Shown here piece after piece: positions 1 through 64,000 of a stretch of 64,000 nucleotides of DNA. The stretch spans positions 124,001 through 188,000 of the forward strand of contig NZ_JOEH01000016.1 in assembly GCF_000719095.1 (NCBI RefSeq). Direction: 5' to 3'. Origin of the DNA: Streptacidiphilus jeojiense (GTDB taxonomy: Bacteria; Actinomycetota; Actinomycetes; Streptomycetales; Streptomycetaceae). Numbering within the stretch: position 1 is the first letter of the stretch; every line of letters begins with the position of its first letter. The notes beneath the pieces are model-generated. The model was not told the DNA's origin. It did not search any database and saw only the letters and a program-made list of their open reading frames with translations. Position numbers and translations under genes: made by a program.

Positions 1-336
1 GGGGCCAGCTACCCCTCCCAGCTCTCCGGCGGCCAGCAGCAGCGGGTGGCCATCGCCCGCGCCCTGGCCATGGAACCCAAGCTGATGCTCTTCGACGAGC
101 CCACCTCGGCGCTCGATCCCGAGCTGGTCGGCGACGTCCTGGACTGCATGCGGGAACTGGCCGAGCAGGGCATGACCATGATCGTGGTCACCCATGAGAT
201 GGGCTTCGCCCGCGAGGTCGGCGACGCCCTGGTCTTCATGGACGGCGGCGTCGTGGTCGAATCCGGCCACCCCCGTGAGGTTCTGACCAACCCCCAGCAC
301 GAGCGCACCCGCGCGTTCCTCTCCAAGGTGCTGTGA
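1..336 (+). CDS. Polar amino-acid ABC transporter ATP-binding protein, 3' part
   Basis: This is the C-terminal half of a GlnQ/GluA-type ABC ATPase that energises amino-acid uptake at the membrane; the 5' end lies outside the window. The frame is open from base 1. It shows the ABC signature [15 protein letters not shown], then Walker B LMLFDEP, the D-loop SALDPE and the switch histidine in [12 protein letters not shown]. The amino-acid subclass is suggested by the MGFAREV stretch after the H-loop and the short C-terminus with no regulatory domain. The substrate cannot be read from this fragment, and the binding protein and permease must lie upstream. A strong hairpin follows the stop codon. 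Confidence 0.93.
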
Positions 337-357
337 GTACGCTCGGTCCGGAACCTC

Positions 358-406
358 GCGGCCCCGGCGCCGGTCCCTCCACAGTGGGGACCGGCTCCGG
401 GGCCGC
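358..406 (+). terminator. Strong hairpin after the ABC ATPase gene
   Basis: The arms at 358-377 and 386-406 pair over about 20 bp with one mismatch around a short loop. There is no U-tract, which is common for Streptomyces terminators. It lies 22 nt after the ATPase stop and before the ribosome site of the next gene. Confidence 0.7.
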
Positions 407-467
407 AATGCTGTGAATCGTAATAGGCTGGTACCGAGCCCAGCCATTACTAACGAGGAGCGACACC

Positions 468-1046
468 GTGGAGCTCGCCTCCTACGCCGAGCTGGCCGTA
501 CGGCTGGTCAACACCGAGGAACCCGCCCGCGGCAGGGACGGGCTGACCACGGTGGAGGCCGTGCGCCGGCTGTTCAGCGGCAGCAGCAGGGGCGGCCGGC
601 TGGCCGACGAGGGGGACCTGCCCAAACTCAGGTCGGTACGGGTACGGCTGCGGGCGGTCTTCGAGTCGGCGGCCGAGGGCGACGAGACCCGCGCGGTGAA
701 CCTGCTCAACGAGCTGCTGACGGAGTACCCGGTCAGCCCGGTGGTCTCCGGGCACGGGTTCCTGGACGAGAACGGCCGCCCGCAGTGGCACATGCACCTG
801 GCCGAGAACGCCGGCACCGCCACCGCGCTGTTCGCCGCCGGCGCCAGCATGGGCCTGGCGGTCCACCTCACCCAGCACGGGGTGGACCGGCTCGGCATCT
901 GCCAGGCGGCCCCCTGCCGCAACGCCTATCTGGACACCTCCACCAACCGCTCCCGGCGCTACTGCTCCGACCGGTGCGCGACCCGCGCCAATGTCGCGGC
1001 CTACCGGGCCCGCAAGCGGGAGGCGGCGGCAGGGGCAGGGGCCTAG
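468..1046 (+). CDS. CGNR zinc-finger domain protein
   Basis: A 192-residue cytoplasmic protein of the CGNR (formerly DUF1470/ABATE) family, taken to be DNA-binding regulators of unknown target. The C-terminus (about residues 145-185) holds the zinc-finger signature: the cysteines of APCRNAY and RYCSDRCATR followed by a basic helix ending YRARK. The N-terminal part is the usual helical ABATE-like domain. The GTG start at 468 is chosen because GAGGAG lies 7 nt upstream; earlier codons in frame lack a ribosome site. It stands alone between two transcription stops. The target genes are not indicated by context. Confidence 0.85.
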   Translation: MELASYAELAVRLVNTEEPARGRDGLTTVEAVRRLFSGSSRGGRLADEGDLPKLRSVRVRLRAVFESAAEGDETRAVNLLNELLTEYPVSPVVSGHGFLDENGRPQWHMHLAENAGTATALFAAGASMGLAVHLTQHGVDRLGICQAAPCRNAYLDTSTNRSRRYCSDRCATRANVAAYRARKREAAAGAGA

Positions 1047-1076
1047 CGGGCGGGTGCGGACCGTAGCTGGTCGGTC

Positions 1077-1096
1077 GCGCAGTTCCCCGCGCCCCT
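1077..1096 (+). repeat. Dispersed 20-nt intergenic repeat, copy 1
   Basis: The 20-mer GCGCAGTTCCCCGCGCCCCT occurs here, again as both arms of a large palindrome at 40910-40990, and in reverse orientation at 43610-43629. Here it follows the CGNR gene and is trailed by the words GCTGCAACT and AGTTGC, the remains of the inner part of the palindrome seen at 40.9 kb. It lies in the convergent gap between two genes and may act in transcription termination. Confidence 0.75.
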
Positions 1097-1154
1097 ACGA
1101 AGCTGCAACTCACCCGCAGAGGTTCAGTTGCCGCACCCGAAAACGATCAGAACC

Positions 1155-1619
1155 TCACTGGCTGACGACACGCCGGAACGCCCCGAACCGCCGGGCCAGT
1201 GCATACGGCACCCGGTCCAGCAACCGCTCCAGCGGCCGCGGCGGTGCCAGCAGCGACGGCCTGGGCACGATCCGGAACAGCACCCGCCCCAGCACCAGCT
1301 CGTCCGGCACCGGACCGAAGTCCCGGCTGTCCCCCTCGACCTGGCTGTTGTCCGACAGCAGCCACCAGCCGCCGCGACGCCGCTCCACCGCCCGCTTGAC
1401 CACGAACAGCTCCTGCCGCAGCGGATGCCGGGCCACCACGATCGCCCCGGCCCTGATCCGCCCGCCGTAGCGGCAGAACAGCCGGTCGCCGTGGGCCAGC
1501 GTGGGCGCCATCGACGGTCCGTCAACATCGAGCACCCCGTACCGCCCAGGGGTGCCCCCGCCCTCCGGGGGTTCCTGGGGAAGGGTGGCCGGGAGCGGGT
1601 CGTGCTTCTGCTCAGCCAT
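1155..1619 (-). CDS. sodX: Nickel-type superoxide dismutase maturation protease (S26 family)
   Basis: A 154-residue S26 signal-peptidase-like protein. The N-terminal proline-rich stretch is followed by the serine motif DGPSMAPTLAHGD (about residues 38-50) and the lysine motif LFVVKRAV, the Ser/Lys dyad of the family, then LLSDNS. No clear membrane anchor is present, as in SodX. In nickel-SOD organisms SodX cleaves the SodN leader so that the new N-terminal histidine can bind nickel. The ATG at 1619 is chosen for an upstream GAGGAA and good spacing; an in-frame extension to 1832 would run into the sodN promoter. It is divergent from sodN, its substrate gene. Confidence 0.88.
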   Translation of the reverse strand: MAEQKHDPLPATLPQEPPEGGGTPGRYGVLDVDGPSMAPTLAHGDRLFCRYGGRIRAGAIVVARHPLRQELFVVKRAVERRRGGWWLLSDNSQVEGDSRDFGPVPDELVLGRVLFRIVPRPSLLAPPRPLERLLDRVPYALARRFGAFRRVVSQ

Positions 1620-1768
1620 GCCGTTCCGTTCCTCGCTGCTCGTCCCGCGCCGCGGTGCCCCACTGCTGCCGCGACTCCATCTTCTCCCACCGCGCCGGGA
1701 AGTCCACGTCCCGTACGGCTTTTGTCCTAGGACCGGGCCCTGGACGCGATTCGACGGACGATCCGGAG

Positions 1769-1774
1769 TAATCT
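1769..1774 (+). promoter_or_regulatory. Candidate -10 box of sodN
   Basis: TAATCT lies 36 nt upstream of the sodN start in the divergent sodX-sodN gap. The -35 partner is not clear. A ribosome site GGAAAGGGA sits directly before the sodN ATG. Confidence 0.35.
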
Positions 1775-1810
1775 CGTGCGCGGGAAGACGATCACAGGAA
1801 AGGGACCTCC

Positions 1811-2206
1811 ATGTTCTCTCGGCTGTTTGCACCGCGGATCACTGTCCACGCCCACTGCGACCTGCCCTGCGGTGTCTACGACCCCGCCCAGGCCCGCATC
1901 GAGGCGGAGTCGGTCAAGGCCACCCAGGAGAAGTACCAGGCCAACGACGACCCGCACTTCCGCGCGCGTGCCATCGTCATCAAGGAGGAGCGCGCGGAGC
2001 TGGCCAAGCACCATGTCTCGGTGCTGTGGTCCGACTACTTCAAGGCCCCGCACTTCGAGAAGTACCCCGAGCTGCACACCCTGGTCAACGACACCCTGAA
2101 GGCGCTCAGCGCGGCCAAGGCGTCCACCGACCCGGCGACCGGCCAGAAGGCCCTCGACCTGATCGCCGAGATCGACAAGATCTTCTGGGAGACCAAGAAG
2201 GCCTGA
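1811..2206 (+). CDS. sodN: Nickel superoxide dismutase
   Basis: 131-residue precursor of the cytoplasmic Ni-SOD, which dismutates superoxide. The first 14 residues form the removable leader; cleavage before His15 yields a 117-residue mature enzyme beginning HCDLPCGVYDP. His15, Cys16 and Cys20 make the nickel hook. The rest is the four-helix bundle, with family motifs AIVIKEERAELAKHH and LWSDYFK. The length equals known Streptomyces SodN. The ATG has GGAAAGGGA upstream. In Streptomyces, nickel level decides between SodN and Fe-SOD through the Nur regulator. A long hairpin closes the gene, and its 3' UTR may be functional (see findings). Confidence 0.97.
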   Translation: MFSRLFAPRITVHAHCDLPCGVYDPAQARIEAESVKATQEKYQANDDPHFRARAIVIKEERAELAKHHVSVLWSDYFKAPHFEKYPELHTLVNDTLKALSAAKASTDPATGQKALDLIAEIDKIFWETKKA

Positions 2207-2224
2207 CCTTCCTGGACTGCCGGA

Positions 2225-2264
2225 CAGCAGGGGCCGGACGGGGCAACCCGTCCGGCCCCTGCTG
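2225..2264 (+). terminator. 18-bp GCAA-loop hairpin ending sodN
   Basis: Arms 2225-2242 and 2247-2264 pair perfectly over 18 bp around a GCAA (GNRA) tetraloop. It lies in the 78-nt convergent gap between sodN and the antiporter gene, so it can stop transcription from both sides. It would also be the stable 3' end of any RNA processed from the sodN 3' UTR. Confidence 0.85.
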
Positions 2265-2284
2265 CATGCCCGGCGGGCCCGGGC

Positions 2285-3883
2285 TCACTCCTCCGCGTGG
2301 TCCACCAGGGCCTCCTCGTAGTCGAGTTGGCGGATCAGCCGGCGCAGCAGTTCGTCGTCGATGCGGTCGCTGTCCCGCAGTTCGACGAAGACGTCGCGCT
2401 CGGCGGCGATGGTCGCCTTCCCCAGCCGCCGGTAGACCGCGTCGGCGGACTCCCCGGTCTCCTCGTCCACCGCCGCGCCCAGCCGCTCCCAGACGCCGTT
2501 CTGGCGGCGTTCCAGCACCCGCCGCAGCCGCTGCTCCAGCGCCTCGGGGAGCTGGTTCCGCGGATCGGTGAGGAGCTGGTCGAGCCGGTCCACGGCGGCC
2601 AGCGAGGCGTCGTTCTGCGCCTGGGCCTGGATCAGCACCCGCCGCTGCGGATCGACCTCGGGCAGCGGCAGGAGCCGCACCAGCTTGGGCAGCGTCAAGC
2701 CCTGCAGCAGCAGCGTGCCGATGACCACCACGAAGGTCAGATAGAGGATCAGTTCCCGCCCCGGGAAGGGGCTGCCGTCGTCCACGGTCTCCGGGATGGA
2801 GAAGGCGACGGCCAGCGAGACCACCCCGCGCATCCCGGCCCAGGCGATGACGAACGGCCGGGTCCATTCGGGGACGCCCTCCCGCTCCCGGATCCGGGAG
2901 CTCAGCAGGATCGGCAGGTAGGTGGCCGGCCAGCACCAGACGAACCTCACCACGATCACCGCTCCCAGCACCAGCAGGGCCCAGCCCAGCAGCTCCGCCG
3001 AGGAGTACCCGCGCAGCGCCCGCAGCACCACCGGGAGCTGCAGTCCGATCAGGGCGAAGACCGTGGACTCCAGGATGAAGGCGACCATCCTCCAGACCGA
3101 GTCCTCCTGCAGCCGCAGCGCGAAGTCCACGGTGTGGGCGTGGTGGCCCAGGTAGAGGCCGACCACCACCACCGCGATCACCCCGGAGGCGTGGAAGGCC
3201 TCGGCCGCCGCGTAGGCCGCGAAGGGCACCAGCAGCGAGAAGGTGTTGAGCAGCAGCGGGTCCTGCAGCCGCTGCCGGGCCCACTGCAGCGGCACCATCA
3301 GCACCAGGCCGACGGCGGTGCCGCCGAGCGCGGCGAGCAGGAACTCGCCGAAGGCGGTCCCCCAGGAGAAGCCCTCGCCGAGGGCGGCGGCGACGGCGAC
3401 CCGGTAGGCGGTGATCGCGGTGGCGTCGTTGACCAGGCTCTCGCCCTGCAGGATGGTGACGACCCGGGCCGGCAGGCCGACCCGGCGGGCGATCGCGGTG
3501 GCCGCCACGGCGTCGGGCGGGGCGACCACCGCGCCGAGGACGAAGGCCGCGGCGATGGGCAGTCCGGGGATGGCCGCGTAGACGATCAGGCCGACGACCA
3601 CCGTGCTGAACAGCACGAAACCGATGGAGAGCATCGCCACCGGGCGCACATTGGCCCGCAGACTGCGGTAGGAGCTGTCCAGCGCCGCCGTGTACAGCAG
3701 CGGCGGCAGGACCAGCGGCAGGACCAGTCCGGGATCGAGGGTGTAGGTCGGGACGCCGGGGACGTAGGCGGCGGCCAGGCCGACGGCGACGAGCAGCAGC
3801 GGGGCCGAGAAGCGCAGCCGCCGGGCCACGCCGGCGACGGCGGCGCTGCCCGCGATGAGCGGCAGCAGAGCGCTTGAGGACAT
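2285..3883 (-). CDS. CPA1-type Na+/H+ antiporter
   Basis: A 532-residue inner-membrane cation/proton antiporter of the NhaP/YjcE branch of CPA1. About twelve hydrophobic segments fill residues 1-410. The ion-site signature falls in AFVLGAVVAPPDAVAATAIA (about residues 105-125), followed by LQGESLVNDATA and the later helix motif WAGMRGVVSLAVAFSIP, all typical of Na+/H+ exchangers. The C-terminal 130 residues are cytoplasmic and charged. It exports sodium (or potassium) against protons for pH and salt homeostasis. ATG at 3883 is chosen because the first membrane segment follows at once; its ribosome site is weak, so the start is less certain than the call. Confidence 0.9.
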   Translation of the reverse strand: MSSSALLPLIAGSAAVAGVARRLRFSAPLLLVAVGLAAAYVPGVPTYTLDPGLVLPLVLPPLLYTAALDSSYRSLRANVRPVAMLSIGFVLFSTVVVGLIVYAAIPGLPIAAAFVLGAVVAPPDAVAATAIARRVGLPARVVTILQGESLVNDATAITAYRVAVAAALGEGFSWGTAFGEFLLAALGGTAVGLVLMVPLQWARQRLQDPLLLNTFSLLVPFAAYAAAEAFHASGVIAVVVVGLYLGHHAHTVDFALRLQEDSVWRMVAFILESTVFALIGLQLPVVLRALRGYSSAELLGWALLVLGAVIVVRFVWCWPATYLPILLSSRIREREGVPEWTRPFVIAWAGMRGVVSLAVAFSIPETVDDGSPFPGRELILYLTFVVVIGTLLLQGLTLPKLVRLLPLPEVDPQRRVLIQAQAQNDASLAAVDRLDQLLTDPRNQLPEALEQRLRRVLERRQNGVWERLGAAVDEETGESADAVYRRLGKATIAAERDVFVELRDSDRIDDELLRRLIRQLDYEEALVDHAEE

Positions 3884-4089
3884 GGTTGCAACTTTCGAAG
3901 AATGGGGTCTTCGCGAAGCTTCCGAAGGGGACCGGGACAGGGGGCGGGAGAGGGTGCCGGCGACGGGGGCTGGCAGGATGGGGTCGGGGAGAGGGGGCGG
4001 CAGGTGTTCCAGGGTTACCGCAGGAAACGGAAGCACAGCGATGCGCAGGAGCGCGAACGGCGCGCTGTGAGCCCGGCGGCGGGCTCCCG

Positions 4090-4095
4090 TACTCT
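4090..4095 (+). promoter_or_regulatory. -10 box for a leaderless transcript
   Basis: TACTCT ends 7 nt before the ATG of the UBP zinc-finger gene and no ribosome site is present, the arrangement of leaderless Streptomyces genes. Confidence 0.55.
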
Positions 4096-4102
4096 GGTCG
4101 CT

Positions 4103-4372
4103 ATGTCTGGAATGCACGGTTGTCCGCACAGCGCCGCCCTGCCCGACCCGGAGCCCGAGGCGCTCGCCGAGACCTGTCCGGAGTGCGTGGTGCTCGGCCA
4201 GCACCCGGTCCAGCTGCGCAAGTGCCTGGTCTGCGGGCACATCGCCTGCTGCGACTCCTCCCCCAGCCGGCACGCCACCGCGCACTTCCACGCCACCGGC
4301 CATCCGGTGATGCGCTCCTTCGAGCCGGGCGAGTCCTGGCGCTGGTGCTACGAGGACCGCTCCCTGGTCTGA
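4103..4372 (+). CDS. UBP-type zinc-finger protein
   Basis: An 89-residue protein that is essentially one ZnF-UBP domain. The ligand pattern is visible in order: CPH near the N-terminus, CPECV, CLVCGHIACCD, then HATAHFHATGHP, ending with ESWRWCYED. In eukaryotes the fold binds ubiquitin C-termini; the role of free-standing actinobacterial versions is unknown. The start at 4103 fits a leaderless transcript from TACTCT upstream. The upstream in-frame extension lacks any start signal. The next gene follows in the same direction with its own -10 box. Confidence 0.85.
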   Translation: MSGMHGCPHSAALPDPEPEALAETCPECVVLGQHPVQLRKCLVCGHIACCDSSPSRHATAHFHATGHPVMRSFEPGESWRWCYEDRSLV

Positions 4373-4397
4373 ATCCCTGGCCCGAGCAGCGCCCCAG

Positions 4398-4403
4398 TAG
4401 GCT
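4398..4403 (+). promoter_or_regulatory. -10 box for a leaderless transcript
   Basis: TAGGCT ends 7 nt before the ATG of the acetyltransferase gene; no Shine-Dalgarno sequence intervenes. Confidence 0.55.
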
Positions 4404-4410
4404 CGACGCC

Positions 4411-4893
4411 ATGATCCGTGAAGCGCGCCCCGACGACATCCCGCAGATCCTGGCCTTCGTCCGGGAACTGGCCGAGTACGAGCGGGCCCTGGACGACGCC
4501 AGGGCCACGGCGGAGCAGCTGCACACGGCCCTGTTCGGCCCGCATCCGGCGGCCTTCGCCCACATCGCCGAGGACGACGGCACCGGCGAGCCGGTGGGCT
4601 TCGCGCTCTGGTTCCTCAACTTCTCGACCTGGAAGGGCGTCCACGGGCTCTACCTGGAGGACCTCTACGTCCGCCCGGAGGCCCGCGGCGGCGGCCACGG
4701 GAAAGCGCTGCTGGCCACCCTGGCGCAGATCTGCGTGGATCGCGGCTACGGACGGCTGGAATGGTCGGTACTGGACTGGAACGAGCCCTCGATCGGCTTC
4801 TACAAGTCCCTCGGCGCCGTCCCCATGGACGAGTGGACCGTCTTCCGCCTTACCGGTGCGCCGCTCGCCGCACTGGGCACGGCAGGGAATTGA
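4411..4893 (+). CDS. GNAT acetyltransferase, SSAT/thialysine-acetyltransferase-like
   Basis: A 160-residue GNAT-fold enzyme using acetyl-CoA. The order is N-terminal REARPDDIPQILAFVRELA, central beta-bulge stretch LWFLNFSTWKGVHGLYLEDL, the acetyl-CoA pyrophosphate loop RGGGHGKALL (about residues 92-101) and the C-terminal WNEPSIGFYKSLGA. The NFSTW..GLYLEDLYV block is characteristic of the diamine (spermidine/spermine) N-acetyltransferase branch, some members of which prefer thialysine. A small-amine substrate is therefore likely but unproven. It follows the UBP-domain gene by 38 nt. Confidence 0.85.
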   Translation: MIREARPDDIPQILAFVRELAEYERALDDARATAEQLHTALFGPHPAAFAHIAEDDGTGEPVGFALWFLNFSTWKGVHGLYLEDLYVRPEARGGGHGKALLATLAQICVDRGYGRLEWSVLDWNEPSIGFYKSLGAVPMDEWTVFRLTGAPLAALGTAGN

Positions 4894-5125
4894 CCACTCC
4901 CGGGCGATATCCTCACCCGCACTGCCACGCTTCGCAGCTGACGACTTACCATGAGTCATCCGAAGGGCGTAACGGACAAGCCGGTTCTCTGTGTGGCGAC
5001 ATCGCACCGAGGATCGCGATAGCGTCACCTCCCGGGCGGAATACGCCCGCACGAGCTGCACTTGCTGAGAACAACCGCTCGGCGGCGGTGTCCGCCGCGG
5101 CGGCGCAACACCAACGGAGGTGAGG

Positions 5126-5539
5126 GTGTCCCAGATCGACGGCGAGCCCGACGCGAAGGACTTCGTCGAAGTCCGGCTGCCCGCGGCGGGTGCCTACCTC
5201 TCGGTCCTGCGAACCGCGACAGCGGGTCTCGCGGCCCGACTCGACTTCACCCTCGACGAGATCGAGGACCTGAGGATCGCGGTCGACGAGGCCTGCGCCA
5301 TCCTGCTCCAGCAGGCGGTACCGGGCAGCGTGCTGCGCTGCGTGTTCCGCCTGGTCGGCGACTCGCTGCGGGTGACCGTGTCGGCGCCGACCACCGACGG
5401 CCGCGCCCCCGAGCGCGACACCTTCGCCTGGACGGTGCTCTCCGCGCTGGCCGGTGAGGTGGAGTCGACCGTGGAGGAGGACCGCACGGTCACCATCAGC
5501 CTGCACAAGAAACGCGGCGCCGGGCCGGGCCAGCCTTGA
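5126..5539 (+). CDS. RsbW-like anti-sigma factor of the SigH locus
   Basis: A 137-residue GHKL ATPase/kinase of the RsbW/SpoIIAB type that would bind and silence the sigma factor encoded next door. Helix alpha-1 and the N-box IEDLRIAVDEACAILLQQA are clear. The later G-boxes are degenerate, as in many Streptomyces anti-sigma factors. GTG at 5126 is chosen: GGAGG sits 5 nt before it, while the GTG at 5120 overlaps that ribosome site. In S. coelicolor the equivalent partner of SigH is PrsH/UshX (RshA); the position 74 nt upstream of a SigB-type sigma gene supports the same job. Confidence 0.88.
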   Translation: MSQIDGEPDAKDFVEVRLPAAGAYLSVLRTATAGLAARLDFTLDEIEDLRIAVDEACAILLQQAVPGSVLRCVFRLVGDSLRVTVSAPTTDGRAPERDTFAWTVLSALAGEVESTVEEDRTVTISLHKKRGAGPGQP

Positions 5540-5613
5540 GGGTCTTGCAGGTCGTGAGGGTCTTGAGGGTACGGACAAGTTGATCCCGGAACGGAACGGA
5601 ACGGGGGATCGCC

Positions 5614-6750
5614 GTGAGTGATCTGGACCGCGGCAGCGGTGCCGGGCTGCAGTCCGGTACGGGTAGGAGCGCCGGGAAAACCGTGCTGCCGGCACAGTCG
5701 GTGGGCGCGGCGTCAGAGCAGGCGGAGGACAGGGTGTTGGCAGACGATCCCGACCGTCCCGACCAGGTCCCGCCCCCGGTGGTCGGGGAGACGGACGGTC
5801 TGGACAAGGTCGAGGCGAAGGCGGAGGCCGAGGCCGACGGGGACAGCGACGAGCTGGACCCGGACGCCGCCGAGCTGGTCGCGGACATCGTCGGCGACCT
5901 CGCCGACACCGCGGCGGACGAGGACGCGGAGCACGCGGCCGCGCCGGAGCCGCATGTCTGGGGCGGCGGCCGGCCGACCCCGCAGCGGCACGGCGCGCCG
6001 GACCGCGAGGCGGCCAGGGCGCTGTTCGTCCAGCTCTCCGCACTGGAGAAGGACTCGCCGGAACGGGTGGAGCTGCGCAACCAGCTGGTCCGGATGCACA
6101 TCCCGCTGGTGGAGCACCTGGCCCGGCGGTTCCGCAACCGCGGCGAGCCGCTGGACGACCTGACCCAGGTCGCCACCATCGGACTGATCAAGTCGGTGGA
6201 CCGGTTCGACGTGGACCGCGGCGTGGAGTTCTCCACCTACGCCACCCCCACCATCGTCGGCGAGATCAAGCGCCACTTCCGCGACAAGGGCTGGGCGGTG
6301 CGGGTCCCGCGCCGGCTCCAGGAACTGCGGCTCTCGCTCACCACGGCCACCGGCGAGCTCTCCCAGCAGCACGGCCGCTCGCCCACCGTGCACGAGCTGG
6401 CCGAGCGCCTCGGCATCACCGAGGAGGAGGTGCTGGAGGGGCTGGAGTCCGCCAACGCCTACAGCACCCTCTCCCTGGACGTCCCGGACACCGACGACGA
6501 GTCGCCGGCCGTGGCGGACACCCTGGGGGCGGAGGACGACGCGCTGGAGGGGGTGGAGTACCGCGAGTCGCTCAAGCCGCTGCTGGCCCAGCTGCCGCAG
6601 CGGGAGCAGCGGATCCTGGTGCTGCGCTTCTTCCGGAACATGACCCAGTCCCAGATCGCCTCCGAGGTGGGCATCTCCCAGATGCACGTCTCCCGGCTGC
6701 TGGCCAGGACGCTGGCCCAGCTCCGGGACAAGCTGCTGCTGGAGGAGTAG
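5614..6750 (+). CDS. sigH: SigB/F-type stress sigma factor, SigH-like
   Basis: A 378-residue group-3 sigma factor. Residues 1-125 are an acidic, low-complexity extension absent from most SigB/F proteins. Regions then follow in order: 2.x LVRMHIPLVEHLARRFRNRG and DLTQVATIGLIKSVDRFD, with YATPTIVGEIKRHFRDKGW; region 3 with GRSPTVHELAERLGI; region 4 with LPQREQRILVLRFF and the helix-turn-helix MTQSQIASEVGISQMHVSRLL. S. coelicolor SigH has a similar long N-terminus that is cut in vivo and governs osmotic/developmental stress genes. GTG at 5614 follows GGGGGAT. Gene order with the RsbW-like gene supports the sigH assignment. Confidence 0.88.
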   Translation: MSDLDRGSGAGLQSGTGRSAGKTVLPAQSVGAASEQAEDRVLADDPDRPDQVPPPVVGETDGLDKVEAKAEAEADGDSDELDPDAAELVADIVGDLADTAADEDAEHAAAPEPHVWGGGRPTPQRHGAPDREAARALFVQLSALEKDSPERVELRNQLVRMHIPLVEHLARRFRNRGEPLDDLTQVATIGLIKSVDRFDVDRGVEFSTYATPTIVGEIKRHFRDKGWAVRVPRRLQELRLSLTTATGELSQQHGRSPTVHELAERLGITEEEVLEGLESANAYSTLSLDVPDTDDESPAVADTLGAEDDALEGVEYRESLKPLLAQLPQREQRILVLRFFRNMTQSQIASEVGISQMHVSRLLARTLAQLRDKLLLEE

Positions 6751-6789
6751 GCCGGCCCGCGGTAAGGACGGCGCGGGCGGCGCGGACTG

Positions 6790-7242
6790 CTACTTGCCGT
6801 ACCCCGCAGGCCACAGCGTCTCCGTGGTCCGCGGGTGCAGCAGCAGGACGATGCCGCAGATCCCGGCCAGGCCGACCAGGACGCCGACCGGGATCTGCAG
6901 GCCGCCGTTCTGGAAGGTGAAGTAGGTGACGGCCAGGCACAGGGTGTCCACCAGCACCGCCGGGCTGCGCCCCCAGCGCTTCAGCCGCAGCAGCGCCCGC
7001 CCGGCGAACAGCGGCAGCAGGCCGAGCAGCAGCACGATGAACCCGCCGAACTCGGTGAGCCCGACCCCCGTGTGGGTGTGCGTCACCAGCCCCTCGATCA
7101 TCAGGTAGACGCCGTAGGCGGTGAGCAGGACTCCCTGGGCGACCGCTATGGCCGCACCGGCCGTCAGCGTCCAGGGTCGGGCCGCCGCGGAGGCCGGGGC
7201 GGCGGAGGCGGTACGGGCATTGAGCGGGGCGTCGGCAGTCAC
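6790..7242 (-). CDS. Four-helix integral membrane protein of unknown function
   Basis: A 150-residue protein I do not recognise by family. After an Ala/Pro-rich N-terminus of about 22 residues it has four hydrophobic segments (roughly residues 25-45, 62-85, 92-112 and 116-136) and a short cytoplasmic tail. Charged residues are few; the loop LRLKRWGR after the second segment is basic, suggesting both ends inside. GTG at 7242 is preceded by TAGCCT at 7249-7254, so the transcript is probably leaderless or nearly so. It converges on sigH with a 39-nt gap. Confidence 0.75.
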   Translation of the reverse strand: MTADAPLNARTASAAPASAAARPWTLTAGAAIAVAQGVLLTAYGVYLMIEGLVTHTHTGVGLTEFGGFIVLLLGLLPLFAGRALLRLKRWGRSPAVLVDTLCLAVTYFTFQNGGLQIPVGVLVGLAGICGIVLLLHPRTTETLWPAGYGK

Positions 7243-7248
7243 CTCACC

Positions 7249-7254
7249 AGGCTA
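7249..7254 (-). promoter_or_regulatory. -10 box for the membrane-protein gene
   Basis: Read on the minus strand this is TAGCCT, 6 nt before the GTG start at 7242. It lies in the 100-nt divergent gap with the diacylglycerol-kinase-like gene. Confidence 0.5.
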
Positions 7255-7330
7255 GCCGCCCCGGCGGCGGCCCCGGTCGGGCCCTCCCCCTTCCGGCTCC
7301 CCCTTTCCGTTCTCCATACCTGCCGGTAGG

Positions 7331-7336
7331 TAAGCT
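7331..7336 (+). promoter_or_regulatory. -10 box for a leaderless transcript
   Basis: TAAGCT ends 6 nt before the ATG of the lipid-kinase gene, with no ribosome site between. Confidence 0.55.
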
Positions 7337-7342
7337 GACGGT

Positions 7343-8290
7343 ATGCGTGCGCTCCTGGTCGTCAACCCGAAGGCGACCACCACCAGCGGCCGGACCAAGG
7401 ACGTGCTCGCCCACGCCCTGGCCAGCGACCTGAAACTGGAGGTCGTGGCCACCGAGTACCGGGGCCACGCCCGCGATCTGGCCCGGGACGCCGCCGCGTC
7501 CGGCAGCGTGGACCTGGTGGTGTCGCTGGGCGGCGACGGCACGGTGAACGAGGTCGTCAACGGACTGCTCTCGGACGGACCCTCCGAACACCTGCCCAGA
7601 CTCGCCGTGGTGCCCGGCGGTAGCACCAATGTGTTCGCCCGCGCCCTCGGTCTGCCCAACGATCCGGTGGAGGCGACCGGAGTACTGCTGGACGCCCTCG
7701 CCTCGAAACGGGAGCGGACCGTCGGCCTCGGCCGGGCGGTGACCGAGGGCCTCCCGGAGCGCTGGTTCACCTTCACCGCCGGCTTCGGTTTCGACGCCGG
7801 CGTGGTCGGCCGGGTCGAACAGCACCGGCGCAGCGGCAAGCGGTCCACTCACGCGCTTTACATCAACCAGGCGGTCCGCCACTACTTCGGTGAGCGGGAG
7901 CACCGCAAAGCGGGCCCGATCACTCTCCGCATCCCCGGCGCGGAACCGGTCGAGGGCTTGGTGGTGTCCATAGTGGCGAACACCTCGCCCTGGACCTTCC
8001 TGGGCAACCGCCCGGTCTACGCCTCACCCGAGGCGACGTTCGACACGGATCTGGACCTCTTCGGGATGACGAAGATGTCACTCCTGCAGACCCTTCGAAC
8101 GATCCCCCAGCTCCTGGACGGTTCCGGGAGGGGTCCGCGGGGCAAACACGTGGTCGCTTACCACGACCTCCGGGAATTCACCTTGCATTCGCAGGAAACG
8201 CTGCCATTTCAGGTCGACGGAGACCACCTTGGAGAGCGGAACCAAGTCAGCTTCTCAGGCGTACGTCGCGCACTGCGTGTGATTGTGTGA
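7343..8290 (+). CDS. Diacylglycerol/sphingosine kinase-family lipid kinase
   Basis: A 315-residue DAGK-catalytic-domain protein that phosphorylates a lipid (diacylglycerol, or a related mycobacterial/streptomycete lipid) with ATP. Nucleotide-binding motif SLGGDGTVNEVVNGL (about residues 66-80) and VVPGGSTNVFARALG (about 90-104) are the hallmark DGK motifs. The C-terminal beta-sandwich ends with the conserved FQVDGDHLG. The substrate is not readable. The gene keeps the place between sigH and wblE that it has in S. coelicolor. A hairpin terminator follows the stop by 3 nt. Confidence 0.9.
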   Translation: MRALLVVNPKATTTSGRTKDVLAHALASDLKLEVVATEYRGHARDLARDAAASGSVDLVVSLGGDGTVNEVVNGLLSDGPSEHLPRLAVVPGGSTNVFARALGLPNDPVEATGVLLDALASKRERTVGLGRAVTEGLPERWFTFTAGFGFDAGVVGRVEQHRRSGKRSTHALYINQAVRHYFGEREHRKAGPITLRIPGAEPVEGLVVSIVANTSPWTFLGNRPVYASPEATFDTDLDLFGMTKMSLLQTLRTIPQLLDGSGRGPRGKHVVAYHDLREFTLHSQETLPFQVDGDHLGERNQVSFSGVRRALRVIV

Positions 8291-8292
8291 TC

Positions 8293-8313
8293 AGAAGGGC
8301 CTTGCGCCCTTCT
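8293..8313 (+). terminator. Hairpin after the lipid kinase gene
   Basis: AGAAGGGC at 8293-8300 pairs with GCCCTTCT at 8306-8313 across a 5-nt loop and is followed by a pyrimidine-rich stretch. It starts 3 nt after the stop codon. Confidence 0.65.
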
Positions 8314-8624
8314 TCTCGAACGCGCGACCCGCTTCACTCCATAGAAGTACAGGGTGTGACCTAGCAGACACCGACGAATCAAAAATTCCTTCCCGATAGG
8401 GGTTGTATCCGGAGTCGAGGTTTGCGAACCTTTACATGGCGATCGGGACGGACCGTTACCGGAGACCCGCCTGATTCGCCCGAATCCACTGCAACGTCGC
8501 AGGCATCCGCACGCCGACCCACCCGTTGGCCGCGCACCTGCCACAGGGTTCGTGAAAGCGTTCACATTCACAAGCCACCGATGAGCCGCGGGACATCCCC
8601 GTCGGCTGGAGGAGTTGGATCATC
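8314..8624 (+). promoter_or_regulatory. Upstream region of wblE with a short inverted repeat
   Basis: This 311-nt stretch has no convincing gene. GTGAA-AGCG-TTCAC at 8552-8565 is a perfect 5-bp inverted repeat about 60 nt before the start of wblE and could be an operator. GGAGGAG at 8608-8614 is the wblE ribosome site. No -35/-10 pair could be assigned with confidence. Confidence 0.35.
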
Positions 8625-8876
8625 ATGGACTGGCGCCACCGCGCTGTCTGCCGGGAAGAAGACCCCGAGCTGTTCTTCCCCATCGGCAACACGGGGCCCG
8701 CCCTGCTGCAGATCGAGGAAGCGAAGGCCGTCTGCCGTCGCTGCCCGGTCATGGAGAGCTGCCTGCAGTGGGCCCTGGAGACCGGTCAGGACGCCGGCGT
8801 CTGGGGCGGAATGAGCGAGGACGAGCGTCGTGCGATGAAGCGTCGCGCCGCCCGCAACCGCGCACGCACCGCCTGA
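8625..8876 (+). CDS. wblE: WhiB-like iron-sulfur transcription factor WblE
   Basis: An 83-residue Wbl protein. The four cluster ligands are Cys9, Cys37, Cys40 and Cys46 (C-x2-C-x5-C spacing at the second to fourth), followed by the GVWGGM turn and a basic tail KRRAARNRART. Wbl proteins bind a [4Fe-4S] cluster and region 4 of the principal sigma factor. The short form without AT-hook and the place beside the sensor kinase and sigH neighbourhood match WblE (WhiB1-like class), which is widely conserved and abundant in streptomycetes. The ribosome site GGAGGAG lies 10 nt upstream. Confidence 0.92.
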   Translation: MDWRHRAVCREEDPELFFPIGNTGPALLQIEEAKAVCRRCPVMESCLQWALETGQDAGVWGGMSEDERRAMKRRAARNRARTA

Positions 8877-9094
8877 CGCACCGTCCGGCAGACAGAACTT
8901 CCTGCCTGGGGGACGCACCACCGCACCGCCCGCACCACGCACCACTTCTCGATCAGCACGTGATCAGGTGCCGAACGGCACTTTCCGAGGCAACGCACCG
9001 ATCGCGGCGCTCGTCGGCCCCGACAGTTTGATACCGTCGGAGACGAGGGCAGCCGCCCGTGCGAAGCACGCGGGCACCGCCCGCACCCAGAGCC

Positions 9095-9131
9095 CCTGCT
9101 CCGGCCGACTCCCCCCGACGGCCGGAGCAGG
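9095..9131 (+). terminator. Hairpin after wblE
   Basis: Arms 9095-9106 and 9120-9131 pair over 12 bp. It belongs to the 321-nt convergent gap 8877-9197 between wblE and pls, which holds two hairpins and otherwise nothing I can assign. Confidence 0.7.
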
Positions 9132-9138
9132 CTTGAGA

Positions 9139-9173
9139 GGCCCTGTCGACCCTCCCCCCCGGTCGGCAGGGCC
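9139..9173 (-). terminator. Hairpin after pls
   Basis: Arms 9139-9151 and 9161-9173 pair over 13 bp with one G-U, around a C-rich loop. It sits 25 nt past the pls stop and, with the hairpin at 9095, forms a two-way stop. Confidence 0.65.
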
Positions 9174-9197
9174 TCGTTCTGTCTCCTGCCCGACTGC

Positions 9198-12100
9198 TCA
9201 ACTCCACTGCGCCACAGGGTTTCCCAGCCAGCGGGTGCCGGTCGGCAGGGTCTCGCCGCGCATCACCAGCGAGGCCGGGCCGACCACCGCGCCGTCCCCC
9301 ACCGCCGCACCCAGCAGCACGATCGAGTGCGGTCCGACGGTCGCCCCGGCCCCGATGTCAACGCCGTCCATCCGCATCAGCCGATCGTGGAAGAGATGCG
9401 TCTGCAGCACCACCCCGCGATTGACCGAGCAGCCCTCCCCCAGACGGACCAGGTCCGTCTCCGGCAGCCAGTGGGTCTCGCACCACACCCCGCGGCCGAT
9501 CCGCGCGCCCAGACTGCGCAGCCAGACGGTGAGGAAGGGCGTCCCCAGCAGGGAGCCGCCGAGCCAGGGCATCGCCAGCTCCTCGACGAAGACGTCGAAC
9601 AGCTCGTTGCGCCAGACGAAGGAACTCCACAGCGGCTGCCGCCCCTTGCGGAACCGGCCCAGCAGCAGCCATTTGGCCGCAGTGGTGAGCAGGCAGGCGC
9701 CCACGCCGCAGCACAGCAGCAGCACGCCGCAGCCGAGCGCACAGACCGTCAGACCGTCCCGGCCCAGCAGTTCCTGGAGTCCGGCCACGGCCAGGTCGCC
9801 CAGCAGCACGGTCAGCGCCAGGGGTCCGAGGCGGCACAGTTCCACCGCCGCCCTGGCCAGTACCAGCCGGCGCGGCGGGTCGTAGGTGCGGGCCGCGTCC
9901 CCGGACTCGGCGACCCGCGGGATGCCGAAGCCGGGCCGCCCCAGCCAGGAAGCCCCCGTCTCGACCCGGCCCGCCGGGGGGACGTCGGAGAGCACGCCCA
10001 CCAGCGAGTCGGCCGGCAACTGCCGTCCCGGGCCGACGATCCCCGAGTTCCCGACGAAGGACCGCCGCCCGACCGAGGCGGTGCCCAGCCGCAACCAGCC
10101 GCCGCGGACCTGGAACGGGGCGAGCAGGGTGTCGTCGGCCAGGAAGGCGTAGTCGTCCACCCGGGTCAGCCCGGGCAGCGCGAGCACGGTGGACGCCTCC
10201 ACCCGGCGGCCGACCCTGGCGCCGAGCAGCCGCAGCCAGGCCGGCGTGGCCAGCGAGGCGTACAGCGGGAACAGCAGCGAGCGGGCCGAACCCATCAGCT
10301 GGTGGACCGCCCAGACGCTCCACCCGGTGCGGCCCACGGCGGGGTGCAGCCCCTGGGTGACGGACCGTGAGAGCAGCCGGACCAGGCCGGCCAGCAGCAG
10401 GGCGTACAGGCCCAGGGTGAACAGGGCCAGCGGCACCGAGGAGAACAGCAGCCGGTCGAACACGCTGGTCCAGCTGGGGTCCCGGCCCATCAGCAGGTAG
10501 AGCAGCAGCGCCCCGGGCGCGGCGGCGGCCAGCGGCAGCAGTTGCAGCAGCGGCAGCGACAGCGCGTACGCGGCGTGCCAGCGGCGACGGTGGCCCGGGG
10601 GGAGGGCCGGGGCGGCGGCCGGCCAGCCCGGCCCGTCGGACCCCGGGGCCGCGCCGTCCGGACGGGCCGGCGAGCCGTGCCAGCGGGCCCAGGCGGGAAC
10701 GGCTCCGGTGACGCAGCTGCCGGCGGCGACCTCGGCTCCCGGGCCGACCTCGGCACCGGGCATCAGCGTGGACCTGGTGCCGATCCTGGCGCCCGCGCCG
10801 ACCGAGACGGCGCCCAGGTGCAGCCGGTCCCCCTCCAGCCACCACCCCGCCGCGTCCACCTCGGGTTCCAGCGAGCACCCCGGGCCGAACTCGGCCAGCC
10901 CGGTGACCGGCGGCATGGTGTGCAGATGGACGTCCTCGCCGACCCGGCAGCCGAGCATCCTGGCGTAGCGGCCGGCCAGCGGGGTGCCCAGCACGGCGGC
11001 CACGTTGAAGACGCCGACCAGGCGTTCGGCGGTCCACAGCCGCAGGTGCGCCGGGCCGCCGCGCGGATAGGTCCCCGGCCGCAGGCCCCGGGTCAGCAGC
11101 CGGGCGCCGGCCGCCCCGATCACGGTGCGCCCGAGGGCGCTGGAGAGCAGCAGCCAGCCGCCGGCGATCAGCCACCAGGAGGTGCGCTGGGTCCAGGGCA
11201 GCGAGGAGGGCAGCAGATTGTCGAGGGCGGCGAGGGCGAGCACCCAGCGCAGTCCGCCCAGGGTGTGCAGCAGCACCAGCACGGCCCCCTGGTAGAGACC
11301 GGTCCAGCCGCGGCCGGCGGCGGGTGCGGGCGCCGGTGCGGGCCGGCCGGCACGGCCGGAACGGTCCGCGGCGGGGTCCTCCGCAGGCCGGTCCTGGCCC
11401 GCCCCGGTGCCGCCCCCGTCCAGGTACGCGGCGAGTTCGTCCAGCCGGGGCTGCCGGTAGAGGTCGGCCACCGAGAGGCCGGGGTGCCGCTGCCGCAGCA
11501 GCGAGACCAGCTTCGCGGCGGCCAGGCTGGTGCCGCCCAGCGCGAAGAAGTCGCTGTCCGGGCCCGGGTCGACGCCGAGCAGGTCGCGCCACTGCCCGGC
11601 GAGCCGGGCGGCGGTGCCGTGCAGCGCGGCCCCCGGGCCGGGGTCCTCGGTCCGGGGCAGCGGCCAGGGCAGCGCCTTGCGGTCCACCTTGCCCGAGGTC
11701 CTGGTCGGCAGTTCGGGCAGTTCCGCCAGCACCGGCACCAGCGCCGCCGGCAGCCGCCGCCGGAGCAGCTTCCGCAGCAGCGCCAGATCCAGCAGCCCCG
11801 GTCCTGACCCGTCGTCAGCACCGGTGTCCCGTCTGGCCGCCGGCACCAGGTAGCCGACCAGCAGCTGGCCGCCGGCCGCCGTCTCCCGCACCGCCGCGGC
11901 CGCCGCGCCGACGCCGGGGAGGGCGGCCAGTGCGGCGTCGACCTCGCCCAGCTCGATCCGCCGACCGCCCAGCTTGACCTGCTCGTCGGCGCGGCCGACG
12001 AAGGCCAGGCCGTCCGGATCGGCCCGGACCAGGTCGCCGCTGCGGTAGACCCGGGCCCCCGGGATGGCCGGGTGGGACTGGAACTTCTCCGCGTCCCTGG

Positions 12101-13196
12101 ACCGGTCCAGATAGCGCGCCGTGCCGACCCCGGCGATCAGCAGTTCTCCGGTGCCGCCCCAGGGGACCGGGTGTCCGGCCGGGTCCACCACCGCGATCTG
12201 CCAGCCGTCCAGGGGGGTGCCGATGCGCACCGGCTGTCCGGCCCGCATCCGTGCCGCGCAGGCCACCACGGTGGTCTCGGTCGGACCGTAGGTGTTCCAG
12301 AACTCCCGCCCCGGCACGTCCAGGCGCTGCACCAGTTCGGCCGGGCAGGCCTCGCCGCCGACGATCAGCAGCCGGACCGCGTCCAGGTCCTCGGCCGGCC
12401 AGAGCGCGGCCAGGGTCGGCACCGTGGACACCACGGTGATGCCGCGCCGGACCAGCCAGGGACCGAGCTCGGCCCCGGTCCGGACCAGCGCCCGGGGCGC
12501 CGGCACCAGGCAGGCGCCGTGCCGCCAGGCCAGCCACATCTCCTCGCAGGAGGCGTCGAAGGCCACCGAGAGTCCGGCCAGCACCCGGTCGCCGCGGCCC
12601 AACGGCGCGTCCCGGAGGAAGAGTTCGGCCTCCGCGTCGACGAAGGCCGCCGCCGAGCGGTGGGTGACGGCGACGCCCTTGGGACGTCCGGTGGTGCCGG
12701 AGGTGAAGATCACCCAGGCGTCGTCCCCCGGCGTCGGCGGGCCGCTCCGCGCCCTCGGCGCGGCGGCCCCGGGCCCGTCCAGCAGCGCGCCGCCGGCACC
12801 GAGGACCACCCGCACCCCGGCGTCCTGCCAGATGGACTCGGCCCGCTCGTCCGGGTCGTCCACGTCCACCGGGACGTAGGCGGCGCCGGCTCTGAGCACG
12901 CCGAGGATGGCCAGGTACAGCTCCGCCGTCCCGGACGGCACCCGCACGCCGACCCGGTCGCCGGGGCCCACCCCGCGCCGGACCAGCCGGGCCGCCGTCG
13001 CGTCGGCCGCCTCCCGCAGCGTCCGGTAGTCCAGGACGGTGCCGTCCGCGTCCAGGGCGGGCGCCAGCGGCGAGCTCCGCACGGTGGCGTCGAGGACGTC
13101 CAGCAGGGTGCGGGCCGGCGCTGCGGGCCGCACCGGCCAGGCGGCCTGAGGGTGCGGCAGCGCTGCCGCGGGGGGTGCCACAATCTGGGGTTCCAC
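9198..13196 (-). CDS. pls: Pls-type membrane NRPS, candidate epsilon-poly-L-lysine synthetase
   Basis: A 1332-residue one-protein peptide synthetase. Order: adenylation domain (about 30-520) with FTSGTTGRPKG, FDASCEEMW, NTYGPTETT, YRSGDLVR and RTSGKVDRKALP; carrier domain (about 535-605) with LGGTSLAAAK, phosphopantetheine serine near 554; then three blocks, each a pair of membrane helices plus a soluble hexapeptide/acyltransferase-like domain, ending near 1330. No thioesterase or classical condensation domain. Length and layout match Streptomyces albulus Pls, which joins lysine through its epsilon-amine. Adenylation pocket residues read D-A-E-S-I-G-T-V-V-K by alignment from memory to GrsA, a lysine-like code. 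GTG at 13196 follows GACGAGAG. It lies downstream of a sensor kinase; no degrading enzyme or tailoring gene is near. Many Pls/PosA homologues have unknown products. Confidence 0.85.
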   Translation of the reverse strand: MEPQIVAPPAAALPHPQAAWPVRPAAPARTLLDVLDATVRSSPLAPALDADGTVLDYRTLREAADATAARLVRRGVGPGDRVGVRVPSGTAELYLAILGVLRAGAAYVPVDVDDPDERAESIWQDAGVRVVLGAGGALLDGPGAAAPRARSGPPTPGDDAWVIFTSGTTGRPKGVAVTHRSAAAFVDAEAELFLRDAPLGRGDRVLAGLSVAFDASCEEMWLAWRHGACLVPAPRALVRTGAELGPWLVRRGITVVSTVPTLAALWPAEDLDAVRLLIVGGEACPAELVQRLDVPGREFWNTYGPTETTVVACAARMRAGQPVRIGTPLDGWQIAVVDPAGHPVPWGGTGELLIAGVGTARYLDRSRDAEKFQSHPAIPGARVYRSGDLVRADPDGLAFVGRADEQVKLGGRRIELGEVDAALAALPGVGAAAAAVRETAAGGQLLVGYLVPAARRDTGADDGSGPGLLDLALLRKLLRRRLPAALVPVLAELPELPTRTSGKVDRKALPWPLPRTEDPGPGAALHGTAARLAGQWRDLLGVDPGPDSDFFALGGTSLAAAKLVSLLRQRHPGLSVADLYRQPRLDELAAYLDGGGTGAGQDRPAEDPAADRSGRAGRPAPAPAPAAGRGWTGLYQGAVLVLLHTLGGLRWVLALAALDNLLPSSLPWTQRTSWWLIAGGWLLLSSALGRTVIGAAGARLLTRGLRPGTYPRGGPAHLRLWTAERLVGVFNVAAVLGTPLAGRYARMLGCRVGEDVHLHTMPPVTGLAEFGPGCSLEPEVDAAGWWLEGDRLHLGAVSVGAGARIGTRSTLMPGAEVGPGAEVAAGSCVTGAVPAWARWHGSPARPDGAAPGSDGPGWPAAAPALPPGHRRRWHAAYALSLPLLQLLPLAAAAPGALLLYLLMGRDPSWTSVFDRLLFSSVPLALFTLGLYALLLAGLVRLLSRSVTQGLHPAVGRTGWSVWAVHQLMGSARSLLFPLYASLATPAWLRLLGARVGRRVEASTVLALPGLTRVDDYAFLADDTLLAPFQVRGGWLRLGTASVGRRSFVGNSGIVGPGRQLPADSLVGVLSDVPPAGRVETGASWLGRPGFGIPRVAESGDAARTYDPPRRLVLARAAVELCRLGPLALTVLLGDLAVAGLQELLGRDGLTVCALGCGVLLLCCGVGACLLTTAAKWLLLGRFRKGRQPLWSSFVWRNELFDVFVEELAMPWLGGSLLGTPFLTVWLRSLGARIGRGVWCETHWLPETDLVRLGEGCSVNRGVVLQTHLFHDRLMRMDGVDIGAGATVGPHSIVLLGAAVGDGAVVGPASLVMRGETLPTGTRWLGNPVAQWS

Positions 13197-13333
13197 GTGC
13201 CGCGCTCTCGTCAGGTGCCAGAGGGTCCAGGCTCATAGGGACTGACGAGCGGAGTGGGCTTTGAGTATGGAAGAACCGCGCAAAAAAACGGTAAATCCAG
13301 TTTTATCGTTACGAGTAGCACTCAAATGTACGA
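13197..13333 (-). promoter_or_regulatory. AT-rich promoter region of pls
   Basis: The 137-nt gap between the sensor-kinase stop and the pls start contains a strikingly AT-rich core (about 13255-13335, with a run of seven A on the plus strand) in otherwise about 75% GC DNA. This suggests pls has its own promoter and is not simply co-transcribed. No unambiguous -35/-10 pair was chosen. Confidence 0.4.
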
Positions 13334-14866
13334 TTACGGCGCAGTGCTTCCGACCGGGACCTCCAGCACCACCCGGGTCCCGCCGGTCTCCCCCGGCACC
13401 ATGTCGAAGCTGCCGCCCAGTTCCCCGACCACCAGCGTCCTGACGATCTGCAGCCCGAGGTTGCCGCCCCGCTGCGGGTCGAAGCCCTCCGGCAGGCCGA
13501 CGCCGTCGTCGACCACCGTGATCAGCAGCTGCTCCTCGCCGCGACTGCCGCCGGCCGCCCAGCTGTTGCCCCAGCCGGCATCGGCCGCCGGCATCCGCCC
13601 CCGCACCGCACGCACCGTCACCTGGCCGCCGGCCTTGGGCCCGTAGGCGTGTTCCAGCGCGTTCTGCAGGATCTCGGTGAGCACCATCGCCAGCGGGGTG
13701 GCCACATCGGCCGACAGGATGCCGAAGCTGCCGCTGCGGCGCGCGGTCACCCGACCGTCCTGGGACAGCTCCATCACCATCGCCAGCACCCGGTCCGCGA
13801 TCTCGTCGAAGGCCACGTGCTCGTCCAGGTTCTGCGACAGCGTCTCGTGGACGATCGCGATGGAGCCGACCCGGCGCACGGCCTCGTCCAGCGCGCCGCG
13901 GGCGGCGTCGTTCTCCATCCGGCGGGACTGCAGCCGCAGCAGGGCCGCGACGGTCTGCAGGTTGTTCTTCACCCGGTGGTGGATCTCCCGGATGGTGGCG
14001 TCCTTGGTCATCAGCTCGCGCTCGCGCCGCCGCAGCTCGGTGACGTCGCGCAGCAGCACCAGCGAGCCGATGTGGTCCCCCTTCGGCTTCAGCGGGATGG
14101 CCCGCAGCTGCACCACCCCGTCGCCGGACTCGACCTCGGTCTGCCGCGGCGCCCAGCCGCTGGCCAGCTTGACCAGGGCCTCGTCGACCGGGCCGCGGGA
14201 CGGCGGGGCCAGCTCGGCGGTGGTCTTGCCCAGGTGCAGGCCGACCAGGTCGGCGTTGAGGCCGAGCCGGTGGTAGGCGGAGAGGGCGTTCGGGCTGGCG
14301 TAGGTGACCACCCCGTCCGCGTCGAGGCGGATCATGCCGTCGCCGACCCGGGGGGAGGCGTCCATGTCGGTCTGCTCGCCGGGGAACGGGAACGACCCCG
14401 CGGCGATCATCTGGGCCAGGTCGGAGGCGCTCTGCAGATAGGTGAGCTCCAGCCGGCTGGGGGTGCGCACGGTCAGCAGGTTGGTGTTGCGGGCGATCAC
14501 GCCCAGCACCCGTCCCTCGCGCCGGACCGGGATCGACTCGACCCGGACCGGGACGTCCTCGCGCCACTCCGGGTCGCCCTCGCGGACGATCCGGCCCTCG
14601 TCCAGCGCCACGTCCAGCATCGGGCGGCGGCCCCGCGGCACCAGGTGGCCGACCATGTCGTCCTGGTAGGAGGTCGGACCGGTGTTGGGGCGCATCTGCG
14701 CCAGCGACACGTACCGGCTGCCGTCGCGGGTGGGCACCCACAGCACCAGGTCGGCGAAGGAGAGGTCGGAGAGCAGCTGCCACTCGGACACCAGCAGGTG
14801 GATCCACTCCACGTCGGCGCTGTCCAGGTTGGTGTGGTGGCGCACCAGCTCATTGAGGGAAGGCAT
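13334..14866 (-). CDS. PdtaS-like sensor histidine kinase
   Basis: A 510-residue soluble two-component kinase. The N-terminal 150 residues form a GAF-like domain, followed by a PAS domain (about 165-270) and a HisKA_2 dimerisation box with phospho-acceptor histidine in IREIHHRVKNNLQTVAALL (about residue 300), then an HATPase with MVLTEILQNALEHAYG and VVDDGVGLPEGFD. This is the EtaS/PdtaS class whose partner is an RNA-binding ANTAR response regulator; none is adjacent. The gene corresponds in place to SCO5239 of S. coelicolor as I recall. The ATG at 14866 is preceded by TACGCT at leaderless spacing. pls lies 137 nt downstream. Confidence 0.9.
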   Translation of the reverse strand: MPSLNELVRHHTNLDSADVEWIHLLVSEWQLLSDLSFADLVLWVPTRDGSRYVSLAQMRPNTGPTSYQDDMVGHLVPRGRRPMLDVALDEGRIVREGDPEWREDVPVRVESIPVRREGRVLGVIARNTNLLTVRTPSRLELTYLQSASDLAQMIAAGSFPFPGEQTDMDASPRVGDGMIRLDADGVVTYASPNALSAYHRLGLNADLVGLHLGKTTAELAPPSRGPVDEALVKLASGWAPRQTEVESGDGVVQLRAIPLKPKGDHIGSLVLLRDVTELRRRERELMTKDATIREIHHRVKNNLQTVAALLRLQSRRMENDAARGALDEAVRRVGSIAIVHETLSQNLDEHVAFDEIADRVLAMVMELSQDGRVTARRSGSFGILSADVATPLAMVLTEILQNALEHAYGPKAGGQVTVRAVRGRMPAADAGWGNSWAAGGSRGEEQLLITVVDDGVGLPEGFDPQRGGNLGLQIVRTLVVGELGGSFDMVPGETGGTRVVLEVPVGSTAP

Positions 14867-14872
14867 TCACCG

Positions 14873-14878
14873 AGCGTA
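14873..14878 (-). promoter_or_regulatory. -10 box of the sensor-kinase gene
   Basis: Read on the minus strand this is TACGCT, 6 nt before the ATG at 14866, consistent with a leaderless transcript. Confidence 0.5.
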
Positions 14879-14925
14879 TCCGGTTCCTGCACCGATTCCG
14901 CTGCTCAGTGGGGATGGACAACGCA

Positions 14926-14941
14926 ATTGGTCTAGTCCACA
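14926..14941. promoter_or_regulatory. DasR-operator-like site upstream of the sensor kinase
   Basis: ATTGGTCTAGTCCACA matches the dre consensus ACTGGTCTAGACCACT at 13 of 16 positions, including the whole central TTGGTCTAG. It is centred about 68 nt upstream of the kinase start. The rest of the 333-nt gap (14867-15199) holds a hairpin at 15096-15130 and a short tandem direct repeat near 15138-15170. Confidence 0.45.
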
Positions 14942-15095
14942 ATGGAACTGCACCAAGGGAGGACCCACCGCGCTATCTGCCCTGACCGCGCACCGGGACC
15001 TTCCGCTTGATGAGAGTCGGCCTGACCGTCCCGCGCCTCCGGGCCCGCACACCCGCCGCGCGGAGACACCAGCCACCGACCATGCCTCGGGCCGC

Positions 15096-15130
15096 GGTGC
15101 CGGACAGGTTGAGGGTCCTGTCCCGGCGCC
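15096..15130 (-). terminator. Imperfect hairpin after the orphan binding-protein gene
   Basis: Arms 15096-15108 and 15117-15130 pair with one bulge. It lies 70-105 nt past the stop of the solute-binding gene, so it is a likely but not certain terminator. Confidence 0.4.
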
Positions 15131-15199
15131 ACGGCCCTTGTGCGTTCCCGGCAGCTTGCGTTCCCGGCAGTTTGGTCCCCGGAAGCGGTGCCGGCGCGG

Positions 15200-16483
15200 T
15201 CAGCCCTGGCTGAGCCGCGAGGCCAGCTTGGCGTCGGCCGCCTTGGCGGCCGCCTGCGGGTCCTTGCCCTGCAGGATCGGGGTGAGGAACAGCGTGGTGA
15301 TCGGGTTCGGCGTGTTCTCCACGTTCCCCCAGTTCGGGACGAGCGGGGTGAAGCCGGCGGTGGCCGCCTCCTCGGACGCCGCGGCCGCGTAGGCGTTGCC
15401 CTTGATCGCCGGGTAGAGCTTCGCCTTGTTCGGCAGGAACCCGGACAGCTTGGCGAAGAGGCCCTCGTTGGTGTCGTTGAGTGCGATCTTCAGAAAACCC
15501 AGGGCCAGGTCGGGGTTGACCGAGTTGGTCGCGACGGCGAGGTTGGAGCCGCCGAAGAAGGTCTTGGCCGGCTTGTCCGGGGTGGCGCCGGGGATGGGGA
15601 ACCAGCCGATCTGGCCGGCCAGTTTGGGGTTGTCCTTGATCGCCGCGCTCTCCTCGTACCCCATCGCGATCATCGAGGCGACATCGCCCTTGGCGAAGAC
15701 CCCGGACTCCAGCGGATGCGACTCGTCCTGGTCCACCGGGGCCGCGCCGAAACCGTTCAGCGTCTTGAACAGCTGGGCGGCCTGGAGCGCCTGGGGGCTG
15801 CCCAGGTCGCCGACCCAGCGGCTGTTCTGCTCGGTGAGGATGTCCGCCCCGGCGTCCTGGAGGAAGCCGTCGAAGGCGTACCAGTTCTGGCCGGGCAGAT
15901 AGAGCGCCGACTTCACCCCGGTGGTCTGCTTCAGCTTGGCCAGGTCGGTCAGCCACTCGGACATGGTGGTCGGCGGGGTGACCCCGGCGCGCGCCCAGAG
16001 CGTCTTGTTGTACATCACCGCGCGGCTGCCGGCGTACCAGGGCGCGGCGAACTGCTTCCCGCCGACCAGCGTCGACTTGTTCATCGACGGGGTCCAGTCC
16101 GCGCCGCCCAGCTGCGCCTTGTACTTGTCGAGGTCCATCAGGCCGCCGGTGGAGGCGTAGTACGCGGTCTGGGTGTTGCCGATGTCGAAGATGTCCGGCG
16201 GATCCACCAGCGAGAGCGCGGTGGTCACGGTCGCCTGGATGTCGGTCCACTGCTTGGTCTGGAAGTCCACCGTGGCGCCCGGGTACTGCTGCTCGAACTG
16301 CGCCTTCACCGAGGCCATCCAGCTCGGCAGGTCGTCCCCGGCCATCAGCCAGACCACCAGCTTCTTGCCCTGGTTCGAGTCGGCCGCACTCCCGGCCCCG
16401 CCCGAACCTCCCCCACTGCACGCACTCGCGCCGACCATGACCACGGCCGTACCCAGTGCGGCGACCAACCGCCGACGGTTCAC
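15200..16483 (-). CDS. Orphan DasA-like sugar-binding lipoprotein
   Basis: A 427-residue family-1 extracellular solute-binding lipoprotein. The N-terminus has basic NRRR, a hydrophobic core and the lipobox ending at Cys22 (VGASAC), then a Gly/Ser linker. The body resembles DasA in this window: KLVVWLMAGDD near the N-terminus, PPDIFDIGNTQTAYYAS and PWYAGSRAVMYNKTLW. It would catch an oligosaccharide outside the membrane for an ABC importer, but no permease genes sit next to it; it may share DasBC. GTG at 16483 follows AGGAGGGG with 6-nt spacing. It is divergent from dasA and has a dre-like site upstream. Confidence 0.88.
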   Translation of the reverse strand: MNRRRLVAALGTAVVMVGASACSGGGSGGAGSAADSNQGKKLVVWLMAGDDLPSWMASVKAQFEQQYPGATVDFQTKQWTDIQATVTTALSLVDPPDIFDIGNTQTAYYASTGGLMDLDKYKAQLGGADWTPSMNKSTLVGGKQFAAPWYAGSRAVMYNKTLWARAGVTPPTTMSEWLTDLAKLKQTTGVKSALYLPGQNWYAFDGFLQDAGADILTEQNSRWVGDLGSPQALQAAQLFKTLNGFGAAPVDQDESHPLESGVFAKGDVASMIAMGYEESAAIKDNPKLAGQIGWFPIPGATPDKPAKTFFGGSNLAVATNSVNPDLALGFLKIALNDTNEGLFAKLSGFLPNKAKLYPAIKGNAYAAAASEEAATAGFTPLVPNWGNVENTPNPITTLFLTPILQGKDPQAAAKAADAKLASRLSQG

Positions 16484-16634
16484 GCCATCCCCTCCTGGGA
16501 CCCCAGGCTGCCCGGACCCCGCGCGGCAATTCATCCCGGGTTCGCCCCCGCCCCCGGACGCAACGGTGTCGGCGCCGATGAAATACACCAAAGGCCTTGC
16601 ATAATGCGCACGCCCAATTCACGGCCGAATCGCA

Positions 16635-16650
16635 CTTGGCATAGACCAAT
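16635..16650. promoter_or_regulatory. dre-like site before the orphan binding-protein gene
   Basis: On the minus strand it reads ATTGGTCTATGCCAAG, 11 of 16 to the dre consensus and close to the site at 16883. It lies about 160 nt upstream of the GTG at 16483. Confidence 0.45.
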
Positions 16651-16782
16651 TTCCGGAGTCTGGACCTCGGCGCGCACTCCGGTCAAGGAAAGGCAACCCC
16701 TGCGCGGCAAGGTGTTACCGGACCGACACCTCAGCGGCGATGCGCCCCGACTGTCCCTGTTTGCAGGGGTTTTGTGATCCTG

Positions 16783-16798
16783 ACTGGTCCAGTCCTAC
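16783..16798. promoter_or_regulatory. dre-like palindrome in the divergent das gap
   Basis: GACTGGTCCAGTC (16782-16794) is a perfect odd-length palindrome whose left half equals the dre half-site ACTGGTC; about 11 of 16 positions match over 16783-16798. Confidence 0.35.
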
Positions 16799-16870
16799 CC
16801 CTGGCGTCCATCTGCGGCCACCCCGCTTGTCAAGCGTTGGTAACGGCTTGGCTCAGGCTGTCGAGAACTC

Positions 16871-16900
16871 TTGACGCTCCACATTGGTCCATGCCAATCT
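16871..16900 (+). promoter_or_regulatory. Candidate dasA promoter
   Basis: TTGACG (16871-16876) and CAATCT (16895-16900) are separated by 18 nt. One dre-like site lies between them and another just downstream, so repressor binding would block both polymerase entry and start. The rest of the 639-nt gap 16484-17122 holds the other operator candidates and a leader of about 200 nt. Confidence 0.5.
16883..16898. promoter_or_regulatory. dre-like site inside the dasA promoter
   Basis: ATTGGTCCATGCCAAT is nearly palindromic and matches 11 of 16 dre positions. It spans the spacer of the candidate promoter. Confidence 0.5.
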
Positions 16901-16906
16901 CCGATC

Positions 16907-16922
16907 ACTGGTCTACACCAAT
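16907..16922. promoter_or_regulatory. DasR operator (dre) of dasA
   Basis: ACTGGTCTACACCAAT matches 14 of 16 positions of the dre consensus ACTGGTCTAGACCACT and resembles the dre recalled for dasA of S. coelicolor. It covers the expected transcription start. Confidence 0.8.
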
Positions 16923-17122
16923 CAGGTAGCTGCGTCGGAGCGACTGGCGCGGAATTCACAATTCCGCGCGGTCTCGGGCCGGTGCGGAAGCCACAGCTCC
17001 ACCAGCACCACGCGAAGACGGCACAACCCCCATTGAGCACCTCACTCCAGGCACGGTCAAGCTCAGGAACACCTCCGAGACCGAACCGGTGCCCTCTCTC
17101 GCTCATCCCTCAGGAGGATGTT

Positions 17123-18442
17123 TTGAAGCGCAAGATCGCAGTCGCCGCGGCACTCGCCAGCGTGCTCACGGCCGCCGCCTGTTCCTCTTCTTCGACCGCC
17201 GGAAGCTCCAAGCAGGCCACCCTGAGCACGGACGGCAAGGGCAAGACCATCAACGTCTGGCTGATGCAGGACGCCCAGAAGGGCTGGCCGGGGGTTGTCG
17301 ACGCGGCGAAGAAGCAGTTCACCGCCGAGACCGGTGCCAACGTCAACATCCAGTGGCAGACCTGGACCAACTACAGCACCAAGCTCGACACCGCGCTGCT
17401 CTCCGGCAACGCCCCCGACGCGCTGGAGCTGGGCAACACCCAGACCGCCAAGTACATCGCGGCCAACTCCTTCGTGGACCTGTCCAGCGTCAAGGACAAG
17501 TTCGACAACTCGTCCAGCTGGCTGGACTCGCTGGCCGCCTCCGGCCAGAGCGCGGACCACACCAAGACCTACGCGATCCCGTACTACGCGGGCGCCCGCA
17601 TCATGATCTACCGCAAGGACCTGTTCGCCGCGGCCGGCGTCACCACGCCGCCCACCACCCTGGACGAGCTGACCGCCGACCTGACCAAGGTCAAGGCCGC
17701 CAACTCCAAGGTCCCGAACTTCTCCGCGCTCTACCTGCCGGGCAAGAACTGGTACACCGCCGTCTCCTTCGGCGCGGGCACCTACGGCGTCAACAACGTC
17801 ATCGCCAAGTCCGACGGCTCCAAGTTCACCGGCACGCTCACCGACCCGACGTTCATCCAGGGCATCCAGACCTGGGACACCCTGCAGAAGAACTTCTCGT
17901 CCGGCGGCACCACCGTGGACGAGACCACCCAGGACGCGCTGATGGCCAAGGGCAACATCGCCGCCATCATCGGCAACGGCTGGGAGGTCGGCTCGGTCAC
18001 CGACCCGAAGACCGGTGACCCGTCCCTGGCGTCCAAGCTCGGCACCATCGCCGTCCCCGGCACCACCGCCGGCCAGCCGACCCCCGCCTTCCTCGGCGGC
18101 TCCGACCTGGCCGTCCCGACCCACGCCGCCAACCCGGGCCTGGGCGCCGAGTTCCTGCGCATCTTCACCAACACCGCGCAGCAGACCGCGCTGGCGAAGT
18201 TCGCCATCCCGAACAACAAGACCCTGCTGCCGACCTACGAGGCCGTCAGCGACGTCAACAAGGCCGCCGGTGCGGCCGCCAACGGCAAGACCTGGTTCAT
18301 CCCGAACTCCCAGTTCTGGAGCCAGGCCTCCGACGAGGTCGCGCTGCAGACCGCCTTCAGCGCCATCGCCGCCGGCGGAGACCCGACGGCTGCCCTGACC
18401 ACCGCCCAGACCACCATCATCGGTGACCTGAACGGCGGCTGA
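17123..18442 (+). CDS. dasA: Chitobiose/GlcNAc ABC transporter binding lipoprotein DasA
   Basis: A 439-residue family-1 solute-binding lipoprotein with N-terminus MKRKIAVAAALASVLTAAAC, lipidated at Cys20 and followed by a serine-rich linker. The mature part has NVWLMQDAQKGW, ALELGNTQTAKYI, PYYAGARIMIYRKDLF and FLGGSDLAVPTHAANPG, the DasA-type sugar-binding fold. DasA binds N,N'-diacetylchitobiose outside the membrane for DasBC and affects development in Streptomyces. The TTG start at 17123 is chosen because AGGAGG ends 5 nt before it and the signal peptide begins there; TTG starts are rare. dre-like sites upstream give DasR control. Two stem-loops separate it from dasB. Confidence 0.93.
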   Translation: MKRKIAVAAALASVLTAAACSSSSTAGSSKQATLSTDGKGKTINVWLMQDAQKGWPGVVDAAKKQFTAETGANVNIQWQTWTNYSTKLDTALLSGNAPDALELGNTQTAKYIAANSFVDLSSVKDKFDNSSSWLDSLAASGQSADHTKTYAIPYYAGARIMIYRKDLFAAAGVTTPPTTLDELTADLTKVKAANSKVPNFSALYLPGKNWYTAVSFGAGTYGVNNVIAKSDGSKFTGTLTDPTFIQGIQTWDTLQKNFSSGGTTVDETTQDALMAKGNIAAIIGNGWEVGSVTDPKTGDPSLASKLGTIAVPGTTAGQPTPAFLGGSDLAVPTHAANPGLGAEFLRIFTNTAQQTALAKFAIPNNKTLLPTYEAVSDVNKAAGAAANGKTWFIPNSQFWSQASDEVALQTAFSAIAAGGDPTAALTTAQTTIIGDLNGG

Positions 18443-18453
18443 AACGCCTGATC

Positions 18454-18546
18454 GCGGGTCCGGCCCCCTCGGGCACCTCCGAGCGGGCCGGGCCCGCGGC
18501 CACTGAGCGCACCCAGGGCAGCCGGTGGAGCGTCTACCGGCTGCCC
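18454..18546 (+). promoter_or_regulatory. Two tandem stem-loops between dasA and dasB
   Basis: First stem: 18454-18466 with 18485-18497 (13 bp, one G-U, containing a smaller inner stem). Second: 18516-18526 with 18536-18546 (11 bp, perfect). Such hairpins after a binding-protein gene usually lower read-through or protect the upstream message, so that far more DasA than DasBC is made. Confidence 0.6.
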
Positions 18547-18627
18547 GCCCCATGCGCGCATGCTCCTTCAGTCAGCACCACGTCGGTGAGCAAGACCCAG
18601 TTTCAAAGGCTCCGGGGAAGGACCCTG

Positions 18628-19611
18628 ATGAGTGTGATCGATTCCGACCGTCCAACGGCGAGCGCCGGTCGGCAGGACGCGTCCCCGAAGTCCCGATGGC
18701 TGAGCAGACGGGGTGTCGCCGACGGCTACATGCCGTACGTGCTGATCGTCCCGGCAGTCGTGGTGATGCTGGGCGTGATCGGCTACCCGATCTTCAAGCT
18801 GATCCAGCTGTCGTTCCAGAACGTCAACGCCTACCTCTACCTGGCCGCGCCGGCCCTGGTCCGCTACATCGGCTTCGACGGGTTCACCAAGGTCCTCAGC
18901 GACCCGACCTTCTGGCAGTCGGTCGAGCGCAGCGTGCTGCTGACCGTCGAGGTGGTGGTCCTCTCCATCGGCCTCGGCCTGGCCTTCGCGGTGCTGCTCA
19001 ACCGGGTGTCCAACTGGGCCAAGGTCACCGTGGTCACCGTGCTGATGTTCGTCTGGGCCATCCCCGCCCTGGTCTCCGGAACGGTCTTCTCCTGGCTGTT
19101 CAACAACACCGGCGGCGTCGTCGACTACATCTGCTACGAGCTCGGCGGCAAGGGGATGCTGGACCACAACTGGTTCGCCAACCCCACCCAGGGCCTGTAC
19201 GTGGTGGTCGCCGCCTGCGTGGTCTGGGGCGCGCTGCCGTTCCTGGTGATCGGCCTGAACGCGGCGATGACCCAGGTGCCCAAGGAACTGGTCGAGGCCT
19301 CCAAGATCGACGGCGCCTCCCCGTGGCAGAGCTTCCGGCACGTGGTGATCCCGGTGATCCGGCCGTTCCTGCTGCTCTCCACCGCGCTCAGCTTCATCTG
19401 GGACTTCCAGGTGTTCGCCCAGATCTGGGCGCTCCGCCAGAACTCGCCGGAGCCGGGCTACCAGACCATCGGCGTCTACCTGTACGCGCAGGGCGTGGCC
19501 AGCAGCCACTACAGCCGGAGCGCGGTGGTCTCCATCGCGATGATCGTGCTGATGCTCGGCGTCCTGGTGTTCTACATCCGCCAGGTCATCAAGATCGGAG
19601 AGCAGGACTGA
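18628..19611 (+). CDS. dasB: ABC sugar permease DasB
   Basis: A 327-residue MalF-type inner-membrane permease. After a 40-residue cytoplasmic N-terminus there are six hydrophobic segments, and the EAA loop reads ELVEASKIDGASPWQSFRHV (about residues 218-237), which contacts the ATPase. With DasC it forms the channel for chitobiose uptake; the ATPase is expected to be the shared MsiK, not encoded here. ATG at 18628 follows GGGGAAGGA; the upstream codon at 18586 has no ribosome site. The stop overlaps the dasC start by one base. Confidence 0.93.
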   Translation: MSVIDSDRPTASAGRQDASPKSRWLSRRGVADGYMPYVLIVPAVVVMLGVIGYPIFKLIQLSFQNVNAYLYLAAPALVRYIGFDGFTKVLSDPTFWQSVERSVLLTVEVVVLSIGLGLAFAVLLNRVSNWAKVTVVTVLMFVWAIPALVSGTVFSWLFNNTGGVVDYICYELGGKGMLDHNWFANPTQGLYVVVAACVVWGALPFLVIGLNAAMTQVPKELVEASKIDGASPWQSFRHVVIPVIRPFLLLSTALSFIWDFQVFAQIWALRQNSPEPGYQTIGVYLYAQGVASSHYSRSAVVSIAMIVLMLGVLVFYIRQVIKIGEQD

Positions 19612-20534
19612 TGGCTTTCACCTCGTCGCAAAAGGCCGTGTCCACCCGGCTCCCCAAGCCGCTCAAGGCGTCCAAGGAGAGCCGCTCCGAACGGCCCGCC
19701 AACCAGAACCGCTGGATGACCGGCGCCTGGAACACCGTCGCCATCGGCTTCGCCGTGGTGATGGGCTTCCCGATCTACTGGGCGGCGCTGACCACGGTCA
19801 AGTCCAACCGGGACCTGCTCTCGCAGAACCCGACCTTCTGGCCCAGGCACTTCGACCTCGGCAGCTACAGCACCATCTTCAACGACCCCGACCTGCCGAC
19901 CGCGCTGGAGAACACCGCGATCATCACGGTCGGCGCGGTGATAGCCGGTCTGCTGGTGGGCCTGCTGGCCGCCATCGCGGTGGCCCGGTTCCGGTTCCGC
20001 GGCCGCAACTTCTTCATCGTCACCATGCTGGTGGTGCAGATGGTGCCGCTGCTGTCGCTGATCATCCCGCTGTTCCTGATCCTCAAGAACATCGGCCTCT
20101 ACAACACCCTGTTCGGCGTGATCATCGCCTACCTGGTGTTCACCATCCCCTACGTGGTGTGGACGCTGCGCTCCTTCATCGTCAACATCCCCAAGGAACT
20201 GGACGAGGCCGCCATGGTGGACGGCTGCACCCGCTGGGGCGCCTTCTTCCGGGTGGTGCTGCCGCTGACCGTCCCCGGCCTGGTCACCACCGGCGTCTAC
20301 TGCTGGATCCAGGCGTGGAACGAGTTCATCATCGCCAACACCATGCTGTCGGACAACAACACCCACACCGGCATGGTCTGGCTGACCGGCTACTCCGCGG
20401 GCCCCACCCACGCAGCCGACTACGGGGCGCAGATGGCGGGCTCGCTGCTGATCTCACTGCCCGTGATCATCCTCTTCGTCATCTTCCAGAAGCGGGTGGC
20501 CTCCGGTCTCACCGCCGGCGCCGTCAAGGGCTGA
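19611..20534 (+). CDS. dasC: ABC sugar permease DasC
   Basis: A 307-residue MalG-type permease, partner of DasB. Six hydrophobic segments lie between about residues 40 and 300, and the EAA loop reads ELDEAAMVDGCTRWGAFFRV (about residues 200-220), ending VASGLTAGAVKG as in MalG proteins. The ATG overlaps the dasB stop (TGATG), indicating coupled translation. It would move the DasA-delivered chitooligosaccharide into the cytoplasm. Confidence 0.93.
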   Translation: MAFTSSQKAVSTRLPKPLKASKESRSERPANQNRWMTGAWNTVAIGFAVVMGFPIYWAALTTVKSNRDLLSQNPTFWPRHFDLGSYSTIFNDPDLPTALENTAIITVGAVIAGLLVGLLAAIAVARFRFRGRNFFIVTMLVVQMVPLLSLIIPLFLILKNIGLYNTLFGVIIAYLVFTIPYVVWTLRSFIVNIPKELDEAAMVDGCTRWGAFFRVVLPLTVPGLVTTGVYCWIQAWNEFIIANTMLSDNNTHTGMVWLTGYSAGPTHAADYGAQMAGSLLISLPVIILFVIFQKRVASGLTAGAVKG

Positions 20535-20615
20535 CCGGACCGTCGGCCCCACCGACCGACACCCGTATCTGCACGCACCTGAGCTGTACGCATCAAGACA
20601 TGCAAGGAAGGAACC

Positions 20616-22193
20616 ATGACGAATCCCGGCCCGGACACCGTCCAACTCCTCGCGGACGCCGGCGCGGTGCTCCAGCCGGGGTTCACCGGCCTCACCGCTC
20701 CCGACTGGGTGCGGCACCGCCTGGAGACCGGTGAGCTCGGCGGTGTCGCCCTGTTCGGGCGCAACATCGCCGACCACGAGCAGGTCGCCGCGCTCACCTC
20801 CTCGCTGTACGCGCTCAACCCCGACCTGCTGATCGCCACCGACGAGGAGGGCGGCGACGTCACCCGGCTGGAGGTGATGACCGGCTCCTCCTACCCGGGC
20901 AACCAGGCCCTGGGCGCGATCGACGACATCGAGCTCACCGAGGACGTCGCCCGCTCCATCGGCATCGACCTGGCCGCGGCCGGGATCAACCTCAACTACG
21001 CGCCGGACGCCGATGTCAACTCCAACCCGGACAACCCGGTCATCGGGGTGCGCTCCTTCGGCGGCGACGGCGAACTGGCGGCCCGTCACACCGCCGCCTA
21101 CATCCGGGGCCTGCAGTCGGCCGGCGTGGCCGCCTGCGCCAAGCACTTCCCCGGCCACGGCGACACCGCCGCCGACACCCACCTCGGCCTGCCCAGGATC
21201 GACCTGCCGCTGGACGTCTTCGGCGCCCATCTGGCGCCGTTCCGCGCCGCGGTCGCCGCCGGAGTGAAGTCGATCATGACGGCGCACATCCTGTTCCCGG
21301 CCTACGACACCGACCTGCCGGCCACCATGTCCCGGGCCATCCTGACCGACCTGCTGCGCAAGGACCTCGGCTACGACGGGCTGATCGTCACCGACGGCAT
21401 CGAGATGGGCGCCATCTCCGGCACCCACGGGATAGCCGAGGGCACCGTCAAGGCCATCGCCGGCGGCGCCGACGCCATCTGCGTCGGCGGCGGGCTCCAG
21501 GACGAGGCCACCTTCCTGTACCTCCGCGACGCCCTGATGTGGGCGGTCCGCGAGGGCCGGATCGCCGAGGAGCGGCTGCACGAGGCCGCCGAGCGCAACC
21601 GCGCGGTGGCCCGCTGGTCCGCCGGGGTCAGGGCGCAGCACGCCGCCACCGCCGTGCCCGACATCGGCCTCACGGCCGCCCGCCGCGCGCTGCGGGTCAG
21701 CGGCGAGCTGCGCCCGGTCGACGGCGTGCCGCACGTGGTCGAGTTCTCCCCGGCCGCCAACTTCGCGGTGGGCGACGAGACCGCCTGGGGCCTGGCCGCG
21801 CCGCTCGGCAAGCTGATCCCCGGCACCACCGTCACCCGGGTCGGCGCACCGGCTTCGACGCTGCAGAGCGCCGGACTGCTGCGGGCCACCGTGGACGACG
21901 CCGAGGGCCGGGTGGACACCACCCCGCTGCTCGGCGCCGCGGTCGGCCGCCCGCTCGTCATCGTGGTGCGCGACCTGCACCGCTACGCATGGATGAAGCG
22001 CGCGGCACTGGAGTTGACGGCGGCCAGGCCGGACGCGGTGGTCGTGGAGATCGGCACCGCCTACGGGCTGGAGGAGACCTTCTCGGGACGCGGAGTGACC
22101 GTGCTCACCACCTACGGCGGAGCCCGGGTGTGCGGCATCGCCGCGGCCGAGGCCCTTGCCGGACCGGGCACGGGCGCGGTCCGGGTCGCCTGA
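20616..22193 (+). CDS. dasD: Glycoside hydrolase family 3 beta-N-acetylglucosaminidase DasD
   Basis: A 525-residue GH3 enzyme lacking a signal peptide, so cytoplasmic. The substrate motif KHFPGHGDTAADTHLGLP (about residues 171-188) is the NagZ/NAGase type, and the nucleophile aspartate lies in GLIVTDGIEMGAIS (about 255-268). The C-terminal 180 residues form a second alpha/beta domain, as in two-domain GH3 enzymes. It would split imported chitobiose to N-acetylglucosamine, whose phosphorylated forms release DasR. GGAAGGA precedes the ATG. It is 81 nt after dasC, in the same direction. Confidence 0.92.
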   Translation: MTNPGPDTVQLLADAGAVLQPGFTGLTAPDWVRHRLETGELGGVALFGRNIADHEQVAALTSSLYALNPDLLIATDEEGGDVTRLEVMTGSSYPGNQALGAIDDIELTEDVARSIGIDLAAAGINLNYAPDADVNSNPDNPVIGVRSFGGDGELAARHTAAYIRGLQSAGVAACAKHFPGHGDTAADTHLGLPRIDLPLDVFGAHLAPFRAAVAAGVKSIMTAHILFPAYDTDLPATMSRAILTDLLRKDLGYDGLIVTDGIEMGAISGTHGIAEGTVKAIAGGADAICVGGGLQDEATFLYLRDALMWAVREGRIAEERLHEAAERNRAVARWSAGVRAQHAATAVPDIGLTAARRALRVSGELRPVDGVPHVVEFSPAANFAVGDETAWGLAAPLGKLIPGTTVTRVGAPASTLQSAGLLRATVDDAEGRVDTTPLLGAAVGRPLVIVVRDLHRYAWMKRAALELTAARPDAVVVEIGTAYGLEETFSGRGVTVLTTYGGARVCGIAAAEALAGPGTGAVRVA

Positions 22194-22340
22194 ACACAGC
22201 GGACACCGGAGCCGCGGGGACACCTTCGGCGGACCCGGCATGTCACCATGAGTGCCGCAGCCGTACGGCTGATTCAGTAGTGGGCGGATCCAATGGCCAT
22301 GACGCCGGTACGGGTCGGAGAACTGGGAGTAGGAGCGGCG

Positions 22341-23102
22341 ATGACGACCGAAGGGGGTCCGGACGTGGAGACGTCTGGGGAGGGCGCCGTCACCGCACGC
22401 GTCCCCAAGTACTACCGGCTGAAGCGGCACCTGCTGCAGATCACCCAGACCCAGGCGCCGGGCACCCCGGTCCCGCCGGAGCGCACCCTCGCGCTGGAGT
22501 TCGAGACCTCACGCACCACGGTGCGCCAGGCCCTCCAGGAACTGGTGGTCGAGGGCCGGCTGGAGCGGATCCAGGGCAAGGGCACCTTCGTCGCCAAGCC
22601 CAAGGTCTCCCAGGCCCTGCAACTCACCTCCTACACCGAGGACATGCGGGCCCAGGGCCTGGAGCCGACCTCACGGCTGCTGGAGGTCGGCTATGTGACC
22701 GCCGACGACCGGCTGGCCGCGCTGCTGGACATCCGACCCGGCGGCAGGGTGCTCCGGGTCGAGCGGCTCCGGCTGGCCAACGGCGACCCGATGGCCATCG
22801 AGGCGGCGCACCTCTCCGCCAAGCGCTTCCCTGCGCTGCGCCGGAATCTGGTGAAGTACAACTCCCTGTACTCGGCCCTCAACGAGGTGTACGGGGTGCA
22901 CGTGGCCGAGGCCGAGGAGACCATCGAGACCTCGCTGGCCACCCCGGCCGAGGCCGGCCAGCTGGGCACCGACGTGGGCCTGCCGATGCTGCTGCTGTCC
23001 CGGCACTCCTTCGACGCCGACGGCGAGCCGGTGGAGTGGGTCCGCTCGGTCTACCGCGGCGACCGCTACAAGTTCACCGCACGGCTGCGCCGCCCGGACT
23101 AG
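22341..23102 (+). CDS. dasR: GntR/HutC-family global regulator DasR
   Basis: A 253-residue repressor that, in Streptomyces, senses GlcN-6-P/GlcNAc-6-P and controls chitin use, development and antibiotics. The winged-helix domain (about 20-90) carries [19 protein letters not shown] and the linker [14 protein letters not shown]; the UTRA effector domain runs from about 95 to 250 with [19 protein letters not shown] and the end [18 protein letters not shown]. The likeness to S. coelicolor DasR is close throughout. ATG at 22341 follows AGGAG at 5 nt and gives the usual length. Here it stands after dasD in the das direction, whereas I recall dasR beside dasA in S. coelicolor. Confidence 0.93.
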
Positions 23103-23140
23103 ACGACGCACCGCGGCCGTCGCCAGTTCTACGTGGGGCC

Positions 23141-23157
23141 CCGGGGGTCGCCCCCGG
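23141..23157 (+). terminator. GC hairpin after dasR
   Basis: CCGGGGG and CCCCCGG pair over 7 bp around a TCG loop, 39 nt past the dasR stop. The gap 23103-23436 also holds the dasR-tail repeat and the inverted repeat at 23328. Confidence 0.5.
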
Positions 23158-23167
23158 AGTATTGGAG

Positions 23168-23195
23168 CACCGCGAGGCTGCGCCGCCCGGACCAG
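23168..23195 (+). repeat. Near-copy of the dasR 3' end
   Basis: These 28 nt match 23075-23102, the last codons and stop of dasR, at 25 of 28 positions; the stop TAG has become CAG. It looks like the tail of a duplicated segment. Confidence 0.5.
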
Positions 23196-23327
23196 TGAGC
23201 CGGCCCGCGCCCGGCCCGGCTGTGTCCGGACTGTGGGACGGGGCACGTCCGTTCTGATGTGTTCCGCCCCACTGCGCGCCCTCTGCCCACCACCGCAGGC
23301 CGACAATCTGTGTATCCACCCGTGACG

Positions 23328-23346
23328 TGGACCGATCAACGGTCTA
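23328..23346. promoter_or_regulatory. Inverted repeat upstream of the symporter operon
   Basis: TGGACCG and CGGTCTA, separated by 5 nt, form a 6/7 inverted repeat about 90 nt before the DUF3311 gene, flanked by GTGAC and GTCAC. It is a plausible operator; the bound protein is unknown. Confidence 0.3.
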
Positions 23347-23436
23347 CATTCCGTCTGGTCACCTGTCCGATTCCGGTGGCGCCTGGGGGAGGGCCGTCCT
23401 CGCGCGCGCCGTCGGCCTGCCTCCGGAGCCGCACCC

Positions 23437-23721
23437 ATGGCCGAGCCCGCGACACCGCCCGCACCACCCCCGCCCCACCTGCCGCTGGTCACCCCGACCC
23501 GGGTGGTCTGCGCCTTCCTGCTGGGAGTGCCCTTCGTGGCGCTGCTCTGGGTCAGCTCCTACTCCCGGCTCACCCCGACGTTCATCGGGATCCCCTTCTT
23601 CTACTGGTACCAGCTGGCCTGGGTGATCGTCTCGGCGCTGTTCACCGCTGCGGTCTTCGTCCTGATCCGCCGTGAGGAGGCGTCCCGCAGGGCGCTGCTG
23701 ACGGAGCGTGAGCCGTCATGA
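23437..23721 (+). CDS. DUF3311 small membrane protein
   Basis: A 94-residue protein with a Pro-rich N-terminus and two hydrophobic helices (about residues 24-43 and 53-78), with the family stretch TPTFIGIPFFYWYQLAWV between them. DUF3311 genes typically sit just before a sodium:solute symporter gene and overlap it, as here (ATGA, 4 nt), so the protein is likely a small accessory subunit, in analogy to YhdT/PanF or DUF485/ActP pairs. Function itself is unproven. Confidence 0.85.
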   Translation: MAEPATPPAPPPPHLPLVTPTRVVCAFLLGVPFVALLWVSSYSRLTPTFIGIPFFYWYQLAWVIVSALFTAAVFVLIRREEASRRALLTEREPS

Positions 23722-25358
23722 TCCGACTGGCCTCCGGCGGCACCAACGCCGTCTCGCTGACCGTCTTCCTGATCCTGTTCGTGGCCGTCACCGGGGTCGG
23801 CTTCGTGGCCTCGCGCTGGCGCCGCGCCGAGAACGCGCTGCACCTGGACGAGTGGGGGCTGGGCGGCCGCGGCTTCGGCACGGTCGTCAGCTGGTTCCTG
23901 CTCGGCGGGGACCTGTACACGGCGTACACCTTCATCGCCGTCCCCGCCCTGGTCTACGGCGCCGGCGCGGCCGGCTTCTACGCGGTCCCGTACACCATCC
24001 TGGTCTGGCCGCTGGTGTTCCTGTTCCTGCCCCGGCTGTGGTCGGTGGCGCGCAGCAAGGGCTACGTCACGCTGGCCGACTTCGCCCGCGGCCGTTACGG
24101 CTCCCGCAGCCTGGCGCTGGCCGTGGCGCTCACCGGCATCCTGGCCACCATGCCGTACATCGCGCTGCAGCTGGTCGGCATCCAGGCGGTGCTGGACACC
24201 ATGGGCATCGGCGGGTCCAGCGGCTTCGGCAAGGACCTGCCGCTGCTGATCGCCTTCGCGGTGCTGGCCGCCTACACCTACTCGTCCGGGCTGCGCGCCC
24301 CGGCGCTGATCGCCTTCGTCAAGGACACCCTGGTCTACATCGTGGTGATCGTGGCGGTGATCTACATCCCGATCCGCCTCGGCGGCTACGGCCACATCTT
24401 CCACGACGCCGCCACCTCGCTGGCGCAGACCAGCCCGGCCACCGGCAAGCCCAAGGGTTCGCTGATCACCGGCCCCAAGGCGCAGTGGTCCTACGCCACG
24501 CTGGCGCTGGGCTCGGCGATGGCGCTGTTCATGTACCCGCACTCGGCCACCGGCGTGCTGGCGGCCAAGAGCCGCACCACGGTCCGCCGCAACCTCGCCG
24601 TGCTGCCGGCCTATTCGCTGATGCTGGGCCTGCTGTCGCTGCTGGGCTTCATGGCGATCTCGGCCGGTGTGGGCAAGGGCGTGAAGGGCTTCAACGCCCA
24701 GCTGGCCGTCCCGGAGCTGTTCCAGCAGATGTTCCCGTCCTGGTTCGCCGGGGTGGCCTTCGCGGCCGTCGGGATCGGCGCGCTGGTCCCGGCCGCGATC
24801 ATGTCGATCGCCGCGGCCAACCTGTTCACCCGCAACATCTACCGCGAGTACTTCAAGCCCGACGCCACCCCGGCGCAGGAGACCGCGGTCGCCAAGATCG
24901 TCTCGCTGGTGGTGAAGCTGGGCGCGCTGGGCTTCGTCCTCGGCATCGACAAGCAGTTCTCCATCAACCTGCAGCTGCTGGGCGGCATCTGGATCCTGCA
25001 GACCTTCCCGGCGATCGTGGCCGGGCTGTTCTCACGCTGGTTCAACCACTGGGCGCTGCTGGTCGGCTGGGCCGCCGGGATGGCCTACGGGACGTACGAG
25101 GCCTACAACGTCGCGGCGGCCGGCAAGCCGCACTCGCACTTCGGCGGCAGCGCCGCCAACATCCCGGTCATCGGCCAGATCGGCTACATCGGGGTGACCG
25201 CCTTCGTGCTGAACCTCGCCGTCTCGGTGGTGCTCACCCTGGCGGTCAGGGCGGCCAAGCCGCGGGAACTGCCGGACGAGACGGTCCCCGGCGACTACCT
25301 GGTCGAGAGCGCGCCGCTGGCCCCGCTCACGCCGGAGATCACTCCTTCCGCGCCCTGA
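23718..25358 (+). CDS. Sodium:solute symporter (SSS family), possible monocarboxylate uptake
   Basis: A 546-residue SSS-family permease with about 13 hydrophobic segments. Visible family features are GRGFGTVVSWFLLGGDLYTAYTF-type text split over residues 45-70, PLVFLFLPRLW, and the helix stretch IGIGALVPAAIMSIAAANLFTRN (about 350-372). Close relatives (MctC/MctP-like) take up acetate, pyruvate or propionate with sodium or protons; the substrate cannot be fixed from sequence. It is translationally coupled to the DUF3311 gene and ends before a strong hairpin. Confidence 0.87.
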   Translation: MIRLASGGTNAVSLTVFLILFVAVTGVGFVASRWRRAENALHLDEWGLGGRGFGTVVSWFLLGGDLYTAYTFIAVPALVYGAGAAGFYAVPYTILVWPLVFLFLPRLWSVARSKGYVTLADFARGRYGSRSLALAVALTGILATMPYIALQLVGIQAVLDTMGIGGSSGFGKDLPLLIAFAVLAAYTYSSGLRAPALIAFVKDTLVYIVVIVAVIYIPIRLGGYGHIFHDAATSLAQTSPATGKPKGSLITGPKAQWSYATLALGSAMALFMYPHSATGVLAAKSRTTVRRNLAVLPAYSLMLGLLSLLGFMAISAGVGKGVKGFNAQLAVPELFQQMFPSWFAGVAFAAVGIGALVPAAIMSIAAANLFTRNIYREYFKPDATPAQETAVAKIVSLVVKLGALGFVLGIDKQFSINLQLLGGIWILQTFPAIVAGLFSRWFNHWALLVGWAAGMAYGTYEAYNVAAAGKPHSHFGGSAANIPVIGQIGYIGVTAFVLNLAVSVVLTLAVRAAKPRELPDETVPGDYLVESAPLAPLTPEITPSAP

Positions 25359-25380
25359 ATTCACCCCCTTTGCGCCCCCT

Positions 25381-25423
25381 GCACGGGCCGCCGCTCCCGC
25401 ACACTGGGACCGGCGGCCCGTGC
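25381..25423 (+). terminator. Perfect 13-bp hairpin after the symporter gene
   Basis: Arms 25381-25393 and 25411-25423 pair without mismatch around a 17-nt loop. It begins 22 nt after the symporter stop. Confidence 0.7.
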
Positions 25424-25468
25424 GCAGTCCCGCGCCGGGCCGGGCCGAAGAACCGCTCAGGGGGACTC

Positions 25469-26245
25469 GTGGAGCTCACCGACCACCACCTCAGCCCGTC
25501 CGAATCCGGGTCCGACCGACCCGTGGAATCCGTTCCCGTCCCGCCCCGCCCGCTCTCGCTGACCGTCACCCGGCACGGCCAGTCCACCGCCAACGAGGCG
25601 TTCGCCGCCGCGGAAGCCGTCGGCGCCCTGGACACCGGCATCACCTGCCGCGACGCCGACCTCTCGCTCACCACGCTGGGCCGGGCCCAGGCGACCGCCC
25701 TGGGCCGCTGGCTGGCCTCCCGCGCCGACGGCCCGCTGCCGCACAGCGTGTGGGTCTCCCCGTACCTCCGGGCCCAGGAGACGGCGGAGCTGGTCCTGGT
25801 CGAGCTGGACCGGGCCGGGCTGCCGCTCCCGGTGGTGCGCACCGACGAGCGGCTGCGCGACCGCGAGCTGGGCATCCTGGAGATGGTCACCAAGGCGGCC
25901 ATCGAGCTGCACCACCCCGAGGAGGCGGCCCGCCGCCGCCGGCTCGGCGAGCTGCGCTGGCGGCCCCCGGGCGGCGAGTCGCTGGCCGACGTCGCGCTGC
26001 GGCTGCGCAGCCTGCTGCGCGACCTCTACGAGACCGAGGCGTCCCGCCGGGTGCTGCTGGTGGCCCACGACGCGGTGGTGGTGATGCTGCGTCACATCCT
26101 GGACGACCTGGACGAGGAGGCCTACCTCGCCCTGGAGCGCGAGGGCGCCGTCGGCAACGCCTCGATCACCCGCTGGTCCCGGACCTCCTCGGGCCAGCTC
26201 AAACTGGACTGCTACAACACCGTGGCGCACCTCGGCCTGGACTGA
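25469..26245 (+). CDS. Histidine phosphatase (phosphoglycerate-mutase-like)
   Basis: A 258-residue member of the histidine phosphatase superfamily. The catalytic motif is TVTRHGQSTANEAF (about residues 31-44, with the phosphorylated His), followed by SPYLRAQETAE, the acid loop RLRDRELG and the second histidine in VLLVAHDAVVVMLRH. The long N-terminal tail is disordered. The substrate is unknown; these enzymes range from sugar phosphates to nucleotides. GTG at 25469 follows AGGGGGA. Confidence 0.87.
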   Translation: MELTDHHLSPSESGSDRPVESVPVPPRPLSLTVTRHGQSTANEAFAAAEAVGALDTGITCRDADLSLTTLGRAQATALGRWLASRADGPLPHSVWVSPYLRAQETAELVLVELDRAGLPLPVVRTDERLRDRELGILEMVTKAAIELHHPEEAARRRRLGELRWRPPGGESLADVALRLRSLLRDLYETEASRRVLLVAHDAVVVMLRHILDDLDEEAYLALEREGAVGNASITRWSRTSSGQLKLDCYNTVAHLGLD

Positions 26246-26317
26246 CCGCCACGCCGCCGGCGTCCCGCCGCGGATGACCCAAGCGGTCGGGCTCACTACC
26301 GAGAGCGATCCTGCGCG

Positions 26318-26362
26318 ACACAACATGTAGGGGTGCTTCGAGAAAGCACCCCTACATGTATG
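26318..26362. promoter_or_regulatory. Paired NrdR boxes in a perfect inverted repeat
   Basis: Two boxes, ACACAACATGTAGGGG and the mirror-like CCCCTACATGTATGC, have CATG cores exactly 31 bp apart, the three-turn spacing known for NrdR tandem sites. In addition 26323-26338 and 26344-26359 are perfect 16-bp inverted copies around a 5-nt loop. NrdR would repress nrdAB when dATP is plentiful. They lie directly upstream of the cobalamin aptamer. Confidence 0.75.
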
Positions 26363-26370
26363 CTCACTCT

Positions 26371-26462
26371 CGCTGTCGACGCAGGGGAACCCGGTGCGAT
26401 TCCGGGACTGCCCCGCAGCGGTGAGCGGCTTCTGCCGCGAGTCCGAGTACCTGCCGACAGCG
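26371..26462 (+). ncRNA. Cobalamin riboswitch aptamer of nrdAB
   Basis: Closing helix P1 is CGCTGTCG (26371-26378) with CGACAGCG (26455-26462). Inside are the conserved blocks GGGGAACCCGGTGCGA, ACTGCCCCGC and the B12 box GAGTCCGAGTACCTGCC. In streptomycetes such a riboswitch shuts off the oxygen-dependent class Ia reductase when B12 is available for the class II enzyme. The aptamer is short, lacking large peripheral arms. Confidence 0.92.
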
Positions 26463-26567
26463 CGCTCCGCGCTGCCCTTCCGCCGCGCCCGGAGCGCTGC
26501 ACGTCCGGGCCTCGCGGGTGGGCCGGGGACGCGCTCCGTGCTGCCTTCGCATGCCCGGATGCGCCCC

Positions 26568-26616
26568 CGCTCCTCCAGCCGCCGGCCCGCCGCCGACCGG
26601 CCGCCAACGAGGAGCG
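26568..26616 (+). promoter_or_regulatory. Shine-Dalgarno-sequestering helix of the riboswitch
   Basis: CGCTCCTC (26568-26575) is exactly complementary to GAGGAGCG (26609-26616), which is the ribosome site of nrdA. Pairing would hide the site, giving translational control downstream of the aptamer. Confidence 0.6.
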
Positions 26617-26620
26617 CACA

Positions 26621-28984
26621 GTGACAGTGATCGACACGACAGTCCCCCAGCAGACCGCCGTCCCCCGGCCGGTGCCGGGCGACGGCCCCGGAGCTGCCCT
26701 GCTGCGCACCCTCACCGAGCGGTCCACCGACCTCGCCAGCGTCGACCCCGGCCGGGTCGCCGCCGCGGCGCTGCGCGGCCGCAGCTCCGTCTCCGACTAC
26801 GCCGAACTGCGCGGCCTGGCCGTCGAGGCCTCGGCCGCGCTGATCGCCGAGGACCCGGAGTACTCCCGGCTGGCCGCCCGGCTGCTCGCCGAGGAGATCC
26901 GCGAGGAGGCCGCCGGCCAGGGCGCGACCTGCTTCGCCGCCTCCATCGCGGTCGGCCACCGCGAGGGCCTGGTCGGCGACGCCACCGCCGCCTTCGTCGC
27001 CGAGCACGCCACCGCCCTGGACGCGGTGGTCGACGTCTCCGCCGACGACCGCTTCGAGTACTTCGGCCTGCGCACCCTCTACTCCCGCTACCTGCTTCGC
27101 CACCCGATCACCCGTCAGGTGATCGAGACCCCGCAGCACTTCATGCTGCGGGTGGCGTCCGGGCTGCAGGTCGGCGGGGACGCCGCGTCGGTGGCCGAGG
27201 TGGCCTCGCTCTACGCGCTGATGAGCCGGCTGGAGTACCTGCCCTCCTCCCCCACCCTGTTCAACTCCGGCACCCGGCACCCGCAGATGTCCTCCTGCTA
27301 CCTGCTGGACTCCCCGCTGGACGAGCTGGACTCGATCTACCAGCGCTACGCCCAGATCGCCCGGCTCAGCAAGCACGCCGGCGGCATCGGCCTCTCCTAC
27401 AGCCGGATCCGCTCCCGCGGCAGCCTGATCCGCGGCACCAACGGCCAGTCCAACGGCATCGTGCCGTTCCTGCGCACCCTGGACTCCTCGGTCGCCGCGG
27501 TGAACCAGGGCGGCCGGCGCAAGGGCGCGGCCTGCGTCTACCTGGAGACCTGGCACGCGGACATCGAGGAGTTCCTGGAACTGCGCGACAACACCGGCGA
27601 GGAGGCCCGGCGCACCCACAACCTCAACCTGGCGCACTGGATCCCGGACGAGTTCATGCGCCGGGTCGACGCCGACACCGAGTGGTCGCTGTTCTCCCCC
27701 GGCGACGTGCCCGAGCTGGTCGACCTGTGGGGCGCCGAGTTCGACGCCGCCTACGCCAAGGCCGAGGCGGCCGGCCTGGCCATCCGCACCATCCCGGCGC
27801 GCACCCTGTACGCCCGGATGATGCGCACCCTGGCGCAGACCGGCAACGGCTGGATGACCTTCAAGGACGCCTCCAACCGCGCCGCCAACCAGACCGCGCT
27901 GCCCGGCCGCACGGTCCACTCCTCCAACCTCTGCACCGAGATCCTGGAGGTCACCGACGACAGCGAGACCGCCGTCTGCAACCTCGGCTCGGTCAACCTG
28001 GGCGCGCACCTGGGCACCGACGGCGAGATGGACTGGGACCGGCTGGACGCCACCGTCCGCACCGCGGTGACCTTCCTGGACCGGGTCGTCGACATCAACT
28101 TCTACCCGACCCCCGAGGCCGGCGCGTCCAACGCCCGCTGGCGCCCGGTCGGCCTGGGTGTGATGGGCCTTCAGGACGTCTTCTTCCGGCTCCGGCTGGA
28201 CTTCGACTCCGCCGAGGCCAAGGCGCTGTCCACCAGGATCTCCGAGCGGATCATGCTGGCCGCCTACGAGACCAGCGCCGACCTGGCCGAGCGGCTGGGC
28301 CGCCACGTCGCCTACGAGGAGACCCGCGCCGCCCGCGGCCAGCTGCACATCGACCACTTCTCCACCGAACCGACCTGGCCCGAGCGCTGGGACGCGCTCC
28401 GCGCCCGGATCGCCGCAACCGGCCTGCGCAACTCGCTGCTGCTGGCCATCGCGCCCACCGCGACCATCGCCTCCATCGCCGGCGTCTACGAGTGCATCGA
28501 GCCGCAGGTCTCCAACCTCTTCAAGCGGGAGACCCTGAGCGGGGAGTTCCTGCAGGTCAACCCCTACCTGGTGGCCGACCTCAAGGACCGCGGGCTGTGG
28601 AACGCGGAGACCCGGGAGTCGCTGCGGGCGTCCAACGGCAGCGCCCTGGACATCCCCGGCCTCCCGGCCGACCTGGCCTCGCTCTACCGCACCGCCTGGG
28701 AACTGCCGCAGCGTGCCCTGATCGACCTGGCCGCGGCCCGGATGCCCTACCTGGACCAGAGCCAGTCGCTGAACCTGTTCCTGGCCTCGCCCACCATCGG
28801 CAAGCTCAGCTCGATGTACGCGTACGCCTGGAAGGTCGGCCTGAAGACCACCTACTACCTGCGCTCCCGCCCGGCGACCCGGATCGCCCGGGCCGCGGCG
28901 GCTGTCGTCCCGGTGGCGGTCGAGGACGAGTCCGTCATCGCCTGCTCCCTCGAAAACCCCGAGTCCTGCGAGGCCTGCCAGTAA
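26621..28984 (+). CDS. nrdA: Class Ia ribonucleotide reductase, large subunit
   Basis: A 787-residue NrdA that reduces ribonucleoside diphosphates. Active-site residues are visible: Cys226 in QMSSCYLL, the N-x-C-x-E loop SNLCTEILE with Cys438, Cys453 in AVCNLGSVNL, the tyrosine pair in KTTYYLRSRP and the C-terminal CEAC redox pair. The first 95 residues lack the basic beta-hairpin of a standard ATP-cone, so the overall dATP brake may be missing. GTG at 26621 has GAGGAG 6 nt upstream and that site is the target of the riboswitch. Its stop overlaps nrdB (TAATG). S. coelicolor has a B12-controlled nrdABS operon; no nrdS follows here. Confidence 0.95.
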   Translation: MTVIDTTVPQQTAVPRPVPGDGPGAALLRTLTERSTDLASVDPGRVAAAALRGRSSVSDYAELRGLAVEASAALIAEDPEYSRLAARLLAEEIREEAAGQGATCFAASIAVGHREGLVGDATAAFVAEHATALDAVVDVSADDRFEYFGLRTLYSRYLLRHPITRQVIETPQHFMLRVASGLQVGGDAASVAEVASLYALMSRLEYLPSSPTLFNSGTRHPQMSSCYLLDSPLDELDSIYQRYAQIARLSKHAGGIGLSYSRIRSRGSLIRGTNGQSNGIVPFLRTLDSSVAAVNQGGRRKGAACVYLETWHADIEEFLELRDNTGEEARRTHNLNLAHWIPDEFMRRVDADTEWSLFSPGDVPELVDLWGAEFDAAYAKAEAAGLAIRTIPARTLYARMMRTLAQTGNGWMTFKDASNRAANQTALPGRTVHSSNLCTEILEVTDDSETAVCNLGSVNLGAHLGTDGEMDWDRLDATVRTAVTFLDRVVDINFYPTPEAGASNARWRPVGLGVMGLQDVFFRLRLDFDSAEAKALSTRISERIMLAAYETSADLAERLGRHVAYEETRAARGQLHIDHFSTEPTWPERWDALRARIAATGLRNSLLLAIAPTATIASIAGVYECIEPQVSNLFKRETLSGEFLQVNPYLVADLKDRGLWNAETRESLRASNGSALDIPGLPADLASLYRTAWELPQRALIDLAAARMPYLDQSQSLNLFLASPTIGKLSSMYAYAWKVGLKTTYYLRSRPATRIARAAAAVVPVAVEDESVIACSLENPESCEACQ

Positions 28985-29997
28985 TGAGCTCCACCGAAAA
29001 GAATCTTCTCGACCCGGGCTTCGAACTGACGCTCCGTCCGATGCGCTACCCGGACTTCTACGAGCACTACCGCAACGCCATCAAGAACACCTGGACCGTG
29101 GAGGAGGTGGACCTGGTCTCCGACGTCGCCGACCTGCCCAAGCTCAGCGCGGACGAACGGCACATGCTGGGCCGGCTGGTCGCCTTCTTCGCGACCGGCG
29201 ACTCGATCGTCTCCAACAACCTGGTGCTGACCCTCTACAAGCACATCAACTCGCCCGAGGCCCGGCTCTACCTCTCCCGCCAGCTGTTCGAGGAGGCCGT
29301 CCACGTCCAGTTCTACCTGACCCTGCTGGACACCTACCTGCCCGACCCGGAGGACCGCAACGCGGCCTTCGCGGCCGTGGAGAACATCCCCTCGATCCGC
29401 GAGAAGGCGCAGTTCTGCTTCCGCTGGATGGACCAGGTGGAGCAGCTGGACAGCCTGCAGACCAAGGCGGACCGGCGCCGCTTCCTGCTCAACCTGATCT
29501 GCTTCGCCGCCTGCATCGAGGGCCTGTTCTTCTACGGCGCCTTCGCCTACGTGTACTGGTTCCGCAGCCGCGGCCTGCTGCACGGCCTGGCGACCGGCAC
29601 CAACTGGGTGTTCCGCGACGAGTCCATGCACATGGACTTCGCCTTCCAGGTGGTGGACACCGTCCGCGCCGAGGAGCCCGACCTCTGGGACGAGGATCTC
29701 GGCAAGCAGGTCACCGCCATGCTGGAGGAGGCCGTCGAGGCCGAGCTGCAGTTCGCCCGCGACCTCTGCGGGGACGGCCTGCCGGGGATGAACACCGAGT
29801 CCATGCGCGAGTACCTGCAGTGCGTGGCCGACCAGCGGCTGGCCCGGCTGGGCCTGCCGGTCCGCTACGGCTCGGAGAACCCCTTCGGCTTCATGGAGCT
29901 CCAGGGCGTCCAGGAGCTCACCAACTTCTTCGAGCGCCGGGTCTCCGCCTACCAGGTCGCGGTGGAGGGCTCGGTCTCCTTCGACGACGACTTCTAG
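28984..29997 (+). CDS. nrdB: Class Ia ribonucleotide reductase, small (radical) subunit
   Basis: A 337-residue ferritin-like R2 protein. Metal ligands appear in order: Asp in ATGDSIVSNN, Glu and His in EEAVHVQFY, Glu in CIEGLFFYG and Glu/His in RDESMHMDF. The residue four after the first His is Tyr (EAVHVQFY), so this is a tyrosyl-radical class Ia type rather than the Phe-containing class Ic. The acidic C-terminus VSFDDDF would dock into NrdA. Its ATG overlaps the nrdA stop. It converges on the VKOR gene with an 11-nt gap and no visible terminator. Confidence 0.95.
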   Translation: MSSTEKNLLDPGFELTLRPMRYPDFYEHYRNAIKNTWTVEEVDLVSDVADLPKLSADERHMLGRLVAFFATGDSIVSNNLVLTLYKHINSPEARLYLSRQLFEEAVHVQFYLTLLDTYLPDPEDRNAAFAAVENIPSIREKAQFCFRWMDQVEQLDSLQTKADRRRFLLNLICFAACIEGLFFYGAFAYVYWFRSRGLLHGLATGTNWVFRDESMHMDFAFQVVDTVRAEEPDLWDEDLGKQVTAMLEEAVEAELQFARDLCGDGLPGMNTESMREYLQCVADQRLARLGLPVRYGSENPFGFMELQGVQELTNFFERRVSAYQVAVEGSVSFDDDF

Positions 29998-30008
29998 AGC
30001 GGCATGTT

Positions 30009-30629
30009 CTAGAGCAGCGTCTTCCAGTACGACCAGAACCTGATCAGCACCATCCCGCCGACCACCAGGTACCACAGCAGCGGCCCGAACCAGTGCAGCG
30101 TCAGCACCGCGTCCAGCCCCTCCCGCCAGCGCTCGGGGAAGGGCAGGACGCGGTGCTTCAGGTTGTGCAGGGTGACGTACCAGAACATCGGGAAGATGAT
30201 CACCCAGACCACCATGCAGTAGGGGCAGAGCGCCCCGATGCTGTAGAGCGACTGGGTGATCAGCCAGCAGATCAGCACCAGGCCCAGGGTGACCCCCAGC
30301 TGCAGCCCGGCCCAGAACCACGTCCGGTAGCGGGCGCCGGCCAGCAGGCCCGCGCCGACGGCCAGCACCACCGCGAAGCCGGCGATGCCCATCAGCGGGT
30401 TGGGGAAGCCGAAGACCGCCGCCTGCGAGGTGGTCATCACATTGCCGCAGCTGATGATGGGGTTGATGCTGCAGCTCGGCTTGTAGCCGGGGTCGGTGAG
30501 CAGCTTGAAGCGCTCGTAGGTCAGCGTGAAGGAGGCGATGAAGCCCAGCACCCCGGTGACCACCAGGAACCAGGTCATCGCCCGGCCCGCACCGATGCCC
30601 GTCCCGTCCTGGTCGGCGTCGTCGTTCAT
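30009..30629 (-). CDS. Vitamin K epoxide reductase-family membrane protein
   Basis: A 206-residue integral membrane thiol oxidoreductase that would reoxidise periplasmic/extracytoplasmic DsbA-like proteins with a quinone. Five hydrophobic segments; the loop cysteines are in SCSINPIISCGNV (about residues 53-65) and the active CPYC lies near residue 130 (GALCPYCMVVW). No fused thioredoxin domain. ATG at 30629 overlaps a GGGAGG only 1 nt away; alternatives at 30641 (ATG) and 30644 (GTG) add 4-5 residues, so the exact start is open. It is the last gene of the run TPR-def-VKOR. Confidence 0.88.
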   Translation of the reverse strand: MNDDADQDGTGIGAGRAMTWFLVVTGVLGFIASFTLTYERFKLLTDPGYKPSCSINPIISCGNVMTTSQAAVFGFPNPLMGIAGFAVVLAVGAGLLAGARYRTWFWAGLQLGVTLGLVLICWLITQSLYSIGALCPYCMVVWVIIFPMFWYVTLHNLKHRVLPFPERWREGLDAVLTLHWFGPLLWYLVVGGMVLIRFWSYWKTLL

Positions 30630-30663
30630 GCCTCCCAGCATCACCTACCGGCGCTTCCGCCGC

Positions 30664-31314
30664 TCAGTCATTGGGCTGGACCTCGTAGCGGGGCGTGAGC
30701 TCCGCCATCTGCCGCAGCGCGTCCTTGCGGTCGCGCTTGGACAGCCGGTCGATGTAGAGGTAGCCGTTCAGGTGGTCGGTCTCGTGCTGGAGGCAGCGGG
30801 CGAAGAAGCCGGTGCCCTCCACGACGACGTCCTGGCCGTCCTTGTCCTGGCCGCGCACCACCGCGTAGTCGGGGCGGGCCAGGTCCGCGTAGGCGCCGGG
30901 GACGGAGAGGCAGCCCTCGGCGGACTCGTCCAGGGTGCGGCGCGCCGGGTCGAGCTCGTCCAGCACCGGGTTGACCACCACGCCGACGTGGCGCACGCCG
31001 TCGTCGTCGGGGCAGTCGTAGACGAACACCCGCTGGGCCACCCCGATCTGATTGGCCGCCAGGCCGACGCCGTCGGCCCCGTACATGGTCACGAACATGT
31101 CGTCGATCAGCGCGGACAGCTCCGCGCCGAACTCGCTGACCGTCTCGCACGGGCGGTGCAGCACCGGGTTGCCGACGACGGTGATCGGGCGCACCGAACC
31201 CCGGCTGGTGTCCGGCTCCTCGCCGATCACCGTCATCGGGGCCCGCTGCTCCTCGACCTGCTCCTCGCCCTGTTCCTGGTCGCTCCGTACCGCCTCGACC
31301 TGCTGCTCCGACAT
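30664..31314 (-). CDS. def: Peptide deformylase
   Basis: A 216-residue metalloenzyme that removes the formyl group from nascent proteins. All three motifs are present: [10 protein letters not shown] (about residues 83-92), EGCLSVPG (about 132-139) and QHETDHLNG (about 174-182), with the Cys and two His metal ligands and catalytic Glu. An acidic 40-residue N-terminal extension is typical of actinobacterial long PDFs. Streptomycetes carry several def copies, so this need not be the main one. It follows the TPR gene by 54 nt. Confidence 0.94.
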
Positions 31315-31368
31315 GCGCTCGCCTTCAGTCCGTACCGGGGTCAGCCACCAGGGTACGGGCTGCGGGCC

Positions 31369-32343
31369 TCAGCAGACCTCTTCAAGATCGCGGTAGGCCC
31401 GCCCGGACCGGTTCCCGGCCACCCAGCGGTCCAGCAGGGTGCGGACCACCCCGCTGGGCGCGGCCACCCCGCACTCCCGCTCCGGGATCCACAGTGCCCC
31501 CGCGCTGCGGTGGCTGAGGTGCCCGTCGTCGTGCGGGTCGTGGTGCTCGCTGTGGCCGTCGTCGGCAGGCATCCGGCTCTCCGAGCAGTCCCGGCAGAGC
31601 AGCCGCACCGACGAGGTCCAGTCCTCGGCCGCGTAGCCGGCCTCGGAGACCAGCCGCTCCAGGGCGTCCCGGTCGGCCTCGGTCTCGGCCTGCAGCAGCA
31701 CCACGTACGTCGGTACCGGGGACGGCGCCCACAGCTCGATCTCGTCGAACACCGGGTACGGGACGCCGCCGGCCACCCGTTCGCCGTGCGGGCTGCCGTC
31801 GTGCAGCACCACCTCGCCCCAGCGCCGTCCGGAGGAGGGCAGCGGGATGGAGAGCACCTCGACCCGGGCCGGGTCCAGCCGGCGGCCCCAGACCACCTCG
31901 GACTCGCCCTCCGGGGAGAGCCGCACCGGGGTGGTGCCGTAGTCCAGGCTGACCGGCCCCTCGCCGGGCGCCAGCCGCAGTCCGTAGGCCTGCCAGCAGC
32001 GCCGGGCCAGCGCCCAGTCCTGCAGCGCGGTGGCCGCGATGCCCAGGTTCCACCAGTCGGGGGCACCGGGGTTGCGGTCCAGCAGGGCCACGGCGCGCAG
32101 GCCGGCGGCGCGCGCCTGCTCCCAGTCCCTGCGGAACTTGTGCAGCAGCGCCAGGTTGAACCAGGAGTCGGAGAGCCAGGGCTCGAGATCGGCGGCCCGG
32201 ACCAGCAGGGCGCCCGCGTCCTCGAAGCGTCCGTTGCCCATGAGCGTGAAGGCCCGGTCGGTCGTCTGCCGCCAGCTGGCGGACGGCCTCTGCCGTGCCC
32301 GATTGAAGATCTTCACCTCGGCCTGCCACTTGTCCGATTCCAC
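31369..32343 (-). CDS. TPR-containing cytoplasmic protein
   Basis: A 324-residue protein with tetratricopeptide-like helices in the first 140 residues (RAFTLMGNGRFEDAGALLVR, SWFNLALLHKF, NLGIAATALQDWALARR). The remainder is an alpha/beta region that includes a CRDCSES pair and a His/Asp-rich loop near residues 268-285 (HSEHHDPHDDGH), perhaps a metal site, ending PSGVVRTLLDRWVAGN. I do not recognise a named family. The GTG start at 32343 is tentative: the ribosome site is weak, and a longer frame exists. It heads the def-VKOR run. Confidence 0.7.
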   Translation of the reverse strand: MESDKWQAEVKIFNRARQRPSASWRQTTDRAFTLMGNGRFEDAGALLVRAADLEPWLSDSWFNLALLHKFRRDWEQARAAGLRAVALLDRNPGAPDWWNLGIAATALQDWALARRCWQAYGLRLAPGEGPVSLDYGTTPVRLSPEGESEVVWGRRLDPARVEVLSIPLPSSGRRWGEVVLHDGSPHGERVAGGVPYPVFDEIELWAPSPVPTYVVLLQAETEADRDALERLVSEAGYAAEDWTSSVRLLCRDCSESRMPADDGHSEHHDPHDDGHLSHRSAGALWIPERECGVAAPSGVVRTLLDRWVAGNRSGRAYRDLEEVC

Positions 32344-32631
32344 CCGGCGGTCCGGGCTGGGTTCCTTCGGTGCGGTGCTCCTCCCCTGCGACGGCGCAAG
32401 GGACGATGGCGCTGTGAACGGTGGGGCCCGATGCTGCTGCCCCCGGATGCACGCTACGTCCCCCCGCGCCCCGACGCCATGCGCAGCCGTCCGCCCTTGC
32501 GGCCCGACGTCCGTCATCGACTCCATGCCCACTGGACGGCGCACCACACGCCCGCTGCCCGCCCTTCTGCTGCATCCAACCACGACTGGGGCCCGCTCCA
32601 CTCCGCACCTGCGGATTCACCCCCGGAGGTG

Positions 32632-33408
32632 CTATGGATCGGCCGGTTCGCGCAGGCACACCCGTGCCAATGCCTCCACCGCGTGCGGTTCGTACTCACG
32701 GGCGGTGTTCCGTCGCAGCTGCTCCACCACCTCCTCGTGCTGCTCCCTGCCCCCTCCGTCACAGCCGAGGTCGTCGAAGGCGTTGGCGACCCGGATGATG
32801 GCGGCGGCACGCGGCAGTCCGGGGTCCCGGCTGCCGTCCTCGCGGCGGTACGGCTCCGGGATCGCCGCCACGATCTCGGCGACCTCCGGCGGTACGCCGG
32901 TCTGCCGGATCACCTCGCTGCCCAGCCTGCCGATCCGGCGCTGCTCCGGCAGCGGAAGCAGCGCGGTGGCCCCGCCGGGGACCGGGTCGACCAGCGAGAG
33001 CTGGCCGATGTCGTGCATCAGCGCGGCGCATTCCAGGAGTTCCAGTTCCTTTGCCCCGAGACCGAGTTCGCGCCCGATCCCGGAGGCCAGGTCGGCGACC
33101 CGGCGGGCGTGCCCGGGGAGGGTGTATCCGGCCACCTCGGTGGAGCGGGCCAGCGAGGCCACGGTCTGCCCGCGGGTGGCCCGGATCGCCCGGTAGCGGC
33201 GGAAGGACAGCTGGCTGAGCAGCAGCGGCAGCGAGAACAGCGGCAGCGCCCACCAGCCCGCCTCACGCACCGCCAGACCGACGCAGACCACCGCCACCAC
33301 CGCATGCACCACCCGCACCACGGCAACCCCCCGGGAGGCCCCCAGCACGGGCCCTGCCCCGCCCGCCGGGCCTTCCGGTTCCGCTGACCCGGGCCCCCGC
33401 CCGGTCAC
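32632..33408 (-). CDS. Membrane HD-domain protein, degenerate HD-GYP
   Basis: A 258-residue protein with two hydrophobic segments (about residues 30-75) and a C-terminal HD domain: GHARRVADLASGIGRELG, then LMHDIGQLS with the HD pair. The GYP half is missing; the equivalent stretch reads AAIPEPYRREDG. It may therefore not hydrolyse cyclic di-GMP. GTG at 33408 overlaps the stop of the upstream HD-GYP gene as GTGA, so the two are translated together and probably act as a pair. Confidence 0.83.
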   Translation of the reverse strand: MTGRGPGSAEPEGPAGGAGPVLGASRGVAVVRVVHAVVAVVCVGLAVREAGWWALPLFSLPLLLSQLSFRRYRAIRATRGQTVASLARSTEVAGYTLPGHARRVADLASGIGRELGLGAKELELLECAALMHDIGQLSLVDPVPGGATALLPLPEQRRIGRLGSEVIRQTGVPPEVAEIVAAIPEPYRREDGSRDPGLPRAAAIIRVANAFDDLGCDGGGREQHEEVVEQLRRNTAREYEPHAVEALARVCLREPADP

Positions 33409-34853
33409 CGCCGCCACCACGGCGCCGGCGGCGTGCGCCCGCCCGCACCGCCGCCCGCGCGCCCCGCGCCCCGCACCCCTGAGAACGCCGCCCCCGCGGC
33501 GGGTGCGGGCACCCGAGGCAGCGGCTCGCGGGCGCCCAGCGGCACCTCCGGGGCCTGCTCGTCGCCGTCGTGCCCCAGCAGCGTCGGCTGCCAGCGGGTC
33601 CGTTCCAGCGCCCGGACCAGCGCGGTCACCATCGCCGGGTCGAACTGGCTGCCCGCGCACCGCTCCAGCTCGGCCAGCGCCTCGGCGACCGGCCGGCCGC
33701 GCCGGTAGGAGCGGGTGGAGGTCATCGAGTCGAAGGCGTCGGCGACCGCGATCACCCGGGCGAACTCGGGGATCTCCGCCCCGGCCAGTCCGTGCGGGTA
33801 GCCGCGTCCGTCCATCCGCTCGTGGTGGTGCAGGATCCCGGCGCGGGCCTCGCCCAGGAAGCCGATCCCGCGGACCAGTTCGTGGCCGTACTCGGGGTGG
33901 AGCACCACCTGCCGGTACTCCTCGTCGGTCAGCGGCCCGCTCTTGCGCAGCAGCCGGGTCGGCACCCCCAGCTTGCCGACGTCGTGCAGGGTGCCGGCGA
34001 CCCGCAGCGAGGCCACCCGCTCGGTGCCCATCCCCAGCTCACCCGCCATCAGGACGGCGGCGTGGCCCACCCGTTCGCTGTGGCCCCGGGTGTAGCCGTC
34101 CTTGATCTCGACCGCCTGCACCAGCGCGCGCACGGTCGCCTGGTGCGCCGCCCGCTCCCGCTGCGACTGCGCCGCCATCCAGCTGGAGACGCCCAGCGGC
34201 AGCAGCGCCAGCACCCCGGCGAAGGCGCCGTAGGGACCCTCCCAGAGCACCGCCATCATCAGTCCGACCAGGCCGTGGCCGAAGGCCGGGAGCGGGGAGT
34301 GCAGCAGGCTCCGGTACCAGTGCCGGCGCCGTCCCCCGGGCTCCGCCGCCGCCAGGATGCCCGCCATCAGCGCCCCGTTGACCAGGCAGAAGGCCAGCGC
34401 GGCCACCCCGGCGGGCAGCAGCAGGGCCGGCAGCCGGACCCCCATCAGCAGCCGGTGGCCGTCCAGCGCCCGGAACACGCAGGAGGCGACGAAGGCGGAC
34501 AGACCCAGTTGGGCCGCGTTCCAGCACCTGCGGACCGCCCGCGGCGGCGCGGCGGGCGCGAGCAGCGTCCCGGGGAGCGCGACCAGCGCGGCAGCGGCGG
34601 GCGGCAGCAGCACCACGCCCGCGAGCAGCACCGGGAAGTGCGCCGCGGGGGCGACCCCCTCCTCACCCTCGCCGGCGTTGCGGGCGGTGATGTCGCAGCC
34701 CAGGAAGAGCAGCGCGAGCACGGCGACCCGGGACCAGGCCTCGGCCGTCCGCACCTGCGGCAGCGCGGGCAGCACGCAGCCGAGCGCCGCCGCCAGCACC
34801 AGGGCGACGTACGCCCGGGCGACGGTCGGAAGCGCGCGGCGGCGCTGCTCCAC
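33405..34853 (-). CDS. Integral membrane HD-GYP protein, probable cyclic-di-GMP phosphodiesterase
   Basis: A 482-residue protein with six to seven hydrophobic segments in residues 10-220 and an HD-GYP domain (about 235-420). Key residues are complete: RGHSERVGHAAVL, TLHDVGKLGVP, HPEYGHEL, ILHHHERMDGRGYPHGL and VADAFDSMTSTRSY. The family splits cyclic di-GMP to pGpG or GMP. The C-terminal 60 residues are Pro/Gly-rich. HD-GYP proteins are few in streptomycetes (HdgA/HdgB in S. venezuelae); whether this pair corresponds to them needs a search. ATG at 34853 lacks a strong ribosome site. Confidence 0.86.
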   Translation of the reverse strand: MEQRRRALPTVARAYVALVLAAALGCVLPALPQVRTAEAWSRVAVLALLFLGCDITARNAGEGEEGVAPAAHFPVLLAGVVLLPPAAAALVALPGTLLAPAAPPRAVRRCWNAAQLGLSAFVASCVFRALDGHRLLMGVRLPALLLPAGVAALAFCLVNGALMAGILAAAEPGGRRRHWYRSLLHSPLPAFGHGLVGLMMAVLWEGPYGAFAGVLALLPLGVSSWMAAQSQRERAAHQATVRALVQAVEIKDGYTRGHSERVGHAAVLMAGELGMGTERVASLRVAGTLHDVGKLGVPTRLLRKSGPLTDEEYRQVVLHPEYGHELVRGIGFLGEARAGILHHHERMDGRGYPHGLAGAEIPEFARVIAVADAFDSMTSTRSYRRGRPVAEALAELERCAGSQFDPAMVTALVRALERTRWQPTLLGHDGDEQAPEVPLGAREPLPRVPAPAAGAAFSGVRGAGRAGGGAGGRTPPAPWWRR

Positions 34854-35013
34854 TGCTGCGGTAGAGATCTCGGCCTCCGCGCTCGTCCGGTACCCGTCAC
34901 GGAGGATATGTCCCCGAACCCGTCATAACCGGCCTTCAACGGTACTGCCGCGTTCGGCGGAGGCAGACTCACACGATCAGGTGACGCATCTGTGATTCGC
35001 CCCGTCAATACCC

Positions 35014-35044
35014 GTGGCCCCGGGGGATCAAGCCCCGGGGCCAC
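35014..35044 (-). terminator. Perfect 12-bp hairpin after rsrA
   Basis: Arms 35014-35025 and 35033-35044 pair without mismatch around GATCAAG-like loop sequence, 32 nt past the rsrA stop. Confidence 0.8.
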
Positions 35045-35075
35045 GAATTCATGCCTACCTTTTTGTGACGCAGCG

Positions 35076-35405
35076 TCAGCGACTCTCGGCCTCCGCCGGT
35101 GCCGCGCCGGCGCCCACCGGGTCGTCCCCGACCAGGTCGCCCTGGACCGGGACCCCGGCGCGGATCTGCTCGATCCGCGCGAGCACCTTGCCGCGCAGGT
35201 CGGACGGGGCGGTGTCGCAGCAGGAGCGCTTGACCAGCGCCTTGATGGCCTGTTCCAGGCCGTACTGCGCGAGGCACGGCGAGCACTCGTCGAAGTGCTG
35301 CTTCAGCTTGGCGCAGTCCCCCTCGCCCATCTCGTTGTCGAGGTACTCGTACAGATGGTCGAGCACCTCACCGCACGCGGTGTCGTGGTGGTTGCCGCAG
35401 CTCAT
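35076..35405 (-). CDS. rsrA: Redox-sensing anti-sigma factor RsrA
   Basis: A 109-residue zinc-binding anti-sigma factor of the ZAS family. The signature H-x3-C-x2-C is seen as HFDECSPC (about residues 37-44), with the upstream His/Cys cluster [11 protein letters not shown]. Under thiol stress the cysteines form a disulfide, zinc leaves and SigR is set free. It overlaps the sigR stop by ATGA, keeping the two in step. A Cys pair SCCD further on is also conserved-looking. Alanine/glutamate-rich C-terminus is disordered. Confidence 0.94.
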
Positions 35406-36136
35406 GAGCCCGAGCCTTTCGCCTGGTCCTGCACGCCCCGGAGAATGGGAGTACCGGTCCCGGCACCGCTGCCGGCCGGGACCAGCCCACGGTCGCGGGC
35501 GTAGTCCTCCAGCAGGTCGCGCAACTGGCGGCGACCGCGGTGGAGACGGGACATCACCGTACCGATGGGTGTCCCCATGATGTCGGCAATCTCCTTGTAG
35601 GCGAAGCCCTCGACGTCCGCGAGATACACGGCGATCCGGAACTCCTCCGGAATCGACTGCAGCGCGTCCTTCACGTCGCTGTCCGGGAGGTGGTCCAGCG
35701 CCACCGTCTCGGCGGAGCGTAGACCGGTCGACATGTGCGACTCGGCGCGCGCCAGCTGCCAGTCCTCGATCTCCTCCGCGCCGGTCCGCTGCGGCTCGCG
35801 CTGCTTCTTCCGGTAGGAGTTGATGAAGGTGTTGGTCAGGATGCGGTACAGCCACGCCTTGAGGTTGGTGCCCTCACGGAACTGGTGGAAGGAGGCGAAC
35901 GCCTTGGCGAACGTCTCCTGCAGCAGGTCCTCGGCGTCGGCCGGGTTTCGGGTCATCCGCAGCGCGGCGGAGTACAGCTGGTCCAGGTAGCCCAGGGCGT
36001 CCCGCTCGAAGCGCGCCGAACGCTCGGACTCGGTCTCCTCGGCGGCAGCCCTGAAGGTGTCGCCGTCGAAGTCGTCGTCCGGCTTCGGGTCGACCACGGC
36101 CCCCGTCTCGTCCTCGGTCCCGGTGACCGGACCCAC
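35402..36136 (-). CDS. sigR: Thiol-stress ECF sigma factor SigR
   Basis: A 244-residue ECF sigma factor (from the GTG beginning VGPVTGTED). Region 2 is [20 protein letters not shown] and [14 protein letters not shown]; region 4 is [37 protein letters not shown]. An in-frame ATG at 36292 would give a longer form with 52 extra residues, matching the unstable SigR' isoform described in S. coelicolor that is made from the autoregulated promoter; GGAAGG precedes that ATG. A SigR promoter signature lies just upstream of it. SigR drives thioredoxin, mycothiol and related genes. Confidence 0.94.
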
Positions 36137-36335
36137 CTCCTCAGCGACAAACGGACGGTCCACAAGAGTGGACCCGCTCGCAAGGGAGACTATCGGGCCC
36201 GCGCTCTTGTCGCCCGCCACCGGCCACTGCGGCCAGGACAGAACGGAGCTCGCCACGCCCTCGGACCGGGCGGGGCATGCGGCTGAAACCATGAGCACTG
36301 CCTTCCACTGACGCTTTGATGCCGACAATGGTGTG

Positions 36336-36362
36336 AACCGGGAGAGGCCTGTGCGCATTCCC
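36336..36362 (-). promoter_or_regulatory. SigR-type autoregulatory promoter of sigR
   Basis: On the minus strand GGGAAT (36357-36362) is followed after 18 nt by GTT (36336-36338), matching the SigR consensus GGAAT-N18-GTT. It is placed to transcribe the longer SigR' reading frame. Confidence 0.85.
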
Positions 36363-36409
36363 GGGTCTGTGCACATGCATCAAAAAAAGTGCACACGCGT
36401 CAGAAAAGG

Positions 36410-37171
36410 TCAGAAGAGTCCGTCGGGCTCCAGCTCACGGGTCAGTTCCGGACCGTTGTTGCGGATGTTGCCGACCGCGGCCCCCACCGGGCGGGTCTCC
36501 ATCAGCCCCGGCGGCGGGGGCGCCAGCAGGGCGCGGGCCTCCTCCGGGTCGGTGAGGCCCGGGTCCAGCCAGTCGTCCCAGCGCTCCCGGGGCAGCACCA
36601 GCGGCATCCGGTCGTGGATGCCGGCCAGCGCGGGCTCGGCGGCGGTGGTGACGACCGTGCAGGTGCAGAGCCAGGCGGCCGGGTCCTCGGAGGGGATGTC
36701 GCGGTTCCGCCAGAACTCGTAGAGGCCGGCCATCGCCATCACCGAGCCGTCGGCGGGGGTGATGAAGAACGGCTGCTTCCGCACCCGGGACTTCGGGGTG
36801 CCTGGAGCTACCTCGGGCGTGAACCACTCGTAGTAGCCGTCGGCGGGGAGCAGGCAGCGGCGGGCGGTCAGGGAGCGGCGGTAGGCGGGCTTCTCGTGGG
36901 CGGTCTCGGCCCGGGCGTTGATCATCTTCGCGGCCGACCCGGGCGACTTCGCCCAGGAGGGCACCAGGCCCCAGCGCAGCGCCCGCAGCTGCCGTACCGT
37001 CCCCGCTTCCCCCTTCTCCCCCCTGGGCGCCCGCTCCAGCACCGCGTACACCGGGTCCGTCGGCCCGATGTTCCAGTTCTGCGCCAGGGCCTCGGTCGGG
37101 TCCCAGGAGGCCACGTCGAAGAGGCCGGCCAGGTCCTCCGGCTTACGACTCGACGCATAGCGACCACACAT
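36410..37171 (-). CDS. SRAP-family abasic-site-binding protein (YedK/HMCES-like)
   Basis: A 253-residue SOS-response-associated peptidase family protein. Cys2 directly after the initiator Met (MCGRYA) is the residue that links covalently to abasic sites; the other signature residues are NARAET (about 87-92), DGYYEW (about 110-115) and GIHDRMP with the histidine (about 188-194). It shields abasic sites in single-stranded DNA. ATG at 37171 is fixed by the need for Cys2. It is divergent from the M50 peptidase gene. Confidence 0.93.
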   Translation of the reverse strand: MCGRYASSRKPEDLAGLFDVASWDPTEALAQNWNIGPTDPVYAVLERAPRGEKGEAGTVRQLRALRWGLVPSWAKSPGSAAKMINARAETAHEKPAYRRSLTARRCLLPADGYYEWFTPEVAPGTPKSRVRKQPFFITPADGSVMAMAGLYEFWRNRDIPSEDPAAWLCTCTVVTTAAEPALAGIHDRMPLVLPRERWDDWLDPGLTDPEEARALLAPPPPGLMETRPVGAAVGNIRNNGPELTRELEPDGLF

Positions 37172-37306
37172 GCCCCAACCATGCCACCGGTCTCTGACAG
37201 CCGTGGTCCGAACCGGTGACTACCCGTTCCGCGTCCCTCCGTGCGAGGCTTCCACCTCTCGCTCCGAATCCTGTCCGTCGACGGCCCACCGAAGGCACTC
37301 CACTCC

Positions 37307-38020
37307 ATGCATCCGCAGAGCATCAGCCAGGTCTGGGACCAGGTCACCGGTGTCCAGGCCGCCCCGTCGGGGCCCATCGTCTGGGCGACGGCGGCCATAG
37401 CCCTGCTGGCCGTCTGGCCACGCTTCAGCTGGCACTACACCCGCAATGTCGTGACCATCGCGCACGAGGGCGGCCACGGCCTGGCCGCCGTGCTGACCCG
37501 GCGCAAGCTGCACGGCATCCGGCTGCACTCGGACACCTCGGGACTCACCGTGTCCTCCGGCAAGCCGCACGGCCCCGGCATGGTGCTCACCGCCGCCGCC
37601 GGCTACTCCGCACCGCCGCTGCTGGGCCTGGGCGGCGCCTGGCTGATCTCCGGCGGCCACATCACCGCCCTGCTGTGGGCCGTGGTGGTGCTGCTGATCG
37701 CGGTCCTGGTCATGATCAGGAACGCCTACGGGGCGCTGACCGTCGTGATCACCGGCGGCATCTGCTTCGCCGTCTCCTGGTTCGGCAGCGAGCAGGTCCA
37801 GGGCGCCTTCGCCTATCTCAGCGTCTGGTTCCTGCTGCTCTCCGGCGTCCGGCCGGTGGTCGAACTGCAGCGCAAGCGCCGGCACGGCGGGGCACCCGAC
37901 TCGGACGCGGACCAGTTGGGCCGGCTGACCCGTACCCCGGCACTCCTCTGGGTGACCCTGTTCTTCCTCATCGGCCTGGCCTGCCTGGCCGCCGGAGCCC
38001 GCTGGCTGCTCACCCGCTGA
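37307..38020 (+). CDS. M50-family membrane metallopeptidase
   Basis: A 237-residue integral membrane protein of the M50B-like group. The zinc motif HEGGH lies in [14 protein letters not shown] (about residues 49-62) in the first third, and five to six hydrophobic segments follow. Its place just before aroA is conserved among streptomycetes as I recall; substrate unknown. ATG at 37307 is chosen; the longer frame from 37241 has no ribosome site. The stop is 23 nt before aroA. Confidence 0.86.
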
Positions 38021-38029
38021 GCGAGCCGA

Positions 38030-38035
38030 TAGGCT
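38030..38035 (+). promoter_or_regulatory. -10 box of aroA
   Basis: TAGGCT ends 8 nt before the aroA ATG, so the transcript would have almost no leader. Confidence 0.5.
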
Positions 38036-38043
38036 CGGGACCC

Positions 38044-39423
38044 ATGACCGGCACTCTGGAACCCCTGTGGCCCGCACCGACCGCGACCGACCCCGTCGAC
38101 GCGGTCGTCACCGTTCCCGGATCCAAGTCGGCGACCAACCGCGCCCTGATCCTGGCGGCCCTGGCCGACCAGCCCGGCTATGTCCGCCGCCCGCTGCGCA
38201 GCCGGGACAGCCTGCTGATGGCCGAGGGGCTGCGAGCCCTGGGCGTGGGCATCGAAGACACGCTCAACAGCAGCAGCGGCGTGTCCGGCGGCGGTGACGC
38301 CTGGCACGTCTTCCCCAGTCAGGGCGCCTTCCCGGGCAAGTACAGCCTGGCCGGACCGCTCGGCGGCACGGCCAGGGTGGACGTGGGCAACGCCGGCACG
38401 GTCATGCGCTTCCTGCCGCCGGTCGCGGCCCTGGTCGACGGCGAGGTGCAGTTCGACGGCGACCCCCGTTCGTACGAACGCCCGCTCGGCGGTGTGATCG
38501 GCGCGCTGCGCGCACTGGGCGCACGGATCGAGGACGAGGGCCGGGGAGCGCTCCCGCTCACCGTCTACGGCACCGGCGGCCTGGTCGGCGGAACGGTCAC
38601 CGTGGACGCCTCGTCCTCCTCCCAGTTCGTCAGCGCGCTGCTGCTGTCCGGACCGCGCTTCCAGCAGGGCGTGGAGGTCAGGCACTCCGGCGACCCCGTT
38701 CCCTCGCTGCCGCACATCCGGATGACCGTGGAGATGCTCCGCGCCGCCGGCGCCCAGGTGGACGCCCCCGAGGACGGCGGCGAGCCGGACGTCTGGCGGG
38801 TCACCCCCGGGGCGCTGCTGGGCCGGGACGTGGTGGTCGAGCCGGACCTCTCCAACGCCGCCCCGTTCCTGGCCGCCGCGCTGGTCACCGGCGGCACGGT
38901 CACCGTCCGCGACTGGCCGGAGCGCACCAGCCAGCCCGGGGACCAGCTGCGCGGGCTGTTCACCCGGATGGGCGGCACCTGCGAACTCACTCCGGACGGC
39001 CTGCGCTTCACCGGCACCGGACGCGTCCACGGCCTCGACGCCGACCTGCACGACGTCGGCGAGCTCACCCCGGTGATCGCCGCGGTCGCCGCGCTGGCCG
39101 ACTCCCCGTCCAGGCTCAGCGGCATCGCCCATCTGCGGATGCACGAGACCGACCGGCTCAAGGCCCTCGCCGACGAGATCAACGCCCTGGGCGGCGACGT
39201 CACCGAGACCGAGGACGGCCTGGTGATCAAGCCCCGGCCGCTGCACGGCGGCGTGTTCCACACCTACGAGGACCACCGGCTGGCCACCGCCGCTGCGGTG
39301 ATCGGCCTCGCCGTCCCCGGGATCCAGGTGGAGAACGTCGCCACCACCGCCAAGACCCTGCCGGACTTCCCGGGGCTCTGGAGCGCCATGCTGGACAGCG
39401 CCCCGATGTCGGCGAAGGGCTGA
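38044..39423 (+). CDS. aroA: 3-phosphoshikimate 1-carboxyvinyltransferase (EPSP synthase)
   Basis: A 459-residue shikimate-pathway enzyme that joins PEP and shikimate-3-phosphate. Motifs: [13 protein letters not shown] (about residues 25-37), [13 protein letters not shown] (about 117-129), [12 protein letters not shown] (about 191-202), [16 protein letters not shown] (about 361-376) and [12 protein letters not shown] (about 405-416). In the PEP/glyphosate loop the E. coli Pro101 equivalent is Phe and Ala98 is Val, as seen in actinobacterial forms. The start fits the TAGGCT box. rsgA follows by 9 nt. Confidence 0.95.
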
Positions 39424-39432
39424 GCCGCCGCC

Positions 39433-40476
39433 ATGCGCCGCTACGGCAAGGACGCCGACGAGGACGACATCCGCGCCCGCCCCTCCCGCAAGGGCTCCCG
39501 TCCGCGGACCCGGACCAGGCCCACCCACGAGGACGCCGCCGAGGGCATGGTGCTCACCGTCGACCGCGGCCGGTTCACCTGCCTGGTCGAGGCCGACACC
39601 AAGCGCGAGCGGGAGATCTCCGCGATGAAGGCCCGGGAGCTGGGCCGCAAGGGCGTCGTCGTCGGGGACCGGGTCGGCCTGGTCGGCGACCTGTCCGGTG
39701 AACCGGGCGTGCTGGCCAGGATCGTCCGGGTCGAGGAGCGCGCCTCGGTGCTGCGCCGCACGGCGGACGACGACGACCCCTACGAGCGGATCGTGGTCGC
39801 CAACGCCGACCAGCTCGCCATCGTCATCGCCCTGGCCGACCCGGAGCCCCGGGCCCGGCTGATCGACCGCTGCCTGGTCGCCGCCTACGACGCGGGGCTG
39901 CGGCCGCTGCTGGTGCTCACCAAGTCCGACCTGGCGGCCCCCGAGCCGCTGCTGGACATCTACGCCCCGCTGGGCGTCGACCACGTGGTCACCCGCAGGG
40001 ACGACCTGGCCGGCGAGGGCGCCGAACGGGTCCGCGAGCACCTGCGCGGGCTGTCCACCGTGTTCATCGGCCACTCCGGGGTCGGCAAGACCACTCTGGT
40101 GAACGCCCTGGTGCCGGAGCACCAGCGGTCGACCGGCCATGTCAACGCGGTCACCGGGCGCGGACGGCACACCACCACCTCGGCGCTGGCGCTGCGGCTG
40201 CCGCCGGCCCCCGGCGCCAAGAAGGGGGACCCGCCCGGCTGGGTCATCGACACCCCCGGTTTCCGCTCCTTCGGCCTCTCCCACATCGAGCCGGGCCGGG
40301 TCATCCTGGCCTTCCCCGACCTGGTGCCCGGCACCGAGGGCTGCCCCAGGGCCTGCAGCCACGACGAACCCGACTGCGCGCTGGACGCCTGGGTCGCCGA
40401 GGGCCACGCCGACCCGGCCCGGCTCTACTCCCTGCGCCGGCTGCTCTCCACCCGGGAGACCCGCGAAGGTGACTGA
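39433..40476 (+). CDS. rsgA: Ribosome small-subunit GTPase RsgA
   Basis: A 347-residue circularly permuted GTPase that aids late 30S assembly. An OB-fold occupies about residues 35-105; then the permuted GTPase motifs G4 LTKSD (about 157-161), G1 GHSGVGKTTL (about 214-223), G2 GRHTTT and G3 DTPGFRSFG (about 272-280). The C-terminal zinc knuckle is CPRACSHDEPDC. The permuted order is normal. It is probably co-transcribed with aroA. Confidence 0.94.
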   Translation: MRRYGKDADEDDIRARPSRKGSRPRTRTRPTHEDAAEGMVLTVDRGRFTCLVEADTKREREISAMKARELGRKGVVVGDRVGLVGDLSGEPGVLARIVRVEERASVLRRTADDDDPYERIVVANADQLAIVIALADPEPRARLIDRCLVAAYDAGLRPLLVLTKSDLAAPEPLLDIYAPLGVDHVVTRRDDLAGEGAERVREHLRGLSTVFIGHSGVGKTTLVNALVPEHQRSTGHVNAVTGRGRHTTTSALALRLPPAPGAKKGDPPGWVIDTPGFRSFGLSHIEPGRVILAFPDLVPGTEGCPRACSHDEPDCALDAWVAEGHADPARLYSLRRLLSTRETREGD

Positions 40477-40539
40477 CGACTCGCAGCAGCGCCCACTCTG
40501 ACCGACGATGGTGATCACCGAGCGACCTTGGGAGGAACC

Positions 40540-40863
40540 GTGGCCTGGCTGATGGTGGTCGTCGCCGGCTTCCTGGAGACCGGCTTCGCCGTGTGCCTCA
40601 AGCTCAGCGAGAACTTCACCAAGTTCTGGCCGGTGGTCGGCTTCGCGCTCTTCGGCATCGGCAGCTTCGGCCTGCTGTCCCTGGGCCTGAAGACCCTCGA
40701 CATCGGCCCCGCCTACGCGGTCTGGACCGGGATCGGCGCGGCCGGTACAGCGATCTACGGCATGGTCTGGCTGGGCGACGTGGTCTCGGTGATGAAGATC
40801 CTCTCCATCAGCTTCGTCCTGATCGGCGTCGTAGGACTACAACTCAGCGGATCCACCCACTGA
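40540..40863 (+). CDS. SMR-family exporter of the SugE/Gdx (guanidinium) type
   Basis: A 107-residue protein with four membrane helices. The essential glutamate is in AGFLETGFAVCLKLSE (Glu13), and the helix-3 stretch GPAYAVWTGIGAAGTAIYGM followed by WLGD is diagnostic for the SugE/Gdx subgroup rather than EmrE drug pumps. Gdx proteins swap guanidinium for protons as an antiparallel dimer. No guanidine riboswitch fits in the 63-nt upstream gap. GTG at 40540 follows GGAGGA. Confidence 0.88.
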   Translation: MAWLMVVVAGFLETGFAVCLKLSENFTKFWPVVGFALFGIGSFGLLSLGLKTLDIGPAYAVWTGIGAAGTAIYGMVWLGDVVSVMKILSISFVLIGVVGLQLSGSTH

Positions 40864-40909
40864 CCCGGTTTCCGTAGGTTCTTCGACTGCGGCGTGTGCC
40901 TGGTTGATC

Positions 40910-40990
40910 GCGCAGTTCCCCGCGCCCCTGGGGGCTGCAACTGAACGACCGTGGGCAAGTTGCAGCCCCCAGGGGCGCGGGGAACTGCGC
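40910..40990. repeat. 33-bp perfect palindrome of the dispersed repeat, copies 2 and 3
   Basis: Arms 40910-40942 and 40958-40990 are perfect inverted copies over 33 bp around a 15-nt loop. The outer 20 nt are the dispersed element seen at 1077 and 43610. It fills the convergent gap between the SugE-type gene and marR and can act as a two-way terminator. Confidence 0.9.
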
Positions 40991-41020
40991 GGCCAACCAC
41001 CCCCGACCCGCACCCGAGAA

Positions 41021-41494
41021 TCACACAGCCCCCCGCTGCGCCTCACTCGCATCCCGCAACACCCGCATCAACGAAGCCAACTCCCCCGCCCGCCGCACCC
41101 CCAGCGGAGCGAGAAAGTGCTGCCGCAGCGCCACCACGTGCAGCCGCTGCGCCTCCTCCCCAACCGCGACCCCCTGCTCGGTCAGCACCGCGAACACCAC
41201 CCGGCGGTCCTCCACCGACACCTGGCGCTCGATCAGACCGGCCCGCACCATCCGGTCGGCCAGCTTGGTGAACCCCCCGCTGCTCAGTGCCACGTCATGG
41301 GCCAGCTGGGTCATCGGCAACTGCCGCCCCGGCGTCCGCAGCAGCCGCAGCAGCACCTCGAACCAGGGTCCGGGGATGTCCACCCCGGCCACCGGCCCGA
41401 CCTGCAGCAGCGGAGTCGTCCGCGCATAGGCCTCGACCACAAGACCCCACCAGGTGACCAGTTCCCGGTCGTCCACCGCTGATTCAGCTGCCAT
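41021..41494 (-). CDS. MarR-family transcriptional regulator
   Basis: A 157-residue winged-helix protein. The DNA-recognition region is LPMTQLAHDVALSSGGFTKLADRMVRAG split around residues 60-88, with the wing ERQVSVEDRRVVFAVLT (about 90-106). The effector and targets are unknown; the closest candidate target is the divergent hisN or its own gene. ATG at 41494 is chosen because TACTCT lies 6 nt upstream on the minus strand; there is no ribosome site. Confidence 0.9.
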   Translation of the reverse strand: MAAESAVDDRELVTWWGLVVEAYARTTPLLQVGPVAGVDIPGPWFEVLLRLLRTPGRQLPMTQLAHDVALSSGGFTKLADRMVRAGLIERQVSVEDRRVVFAVLTEQGVAVGEEAQRLHVVALRQHFLAPLGVRRAGELASLMRVLRDASEAQRGAV

Positions 41495-41500
41495 ACGGCC

Positions 41501-41506
41501 AGAGTA
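41501..41506 (-). promoter_or_regulatory. -10 box of marR
   Basis: Reads TACTCT on the minus strand, 6 nt before the ATG at 41494; consistent with a leaderless message. Confidence 0.55.
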
Positions 41507-41545
41507 GAGGTGCCGACGCTGCTGGCCCTGCCCCCTCCTGATCGT

Positions 41546-41551
41546 TACTGT
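41546..41551 (+). promoter_or_regulatory. -10 box of hisN
   Basis: TACTGT ends 7 nt before the ATG at 41559; consistent with a leaderless message. Confidence 0.55.
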
Positions 41552-41558
41552 GCAGGGC

Positions 41559-42350
41559 ATGGCCGACTACCACGACGATCTCCGCCTCGCCCATGTCCTC
41601 GCCGACCACGCCGACTCGGTGACGCTGGAGCGGTTCAAGGCGCTCGATCTGAAGATCGACACCAAGCCGGACCTGACCCCCGTCAGCGACGCCGACAAGG
41701 CCGTCGAGGACCTGCTGCGCAACGACCTCAAGCGGGCCCGCCCGCGGGACGGGGTGATGGGCGAGGAGTTCGGCAGCACCGGCCACGGTCCGCGACGCTG
41801 GGTGATCGACCCCATCGACGGGACCAAGAACTACATCAGGGGCGTCCCGGTCTGGGCCACCCTGATCGCGCTGATGGAGCTCGGCGAGGGCGGTGAGCGC
41901 CCGGTCGTCGGGATGGTCTCCGCACCCGCCCTGAACCGCCGCTGGTGGGCCGCCAAGGGCACCGGCGCCTTCACCGGGCGCAGCCTGACCAAGGCGTCGC
42001 GGATCCAGGTCTCCGACGTGTCCGGCCTGGAGGACGCCTCCTTCGCGTACTCCTCGCTCACCGGCTGGGAGGAGCGCGGCCGGATCGACGCCTTCCTGGA
42101 GCTCTCCCGCACCGTCTGGCGCACCCGCGCCTACGGGGACTTCTGGCCCTACATGATGGTGGCCGAGGGCTCCGTGGACATCTGCGCCGAGCCCGAGCTC
42201 AGCCTCTGGGACATGGCCGCGACCTGCGTCATCGTCGAGGAGGCCGGCGGCCGCTTCACCGGCCTCGACGGCGTGCCCGGCGTCCACAGCGGCAACGCCG
42301 CGGCCTCCAACGGCCTGCTGCACGGCGAGTTGCTGCAGCGACTGGGCTGA
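41559..42350 (+). CDS. hisN: Histidinol-phosphatase, inositol-monophosphatase family
   Basis: A 263-residue IMPase-fold magnesium phosphatase. Metal-site motifs are GEEFG (about residues 68-72), WVIDPIDGTKNYIRGVPVW (about 83-101) and LWDMAATCVIVEEAGG (about 215-230). The IRGVPVWATLIAL sequence after DGTKN is that of actinobacterial HisN, which dephosphorylates histidinol phosphate in histidine synthesis; SCO5208 is the matching gene as I recall. The start fits the TACTGT box. Confidence 0.9.
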   Translation: MADYHDDLRLAHVLADHADSVTLERFKALDLKIDTKPDLTPVSDADKAVEDLLRNDLKRARPRDGVMGEEFGSTGHGPRRWVIDPIDGTKNYIRGVPVWATLIALMELGEGGERPVVGMVSAPALNRRWWAAKGTGAFTGRSLTKASRIQVSDVSGLEDASFAYSSLTGWEERGRIDAFLELSRTVWRTRAYGDFWPYMMVAEGSVDICAEPELSLWDMAATCVIVEEAGGRFTGLDGVPGVHSGNAAASNGLLHGELLQRLG

Positions 42351-42437
42351 CCCCGGCGGAACCATCCGCCCTTCAGGTGACGTTGCCCAGGTACGGTTTG
42401 GACTGCTCTTTACCTTCCCCCGCCTGGAGGCTCACCG

Positions 42438-43115
42438 GTGTCCTGGATCAGCGACCATCTGCTGGCGCTCAACGGCACCCTGGTGCTGCTGGCCGTTTTC
42501 CTGCTGCCGGCCCTGGAGTCCTCGGTCTTCCTCGGCTTCGTGATCCCCGGCGAGACCGCCGTGGTGATCGGCGGGGTCACCGCCTACAACGGCAGGAACG
42601 AGCTGTGGGCGGTGATCGCGGTCGCCATCGCCGGGGCGATCATCGGCGACAGCATCGGCTACGCGGTCGGCAAGCGCTGGGGGGACAGCCTGCTGGGCCG
42701 GATCCCGCACCGGCTGATCAAGCCGGCCCATGTGAGCCAGAGCAAGGACATGATCGCGCGGCTGGGCGGCCGGGCGGTCTTCGCCGGCCGCTTCGCCGCG
42801 GCGCTGCGCGCCCTGGTCCCGGGCCTGTGCGGGGTCTCCGACATGCGGTACCGCACCTTCGCGCTGTGGAACGTGCTCGGCGGCGCGTTCTGGGCCACCG
42901 GCTTCGTCCTGCTCGGCTACTTCGCCGGCGCCGGCTGGCACCAGGTGGAGCACTACGCCAGCGTGGCCAGCTGGATCTTCGTCGGCGTCATCGTGGTCGT
43001 CATCGGCGGGCTGCTCTACCTCAAGCACCGCGCCGAGAAGCGCGCCTCGGCCCGGTTCGAGGAGGCTCCGGAGGCCCAGGAGGCCGTGCTCGACACGGCG
43101 CAGCAGACCAATTAG
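42438..43115 (+). CDS. DedA-family membrane protein
   Basis: A 225-residue DedA/VTT-domain protein with four to five hydrophobic segments. Family features are LESSVFLGFVIPGETAVVIGG (split near residues 26-46), the FAGRFAAALRALVPGLCGVSDM loop with the key arginines (about 117-138) and FWATGFVLLGYFAG. DedA proteins flip or scramble lipids such as undecaprenyl phosphate and phosphatidylethanolamine. GTG at 42438 follows GGAGG. Confidence 0.9.
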   Translation: MSWISDHLLALNGTLVLLAVFLLPALESSVFLGFVIPGETAVVIGGVTAYNGRNELWAVIAVAIAGAIIGDSIGYAVGKRWGDSLLGRIPHRLIKPAHVSQSKDMIARLGGRAVFAGRFAAALRALVPGLCGVSDMRYRTFALWNVLGGAFWATGFVLLGYFAGAGWHQVEHYASVASWIFVGVIVVVIGGLLYLKHRAEKRASARFEEAPEAQEAVLDTAQQTN

Positions 43116-43168
43116 ACCGGGTCCAATTCAGTACGTCCACTAACTTCAAACCTGCTCCGACCCCCTGT

Positions 43169-43174
43169 TATCCT
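43169..43174 (+). promoter_or_regulatory. -10 box of the Fur-family gene
   Basis: TATCCT ends 7 nt before the ATG at 43182, the spacing of leaderless promoters. Confidence 0.5.
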
Positions 43175-43181
43175 TCCGGGT

Positions 43182-43592
43182 ATGAGTGACCTGCTGGAAC
43201 GACTCCGGGATCGAGGCTGGCGGCTCACCGCGCAGCGGCGAGTCGTGGCCCAGGTACTCGACGGGGACCACGTCCACTTCACCGCCGACGAGATCCACGC
43301 CCGCGCGGTCGCCCTGCTGCCGGAGATCAGCAGGGCGACGGTCTACAACACCCTCGGCGAGCTGGTGACCCTGGGCGAGGTGCTGGAGGTCAGCACCGAC
43401 GGCCGGGCCAAGCGCTACGACCCCAACGCGCACCACGCCCACCAGCACCTGGTCTGCTCGTCCTGCGGCTCGATCCGCGACGTCCACCCCACCGAGGACC
43501 CGATCGCCGCCCTCCCCCCAGCGGAACGTTTCGGCTTCACCATCTCCACCGTGGAAGTGACCTACCGAGGCCTCTGCCCCGACTGCACCTGA
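43182..43592 (+). CDS. catR: Fur-family peroxide/metal regulator, CatR-like
   Basis: A 136-residue Fur-fold repressor. The winged helix spans residues 1-80 (WRLTAQRRVVAQVL, ISRATVYNTLGELVTLGEV). The dimer domain has the regulatory-metal residues in HHAHQHLVCSSCG and the structural zinc pairs CSSC and CPDC. Among Streptomyces Fur paralogues the position after hisN and dedA matches SCO5206, which I recall as CatR, the H2O2-responsive repressor of catalase A; the subtype is inferred from place and likeness. No catalase gene is nearby. Confidence 0.8.
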   Translation: MSDLLERLRDRGWRLTAQRRVVAQVLDGDHVHFTADEIHARAVALLPEISRATVYNTLGELVTLGEVLEVSTDGRAKRYDPNAHHAHQHLVCSSCGSIRDVHPTEDPIAALPPAERFGFTISTVEVTYRGLCPDCT

Positions 43593-43609
43593 TCGCGGCG
43601 CGCCCCGTC

Positions 43610-43629
43610 AGGGGCGCGGGGAACTGCGC
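43610..43629 (-). repeat. Dispersed 20-nt intergenic repeat, copy 4
   Basis: AGGGGCGCGGGGAACTGCGC, the reverse of the element at 1077, lies in the convergent gap between catR and the Sel1-repeat gene. Confidence 0.75.
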
Positions 43630-43695
43630 GGCCAACCACACACCAACCTGCCCGGTTGCGCAGACCCAACCCCCACCCCGCCCAGGTTCCTCCCC

Positions 43696-45636
43696 CTACG
43701 CCGTCAGATCAGCCCGCAACGCCTCGATCAACCGCACCGCCCGCTCGGTGACACCCCCGGGCCCGTACTCCGCCGCCCGCTCGCACCACCGGTGCGCCTG
43801 CGCCAGCTCCCCCCGCCGCGCCGCCACCAGTCCCAGCCGCAGCGCAGCCCGCCCATGCCCGGCGTCGGCCGCCCGGGTGTACCAGAGCATCGCCTCGGAC
43901 TCGCTCCCCTCCCGTGCCAGCAGCAGCCCCAGGTTGAACGCCGCACTGCGGCTCCCCCCCTCCGCCGCCCTGCGGTACCACTGCTCGGCCGCCACGGTGT
44001 CCCCCCGCTCCGCGGCCCGCACGCCGACCCGGACCTGCGCCCGCCCGTGCCCGGCCTCCGCCGCCACCGCGTACCAGCGGTCGACCTCCTCGTCGAACCG
44101 CTCCTCCGCGGCCCGCTCCAGCAGCACCGCCAGCCGGAAGGCCGCCTCGGCGGACCCCCGCTCGGCCGCCTGCCGGTACCGGGTGGCGGCCGCAGAAACG
44201 TCTCCGCGCCGCTCCTTGGCGACGGCCAGCTGCAGCGCCGCCTCGGCGTGCCCCTGTCCGGCGGCGCGGGCGTACCACTCCTGGGCGTCGTGCTGCTCGC
44301 CGCGGCCGGCGTGCAGGATGCCCAGGTTGAAGGCGGCGTCCACGCTCCCGGCCTCGGCCGCCTTGGAGAACCACGGCTCGGCGCCGGGGGTGTCCCCGCG
44401 CTGCAGCAGCATCACCGCCAGCGCGTTGCTGGCCTCCCGGTGCCCGGCGTACGCGGCGCGCCGGTACCACTGCTCGGCCTGGGCCTCCCGGCCCTCCGCG
44501 GCGCAGAGCAGCCCGAGGTTGAAGGCGCCGTTGTGGTCGCCGGCCTCCAGCGCCACGCGGTACCACTGCTCGGCCATGTCGGTCTCGCCCCAGGAGGCGT
44601 GCAGCGCGCCCAGCGCGTTGGCGGCGTTGCCGTCTCCGGCCTCGGCGGCCTCGCGCCACCAGTCGGCCGCGGCGACCTCGTCCCCGCCGTCGCGCAGCAG
44701 GAAGCCCAGGGCGCAGGCGGCCCGCGGCTCCCCGCCCTGCGCCGACTGCCGGTACCAGCGCGCGGCCTCCTCGCGCTCGCCGCGCCGCTCCAGCTGGACG
44801 CCCAGCCGCAGCGCGGCCCGGGCGTGGCCGCGCGCCGCCGCCTGGCGGTACCACTGCTCGGCGCCCTCGCCCTCCTTGGACGTCTCCTTGAGCCGGCCCA
44901 GGCGGTAGGCCGCCTCTCGGTGCCCGGTCTCCGCCGCGGCACGGAACCAACGCTCGGCGCGGACCGTCTCCCTGCGGTGCTCCAGCAGGTCCGCCAGGGC
45001 GTAGGCGCCACCGGTGTGGCCCTGCTCGGCGGCCTGGTGCAGCCAGTACTCGGATCCCGGCTCGTCGCCGTGGTCGCGCAGGTGCAGGCCGAGGGCGTGC
45101 GCCGCTGGCGCACTGCCCGCGACCGCGGCGGCGCGCCACCACTGCGCGGCCTCCTCGCGGTGGCCGCGCTGGTGCAGCAGCACGCCGAGGTTGTTGGCCC
45201 CGGCCCTGATCCCGGAGGCGGCGGCGCGGCGCAGATAGGGCTCGGCGTCGTCCGGGTCCCCGCGCCGCAGCAGCATCGCGCCGAGCAGGCTGCTGGCGCC
45301 GGGGTCCTCCTCGGCGGCCAGCCGGAGGCGGGCCTCCAGCGCCGCCTCCTCCTGGGCCTCCAGGGCGGACTCGAAGCTGTGCCGGTCCGCGCCGTCGTCC
45401 CCGGCGGCCGCCTCGGTCCCGGTCGCGTCGTACGGCGACCGCTCGGGACGTGACGGCTCCGGGCGCGACAGCTCCGGCCGCAGTCCGGCGGCCTCCTGCT
45501 CGGCCTCCGCCGCGGCGCCCCGGATGCCCTCGTCGGGACCGTTCGGCACCTCGTCGGGGACGCGTTGCAGGGGCAGCCGTCCGACCTGCGGGTCGTCCTG
45601 ATCGACGCCCGCTCCTCCTCCAGCGACTACCGACAT
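43696..45636 (-). CDS. Sel1/TPR-like repeat protein with 16 repeats
   Basis: A 646-residue protein. After a disordered acidic N-terminus of about 130 residues it is built from 16 units of about 32 residues with the pattern A-E-x-W-Y-R-x-A-A-x-x-G-x-x-x-A-A-x-x-L-G-x-L; the twelfth is 3 residues longer. Such Sel1-like solenoids bind partner proteins; no partner is indicated. No signal peptide, no membrane segment. ATG at 45636 follows AGGAG at 5 nt. A promoter candidate lies upstream. Confidence 0.87.
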   Translation of the reverse strand: MSVVAGGGAGVDQDDPQVGRLPLQRVPDEVPNGPDEGIRGAAAEAEQEAAGLRPELSRPEPSRPERSPYDATGTEAAAGDDGADRHSFESALEAQEEAALEARLRLAAEEDPGASSLLGAMLLRRGDPDDAEPYLRRAAASGIRAGANNLGVLLHQRGHREEAAQWWRAAAVAGSAPAAHALGLHLRDHGDEPGSEYWLHQAAEQGHTGGAYALADLLEHRRETVRAERWFRAAAETGHREAAYRLGRLKETSKEGEGAEQWYRQAAARGHARAALRLGVQLERRGEREEAARWYRQSAQGGEPRAACALGFLLRDGGDEVAAADWWREAAEAGDGNAANALGALHASWGETDMAEQWYRVALEAGDHNGAFNLGLLCAAEGREAQAEQWYRRAAYAGHREASNALAVMLLQRGDTPGAEPWFSKAAEAGSVDAAFNLGILHAGRGEQHDAQEWYARAAGQGHAEAALQLAVAKERRGDVSAAATRYRQAAERGSAEAAFRLAVLLERAAEERFDEEVDRWYAVAAEAGHGRAQVRVGVRAAERGDTVAAEQWYRRAAEGGSRSAAFNLGLLLAREGSESEAMLWYTRAADAGHGRAALRLGLVAARRGELAQAHRWCERAAEYGPGGVTERAVRLIEALRADLTA

Positions 45637-46090
45637 GTCGACTCCTGCGTCAGCCGGATTCCTGGGCATCCCTGGTACGCATCGGAGCTGACGGCCGTTT
45701 TCCGGCCACGCACCGTCCCCCATGGGGTTCATCGTCGCACCACCCGCAACCCGCGTACACCTGGTATACCCCAGCTGATGAGGTTACTTCAGCGCTTTGT
45801 CGATATCGCGACACATCAACCTCGCACAGTCGCTACCAGGGCCCGGTGCTGACTCCGTCTCACCGGCGTCACCTGCCCCTCGGGCCCCAGTCTCCCCACT
45901 TGAGGCAGTAGTAGACAGACCGTCAGATTCACTACCGGATCGGACGATTGAAGCGACAACCAGATTGCCCTACGGGTCCCGAGCGCCCCGCACCGACCCC
46001 CTCGGCACCCTAGTGCTTCGCCTCGTTCCCGCCGATCACCCGTAGGAGTGAGACGCAGGACACACCGTCAGAAATGCCGCCAGGACGCGC
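45637..46090 (-). promoter_or_regulatory. Promoter region of the Sel1-repeat gene
   Basis: This 454-nt stretch has no convincing gene. On the minus strand TATACC (45763-45768) is a good -10 candidate. TGTCG-ATATCG-CGACA at 45798-45813 is an inverted repeat around a self-complementary centre, about 30 nt upstream of that box, and could bind a regulator. The rest, toward the tRNA, shows nothing I can assign. Confidence 0.35.
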
Positions 46091-46123
46091 AGGAGGCCCG
46101 GTGCGCTATGCACCGGGCCTCCT
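46091..46123 (-). terminator. Terminator of tRNA-fMet
   Basis: Arms 46091-46104 and 46110-46123 pair perfectly over 14 bp around GCTAT, 9 nt past the tRNA 3' end. Confidence 0.85.
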
Positions 46124-46132
46124 GACAAGGAG

Positions 46133-46206
46133 TAGCGGGGACAGGATTTGAACCTGCGACCTCTGGGTTATGAGCCCAGCGAGCTACCGAGCTGCTCCAC
46201 CCCGCG
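46133..46206 (-). tRNA. Initiator tRNA-Met (CAT)
   Basis: 74 nt without encoded CCA. The anticodon loop is CTCATAA flanked by GGG and CCC pairs, the initiator signature. The acceptor begins CGCGGGG and ends CCCCGCTA, leaving the first base pair unpaired (C1-U72), another initiator trait. The T-arm has GGTTCAAATCC. Confidence 0.96.
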
Positions 46207-46300
46207 TCGTTGTGCCCTCACCCTAGATCACCGGCGACCGGCACCGCAAATCACTTCCGCGGCTGCGGCCTCCGGCCCCGGCCGCAGCCCCGACAACGGC

Positions 46301-46332
46301 AGAAGGCCCGGCACCTGGGTGCCGGGCCTTCT
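46301..46332 (-). terminator. Orphan terminator behind the tRNA fragment
   Basis: Arms 46301-46314 and 46319-46332 pair over 14 bp around CTGG. It resembles the terminator of the intact tRNA, in sequence and distance, suggesting a second full tRNA-fMet gene once stood here. Confidence 0.7.
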
Positions 46333-46343
46333 GACTTCGCGAG

Positions 46344-46392
46344 TAGCGGGGACAGGATTTGAACCTGCGACCTCTGGGTTATGAGCCCAGCG
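46344..46392 (-). pseudogene. 3' fragment of a second tRNA-fMet gene
   Basis: 49 nt identical to the 3' two thirds of the intact tRNA (anticodon stem to discriminator). The 5' third is missing; the sequence switches at 46393 to the interior of the UPF0182 gene. Confidence 0.9.
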
Positions 46393-48011
46393 GACCGTGC
46401 CCGGGAAGGCCCGCATCCAGGTCCGCAGCACCGGGTCGACGGTGTCCCACTGGTACAGCGCCACCGCCCCGGTCGAGACGTCGACGGTGGCCTTGACCGA
46501 GTCGCGGATGTAGTCGACCGCGCCACCGCCCATCGCGGTGCCGGTCCGCGCGGCGAAGGGATAGCTGTCGCTGGTGGTGTAGCCGTCCACCACCCACTCG
46601 GTCCGGCCGCCCACGGTGACCTGGTACGGGCTGGCGCCGGTACGGAGCCACGGTGCGACGGCCTGCACCCGCTGCCGTGCGTCGTCGGCGGCCACCCGCA
46701 CCGCCGCCTCCGAGGAGGACCCGGTGGAGGACCCGTCGGACGACCCGGAGGACGCCCCGGAGGCCGACGGCGACGCCTGCAGCGCCCCGGCCCTGGGCGC
46801 GGCCGCCGCGACGTAGCCGCTCATGCCGTACGCAGCCGCGGTGGCGGCGCTGTTCCGGGCCACGTACGGCGCCTCCTTGGCCTGCTCGTCCGGCTTGACC
46901 TGGAACTGCTGCACCAGGGCCGGGCAGATCGAGCCGATCAGCACCGAGGAGAAGGCCATCAGGGCCAGCGCGGCCAGCGGCAGCGCCCAGGTCCGGCGCA
47001 GCGGGGTCGCCAGGAACAGCACCGCGCAGATGACCGCGATACCGCACATCACCGCCTTGGCCGGCAGCACCGCGTTGGCCTCGGTGTAGCCGATGCCGTT
47101 CCAGCCGCCGGCCGCCCGGTCCGCCCCGGCCTTCACCGCCAGCGAGTAGCGGTCCAGCCAGTACGCCACCGCCTTCAGGCCCACCAGCAGGCCGAGCAGC
47201 ACCCCCAGATGGCCCTGCGCGGGGTAGGACAGCAGCCGGCCCGGGCCCTGCATCCGGATCCCGCCGTACAGGTAGTGCACCAGCGCCGCAGTGAACGCCG
47301 AGACCGCCAGCGCGACCAGGCCGAAGTCGACCAGGAAGCGGTACCAGGGCAGCCGGAAGACGTAGAAGGAGAGGTCCCGGTGGAACTGCGGGTCGGCGCT
47401 GCCGAAGGAGGTGCTGTTGGCGGCCGCCAGCCAGGTCTTCCAGGCGGCGGCGGCCACCGTCCCCGCCGCCAGCCCGGGCAGCATGGCCACGGCGACCAGC
47501 GCCCGGGCCCGGTGCCGGGCCACCGAGGTGCGGTAGCGCTCCAGGTGCCGCTGCTCGAAGGACATGGCGCTCAGCGGCGGCCGCAGCCGGTACGCCAGCC
47601 AGGCGTTCAGCGCCGTGGCCAGGGCCATCAGCAGGCCGAAGGTCACGAAGAGCATGCCCTGGGTCCGCAGCCGGACCGTGTAGACGCTGGAGAAGCCGAC
47701 CGACCGGTACCAGACCCGCCCGGTCCACAGGTCGAAGGCGATCAGCGAGAGCAGGAACAGCAGCAGCAGCACGAACACGGTTCCCAGCAGCACCCGGGCA
47801 GCAGCACGCACGCCGGTACGTCCACGGAGGACGCCCGGCGGCCTGCAGCCGCCGTGGTCGGGCATCTGGAAGACCAACGCACGCACCTCACGACAGTTCA
47901 CGACAACGGGTCCTACCGGGCGCGGCGGGAGCAGCACCCCAGAAGGCAACTGAAGGGACCCCGCTTCTGGTTCCCGGCCGCGGCCACCGGCGGCGGTCCG
48001 TGATGAGGTCG

Positions 48012-48017
48012 TAGCCT
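48012..48017 (+). promoter_or_regulatory. -10 box of the PPA1309-family gene
   Basis: TAGCCT ends 7 nt before the GTG at 48025, supporting that start and a leaderless message. Confidence 0.5.
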
Positions 48018-48024
48018 CCGGCGT

Positions 48025-48591
48025 GTGAGGATGGATGCCATGTCGGAAACCCTCGAGGAGAGCCTTCCTCCCGCCGCCCGCCCGATCACCCGCGCCGTCC
48101 TGGAGATCGACGAGTACGCCTCCGGTCTCGGCTGGGACCAGCCCGCGCGGCTGTTCGCCCTGGTGGACACGGCCGCGCTGCTGAAGAACGAGCCGGCGCT
48201 GGCCCGCCAGCTCGGACTGGAGCCGGGCACCACGGACCAGTTCACCCCGATCGAGCAGGACGAGGTGCCCAAGGGCACCCCGCTGGACACCTTCCTGGGC
48301 ACCATCGCCTGGCCCGACGCGGTGGCCGGCTGCGCGCTGGTGGTGGAGCGGCTGATCCTGCCGCCGACCGCCGAGGCCAAGCTGCCGGAGGGCGTCTCGG
48401 AGAAGGAGCTGACCGCCTGGGTCGCCAAGCACCCGGAGCGGCAGGAGGTCCGGATGACCGTCGCGGTGCTCCGGGACGGCACCAGGGAGACGGCGCTGCG
48501 GCTGCGCCAGAAGGACTCCCCGCGCGAGGTGCTGACCGGCCCCTCGCTGGTCCCCGGACTGGCCGAGGCGCTGCTCACCACCTTCGCCTGA
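48025..48591 (+). CDS. PPA1309-family conserved protein
   Basis: A 188-residue cytoplasmic protein of a family restricted to Actinobacteria and of unknown function. Typical text is ITRAVLEIDEYASGLGWDQPARLFALVDT (split near residues 21-49), TIAWPDAVAGCALVVERLILPP and the charged end. No catalytic motif is evident. GTG at 48025 is placed for a leaderless transcript; ATG at 48040 with upstream GTGAGG is an alternative. It lies divergent from the truncated UPF0182 gene and converges on the PDZ protease gene. Confidence 0.85.
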   Translation: MRMDAMSETLEESLPPAARPITRAVLEIDEYASGLGWDQPARLFALVDTAALLKNEPALARQLGLEPGTTDQFTPIEQDEVPKGTPLDTFLGTIAWPDAVAGCALVVERLILPPTAEAKLPEGVSEKELTAWVAKHPERQEVRMTVAVLRDGTRETALRLRQKDSPREVLTGPSLVPGLAEALLTTFA

Positions 48592-48618
48592 CCCCGGGCG
48601 CTGCCCGCCCGCGCGGAG

Positions 48619-49677
48619 CTACTTGCTGCAGGCGGGCAGCGCGGACAGGTCCCCGGAGCGGATGTCGGCCAGGTCCTGCACCGCCTGCGACAGCTTGTCG
48701 ACCTTGATCAGCCGCAGTCCTGACGGAGTGTCGGCGGCGGCCTCGGAGCAGTTGGACGACGGGGTGAAGAAATACTGGGCGCCCGCGTTGCGCGCCGCGA
48801 TGATCTTCATCGAGATGCCGCCGATCGGCCCGACCGTGCCGTCGGCGTCGATGGTGCCGGTCCCCGCGATGAACTTCCCGCCGGTCAGGTCGGTGGACTG
48901 GAGCTTGTCGACGATGCCCAGCGAGAACATCAGCCCCGCGCTGGGGCCGCCGACGTCACCCAGGTTGATGTCGATGGCGAACGGGAAGGTGTGCTCGGTG
49001 CCCGGCTGGATGCCGACCATCGCCTTGCCGGTGTCCGGGTTCTTCGCCGTGGTGATGGTGACCTGCTGCAGGTCGCTGCTGGTCTTCCCGGGCGGGATGA
49101 CCGTGAAGACCACGTCCTGCCCCGGCTGGTGCTTGGTGACCTGCGTCGCCACCTGGTCCGGGTCGGTCACCTTGGTGCCGTCCACCGCGACGACGACGTC
49201 GCCGGCGTGCAGCTTGCCCACCGAGGGGCTGCCCTCGACCACCGCGGACACCACCACCTCGGTGCCGACCGGGATGCCCAGCTGGGTGAGGGCCGCCGCC
49301 TTGGCGCTGTCCTGGGAGGCCGAGAACTCCTCGGCGTTCTGCGCCTCGGCCTGCTTCTCGGTCTGGTTGTCCGGGTACAGGTTGCTGTGCGGGATCACCG
49401 CCTGGTCGTGCCGCAGCCAGCCGGTGACCGCCTCCACCAGGTTCAGCGTGTAGTCCGCGCTGGTCACCTCGACCGTGGTCATGTTGAGGTTCCCGGAGGT
49501 CGGGTAGGTCTTGCGGCCGCTGATGGTGATCACCTGCTTGCCGTTCTGGGTGCCCAGCGTGTTGTACGTCGGGCCCGGACTCATCTCCGAGTAGGGCACC
49601 TTGATCAGCACGGCGGCACAGAACAGCGCTATCAGCAGCAGCGTGGAGGCGAGCATCGTCGCGGAGCGGCGTGGCAT
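48619..49677 (-). CDS. Membrane-anchored PDZ/Lon-like serine protease
   Basis: A 352-residue protein with one N-terminal membrane helix (about residues 9-26), a PDZ domain (about 150-215, GSPSVGKLHAGDVVVAVDGTKV) and an S16 Lon-type domain. Catalytic serine in GGPSAGLMF (about 244-252) and lysine in GGISMKIIAARNAGA (about 288-302) are both present. The active site is outside the membrane. The orthologue in M. tuberculosis (Rv3194c) sits beside UPF0182 as well. TAGTGT lies 6 nt before the ATG. Confidence 0.9.
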   Translation of the reverse strand: MPRRSATMLASTLLLIALFCAAVLIKVPYSEMSPGPTYNTLGTQNGKQVITISGRKTYPTSGNLNMTTVEVTSADYTLNLVEAVTGWLRHDQAVIPHSNLYPDNQTEKQAEAQNAEEFSASQDSAKAAALTQLGIPVGTEVVVSAVVEGSPSVGKLHAGDVVVAVDGTKVTDPDQVATQVTKHQPGQDVVFTVIPPGKTSSDLQQVTITTAKNPDTGKAMVGIQPGTEHTFPFAIDINLGDVGGPSAGLMFSLGIVDKLQSTDLTGGKFIAGTGTIDADGTVGPIGGISMKIIAARNAGAQYFFTPSSNCSEAAADTPSGLRLIKVDKLSQAVQDLADIRSGDLSALPACSK

Positions 49678-49683
49678 GGCACG

Positions 49684-49689
49684 ACACTA
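49684..49689 (-). promoter_or_regulatory. -10 box of the PDZ protease gene
   Basis: Reads TAGTGT on the minus strand, 6 nt before the ATG at 49677. Confidence 0.5.
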
Positions 49690-49764
49690 CGGGACGTGAT
49701 CCCCGGCCCGCCCGGCGGACTGCTGCTCCCGGGTACGGCCCGGACCCGGAACCGGGCACCGCGC

Positions 49765-49932
49765 CTAGGACTTGGGCGGGTTGGTGCCCCGTTCCATGGC
49801 CTCGCGGAAGCGCTGATGCCCCGCCAGCGAGTCGTGGTCACCGGTCGTCCTGGTCCTCCCGGACCAGATCACCCAGAGGGTGGCGAGGACCCCGGCCACC
49901 ACGGGGATGACCAACCATGCGAGAGCGCCCAT
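49765..49932 (-). CDS. Small single-helix membrane protein
   Basis: 55 residues: one hydrophobic helix (about residues 3-24, LAWLVIPVVAGVLATLWVIW) followed by a charged cytoplasmic tail ending GTNPPKS. I do not recognise a named family, though small proteins of this kind are found here in related genomes. ATG at 49932 is preferred for GGGAG at 7 nt; ATG at 49950 would add six residues. Confidence 0.6.
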   Translation of the reverse strand: MGALAWLVIPVVAGVLATLWVIWSGRTRTTGDHDSLAGHQRFREAMERGTNPPKS

Positions 49933-50119
49933 GTCGTACTCCCAGCTCATCGTCTGTCAGAGCAGACTATCCGCTCATCGTGACAACGATCGCGGGGCCG
50001 TTCGGGTCACGTCCCAGCAGCCGCCCGGGCCGGCGGCGGCGCGACCGGTCCGGCAGGGGGACCGTTCGGGTGACGACGCGTCACCGGTCGGCGGCCCGCA
50101 GGCCGGACGGCGGGCGACG

Positions 50120-50572
50120 TCAGCAGGAGGCGACCCACTCCTCGGTGCCGTCGGCGAAGTGCTGGTGCTTCCAGATCGGGACGGTGTGCTTGAGGTCGTC
50201 GATCAGCCGGCGGCAGGCCTCGAACGCCTCGCCGCGGTGCGCGCAGGACACGGCGACGATCACCGCGGCATCCGTCACCTGCAGCCTGCCGACCCGGTGC
50301 ACCGCGGCCAGGGCGACCACCGGGAAGTCGGCGACGACCTTCTCGGCGACCCGGCGCAGCTCCTGTTCGGCGCTGGGATGGGCGCTGTACTCCAGCGCCG
50401 TGACCGGCCTGCCGCCGTCGTGGTCGCGCACCGTTCCGACGAACAGCGCCGTACCCCCGGCGTAGGCGTCCCCCACGGCGGCGTGCACCTCGTCCAGGGA
50501 GAGCGGGGTCTCGCGCAGCGCGAGCAGGCGGATCGGGTCGGCGGCAGCGGCTTCCTTCATACCGTCCATCAT
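50120..50572 (-). CDS. moaE: Molybdopterin synthase catalytic subunit MoaE
   Basis: A 150-residue MoaE. Characteristic stretches are GGTALFVGTVRDHDGGR (about residues 40-56), LEYSAHPSAEQELRRV, VHRVGRLQV, VAVSCAHRGEAFEACRRLID and the end VPIWKHQHFADGTEEWV with the catalytic lysine. It transfers sulfur from MoaD to precursor Z. No moaD is adjacent. Start codons at 50572, 50569 and 50560 are all possible; none has a good ribosome site. It follows the SDR gene by 77 nt in the same direction. Confidence 0.9.
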   Translation of the reverse strand: MMDGMKEAAAADPIRLLALRETPLSLDEVHAAVGDAYAGGTALFVGTVRDHDGGRPVTALEYSAHPSAEQELRRVAEKVVADFPVVALAAVHRVGRLQVTDAAVIVAVSCAHRGEAFEACRRLIDDLKHTVPIWKHQHFADGTEEWVASC

Positions 50573-50649
50573 GACCGATCGCGGCAACACCCCCCGCATC
50601 GATTCCGCATCGCGGATATTACATTCCACGTAAGAATTGGTTCTGGGAT

Positions 50650-51813
50650 CTAGATCCGCCGCCGCTTGCGCGCCCTGCGCACCAGGGCCGCCGTGCCGAC
50701 CAGCGCCACCGTGGCACCCGCGGCGCCCAGCGTGGTGGCCGCGTCCTTGCCGCCGAGCCTGCGCCCGGCCACCGCGTGGTTGCCGGAGACCTGCTCCAGC
50801 AGCTCCCCCAGCACCTCCTCGTTGGTGTGCAGCGGACGCCACCCCGCTTCGTGCAGCCTGCTGCCGGACACCACCCAGGGGTACATGGTGTAAGCCAGGT
50901 CCCCGGCCGGGGCCGGGGTCAGCCCGAGCCGGTGCAGCCGGGCCGCGGTGCCCAGGGCCAGCGAGGCCGGGAGCTCCATCCGGCGGATGCCGGTGATCTC
51001 CTCGACCTCCTCCTGCTCCAGCCAGCCGTCGCAGCCGACCGTGACCTCGCCCTCGACCAGGCCGAGCGCCGCGTACTCCAGCGCCGCCGTCAGATCGTCC
51101 ACGTGGCAGAACTGCCAGCACGGCCGGGAGCCCGCGACCACCAGCAGCCGGGGGGCCTCGAAGTGGCGGGTGAGCACGGTGTCCACGCCGGGGCCCACCA
51201 CGACCGCGGGGCGCAGCACGGTCACCGACAGGCCGGGGTGCGCGTGCGGCGCGCGCCGGCCGAGCCGCTCGATCTCCAGCAGGTCCCCGACCAGGGAGGC
51301 CTCCTCGGTGGCGCGCAGCGGAGCGTCCTCGTCCAGCGGGACCTCGTTGTCGTCCAGCGCCCCGTAGACCATGGCGGAGGTGCACAGGACCACCCGGTGC
51401 ACCCCGGCCGCGGCCGCGGCGGTGAGCACCGTCTGCGTCCCGCGCACGTTGTAGGCGCTGCGGGTCTTGGGGTCGGTGTCCATGCCCAGGTCCTGGGCCA
51501 GGTGCACCACCACGTCGACGCCGGTCAGCCGCTCGGCCACGGCTGGGTCCCGGACGTCCAGGACCCGCCACTGCACTCCGGGCACGTCGCCGCGGCGCTC
51601 GTCGATCGCCAGCACCCGCTTCACCGCCGTGGAGGCCGCGAGCCTGGCGGCCAGCCTGCTGCCGATGCCGGAGGCCGCGCCGGTGACGGCGACCACGAGC
51701 GGCGGCCCGTCGTACTCGGGCGCCGCGACCTCCGCGTCCGCCGGGCCGTACTGCTCGACGGTCGGCCCATCGGCGGTCAGCCCAGAGCGAACGTGCGAAG
51801 GTGGGGAACTCAC
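50650..51813 (-). CDS. NAD-dependent epimerase/dehydratase with a C-terminal membrane anchor
   Basis: A 387-residue extended short-chain dehydrogenase. The cofactor motif is VAVTGAASGIGSRLA (about residues 40-54), the catalytic pair is in CTSAMVYGALDDN (Ser and Tyr-x3-like position; the lysine is not obvious), and CWQFCHVDDLTAAL follows. The last 30 residues are a hydrophobic helix with RKRRR, suggesting tethering to the membrane. The substrate is unknown. GTG at 51813 follows AAGGAGAG. Confidence 0.83.
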   Translation of the reverse strand: MSSPPSHVRSGLTADGPTVEQYGPADAEVAAPEYDGPPLVVAVTGAASGIGSRLAARLAASTAVKRVLAIDERRGDVPGVQWRVLDVRDPAVAERLTGVDVVVHLAQDLGMDTDPKTRSAYNVRGTQTVLTAAAAAGVHRVVLCTSAMVYGALDDNEVPLDEDAPLRATEEASLVGDLLEIERLGRRAPHAHPGLSVTVLRPAVVVGPGVDTVLTRHFEAPRLLVVAGSRPCWQFCHVDDLTAALEYAALGLVEGEVTVGCDGWLEQEEVEEITGIRRMELPASLALGTAARLHRLGLTPAPAGDLAYTMYPWVVSGSRLHEAGWRPLHTNEEVLGELLEQVSGNHAVAGRRLGGKDAATTLGAAGATVALVGTAALVRRARKRRRI

Positions 51814-52028
51814 CGGCTCTCCTTCACGGTTAATTTTGATGCGTACGTGTGATGCGTACGTGCGTGTCACGTATCGACCATCCTGCCCGAGGCAAGGGTG
51901 CGGCGGTGCACCCGGCACGGTGGTGCCCGGCAGTGACCGGAAACCACCCGCCCCGTTGCAGCCGCCGCGGGCCCGGGCGCACCCTCCCCGCCGCTCGGAC
52001 GCGACGGCCGACGAGATCGAGGCAGCTC

Positions 52029-53609
52029 GTGAACGACTTCCCCTTCGGCTTCGGCCCCACAGGCAGCAACGAGCCTGATGAGGGACCCGAGGACGGCAAG
52101 GAGAGCGGCAAGGGCTCCGGCTCGGGCGGCTCAGGATCAGGCTCGGGGTCGGACTCCGGATCGGGGTCGGGCTCCGGATCGGTACCGGGTTCGGGTTCCG
52201 GCGGATCGGGCCCGGGCGGCCCGGCCAACCCGTTCGGGTTCTTCGGCGGTCTGCCCGGGATGCCCGGCGGCGGATCGGGCAATCCGCTCGAAGGCCTCTT
52301 CGGCGCGATGAACCCCGGTGACCTGGGGGCGGCCTTCCAGCAGCTGGGCCAGATGCTCTCGTTCGACGGCGGCCCGGTGAACTGGGACCTCGCCAAGGAC
52401 CTGGCCCGGCAGGCGGTGGTGCAGGGCGCCGAGGACGGCTCGAAGGACCGTTCGGTGGGTGAGGCCGAGCGGACCGCGGTCGCCGAGGCGATGCGACTCG
52501 CCGACCTCTGGCTGGACTCCGCCACCTCGCTCGCGGTGGGCGCCAACAGCGCGGTCGCCTGGAGCCGGGCGGAGTGGATCGAGGCCACCCTGCCGGCCTG
52601 GAAGGAACTGGTCGACCCGGTGGCCGAGCGGGTCGCCAACGCCATGGGCGGGGTGGTGCCCGAGGAGATGCAGGCCATGGCCGGCCCGCTGCTCGGGGTG
52701 ATGCGCAGCATGGGCGGCGCGATGTTCGGCTCGCAGATCGGCCAGGCGCTGGGCGCGCTGGCCGCCGAGGTGGTCGGCTCCAGCGATGTCGGCCTGCCGC
52801 TCGGCCCGGCCGGCAAGGCCGCGCTGCTGCCGCAGAACATCGAGGCCTTCGGCGAGGGGCTGGAGGTGCCGGCCGACGAGATCCGGCTGTACCTGGCCCT
52901 GCGCGAGGCCGCCCACCAGCGGCTCTTCGCCCATGTGCCGTGGCTGCGGCAGCACCTCTTCGGCGCCGTCGAGGCCTATGCCCGCGGGATCAAGGTCGAC
53001 GCGAGCCGGCTGGAGGACCTGGTCGGCCAGATCGACCCGAGCAACCCGGAGTCCATGCAGGAGGCGATGGCCGGCGGTCTGTTCCAGCCCGAGGACACCC
53101 CCGAGCAGAAGGCCGCGCTGGCCCGCCTGGAGACCGCGCTGGCCCTGGTCGAGGGCTGGGTGGACGCGGTGGTGCACGCCGCAGCGGCCCCGCACCTGCC
53201 GCACGCCGCCGCGCTGCGGGAGACCCTGCGCCGCCGCCGGGCCACCGGCGGGCCGGCCGAGCAGACCTTCGCCACCCTGGTCGGGCTGGAGCTGCGGCCG
53301 CGCAGGCTGCGGGACGCCGCCCGGCTGTGGGCCTCGCTCGCCGACGCCCGGGGCACCGACGGCCGGGACGCCCTGTGGGAGCACCCCGACATGCTGCCGA
53401 CGACCAAGGACCTGGACGACCCGGACGGCTTCGTGCACCGCGACGACCAGTCCGCCGCCGAGGACGGCATCGACTTCAGCAAGCTGGACGAGATGCTGGG
53501 CAAGGCCGCTGCCGCCGACGACAGGAACGCCGGCAAGGACGACGGCGGCAAGGACGAGCACGGCGACGACGCCGGCAAGGACGACCAGGGCGACGGGGGC
53601 AGGGCGTGA
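52029..53609 (+). CDS. DUF2342-family zinc-dependent metalloprotease-like protein
   Basis: A 526-residue protein of the actinobacterial family that includes Rv3195. Residues 18-60 are a Ser/Gly/Asp low-complexity run. The conserved core contains WSRAEWIEATLPAWKELV, GAMFGSQIGQALGALAAEVVG and the metal-motif region YLALREAAHQRLFAHVPWL (about 295-313), where the zincin E-x-x-H is degenerate (EAAH). The C-terminus is acidic and lysine-rich. Catalytic activity is unproven. GTG at 52029 follows GAGGCAG; its stop overlaps the NUDIX start (GTGA). Confidence 0.8.
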   Translation: MNDFPFGFGPTGSNEPDEGPEDGKESGKGSGSGGSGSGSGSDSGSGSGSGSVPGSGSGGSGPGGPANPFGFFGGLPGMPGGGSGNPLEGLFGAMNPGDLGAAFQQLGQMLSFDGGPVNWDLAKDLARQAVVQGAEDGSKDRSVGEAERTAVAEAMRLADLWLDSATSLAVGANSAVAWSRAEWIEATLPAWKELVDPVAERVANAMGGVVPEEMQAMAGPLLGVMRSMGGAMFGSQIGQALGALAAEVVGSSDVGLPLGPAGKAALLPQNIEAFGEGLEVPADEIRLYLALREAAHQRLFAHVPWLRQHLFGAVEAYARGIKVDASRLEDLVGQIDPSNPESMQEAMAGGLFQPEDTPEQKAALARLETALALVEGWVDAVVHAAAAPHLPHAAALRETLRRRRATGGPAEQTFATLVGLELRPRRLRDAARLWASLADARGTDGRDALWEHPDMLPTTKDLDDPDGFVHRDDQSAAEDGIDFSKLDEMLGKAAAADDRNAGKDDGGKDEHGDDAGKDDQGDGGRA

Positions 53610-54175
53610 GCGGTCAGCTGCATGCCGACACGGTCCGCACCCTGCGGGAGTGGGCCGCCCCCGACGACGAGGAGGAACTGCTCCGGCGCGACTACCTCGA
53701 CCACCTGGAGGCCCGGCCGGAAGGGGTCTGGCGGTCCTGCCGCCCGGCGCACATCACCGCGAGTGCGCTGGTGGTGGACGTCGAGCGCGGGCGCGTGCTG
53801 CTGACGCTGCATCCGAAGGTGGGGCTCTGGCTCCAGCTCGGCGGCCACTGCGAGCCCGAGGACGACACGCTGGCCGGGGCGGCCCTGCGGGAAGCCGTCG
53901 AGGAGTCGGGGATCGCATCGGGTCTGACGCCGTATCCGGTCGGCGCCCCCGCCCCGGTGAAGCTGGACCGCCATGCGGTCCGCTGCGCCGGCAAGGACCA
54001 GCCCGAGAACACCCATCTCGACGTCCAGTACCTGGTCCTGGCGCCGCCGGACGCGGTGGAGCGGATCAGCGAGGAGTCACTGGAGCTGCGCTGGTTCGGC
54101 TACGACGAACTGCCCGAGCTGACCGACAGGTCGGTGCGGGTCCTGGTGGCACGGGCCCGCAAGCTGCTGGGCTGA
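53606..54175 (+). CDS. NUDIX hydrolase
   Basis: A 189-residue pyrophosphohydrolase. The NUDIX box runs about residues 77-99, beginning GHCEPEDDTLAGAALREA and closing VEESGI, with the metal-binding REAVEE core intact. An N-terminal helical part (WAAPDDEEELLRRDYLDHL) precedes it. The nucleotide substrate is unknown. It is coupled to the metalloprotease-like gene by a GTGA overlap. Confidence 0.88.
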   Translation: MSGQLHADTVRTLREWAAPDDEEELLRRDYLDHLEARPEGVWRSCRPAHITASALVVDVERGRVLLTLHPKVGLWLQLGGHCEPEDDTLAGAALREAVEESGIASGLTPYPVGAPAPVKLDRHAVRCAGKDQPENTHLDVQYLVLAPPDAVERISEESLELRWFGYDELPELTDRSVRVLVARARKLLG

Positions 54176-54211
54176 GCCGGCCGGGGCACTGAACCGCCCC
54201 GGCCCGGAGTC

Positions 54212-54838
54212 TCAGCCGCAGTCGCCGAGGCCCTGCGGCTCGGACTCCTGCCGGGGTCCGGGCACGTGCGGCAGGCGGGCCGCCGCCACCACGCCCTCCA
54301 GGTATCCGCGGGCCCGCTCGGTGCGCGGATACCCGGCGAGCAGCGCCCAGAACCGGGGGCCGTGGTCGGCCACCAGCAGATGCGCCAGCTCGTGCAGCAG
54401 CACGTACTCGACGACGTACTCGGGCATCCCCTGCAGCCGGTGCGACAGCCTGATGGTGCCCTCCACCGGGGTGCAGGAGCCCCAGCGGGTGTTCTGGTTG
54501 GTGACCCAGCGAACGCTCACCGGGACGGCCCGGCCGTCCAGGTAACGGGACGACAGGTCGGCCGCCCGGGTCACCAGGGCGTCGTCGCCGAGGACCTGGC
54601 GACTCTCCTGAGCTGCGAGTTTGTCCAGCATCTGGGCGACCCAGCGCTTCTCCTCGGCCGCCGACATCCGGGCCGGGATCAGCACCACGGTCCGGTCGCC
54701 CTCGCGATAGGCGGACACGGTGCGGCTGCGGCGTGCGCTCCGGCGCACCTCTACGTCCTGCGCCGCGGCGCTCTCCCCCGAGGCTTCCGGAGCGCGCCGA
54801 CGCGGCACAGGAGGACGGGAATCCGGTCCGGCTGCCAC
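54212..54838 (-). CDS. YgjP-like (DUF45, M48-type) metallohydrolase
   Basis: A 208-residue putative zinc peptidase. It has the family motif NTRWGSCTPVEGTIRLSHRL (about residues 115-135) and the zinc site VLLHELAHLLVADHGPRFW (about 146-164), with HELAH and the third ligand histidine in DHG. The N-terminal 45 residues are disordered. GTG at 54838 is the first start codon after an unlikely upstream stretch, but it has a weak ribosome site. Confidence 0.86.
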   Translation of the reverse strand: MAAGPDSRPPVPRRRAPEASGESAAAQDVEVRRSARRSRTVSAYREGDRTVVLIPARMSAAEEKRWVAQMLDKLAAQESRQVLGDDALVTRAADLSSRYLDGRAVPVSVRWVTNQNTRWGSCTPVEGTIRLSHRLQGMPEYVVEYVLLHELAHLLVADHGPRFWALLAGYPRTERARGYLEGVVAAARLPHVPGPRQESEPQGLGDCG

Positions 54839-55071
54839 CCGCCAGACGTTACCCGGTGGCAGTGACAGAAGTCCTCCCTCCTGGCCGAATTGAGACCCCA
54901 GGGTCGGCGGTCTCACACCCTTAAATCCGGACAGATCTCGCCAGATCCGACAGACGGGTCCACAGTTCCTCCGATCATCATCCCGAGGCTGTGGATAACT
55001 TTCCGCACCATCGAGCCGCCCCGGGCATGCTCGGGGCACGGAAGAACCGCTGCGAACCACGGAGGAGTGCC

Positions 55072-56181
55072 ATGCGCCCCTGCCTCAAACCCGCTCTGCG
55101 CCGGGCCTGGCGCGACCGCAGCACGCTGCAGTTCGGCGTCGGCCGGGCGCACACCTCCCTGGTCACCGCGGCCGATCCGGGCGAGGCCGCCTTCCTGGAC
55201 CTGCTCGACGGCACCAGGGAACTGCCGGCCCTTGCCGACGAGGCGGCCAGGCTGGGGATCCCGCCGGAACGGGTCGACAGCCTGCTGTCCGAGCTGGGCG
55301 CCTCCAGCGTGCTGGACGACACCTCGGCCCATCGCGACCTGCTGGAACTCCCCCCGCCGGAACTGGCCCGGCTGCAGCCCGACCTCGCCGCGCTCTCGCT
55401 GGCGCACCCGGCCCCCGGCAGCGCCCCGGCACTGCTGCTGGCCCGGCGCAGGGCCAGGGTCCAGGTCCGCGGGGCCGGCCGGATCGGCGCGGCCGTCGCC
55501 GCGGTCCTGGCCGCGGCCGGGGTCGGCCAGGTGGAGGTGGTGGACGGGGGTCGGGTCAGGGAGCAGGACACCTCGCCCTGCGGACTGCTGGTCGGCGACA
55601 CCGGCCGCTACCGGGCCGCGGCCGCCCGGGCGGCGGTGCGCCGGGCCGCCCCCGGGCGCCCGGACGACCGCAGCGGCGGCGCGGACGACGACCGCGCTCC
55701 CGACCTGGTCGTGGTGGCGCCGCGTGGGGACTCCGCCGGGCTGCTCGCCGACCCGGAGGTCGGCCGGGAACTGCTCACCTCCGGCATCCCGCACCTCTAC
55801 GCCGGGGTGCTGGAGACCCTGGGCACGGTGGGCCCGTTCGTCCTGCCCGGCAGCACCGGCTGCGGCCGCTGCCTCTCCCTGCACCGGGCCGACGAGGACC
55901 CGGCCTGGCCCCGGCTGCTGGCGCAGCACTGCTCGGGGCGGAACGGCGGACCCGGCAGCGGGGGCAGCGGCGGCAGCGCCCCCTGCGACACCGCTCTCGC
56001 CACGACGGTGGCCGGGCTGGCCGCCCTGCACTGCCTGATGTTCCTCGACGGCGGCTCACCCCCTAGCCTGGGCGGGTGGGCCGAGGTCTCCATGGTGGAC
56101 GGCTCGATGCGGCGCCGACCGCTCGACCCGCACCCGGACTGCGGCTGCCGCTGGGCCGACCGAAGCACTGGGGGACAATGA
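55072..56181 (+). CDS. ThiF/E1-like protein resembling RiPP cyclodehydratase partner proteins
   Basis: A 369-residue protein. The N-terminal 110 residues resemble the leader-peptide-binding (winged-helix) part of E1-like TOMM proteins; a Rossmann unit with VRGAGRIGAAVAAVLAAAG (about residues 128-146) follows, and two Cys pairs, GCGRC (about 263-267) and DCGCRW near the end, would bind zinc. No catalytic cysteine or complete adenylation motif is obvious. A homologue occupies the same place (near Rv3196) in mycobacteria, so it is likely a housekeeping protein and not part of a RiPP cluster; no precursor peptide was seen. ATG at 55072 follows GGAGGAG. Confidence 0.72.
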   Translation: MRPCLKPALRRAWRDRSTLQFGVGRAHTSLVTAADPGEAAFLDLLDGTRELPALADEAARLGIPPERVDSLLSELGASSVLDDTSAHRDLLELPPPELARLQPDLAALSLAHPAPGSAPALLLARRRARVQVRGAGRIGAAVAAVLAAAGVGQVEVVDGGRVREQDTSPCGLLVGDTGRYRAAAARAAVRRAAPGRPDDRSGGADDDRAPDLVVVAPRGDSAGLLADPEVGRELLTSGIPHLYAGVLETLGTVGPFVLPGSTGCGRCLSLHRADEDPAWPRLLAQHCSGRNGGPGSGGSGGSAPCDTALATTVAGLAALHCLMFLDGGSPPSLGGWAEVSMVDGSMRRRPLDPHPDCGCRWADRSTGGQ

Positions 56182-56214
56182 TGGCAACCCTCGCCCGTCG
56201 ACTGGGAGGCATGC

Positions 56215-57570
56215 GTGAGCGATCTTCCGCGTAAAGCCGTGACCCGTACGGCCAAGCTCGCCGCCCTCCCGCTGGGGATGGCGGGTCGGGCCACGCTGGG
56301 CCTCGGCAAGCGCATCGGCGGTCGCCCGGCCGACGTCGTCGCCGCCGAGATGCAGCAGCGCACCGCCGACCAGTTGTTCCGCGTCCTCGGCGAGCTCAAG
56401 GGCGGGGCGATGAAATTCGGCCAGGCCCTGTCGGTCTTCGAGGCCGCGCTCCCCGAGGAGGTGGCCGGACCCTACCGGGCCGCACTCACCAAGCTGCAGG
56501 AGGCCGCGCCGCCGATGCCGGCCGGCTCCGTCCACACCGTGCTCGCCGAGCGGCTCGGCTCGGACTGGCGCGATCTCTTCCTGGAGTTCGACGACAAGCC
56601 GGCCGCCGCCGCCTCGATCGGCCAGGTGCACCATGCGATCTGGCACGACGGCCGCGAGGTCGCGGTGAAGGTGCAGTACCCCGGGGCCGGCGACGCGCTG
56701 CTCTCGGATCTGACCCAGCTCGGCCGGGTGGCCCGGCTGATCGGGCCGCTGATCCCCGGGCTCGATGTGAAGCCGCTGATCAGCGAGCTGCGCAACCGGG
56801 TCACCGAGGAGTTGGACTACGGCCTGGAGGCGCAGTCCCAGCGGATCCACGCCGAGGAGTTCGCCGACGACTGGGACATCCGGGTCCCCGGTGTGGTGGC
56901 CCAGGGCGACCAGGTCCTGGTCACCGAGTGGATGGACGGCGTCCCGCTGTCCGAGGTGATCAGCAACGGCACCCGGGAGCAGCGCGACCGGGCCGGGCAG
57001 CTGCTGGCCCGCTTCCTGTTCGCAGGACCGGCCCGTACCGGACTGCTGCACGCCGATCCGCACCCGGGCAACTTCCGGCTGCTGGTCGACGACGGCCCGG
57101 CCGAGGACTGGCGGCTGGGCGTGCTGGACTTCGGCACCGTGGACCGGCTGCCCGAGGGACTGCCGCTGCCGATAGGCACCGCCCTGCGGATGGCGCTCGC
57201 CGGGGACGCCGCCGGGGTGCTGGAGATGCTGCGGCAGGAGGGCTTCGTCAAGGCGTCGATCGACCTCGACCCGGCGGCCGTGCTCGACTACGTGCTGCCG
57301 ATCATCGAGCCGGCGGCGGTCGACGACTTCCACTTCACCCGCAGTTGGATGCGCTCGCAGGCGGCCCGGGTCGGCGACCCGCGCTCGCCCGCCTACGCCC
57401 TGGGCCGCCAGCTGAACCTGCCGCCGGCCTACCTGCTGATCCACCGGGTGACCCTGAGCACCATCGGCGTGCTCTGCCAATTGGACGCGACCGCACGGCT
57501 GCGCGGCGAGCTGCTGGAGTGGCTGCCGGGCTTCGCCGAGGCCGAGGACTGGGCCGAGGCCGACGCCTGA
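56215..57570 (+). CDS. ABC1/UbiB-family atypical kinase
   Basis: A 451-residue member of the ABC1/ADCK (AarF/UbiB) family. The signature KxGQ is seen in GAMKFGQALSVFEAALPEE (about residues 64-82), followed by the Ala-rich loop ASIGQVHHA, VAVKVQYPG with the ATP lysine, HADPHPGNFRLL with the catalytic aspartate/asparagine (about 281-292) and LDFGTVDRL (about 303-311). These proteins support isoprenoid-quinone or lipid metabolism. No C-terminal membrane helix is evident. Rv3197 is the mycobacterial counterpart next to whiB7. GTG at 56215 follows GGGAGG. Confidence 0.9.
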   Translation: MSDLPRKAVTRTAKLAALPLGMAGRATLGLGKRIGGRPADVVAAEMQQRTADQLFRVLGELKGGAMKFGQALSVFEAALPEEVAGPYRAALTKLQEAAPPMPAGSVHTVLAERLGSDWRDLFLEFDDKPAAAASIGQVHHAIWHDGREVAVKVQYPGAGDALLSDLTQLGRVARLIGPLIPGLDVKPLISELRNRVTEELDYGLEAQSQRIHAEEFADDWDIRVPGVVAQGDQVLVTEWMDGVPLSEVISNGTREQRDRAGQLLARFLFAGPARTGLLHADPHPGNFRLLVDDGPAEDWRLGVLDFGTVDRLPEGLPLPIGTALRMALAGDAAGVLEMLRQEGFVKASIDLDPAAVLDYVLPIIEPAAVDDFHFTRSWMRSQAARVGDPRSPAYALGRQLNLPPAYLLIHRVTLSTIGVLCQLDATARLRGELLEWLPGFAEAEDWAEADA

Positions 57571-57587
57571 GGGCTCGCCGACAGCCC

Positions 57588-57621
57588 GCAGGCCCGGAAC
57601 CGCGGTGGGTTCCGGGCCTGC
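57588..57621. terminator. Perfect 14-bp hairpin between convergent genes
   Basis: Arms 57588-57601 and 57608-57621 pair without mismatch around GCGGTG, between the ABC1 gene and the gene behind wblC. Confidence 0.8.
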
Positions 57622-57672
57622 TCGGTAGTGATGTGGTGTGTGTCGTGCGTACTGCTCTCGTGGGTACTGCTG

Positions 57673-58038
57673 TTACTGCATGACCACGGCGGCGAGCGCC
57701 TTGCGCGCCTTCAGGGTCATCCGCTCGGCGCGCTGTCTGAGCTGGACGGCGCGCACGAGCCGTTCGTGCTCGGCCTCCTGGAGGCGTTGCTGAGTATGGA
57801 GACGAGCCAGGGCTTCGGGCATGAGTTGCATGTGGAGGGTCCTCAGGGGAGTGGTGGCCGGGTCGGTACCCGGGCGGGTGTCGGTGGCGGTGCTGCTGGG
57901 CTGGGACATCAGGGCCTGCTTGTCGGACGTCGGATCGATGGACGGATGGAAGGCTGCGGGTGCGGCCTGGTCGGACTTGGCGGTTGCCTCCCGCACGGAT
58001 CTCCGCAGAGCGTTCGCGGGGGTGTGCCGGGCGGTCAC
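57673..58038 (-). CDS. Hypothetical protein translationally coupled to wblC
   Basis: 121 residues, no family recognised. The N-terminal 60 residues are disordered; the second half is a charged helix (MPEALARLHTQQRLQEAEHE, RLVRAVQLRQRAERMTLKAR) with coiled-coil character. GTG at 58038 overlaps the wblC stop as GTGA, so it is made together with WblC and may be part of the same antibiotic response. Its reality rests on this overlap and on typical codon bias. Confidence 0.6.
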   Translation of the reverse strand: MTARHTPANALRRSVREATAKSDQAAPAAFHPSIDPTSDKQALMSQPSSTATDTRPGTDPATTPLRTLHMQLMPEALARLHTQQRLQEAEHERLVRAVQLRQRAERMTLKARKALAAVVMQ

Positions 58039-58310
58039 GCGACGACCTCGTTCTTGCGCGGACGGCCACGGGGCCGCTTCCGGGCGACCACGACGCCCTG
58101 GACGAAGAGCTCGCCGCCCCAGACGCCCCAGGGCTCGCGGCGCTCGAGCGCGCCCTGCAGGCAGGCCGCCTTGACCGGACAGGTCCCGCAGAGGGACTTG
58201 GCGTACTCGACGTCGGCGGGGGTCTCGGCGAAGAAGACCTCGGGGTCGAGCGAGTGGCACGGGATGGGGGCGCCGAGGGTGTCGGCGTCGTCGAACGCGG
58301 TGAGCTGCAT
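58035..58310 (-). CDS. wblC: WhiB7-type regulator WblC with AT-hook
   Basis: A 91-residue Wbl protein. Four Cys ligands occur in PIPCHSLDPE, KSLCGTCPVKAACLQGA, followed by the GVWGGELF turn and a C-terminal AT-hook, KRPRGRPRKNE. This combination defines WhiB7/WblC, the activator of intrinsic antibiotic resistance that joins the principal sigma factor at promoters with an AT-rich stretch before -35. ATG at 58310 follows GGAGG at 8 nt and gives the usual length; an in-frame GTG at 58394 with AGAGGA would add 28 residues. A long leader with a terminator precedes it. uvrD2 lies upstream in the same direction. Confidence 0.94.
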   Translation of the reverse strand: MQLTAFDDADTLGAPIPCHSLDPEVFFAETPADVEYAKSLCGTCPVKAACLQGALERREPWGVWGGELFVQGVVVARKRPRGRPRKNEVVA

Positions 58311-58417
58311 AGGTGGTACCTCCGGGGGGTGAGCCTGCTCGGTGGGCGAAGCGGTGGGCGCGTACGGGGCGGTCGGGCTGGTCACCGGTGACACGTTGTC
58401 CTCTTTCTCAGTTGCTC

Positions 58418-58462
58418 AAAAAACAGAAGGGCCGCGGTTCCCGAGTGGGAATCCGCGGCCCT
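58418..58462 (-). terminator. U-tailed attenuator in the wblC leader
   Basis: On the minus strand the arms 58462-58447 and 58442-58428 pair over about 15 bp with one bulged base, followed after a few nt by six U (58423-58418). It stands before the wblC ribosome sites and only 22 nt after the stop of the candidate leader ORF, so it would end transcription before wblC unless relieved. Confidence 0.85.
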
Positions 58463-58483
58463 GGAAGGCGACCTGACACATGA

Positions 58484-58798
58484 TCAGGGTCGATCTCTCC
58501 AGGGTTCAGGCCCGCGGAAGGCCTTGCTTGCGTGGTACTGCTGGTGGTTTCCGGCACCCGCTGCATAGACGCGACCGTTATTGGCCTCGACTGCTGCTAC
58601 GGATGCCGACATCGGTCGCTCATCGCGCATCGTCATCCACGTCGCCAGTCCGCCTTCGACACCGGTGGTGTCGGAGCCGGCGCCAAAGCCACCAAAACCG
58701 CCCAGAATCGGGGCAGGGATGGACAGCAGGGCGGCGGGCACGCCAAGGCAGGCGGCGGTCATGGGCCGACCAGTCAGTTTGATCAGGGTTGTCTTCAC
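58484..58798 (-). CDS. Candidate upstream ORF in the wblC leader
   Basis: A 104-codon frame inside the leader, starting GTG with GGAGG at 8 nt and beginning MKTTLIKLTGRPMTAACLGV. It is not like any known protein and its composition is uneven: a hydrophobic Gly/Pro-rich first half, then a polar end. WhiB7/WblC genes are known to have leader ORFs through which ribosome-stalling antibiotics trigger expression; this is the best-supported frame here, but its true extent is uncertain. Confidence 0.45.
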   Translation of the reverse strand: MKTTLIKLTGRPMTAACLGVPAALLSIPAPILGGFGGFGAGSDTTGVEGGLATWMTMRDERPMSASVAAVEANNGRVYAAGAGNHQQYHASKAFRGPEPWRDRP

Positions 58799-58938
58799 AA
58801 TGTCCGCCTCCTCTCGGCGTGCTCGGATCCGGGCGGGCCAGGATCCTCGATGGTCAGTTGTCTTGGTGGTGCGATGGTGCGGTGTTACTGGTGGTGCCAG
58901 TGGTGCTGGTGACGGCTTCGTTCTCAACCGTCTCCGGC

Positions 58939-58977
58939 ACGCTAGTGTGCTCCGCGCTGCGGGCGCAAACTATTTTT
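58939..58977 (-). promoter_or_regulatory. WblC-type promoter of the wblC leader
   Basis: On the minus strand an AT block AAAAATAG (58977-58970) abuts TTTGCGC; -35 is TTGCGC (58968-58963) and, after 18 nt, -10 is TAGCGT (58944-58939). An AT-rich word directly before -35 is the signature of WhiB7/WblC-activated promoters, so wblC would activate itself. The promoter overlaps the end of uvrD2. Confidence 0.65.
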
Positions 58978-61255
58978 CCGGCGAGTTCTCTCCGGTGTCT
59001 TTCTCGTCCCAGAGGTCCGGAATGTCGTCCGATTCGTCTGGTTCTTCCGGCTGCCCCTCAACGGGCGCGGAGGCGTCCGGAGACTCCCCGCGACACAACG
59101 ACAGCACGGCGGCCCCGTACTTGTCCAGCTTCGCCCGGCCCACTCCTGCGATTCCGGCCAGTTCGGCGACCGATCCGGGGGCGTCCTCGGCGATGGCGAC
59201 CAGCGTCGCGTCGGTGAAGACGCAGTAGGCCGGGAGGCTCTGCAGCCTGGCCTGCTCGCCGCGCCAGTCGCGGAGCCGCTCGTACAGTCCCTCGTCCAGC
59301 TCGGACGGGCAGCCCTCGCAGCGGCGCAGCTTGCGCTCCACCGCCTCGGTGAGCACCCGGCCGCAGACCCGGCACTTCAACGGGGCCCTGTTCCGGCGGA
59401 CCGCGGCCGGACCGCGCCCGCTGCCGCCTTCGGTGATCGACCCGCGGCCGCCGCCGACCCCGCGCGCGGCCCGCGCCGGAGTGCCGGGGCGCAGCCCGTC
59501 CAGGAAGCGTGACGGCTGGCGGCTGGCCCGGCCGCCGGGCGAGCGGGCCAGGGCCCAGGACAGGCCGAGGTGTGCCCGGGCCCGGGTCACCCCGACGTAG
59601 AGCAGCCGGCGCTCCTCCTCGATCTGCTCGTCGGTCCTGGCGTAGGTGATCGGCAGCATGCCCTCGGTGAGTCCGACCAGGAACACCGCGTCCCACTCCA
59701 GGCCCTTGGCCGAGTGCAGCGAGGCGAGGGTGACCCCCTCGACGGCCGGGGCGTGCTGGGCCGCGGCCCGGGCGTCGAGCTCGGTGACGTAGGCCGACAG
59801 GTCGGCGGGCAGCCCGGCCGCCGACTGGGCGGCCTCGAACTCCTCGCCGAGCCGGACCAGCGCGGCCAGGGACTCCCAGCGCTCGCGCACCGCGCCCGAC
59901 CCGCTCGGCGGCTGGGCGGTGAAGCCCCGGGTGGAGAGCACCGCACGGACCTGCTCGGCCAGGCTCTCCGGGGCGCCGTCGAGCAGCGGATCGGTGCTGC
60001 CCCGGGCCGCGCCGCGGAGCAGCATCCCCGCCTCGCGCACCTCCGGGCGCTCGAAGAAGCGCTCCGCCCCGCGCAGCTGGTAGGCGATGCCGAGGTCGGC
60101 GAGGGCCTGCTCGTAGACCGCGGACTGCCCGTTGATCCGGAACAGCACCGCGATCTCGCTGGCCCGCACCCCGGCGGCGAGCAGGGCCTGGACCTTCCTG
60201 GCGGTGCCCTCCGCCTCGGCCGGCTCGTCCTGGTACTCGCTGTAGACCGGGTCCGGGCCGGCCTCGCGCTGCGAGACCAGCTCCAGCCGGCCCGCCGCGG
60301 CCCGCCCTCTGGCCTGGGCGAGCAGTCCGTTGGCGAGGTGCACCACCTGCGGGGTGGACCGGTAGTCGCGGACCAGCTTCACCACCGTGGCGTCGGGGTG
60401 CTTCTCCCGGAAGCCGAGCAGGTAGGACGGGGTGGCGCCGGTGAAGGAGTAGATGGTCTGACTGGCGTCGCCGACCACGCAGAGGCTGGACCGCGGGCCG
60501 AGCCAGAGGTCCAGCAACCGCTGCTGCAGCGGCGAGACGTCCTGGTACTCGTCCACCACGAAGTGCTGGTACTGGGCCCTGACCTGCTCGGCGACCTCGG
60601 CCCGGTCCTCCAGCACGCCGACCGCGAGCAGCAGCACGTCCTCGAAGTCGATGACGCCGCGGTCCCGCTTCAACTCCTCGTAGACCTTGTAGACCTGGCG
60701 GATCTCGGCCGGATCCCGCGGCGCCTCGCGGCCGGCCAGGCGGGCCGCGGCCGGATAGTCCTCGGGGACGGTCTGGGTGACCTTGGCCCACTCGATCTCG
60801 CCGGTCAGGTCCCGCAGTTCGGTGCGCTCCAGCCGGAGCCGGCAGCGCGCCGCGGCCTCGGCGACCAGCTGGACCTTGCGTTCCACCAGCCGCGGCAGCT
60901 CCCCGCCGACCACCCGCGGCCAGAAGTACTGCAGCTGGCGCAGCGCGGCCGAGTGGAAGGTCCTGGCCTGGACCCCCTCGGCGCCCAGCTGGCGCAGCCG
61001 CCCGCGCATCTCCCCGGCCGCCCGCGCGGTGAAGGTGACCGCGAGCACCCGCTGCGGCTGCATCACCCCGCTGCGGACGCCGTAGGCGATCCGGTGGGTG
61101 ATCGCCCGGGTCTTCCCCGTCCCTGCGCCGGCGAGGACGCACACGGGACCGCTGAGGGCGGTGGCGACGGCACGCTGCTCCGGGTCGAGCCCGGCCAGCA
61201 CGGCGTCGGCGTCCTGCGGGGGGAAGGGCTGGGCGCCCGGGAGCTGAACCTGCAT
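58970..61255 (-). CDS. uvrD2: UvrD2-type superfamily-1 DNA helicase with HRDC domain
   Basis: A 761-residue 3'-5' helicase. Motif I is AGAGTGKTRA (about residues 43-52), motif II VVDEYQDVSPLQ, motif III VVGDASQTIYSFTGA, motif IV with DYRSTPQ, later SLHSAKGLEWDAVFLVGL and VGVTRAR. After the helicase core comes a four-cysteine zinc element (CRVCGRVL and CEGC, about 625-650) and an HRDC domain ending near residue 725, which is the UvrD2 arrangement of M. tuberculosis. It works in DNA repair or replication. ATG at 61255; wblC lies downstream. Confidence 0.93.
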   Translation of the reverse strand: MQVQLPGAQPFPPQDADAVLAGLDPEQRAVATALSGPVCVLAGAGTGKTRAITHRIAYGVRSGVMQPQRVLAVTFTARAAGEMRGRLRQLGAEGVQARTFHSAALRQLQYFWPRVVGGELPRLVERKVQLVAEAAARCRLRLERTELRDLTGEIEWAKVTQTVPEDYPAAARLAGREAPRDPAEIRQVYKVYEELKRDRGVIDFEDVLLLAVGVLEDRAEVAEQVRAQYQHFVVDEYQDVSPLQQRLLDLWLGPRSSLCVVGDASQTIYSFTGATPSYLLGFREKHPDATVVKLVRDYRSTPQVVHLANGLLAQARGRAAAGRLELVSQREAGPDPVYSEYQDEPAEAEGTARKVQALLAAGVRASEIAVLFRINGQSAVYEQALADLGIAYQLRGAERFFERPEVREAGMLLRGAARGSTDPLLDGAPESLAEQVRAVLSTRGFTAQPPSGSGAVRERWESLAALVRLGEEFEAAQSAAGLPADLSAYVTELDARAAAQHAPAVEGVTLASLHSAKGLEWDAVFLVGLTEGMLPITYARTDEQIEEERRLLYVGVTRARAHLGLSWALARSPGGRASRQPSRFLDGLRPGTPARAARGVGGGRGSITEGGSGRGPAAVRRNRAPLKCRVCGRVLTEAVERKLRRCEGCPSELDEGLYERLRDWRGEQARLQSLPAYCVFTDATLVAIAEDAPGSVAELAGIAGVGRAKLDKYGAAVLSLCRGESPDASAPVEGQPEEPDESDDIPDLWDEKDTGENSPEK

Positions 61256-61326
61256 GCGCCCATCCTCTCAAGTCCTGCCGACGGCCCCGCCCTGTTGTCC
61301 ACAGGCCCGGTGTGTAGATAGGAAGT

Positions 61327-61352
61327 GGAATGTTCCACCCGCCGCAGGCGTT
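61327..61352 (+). promoter_or_regulatory. SigR-type promoter of the mycoredoxin gene
   Basis: GGAAT (61327-61331) and GTT (61350-61352) are separated by exactly 18 nt, a perfect match to the SigR consensus. It lies 42 nt upstream of the ATG at 61394. Confidence 0.8.
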
Positions 61353-61393
61353 GCACCGACGTCTGTCGACCGAATGACGAAGGAGCGACCTCG

Positions 61394-61636
61394 ATGCCCG
61401 CCACGATCACCATGTACAGCACCACCTGGTGCGGTTACTGCCGTCGGCTGAAGACCCAGCTCGACCGCGAGGGCATCGGCTACACCGAGGTCAACATCGA
61501 GCACGACCCGGACTCGGCCGCCTTCGTCGAGAAGGTCAACGACGGCAACCAGACCGTGCCGACCGTACTCTTTCCGGACGGCTCCGCGCTGACCAACCCC
61601 TCGCTGGCCCAGGTCAAGGCCAAGCTCGCGGCCTGA
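61394..61636 (+). CDS. mrx1: Mycoredoxin (glutaredoxin-like)
   Basis: An 80-residue glutaredoxin-fold protein with the redox motif TTWCGYCRRLK (Cys13 and Cys16), the cis-proline NQTVPTVLFPDG (about residues 51-62) and the end SLAQVKAKL. This is the Mrx1 type that removes mycothiol from proteins. The place after uvrD2 matches M. tuberculosis Rv3198A. AAGGAG lies upstream. A perfect SigR promoter motif ties it to the sigR gene of this window. Confidence 0.93.
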   Translation: MPATITMYSTTWCGYCRRLKTQLDREGIGYTEVNIEHDPDSAAFVEKVNDGNQTVPTVLFPDGSALTNPSLAQVKAKLAA

Positions 61637-61659
61637 GGCCGCACCCGGAGACACACACC

Positions 61660-61692
61660 AGCCCCGCCGCGCGGCCGTGCCGCGGCGGGGCT
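61660..61692 (+). terminator. 12-bp hairpin after mrx1
   Basis: Arms 61660-61671 and 61681-61692 pair perfectly. It lies between the convergent mrx1 and GntR genes. Confidence 0.75.
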
Positions 61693-61716
61693 GTTCGCTG
61701 CCCGGTGACCGGTCGG

Positions 61717-62502
61717 CTACTCCCCGGTCCGTCGTCCGAGCGAGTACACCAGGCGGTTGCGGTCGGCGCAGTAGCGGGTCTCGGTCACCCGGATCGGGCC
61801 CGACTCGGTGAAGCCGGTGCGCAGCTGCACCAGCAGCGGGACCCCGGGGCCCGCCTGGAACCACTGCGCCTCCTCCGGATTGGGCATCCGTGCGGCCAGT
61901 TCGTCCACGCAGCCGATCTCCACATGGCCCGCCGACCCCAGCGCGACCTCGTCCCCGCCCTCGACCGGGTCCGGGTCCATCAGCGCGGTACTGGCGGCGA
62001 GGGCGACCGGGTAGTGGCTCTCCTCGATGGACCAGGGTTCGCCGTCCATGTGCCGCAGCACCCGCCGGAGCACCACCGCCTCACCGGCCTTGATCCGCAG
62101 CCGATCGGTGATGTCAGTGGTCGCTCGTACGATCAGCATCTGGAAGTCGGCCGTCAGTTTCCGCCCGGCCCGCTCCGCCTCCTGCGCATACGACTGGGAG
62201 GGTGGAGTGAGCGGAGTTTCGAACGCCGGATCGACCGGAGCCCGATATGCGTGGTGATCCAGGACCGGATGGTCCTTGAGATAGGTGCCTTTTCCCTGGA
62301 CCCGGACCAGAAGACCTTCATTGACCAGCACATCAACTGCTAGTCGGACAGTATTACGAGCTACCCCGTATTGATTTTCCAGCTCGCTTTCCACCGGCAG
62401 CGGCTCCCCGCCCTGCCACTCTCCGGTCATGATCCGGCGACGCAGATCCGCAGCCAGTCGCTGGTATTTGGGGGCCTGTCCCGGGCCACGAGAAATGTTC
62501 AC
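61717..62502 (-). CDS. GntR/HutC-family transcriptional regulator
   Basis: A 261-residue repressor: winged helix (about residues 10-75) with PLPVESELENQYGVARNTVRL and VRVQGKGTYL, then a UTRA effector domain (about 95-255) with ESHYPVALA and RVTETRYCADRNRLVYSLG. It is the same general type as DasR but clearly another subgroup. Effector and targets unknown. GTG at 62502 begins the frame; the upstream 90 nt are AT-richer than the surroundings and probably hold its promoter. Confidence 0.87.
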   Translation of the reverse strand: MNISRGPGQAPKYQRLAADLRRRIMTGEWQGGEPLPVESELENQYGVARNTVRLAVDVLVNEGLLVRVQGKGTYLKDHPVLDHHAYRAPVDPAFETPLTPPSQSYAQEAERAGRKLTADFQMLIVRATTDITDRLRIKAGEAVVLRRVLRHMDGEPWSIEESHYPVALAASTALMDPDPVEGGDEVALGSAGHVEIGCVDELAARMPNPEEAQWFQAGPGVPLLVQLRTGFTESGPIRVTETRYCADRNRLVYSLGRRTGE

Positions 62503-62679
62503 TCAGCGAATGTAGCCATTCGGCTTGCGCGACATCCGAGAAACCAGCCAACATAAGTCAAGATTGGCGTAATACCACTCCATCCAACCACTTGCGTGCT
62601 ATCCCTATCCATGCCCCGAATGCAGCAATCCGGGGCAGTCCCCAGCCATCAGCCACCTCGCACGGCCGGAGCAGCCACG

Positions 62680-63186
62680 ATGACCAACCGGAGAGCCTGG
62701 GCCGCGATCGCCTCCTTCCCTCCCCACCTGCAGAACGTCCGCCACGCCCGGCGGATCACCCGTACCGCGCTGGCGGCCTGGGACGCGCACGACCTGGTCG
62801 ACAGCGCGGAGACGGTGGTCTCCGAACTGGTCACCAACGCCCTGCAGTACGGCCGCGGTCCGGTCGACCTGACGCTGGCGCTGACCGGCCGGCACCTGCG
62901 GATCGCCGTCACCGACGAGGGCACGTCGCTGCCGGTGCCCAGGGACGCGGCCGAGGACGCCCAGAGCGGACGCGGACTGGCCATCGTCGGGATGCTGGTC
63001 GAGAGCTGGGAGGTGGTGGTCCGGCTCACCGGGAAGACGGTGACCTGCGTCCTCGCCGTGCAGCCGACCGAACCCGATGCGGAGCCGGGCACCGGCGGGG
63101 CGGTCCCGGAGTTCGCTCCCGAACCCGCCGTCGTGGGCGGAACGCGGCGACGCCGTGTCCGCCCTTCGGGTGAACACGGCGCCTGA
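62680..63186 (+). CDS. Anti-sigma-type ATP-binding protein (HATPase_c_2)
   Basis: A 168-residue GHKL ATPase of the RsbW-like group abundant in Streptomyces. The N-box is ETVVSELVTNALQYG (about residues 48-62), G1 is VTDEGTSLPVPR and G2 GRGLAIVGMLVESW (about 107-120). The 45-residue C-terminal tail is disordered and basic. No sigma factor or anti-anti-sigma gene is adjacent, so its partner lies elsewhere. ATG at 62680 follows GGAG at 8 nt; an upstream frame extends to 62596 without a ribosome site. Confidence 0.85.
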   Translation: MTNRRAWAAIASFPPHLQNVRHARRITRTALAAWDAHDLVDSAETVVSELVTNALQYGRGPVDLTLALTGRHLRIAVTDEGTSLPVPRDAAEDAQSGRGLAIVGMLVESWEVVVRLTGKTVTCVLAVQPTEPDAEPGTGGAVPEFAPEPAVVGGTRRRRVRPSGEHGA

Positions 63187-63252
63187 AGCACATCAGGGGC
63201 GCGCACCCCTGACTCTCACTCCCCCACTAACTGACTACCAGCCACTACCCGA

Positions 63253-64000
63253 CTACCAGCGGGCGGACTCCGGCAACGGGCCGCCGTACCAGAGCTCCAC
63301 CAGCCGACGGGCGATCGAGATCCCGGAGGGCGGCAGCACCGTGCCGTCCTCCATCCCCGTCCTGAGCTCCTCGCGGCTGAACCAGCGGGCCTCGGAGAGC
63401 TCCTCGCCGTCGACGGTGATCTCGGTGCCGCCGTCGCTGTCGTCGGCGCGCCCCATGAAGCCCAGCATCAGGCTGGACGGGAACGGCCAGGGCTGGCTGG
63501 CCACGTAGTTCACCGAGTCGGGGTCCACCCGGACCCCGGCCTCCTCGGCGACCTCGCGGGCCACCGCCTGCTCCAGAGACTCGCCCGGCTCCACGAAGCC
63601 GGCCAAGGTCGAGTAGCGCCCCTCCGGCCACAGCGCCTGACGGCCCAGCAGGGCCCGGTCCTGCCCGTCGGTGATCATCATGATCACCGCCGGGTCGGTG
63701 CGCGGGTAGTGCTCGTGCGCGCAGGAGGTGCAGCGCCGCACGTGCCCGGCCAGCGCCGGGACGGTGGGGTGCCCGCAGCGTGAGCAGAAGCGGTGCGAGC
63801 GGTGCCAGTTCTCCAGCGCCACGGCGTGCACCAGCAGTCCCGCGTCCCGGTCCGCCAGCAGCGCGCCGACCTCGCGCAGGCCCGCGGTACGGGCGTCGCC
63901 GTCCAGCCGCCCGGGCAGCGTGCCGCCGGTCAGCGCGACCGCGAAGTAGGCCGTGCCGTCCCCGTCGACGCCCAGGAAGTAGCGCTCGCCGCCCTCCGGC
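63253..64000 (-). CDS. nudC: NAD+ diphosphatase NudC, 5' end outside the window
   Basis: C-terminal 249 codons of a NudC; the frame is open to the window edge. The zinc ribbon CSRCGHPT and CTSCAHEHYPRTDPAVI leads to the NUDIX box beginning GFVEPGESLEQAVAREVAEE, and the NADH-pyrophosphatase signature SQPWPFPSSLM is intact. It splits NAD(H) to NMN(H) and AMP and removes NAD caps from RNA. In M. tuberculosis nudC (Rv3199c) lies at the same end of this gene block. Confidence 0.95.
   Translation of the reverse strand, partial: PEGGERYFLGVDGDGTAYFAVALTGGTLPGRLDGDARTAGLREVGALLADRDAGLLVHAVALENWHRSHRFCSRCGHPTVPALAGHVRRCTSCAHEHYPRTDPAVIMMITDGQDRALLGRQALWPEGRYSTLAGFVEPGESLEQAVAREVAEEAGVRVDPDSVNYVASQPWPFPSSLMLGFMGRADDSDGGTEITVDGEELSEARWFSREELRTGMEDGTVLPPSGISIARRLVELWYGGPLPESARW

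Follow-up and report, generated by a model that had tools for sequence, protein, structure and literature searches.

A genus-wide second epsilon-poly-L-lysine synthetase-type gene between pdtaS and wblE in Streptacidiphilus

Epsilon-poly-lysine is an antimicrobial polymer of soil bacteria that serves as a food preservative; industry obtains it from cultures kept acid, and little is understood of its role in nature. Streptacidiphilus is an acid-loving genus. In a stretch of 64,000 nucleotides from Streptacidiphilus jeojiense (contig NZ_JOEH01000016.1, hereafter the window), a large gene for a non-ribosomal peptide synthetase (NRPS), here called pls2, lies between the genes of a PdtaS-like sensor kinase and of WblE. 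Which polymer would such an enzyme make, and is its presence at this place particular to the strain? Enzymes of this kind are already well known, and an NCBI model names them the Pls/PosA family. The genome that carries pls2 has another gene for an enzyme of this kind, and the site of pls2 is common to nearly all relatives examined in the genus. We found no paper pairing 'Streptacidiphilus' with 'epsilon-poly-L-lysine' or 'polylysine' in these wordings, and the listed matches of a looser search do not name the genus.

Architecture of Pls2

The gene is a single open reading frame with a GTG start and no internal stop, encoding 1332 residues. The locus comprises the following features:

13334..14866, minus strand: PdtaS-like sensor histidine kinase (PF12282, PF07568), one border of the locus, on the same strand as pls2
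13197..13333, minus strand: gap of 137 bases from the kinase stop to the pls2 start; the GTG is preceded by a G(A/G)CGAG box; no terminator-like site found
9198..13196, minus strand: pls2, epsilon-poly-L-lysine synthetase-type NRPS (open reading frame; TIGR02353; best PDB match 7WEW; clade of P0122)
11898..13091, minus strand: pls2 adenylation domain, residues 36-433, code DAESIGTVVK (TIGR01733, 57-433; PF00501, 36-361; pocket)
11421..11606, minus strand: pls2 carrier (T) domain, residues 531-592 (PF00550), with the phosphopantetheine serine S557 in LGGTSL
10608..11315, minus strand: terminal unit 1, membrane helices and hexapeptide-type C1, residues 628-863, limits approximate (AlphaFold2, C1 at low confidence; internal repeat; PF00132, 797-831)
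9882..10607, minus strand: terminal unit 2, two membrane helices and C2, residues 864-1105, limits approximate (AlphaFold2; internal repeat)
9201..9881, minus strand: terminal unit 3, membrane helix region and C3, residues 1106-1332, limits approximate (AlphaFold2, C3 end at low confidence; internal repeat)
8625..8876, plus strand: WblE (PF02467, WhiB), the other border, convergent to pls2

An earlier note, made from the letters of the window, had described one protein of this length with adenylation and carrier domains and no thioesterase, and both points are borne out. Pfam detected three families, i.e., AMP-binding, PP-binding (a single carrier domain, which has its serine) and one hexapeptide stretch; neither a condensation nor a thioesterase domain was found among these three or, as a separate domain, among the best 25 of 108 NCBIfam rows. 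The model TIGR02353 ('Pls/PosA family non-ribosomal peptide synthetase') matches residues 636-1328 with 663.5 bits (cut-off 423.1), from position 3 to position 695 of its 695 positions. Modelled with AlphaFold2, the last 705 residues (mean pLDDT 81.9, pTM 0.88) form three helix-then-strand units, whose best matching PDB folds are hexapeptide acetyltransferases, in alignments about one unit in size. The units also resemble one another in sequence (z 14.2, 16.5 and 10.4, with 200 shuffles each). The C-terminal part of Pls2 thus contains three tandem acetyltransferase-related domains (C1-C3).

The same note had assigned a pair of membrane helices to each unit. The threefold repeat and the model agree with three units; the pairs, in turn, could not be resolved one by one, since both hydrophobic stretches of unit 3 lie inside one helix of 56 residues, the hydropathy scan gave, for the six helices of a Pls, five zones above threshold and a weaker sixth, and model confidence is low where units 1 and 3 are rich in strands.

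Adenylation pocket and relatives

The adenylation code of Pls2 is DAESIGTVVK, as the earlier note had derived it, and is identical in P0122, an S. albulus-type Pls that shares 99.4% identity over 493 residues with the chain of 7WEW, an A-domain structure that we take to come from S. albulus. In line with this origin, P0122 has W646 and L883, residues that a review names for Pls mutants (PMC8506220). All 34 pocket positions compared are the same in Pls2 and P0122, and their A domains are 71.8% identical over 465 columns. The alignment with such a Pls that the note had proposed gave 61.5% identity over the whole protein. The best PDB match of Pls2 is 7WEW, an epsilon-PL synthase (690 bits), far above the A domain of PosA (8G95, 191 bits).

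In PMC10522769, position 2 of the code is alanine in lysine enzymes, methionine in PosA and phenylalanine in enzymes for diaminopropionate or diaminobutyrate. Pls2 has alanine there, neither the phenylalanine of the poly-diaminopropionate and poly-diaminobutyrate type nor the methionine of PosA. The latter, a poly-ornithine synthetase (baumannii), shares the family architecture with Pls2, whereas its code is DMEHNGTVSK (PMC10522769).

In an alignment of 308 Pls-like rows that includes Pls2, the protein deviates at none of the 340 columns conserved at 97% or more. These rows were chosen for closeness, which by itself accounts for some of their uniformity in code; in one of them (L144) the code is misaligned. 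Pls2 groups with P0122 in both trees, and five TIGR02353 controls with Phe-type codes, whose products are inferred from the code only, are 36.1-37.5% identical to it and lie on the opposite side of a branch with 100% support. The grouping with homologues of another product, which the earlier note had named as contrary to its reading, was not seen in these trees. Four sequences were left out of the main tree by choice (L017, L063, L075 and L131), and four others (L128, L129, L130 and L132), in which no single open frame was found as sought, were not extracted for it. Pocket, A-domain identity and tree position together support the lysine-like specificity and Pls architecture that had been proposed, and pls2 very probably makes epsilon-poly-lysine.

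For comparison, a Corynebacterium enzyme with a reported 51% identity to Pls made epsilon-PL in S. coelicolor (PMC8117764), of which strain M145 has no pls of its own according to the same source. The source also gives epsilon-PL as undetected in the own host of the confirmed C. variabile gene (protein WP_041630296.1), and the presence of pls2 therefore does not by itself imply production.

A genus-wide site and a second Pls

The PdtaS-like kinase was matched in all 41 genomes searched. In 13 of the 14 Streptacidiphilus genomes pls2 lies between the kinase and wblE, and in the 14th the locus ends there; in G013, a 76% complete assembly, the gene is at its usual place, in pieces. Among the 27 genomes of other genera with a kinase match, 16 loci were read, and in all 16 wblE comes after the kinase and Pls is absent. 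The insertion into a core locus suggested by the earlier note is supported, as a feature that is shared by the genus and not specific to the strain.

The GTG start and the preceding G(A/G)CGAG box are present in nine of ten aligned pls2 orthologues, the window included (the alignment covers 10 of the 13 orthologues, and the tenth, L118, is masked at the box). A scan of positions 8000-15200 returned no terminator-like site and a lone promoter-like site at 14915-14943 on the plus strand, away from pls2, and Rfam detected no RNA element between kinase and pls2. A TTTACC-like stretch occurs before the gene in several orthologues and fails as a single aligned motif, and was not retained as a conserved promoter.

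The window genome encodes another Pls (L084) on contig C1, with the same ten-letter code, 57.4% identity to Pls2 and a position in a different main clade. A candidate for the epsilon-poly-lysine peptidase that the earlier note proposed to look for, a PldII-like M1 peptidase, adjoins this contig C1 copy; none was found beside pls2 in the window. Such a peptidase is the usual neighbour of pls and is no part of what defines the enzyme. The half of the tree holding L084 has an M1 peptidase in the locus for 70 of 70 rows, and L084 and these actinobacterial pairs, members of the same family as Pls2, differ from it in this respect. Seventeen rows are marked as lacking the peptidase, an absence that is uncertain for L012 and L127, with less than 0.8 kb left downstream. 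Compared with the S. albulus-type Pls, Pls2 has the same domain order, 34-position pocket and major clade, but differs in having no M1 peptidase neighbour, in its placement between pdtaS and wblE and in the company of a second Pls.

Solo copies from Kitasatospora (such as K. aureofaciens L003 and L007, and L042 of MAP5-34), which are near relatives from another genus, are 65-68% identical to Pls2 and also have no M1 peptidase beside them but, unlike pls2, are not at the wblE-pdtaS place. A closer Kitasatospora protein, P0009 (73% identity), is known here from the protein alone. Across 19 solo loci compared, no neighbour family besides Pls was common to more than four. Two or three family members are present in all 14 Streptacidiphilus genomes searched; in G001 and G013 the third one is matched in pieces only. 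A separate family survey, which scored three candidates per genome listed, served for tallies and examples.

Proposed function and alternatives

Given its sequence and architecture, the identical pocket, its place in the tree, its synteny and the selection on it, we consider it highly probable that pls2 encodes a working second epsilon-poly-L-lysine synthetase. Its A domain would convert L-lysine to lysyl-AMP and load it onto the carrier at S557. By analogy with the literature on S. albulus Pls, the membrane-embedded C1-C3 domains would then join each loaded lysine by an epsilon-amine bond to a free, non-covalently held chain, and the polycation would exit the cell. The PldII-like peptidase beside the contig C1 copy probably limits damage by both polymers, and the fixation of pls2 at its site between pdtaS and wblE would date to the Streptacidiphilus ancestor.

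Polymerisation of another diamino acid (ornithine, diaminobutyrate, diaminopropionate or beta-lysine), or of a mixture, appears very unlikely: the family makes several polymers and the pockets of some members are uncharacterised (PMC10522769), but the pocket shared with P0122, the low score of the PosA A domain and the separate branch of the Phe-code members all speak for lysine. In place of proven poly-diaminobutyrate, poly-diaminopropionate or poly-beta-lysine synthetases, the comparison used P0122, the PosA A domain and the Phe-code members. Also very unlikely is a relic or non-polymerising paralogue, drifting or kept for another reason. The missing peptidase neighbour and the fragmentary third copies in G001 and G013 would fit such a gene, as would the faster change of Pls2 than of Pls1 between the window genome and G010 (dN 0.064 vs 0.022), from which the duty of Pls2 may be relaxed or altered. 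Against it stand the open frame without a single change at the conserved columns, the same place in nearly all genomes of the genus, and dN/dS values of 0.32, 0.40 and 0.39 in three orthologue pairs, which indicate a maintained gene.

Beside the synthesis of epsilon-poly-lysine by Pls2, the two copies may divide the work by making chains of different length, a possibility that we regard as tentative. According to a review, Pls makes chains of 21-32 residues, and chains of 9-23 once it carries W646S (PMC8506220). The tryptophan, present in 297 of the 308 rows, is kept in Pls2 (W668) and replaced by serine in the contig C1 copy and by alanine in its two nearest orthologues; the serine hints at different chain lengths of the two products. 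K. aureofaciens, a short-chain source in the same review (PMC8506220), has arginine in L003, but tryptophan in L007, and the copy behind the short chains may be either of the two, as may the enzyme that PMC8117764 lists as experimentally confirmed for this species (AZL89021.1). Moreover, the position lies in a gapped loop, which makes its equivalence uncertain, and tryptophan is retained in all other aligned clade I copies from Streptacidiphilus, which confines the split to three genomes. L883, the second chain-length position, was too variable to use.

A broader picture, which we put forward as doubtful though conceivable, is that Streptacidiphilus maintains a standing pair of epsilon-poly-lysine synthetases of different ancestry, one with a degrading peptidase and one without it at a regulator-flanked core locus, each polymer having its own length or purpose (antimicrobial secretion versus a cell-surface cation coat or acid protection). 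The pair would offer a natural system for how chain length is set, and a genus with two or three family members per genome would allow a direct test of the natural role of epsilon-poly-lysine.

The Pls2 synthetase and its predicted substrate

The synthetase gene pls2 is bordered by genes for WblE and a PdtaS-like sensor kinase:

8625-8876, plus strand: WblE
9198-13196, minus strand: pls2, a single open frame with a GTG start, 1332 aa
13334-14866, minus strand: PdtaS-like sensor kinase

By Pfam and NCBIfam, Pls2 comprises an adenylation domain, a single carrier domain and a terminal part that matches TIGR02353 at residues 636-1328 (NCBIfam score 663.5 bits; cut-off 423.1); neither a condensation domain nor a thioesterase was detected. 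The last 705 residues, modelled with AlphaFold2 (input of 49 sequences; mean pLDDT 81.9, pTM 0.88), form three helix-then-strand units; confidence is low where units 1 and 3 are rich in strands, and six separate membrane helices cannot be told apart. Hexapeptide acetyltransferases are the top PDB fold matches of this part, and the three units are alike in sequence (z 14.2, 16.5 and 10.4, each against 200 shuffles). The layout described in the earlier note is otherwise real.

The best solved relative of Pls2 is 7WEW ('Epsilon-poly-L-lysine synthase', 690 bits; runner-up 392), which we take to be from S. albulus. Its full-length form is P0122 (99.4% over 493 residues), a protein of 1319 aa named epsilon-poly-L-lysine synthase Pls. 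Pls2 and P0122 share the ten-letter code DAESIGTVVK and do not differ at any of the 34 wider-pocket positions, listed by GrsA numbering. W646 and L883, which a review gives as the residues changed in Pls mutants (PMC8506220), are both present in P0122. Code position 2 is described as Ala in lysine enzymes, Met in the ornithine enzyme PosA and Phe in diaminopropionate/diaminobutyrate enzymes (PMC10522769). As controls, we used five TIGR02353 proteins with Phe at this position from other genomes of the family (L225-L229), which are 36.1-37.5% identical to Pls2. In a tree including them, a fully supported branch separates the 22 DAESIGTVVK rows, Pls2 among them, from the five controls. These five Pls-family control synthetases carry the codes DFECLSAVTK, DFECLSVVSK, DFECLSLVTK and DFEYVGTVTK. 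The lysine-like code and the Pls-type layout proposed earlier are supported. Among 308 close relatives, 301 have DAESIGTVVK, six have DAESVGTVVK and one row is misaligned, a uniformity that partly reflects selection, the set having been collected by similarity.

Pls2 does not deviate at any of the 340 columns conserved at 97% or more in the 308 rows, its dN/dS with three orthologues is 0.32, 0.40 and 0.39, and the GTG start with its preceding G(A/G)CGAG box is found in nine of ten aligned orthologues, the tenth being masked at that place. The faster change of Pls2 (dN 0.064) than of Pls1, the other family copy of this genome (0.022), in the comparison with genome G010 counts against a functional reading. 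Even so, pls2 very probably encodes a functional epsilon-poly-L-lysine synthetase.

A Pls inserted between kinase and WblE

The PdtaS-like kinase was matched in all 41 genomes searched, and 30 kinase loci were read, 14 from Streptacidiphilus and 16 from elsewhere (11 genera of the same family and five genomes of the same order). In every one of these 16, the kinase is followed by WblE at a distance of at most about 0.65 kb, with no Pls at the site, so the earlier idea of an insertion into a core locus is right. A second Pls occupies this site in 13 of the 14 Streptacidiphilus genomes, among them G013, a 76% complete assembly, where it is in pieces; in G002 the sequence breaks off about 330 bases past the kinase gene, presumably because the contig ends there. 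The insertion is old and genus-wide.

Upstream of the kinase, a match to the sRNA scr5239 (RF02605; 14925-15129, plus strand) reaches 38.2 bits, below the gathering threshold of 64; it fits the gene order described in S. coelicolor, with scr5239 upstream of SCO5239 (PMC4365011). Also beside the kinase, positions 15200-22193 hold a probable cluster for sugar uptake and breakdown, which encodes a family 3 glycoside hydrolase, two solute-binding proteins and one or more ABC permeases.

Peptidase partners and ancestry of the Pls copies

Two TIGR02353 matches exceed the cut-off in this genome of 9.16 Mb and 143 contigs. Besides Pls2 there is Pls1 on contig C1, which is followed by a PldII-like M1-family metallopeptidase. 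An operon of pls with a peptidase gene is described for Streptomyces and Corynebacterium, the Streptomyces peptidase being the epsilon-PL-degrading enzyme PldII (PMC8117764). In the pls locus L010, with an A domain at 92% identity to 7WEW, an M1 peptidase is likewise present and shares 46% identity with the one encoded in the window's genome. Given this adjoining peptidase, the PldII precedent and L010, the canonical pls-pldII pair is on C1 and pls2 is an additional, solo pls.

Each of the 14 Streptacidiphilus genomes searched has at least two family members. The assignment to this genus comes from identical rows, shared by a Streptacidiphilus carbonis locus (L001) and the G003 locus, and likewise by two proteins bearing the name Streptacidiphilus and the G011 and G012 rows. 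In every genome, one Pls copy lies in a locus that includes an M1 peptidase; 13 of these loci are intact, and the G013 one is in pieces. A single M1 peptidase of at least 63% identity occurs per genome, adjoining the paired Pls copy; an additional, distant one (37-41%) lies elsewhere in 11 of the 14, including the window's genome. Six genomes have a third Pls copy elsewhere (G001, G005, G006, G007, G009 and G013), seen only as matches in pieces in G001 and G013. No M1 peptidase was found beside third copies L113, L115, L119 and L127, which lie away from the wblE locus, L127 being at a contig start with its downstream side unseen.

A midpoint-rooted Pls tree of 124 rows is divided into halves of 70 and 54 rows. 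The former spans many actinobacterial families and has an M1 peptidase in all 70 loci. The latter, with the peptidase in 6 of 35 loci, includes P0122 and relatives, with a peptidase wherever the locus is kept in the tree, and peptidase-less copies from Kitasatospora, some Streptomyces and Streptacidiphilus, with a few Pseudonocardia and Amycolatopsis rows. Pls2 belongs to this half, among the peptidase-less Streptacidiphilus copies. Streptacidiphilus has copies from both halves, a pairing that is not unique to it, being found also in Kitasatospora sp. MAP5-34 (L038, L042) and S. novaecaesareae (L005, L069). At least one family member occurs in 195 of 297 genomes of the family surveyed, and many other genomes list more than one.

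Proposed mechanism and significance

Streptacidiphilus is an acid-loving genus and, with two or three Pls copies, would be a sensible place for epsilon-PL, whose accumulation is favoured by acidic pH; we infer a tie between acid habit and copy number. The importance of acidic pH is described together with the S. albulus mechanism, in which Pls adenylates lysine and loads it on the carrier, and the C1-C3 units add it to a free, non-covalently held chain without a thioesterase (PMC9205021, PMC8506220). By analogy, Pls2 would adenylate lysine and load its carrier, and its C1-C3 units would extend a free, non-covalently held chain, also without a thioesterase. The peptidase on C1 would presumably cover both enzymes.

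The W646S exchange in Pls is reported to give a shorter product (review PMC8506220). The aligned residue is W in 297 of 308 rows and in Pls2 (W668), S in Pls1 and A in the two nearest orthologues of Pls1; because of gaps in this loop, a bearing on chain length is a lead suggested by the alignment rather than a result.

Two members of the Pls family, 933 and 965 aa long (L234:427-3228 in G214; L196:856-3753 in G025), combine a carrier with a full terminal domain and lack an adenylation domain, and G214 and G087 have several further family matches in similarly short open frames. For such proteins, adenylation would have to be supplied by a separate partner. Neither above-cut-off match in the window's genome is of this kind.

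The kind of enzyme encoded by pls2 is already known; the added value lies in a genus-wide second Pls copy without a peptidase, which was beyond what the earlier note could see.
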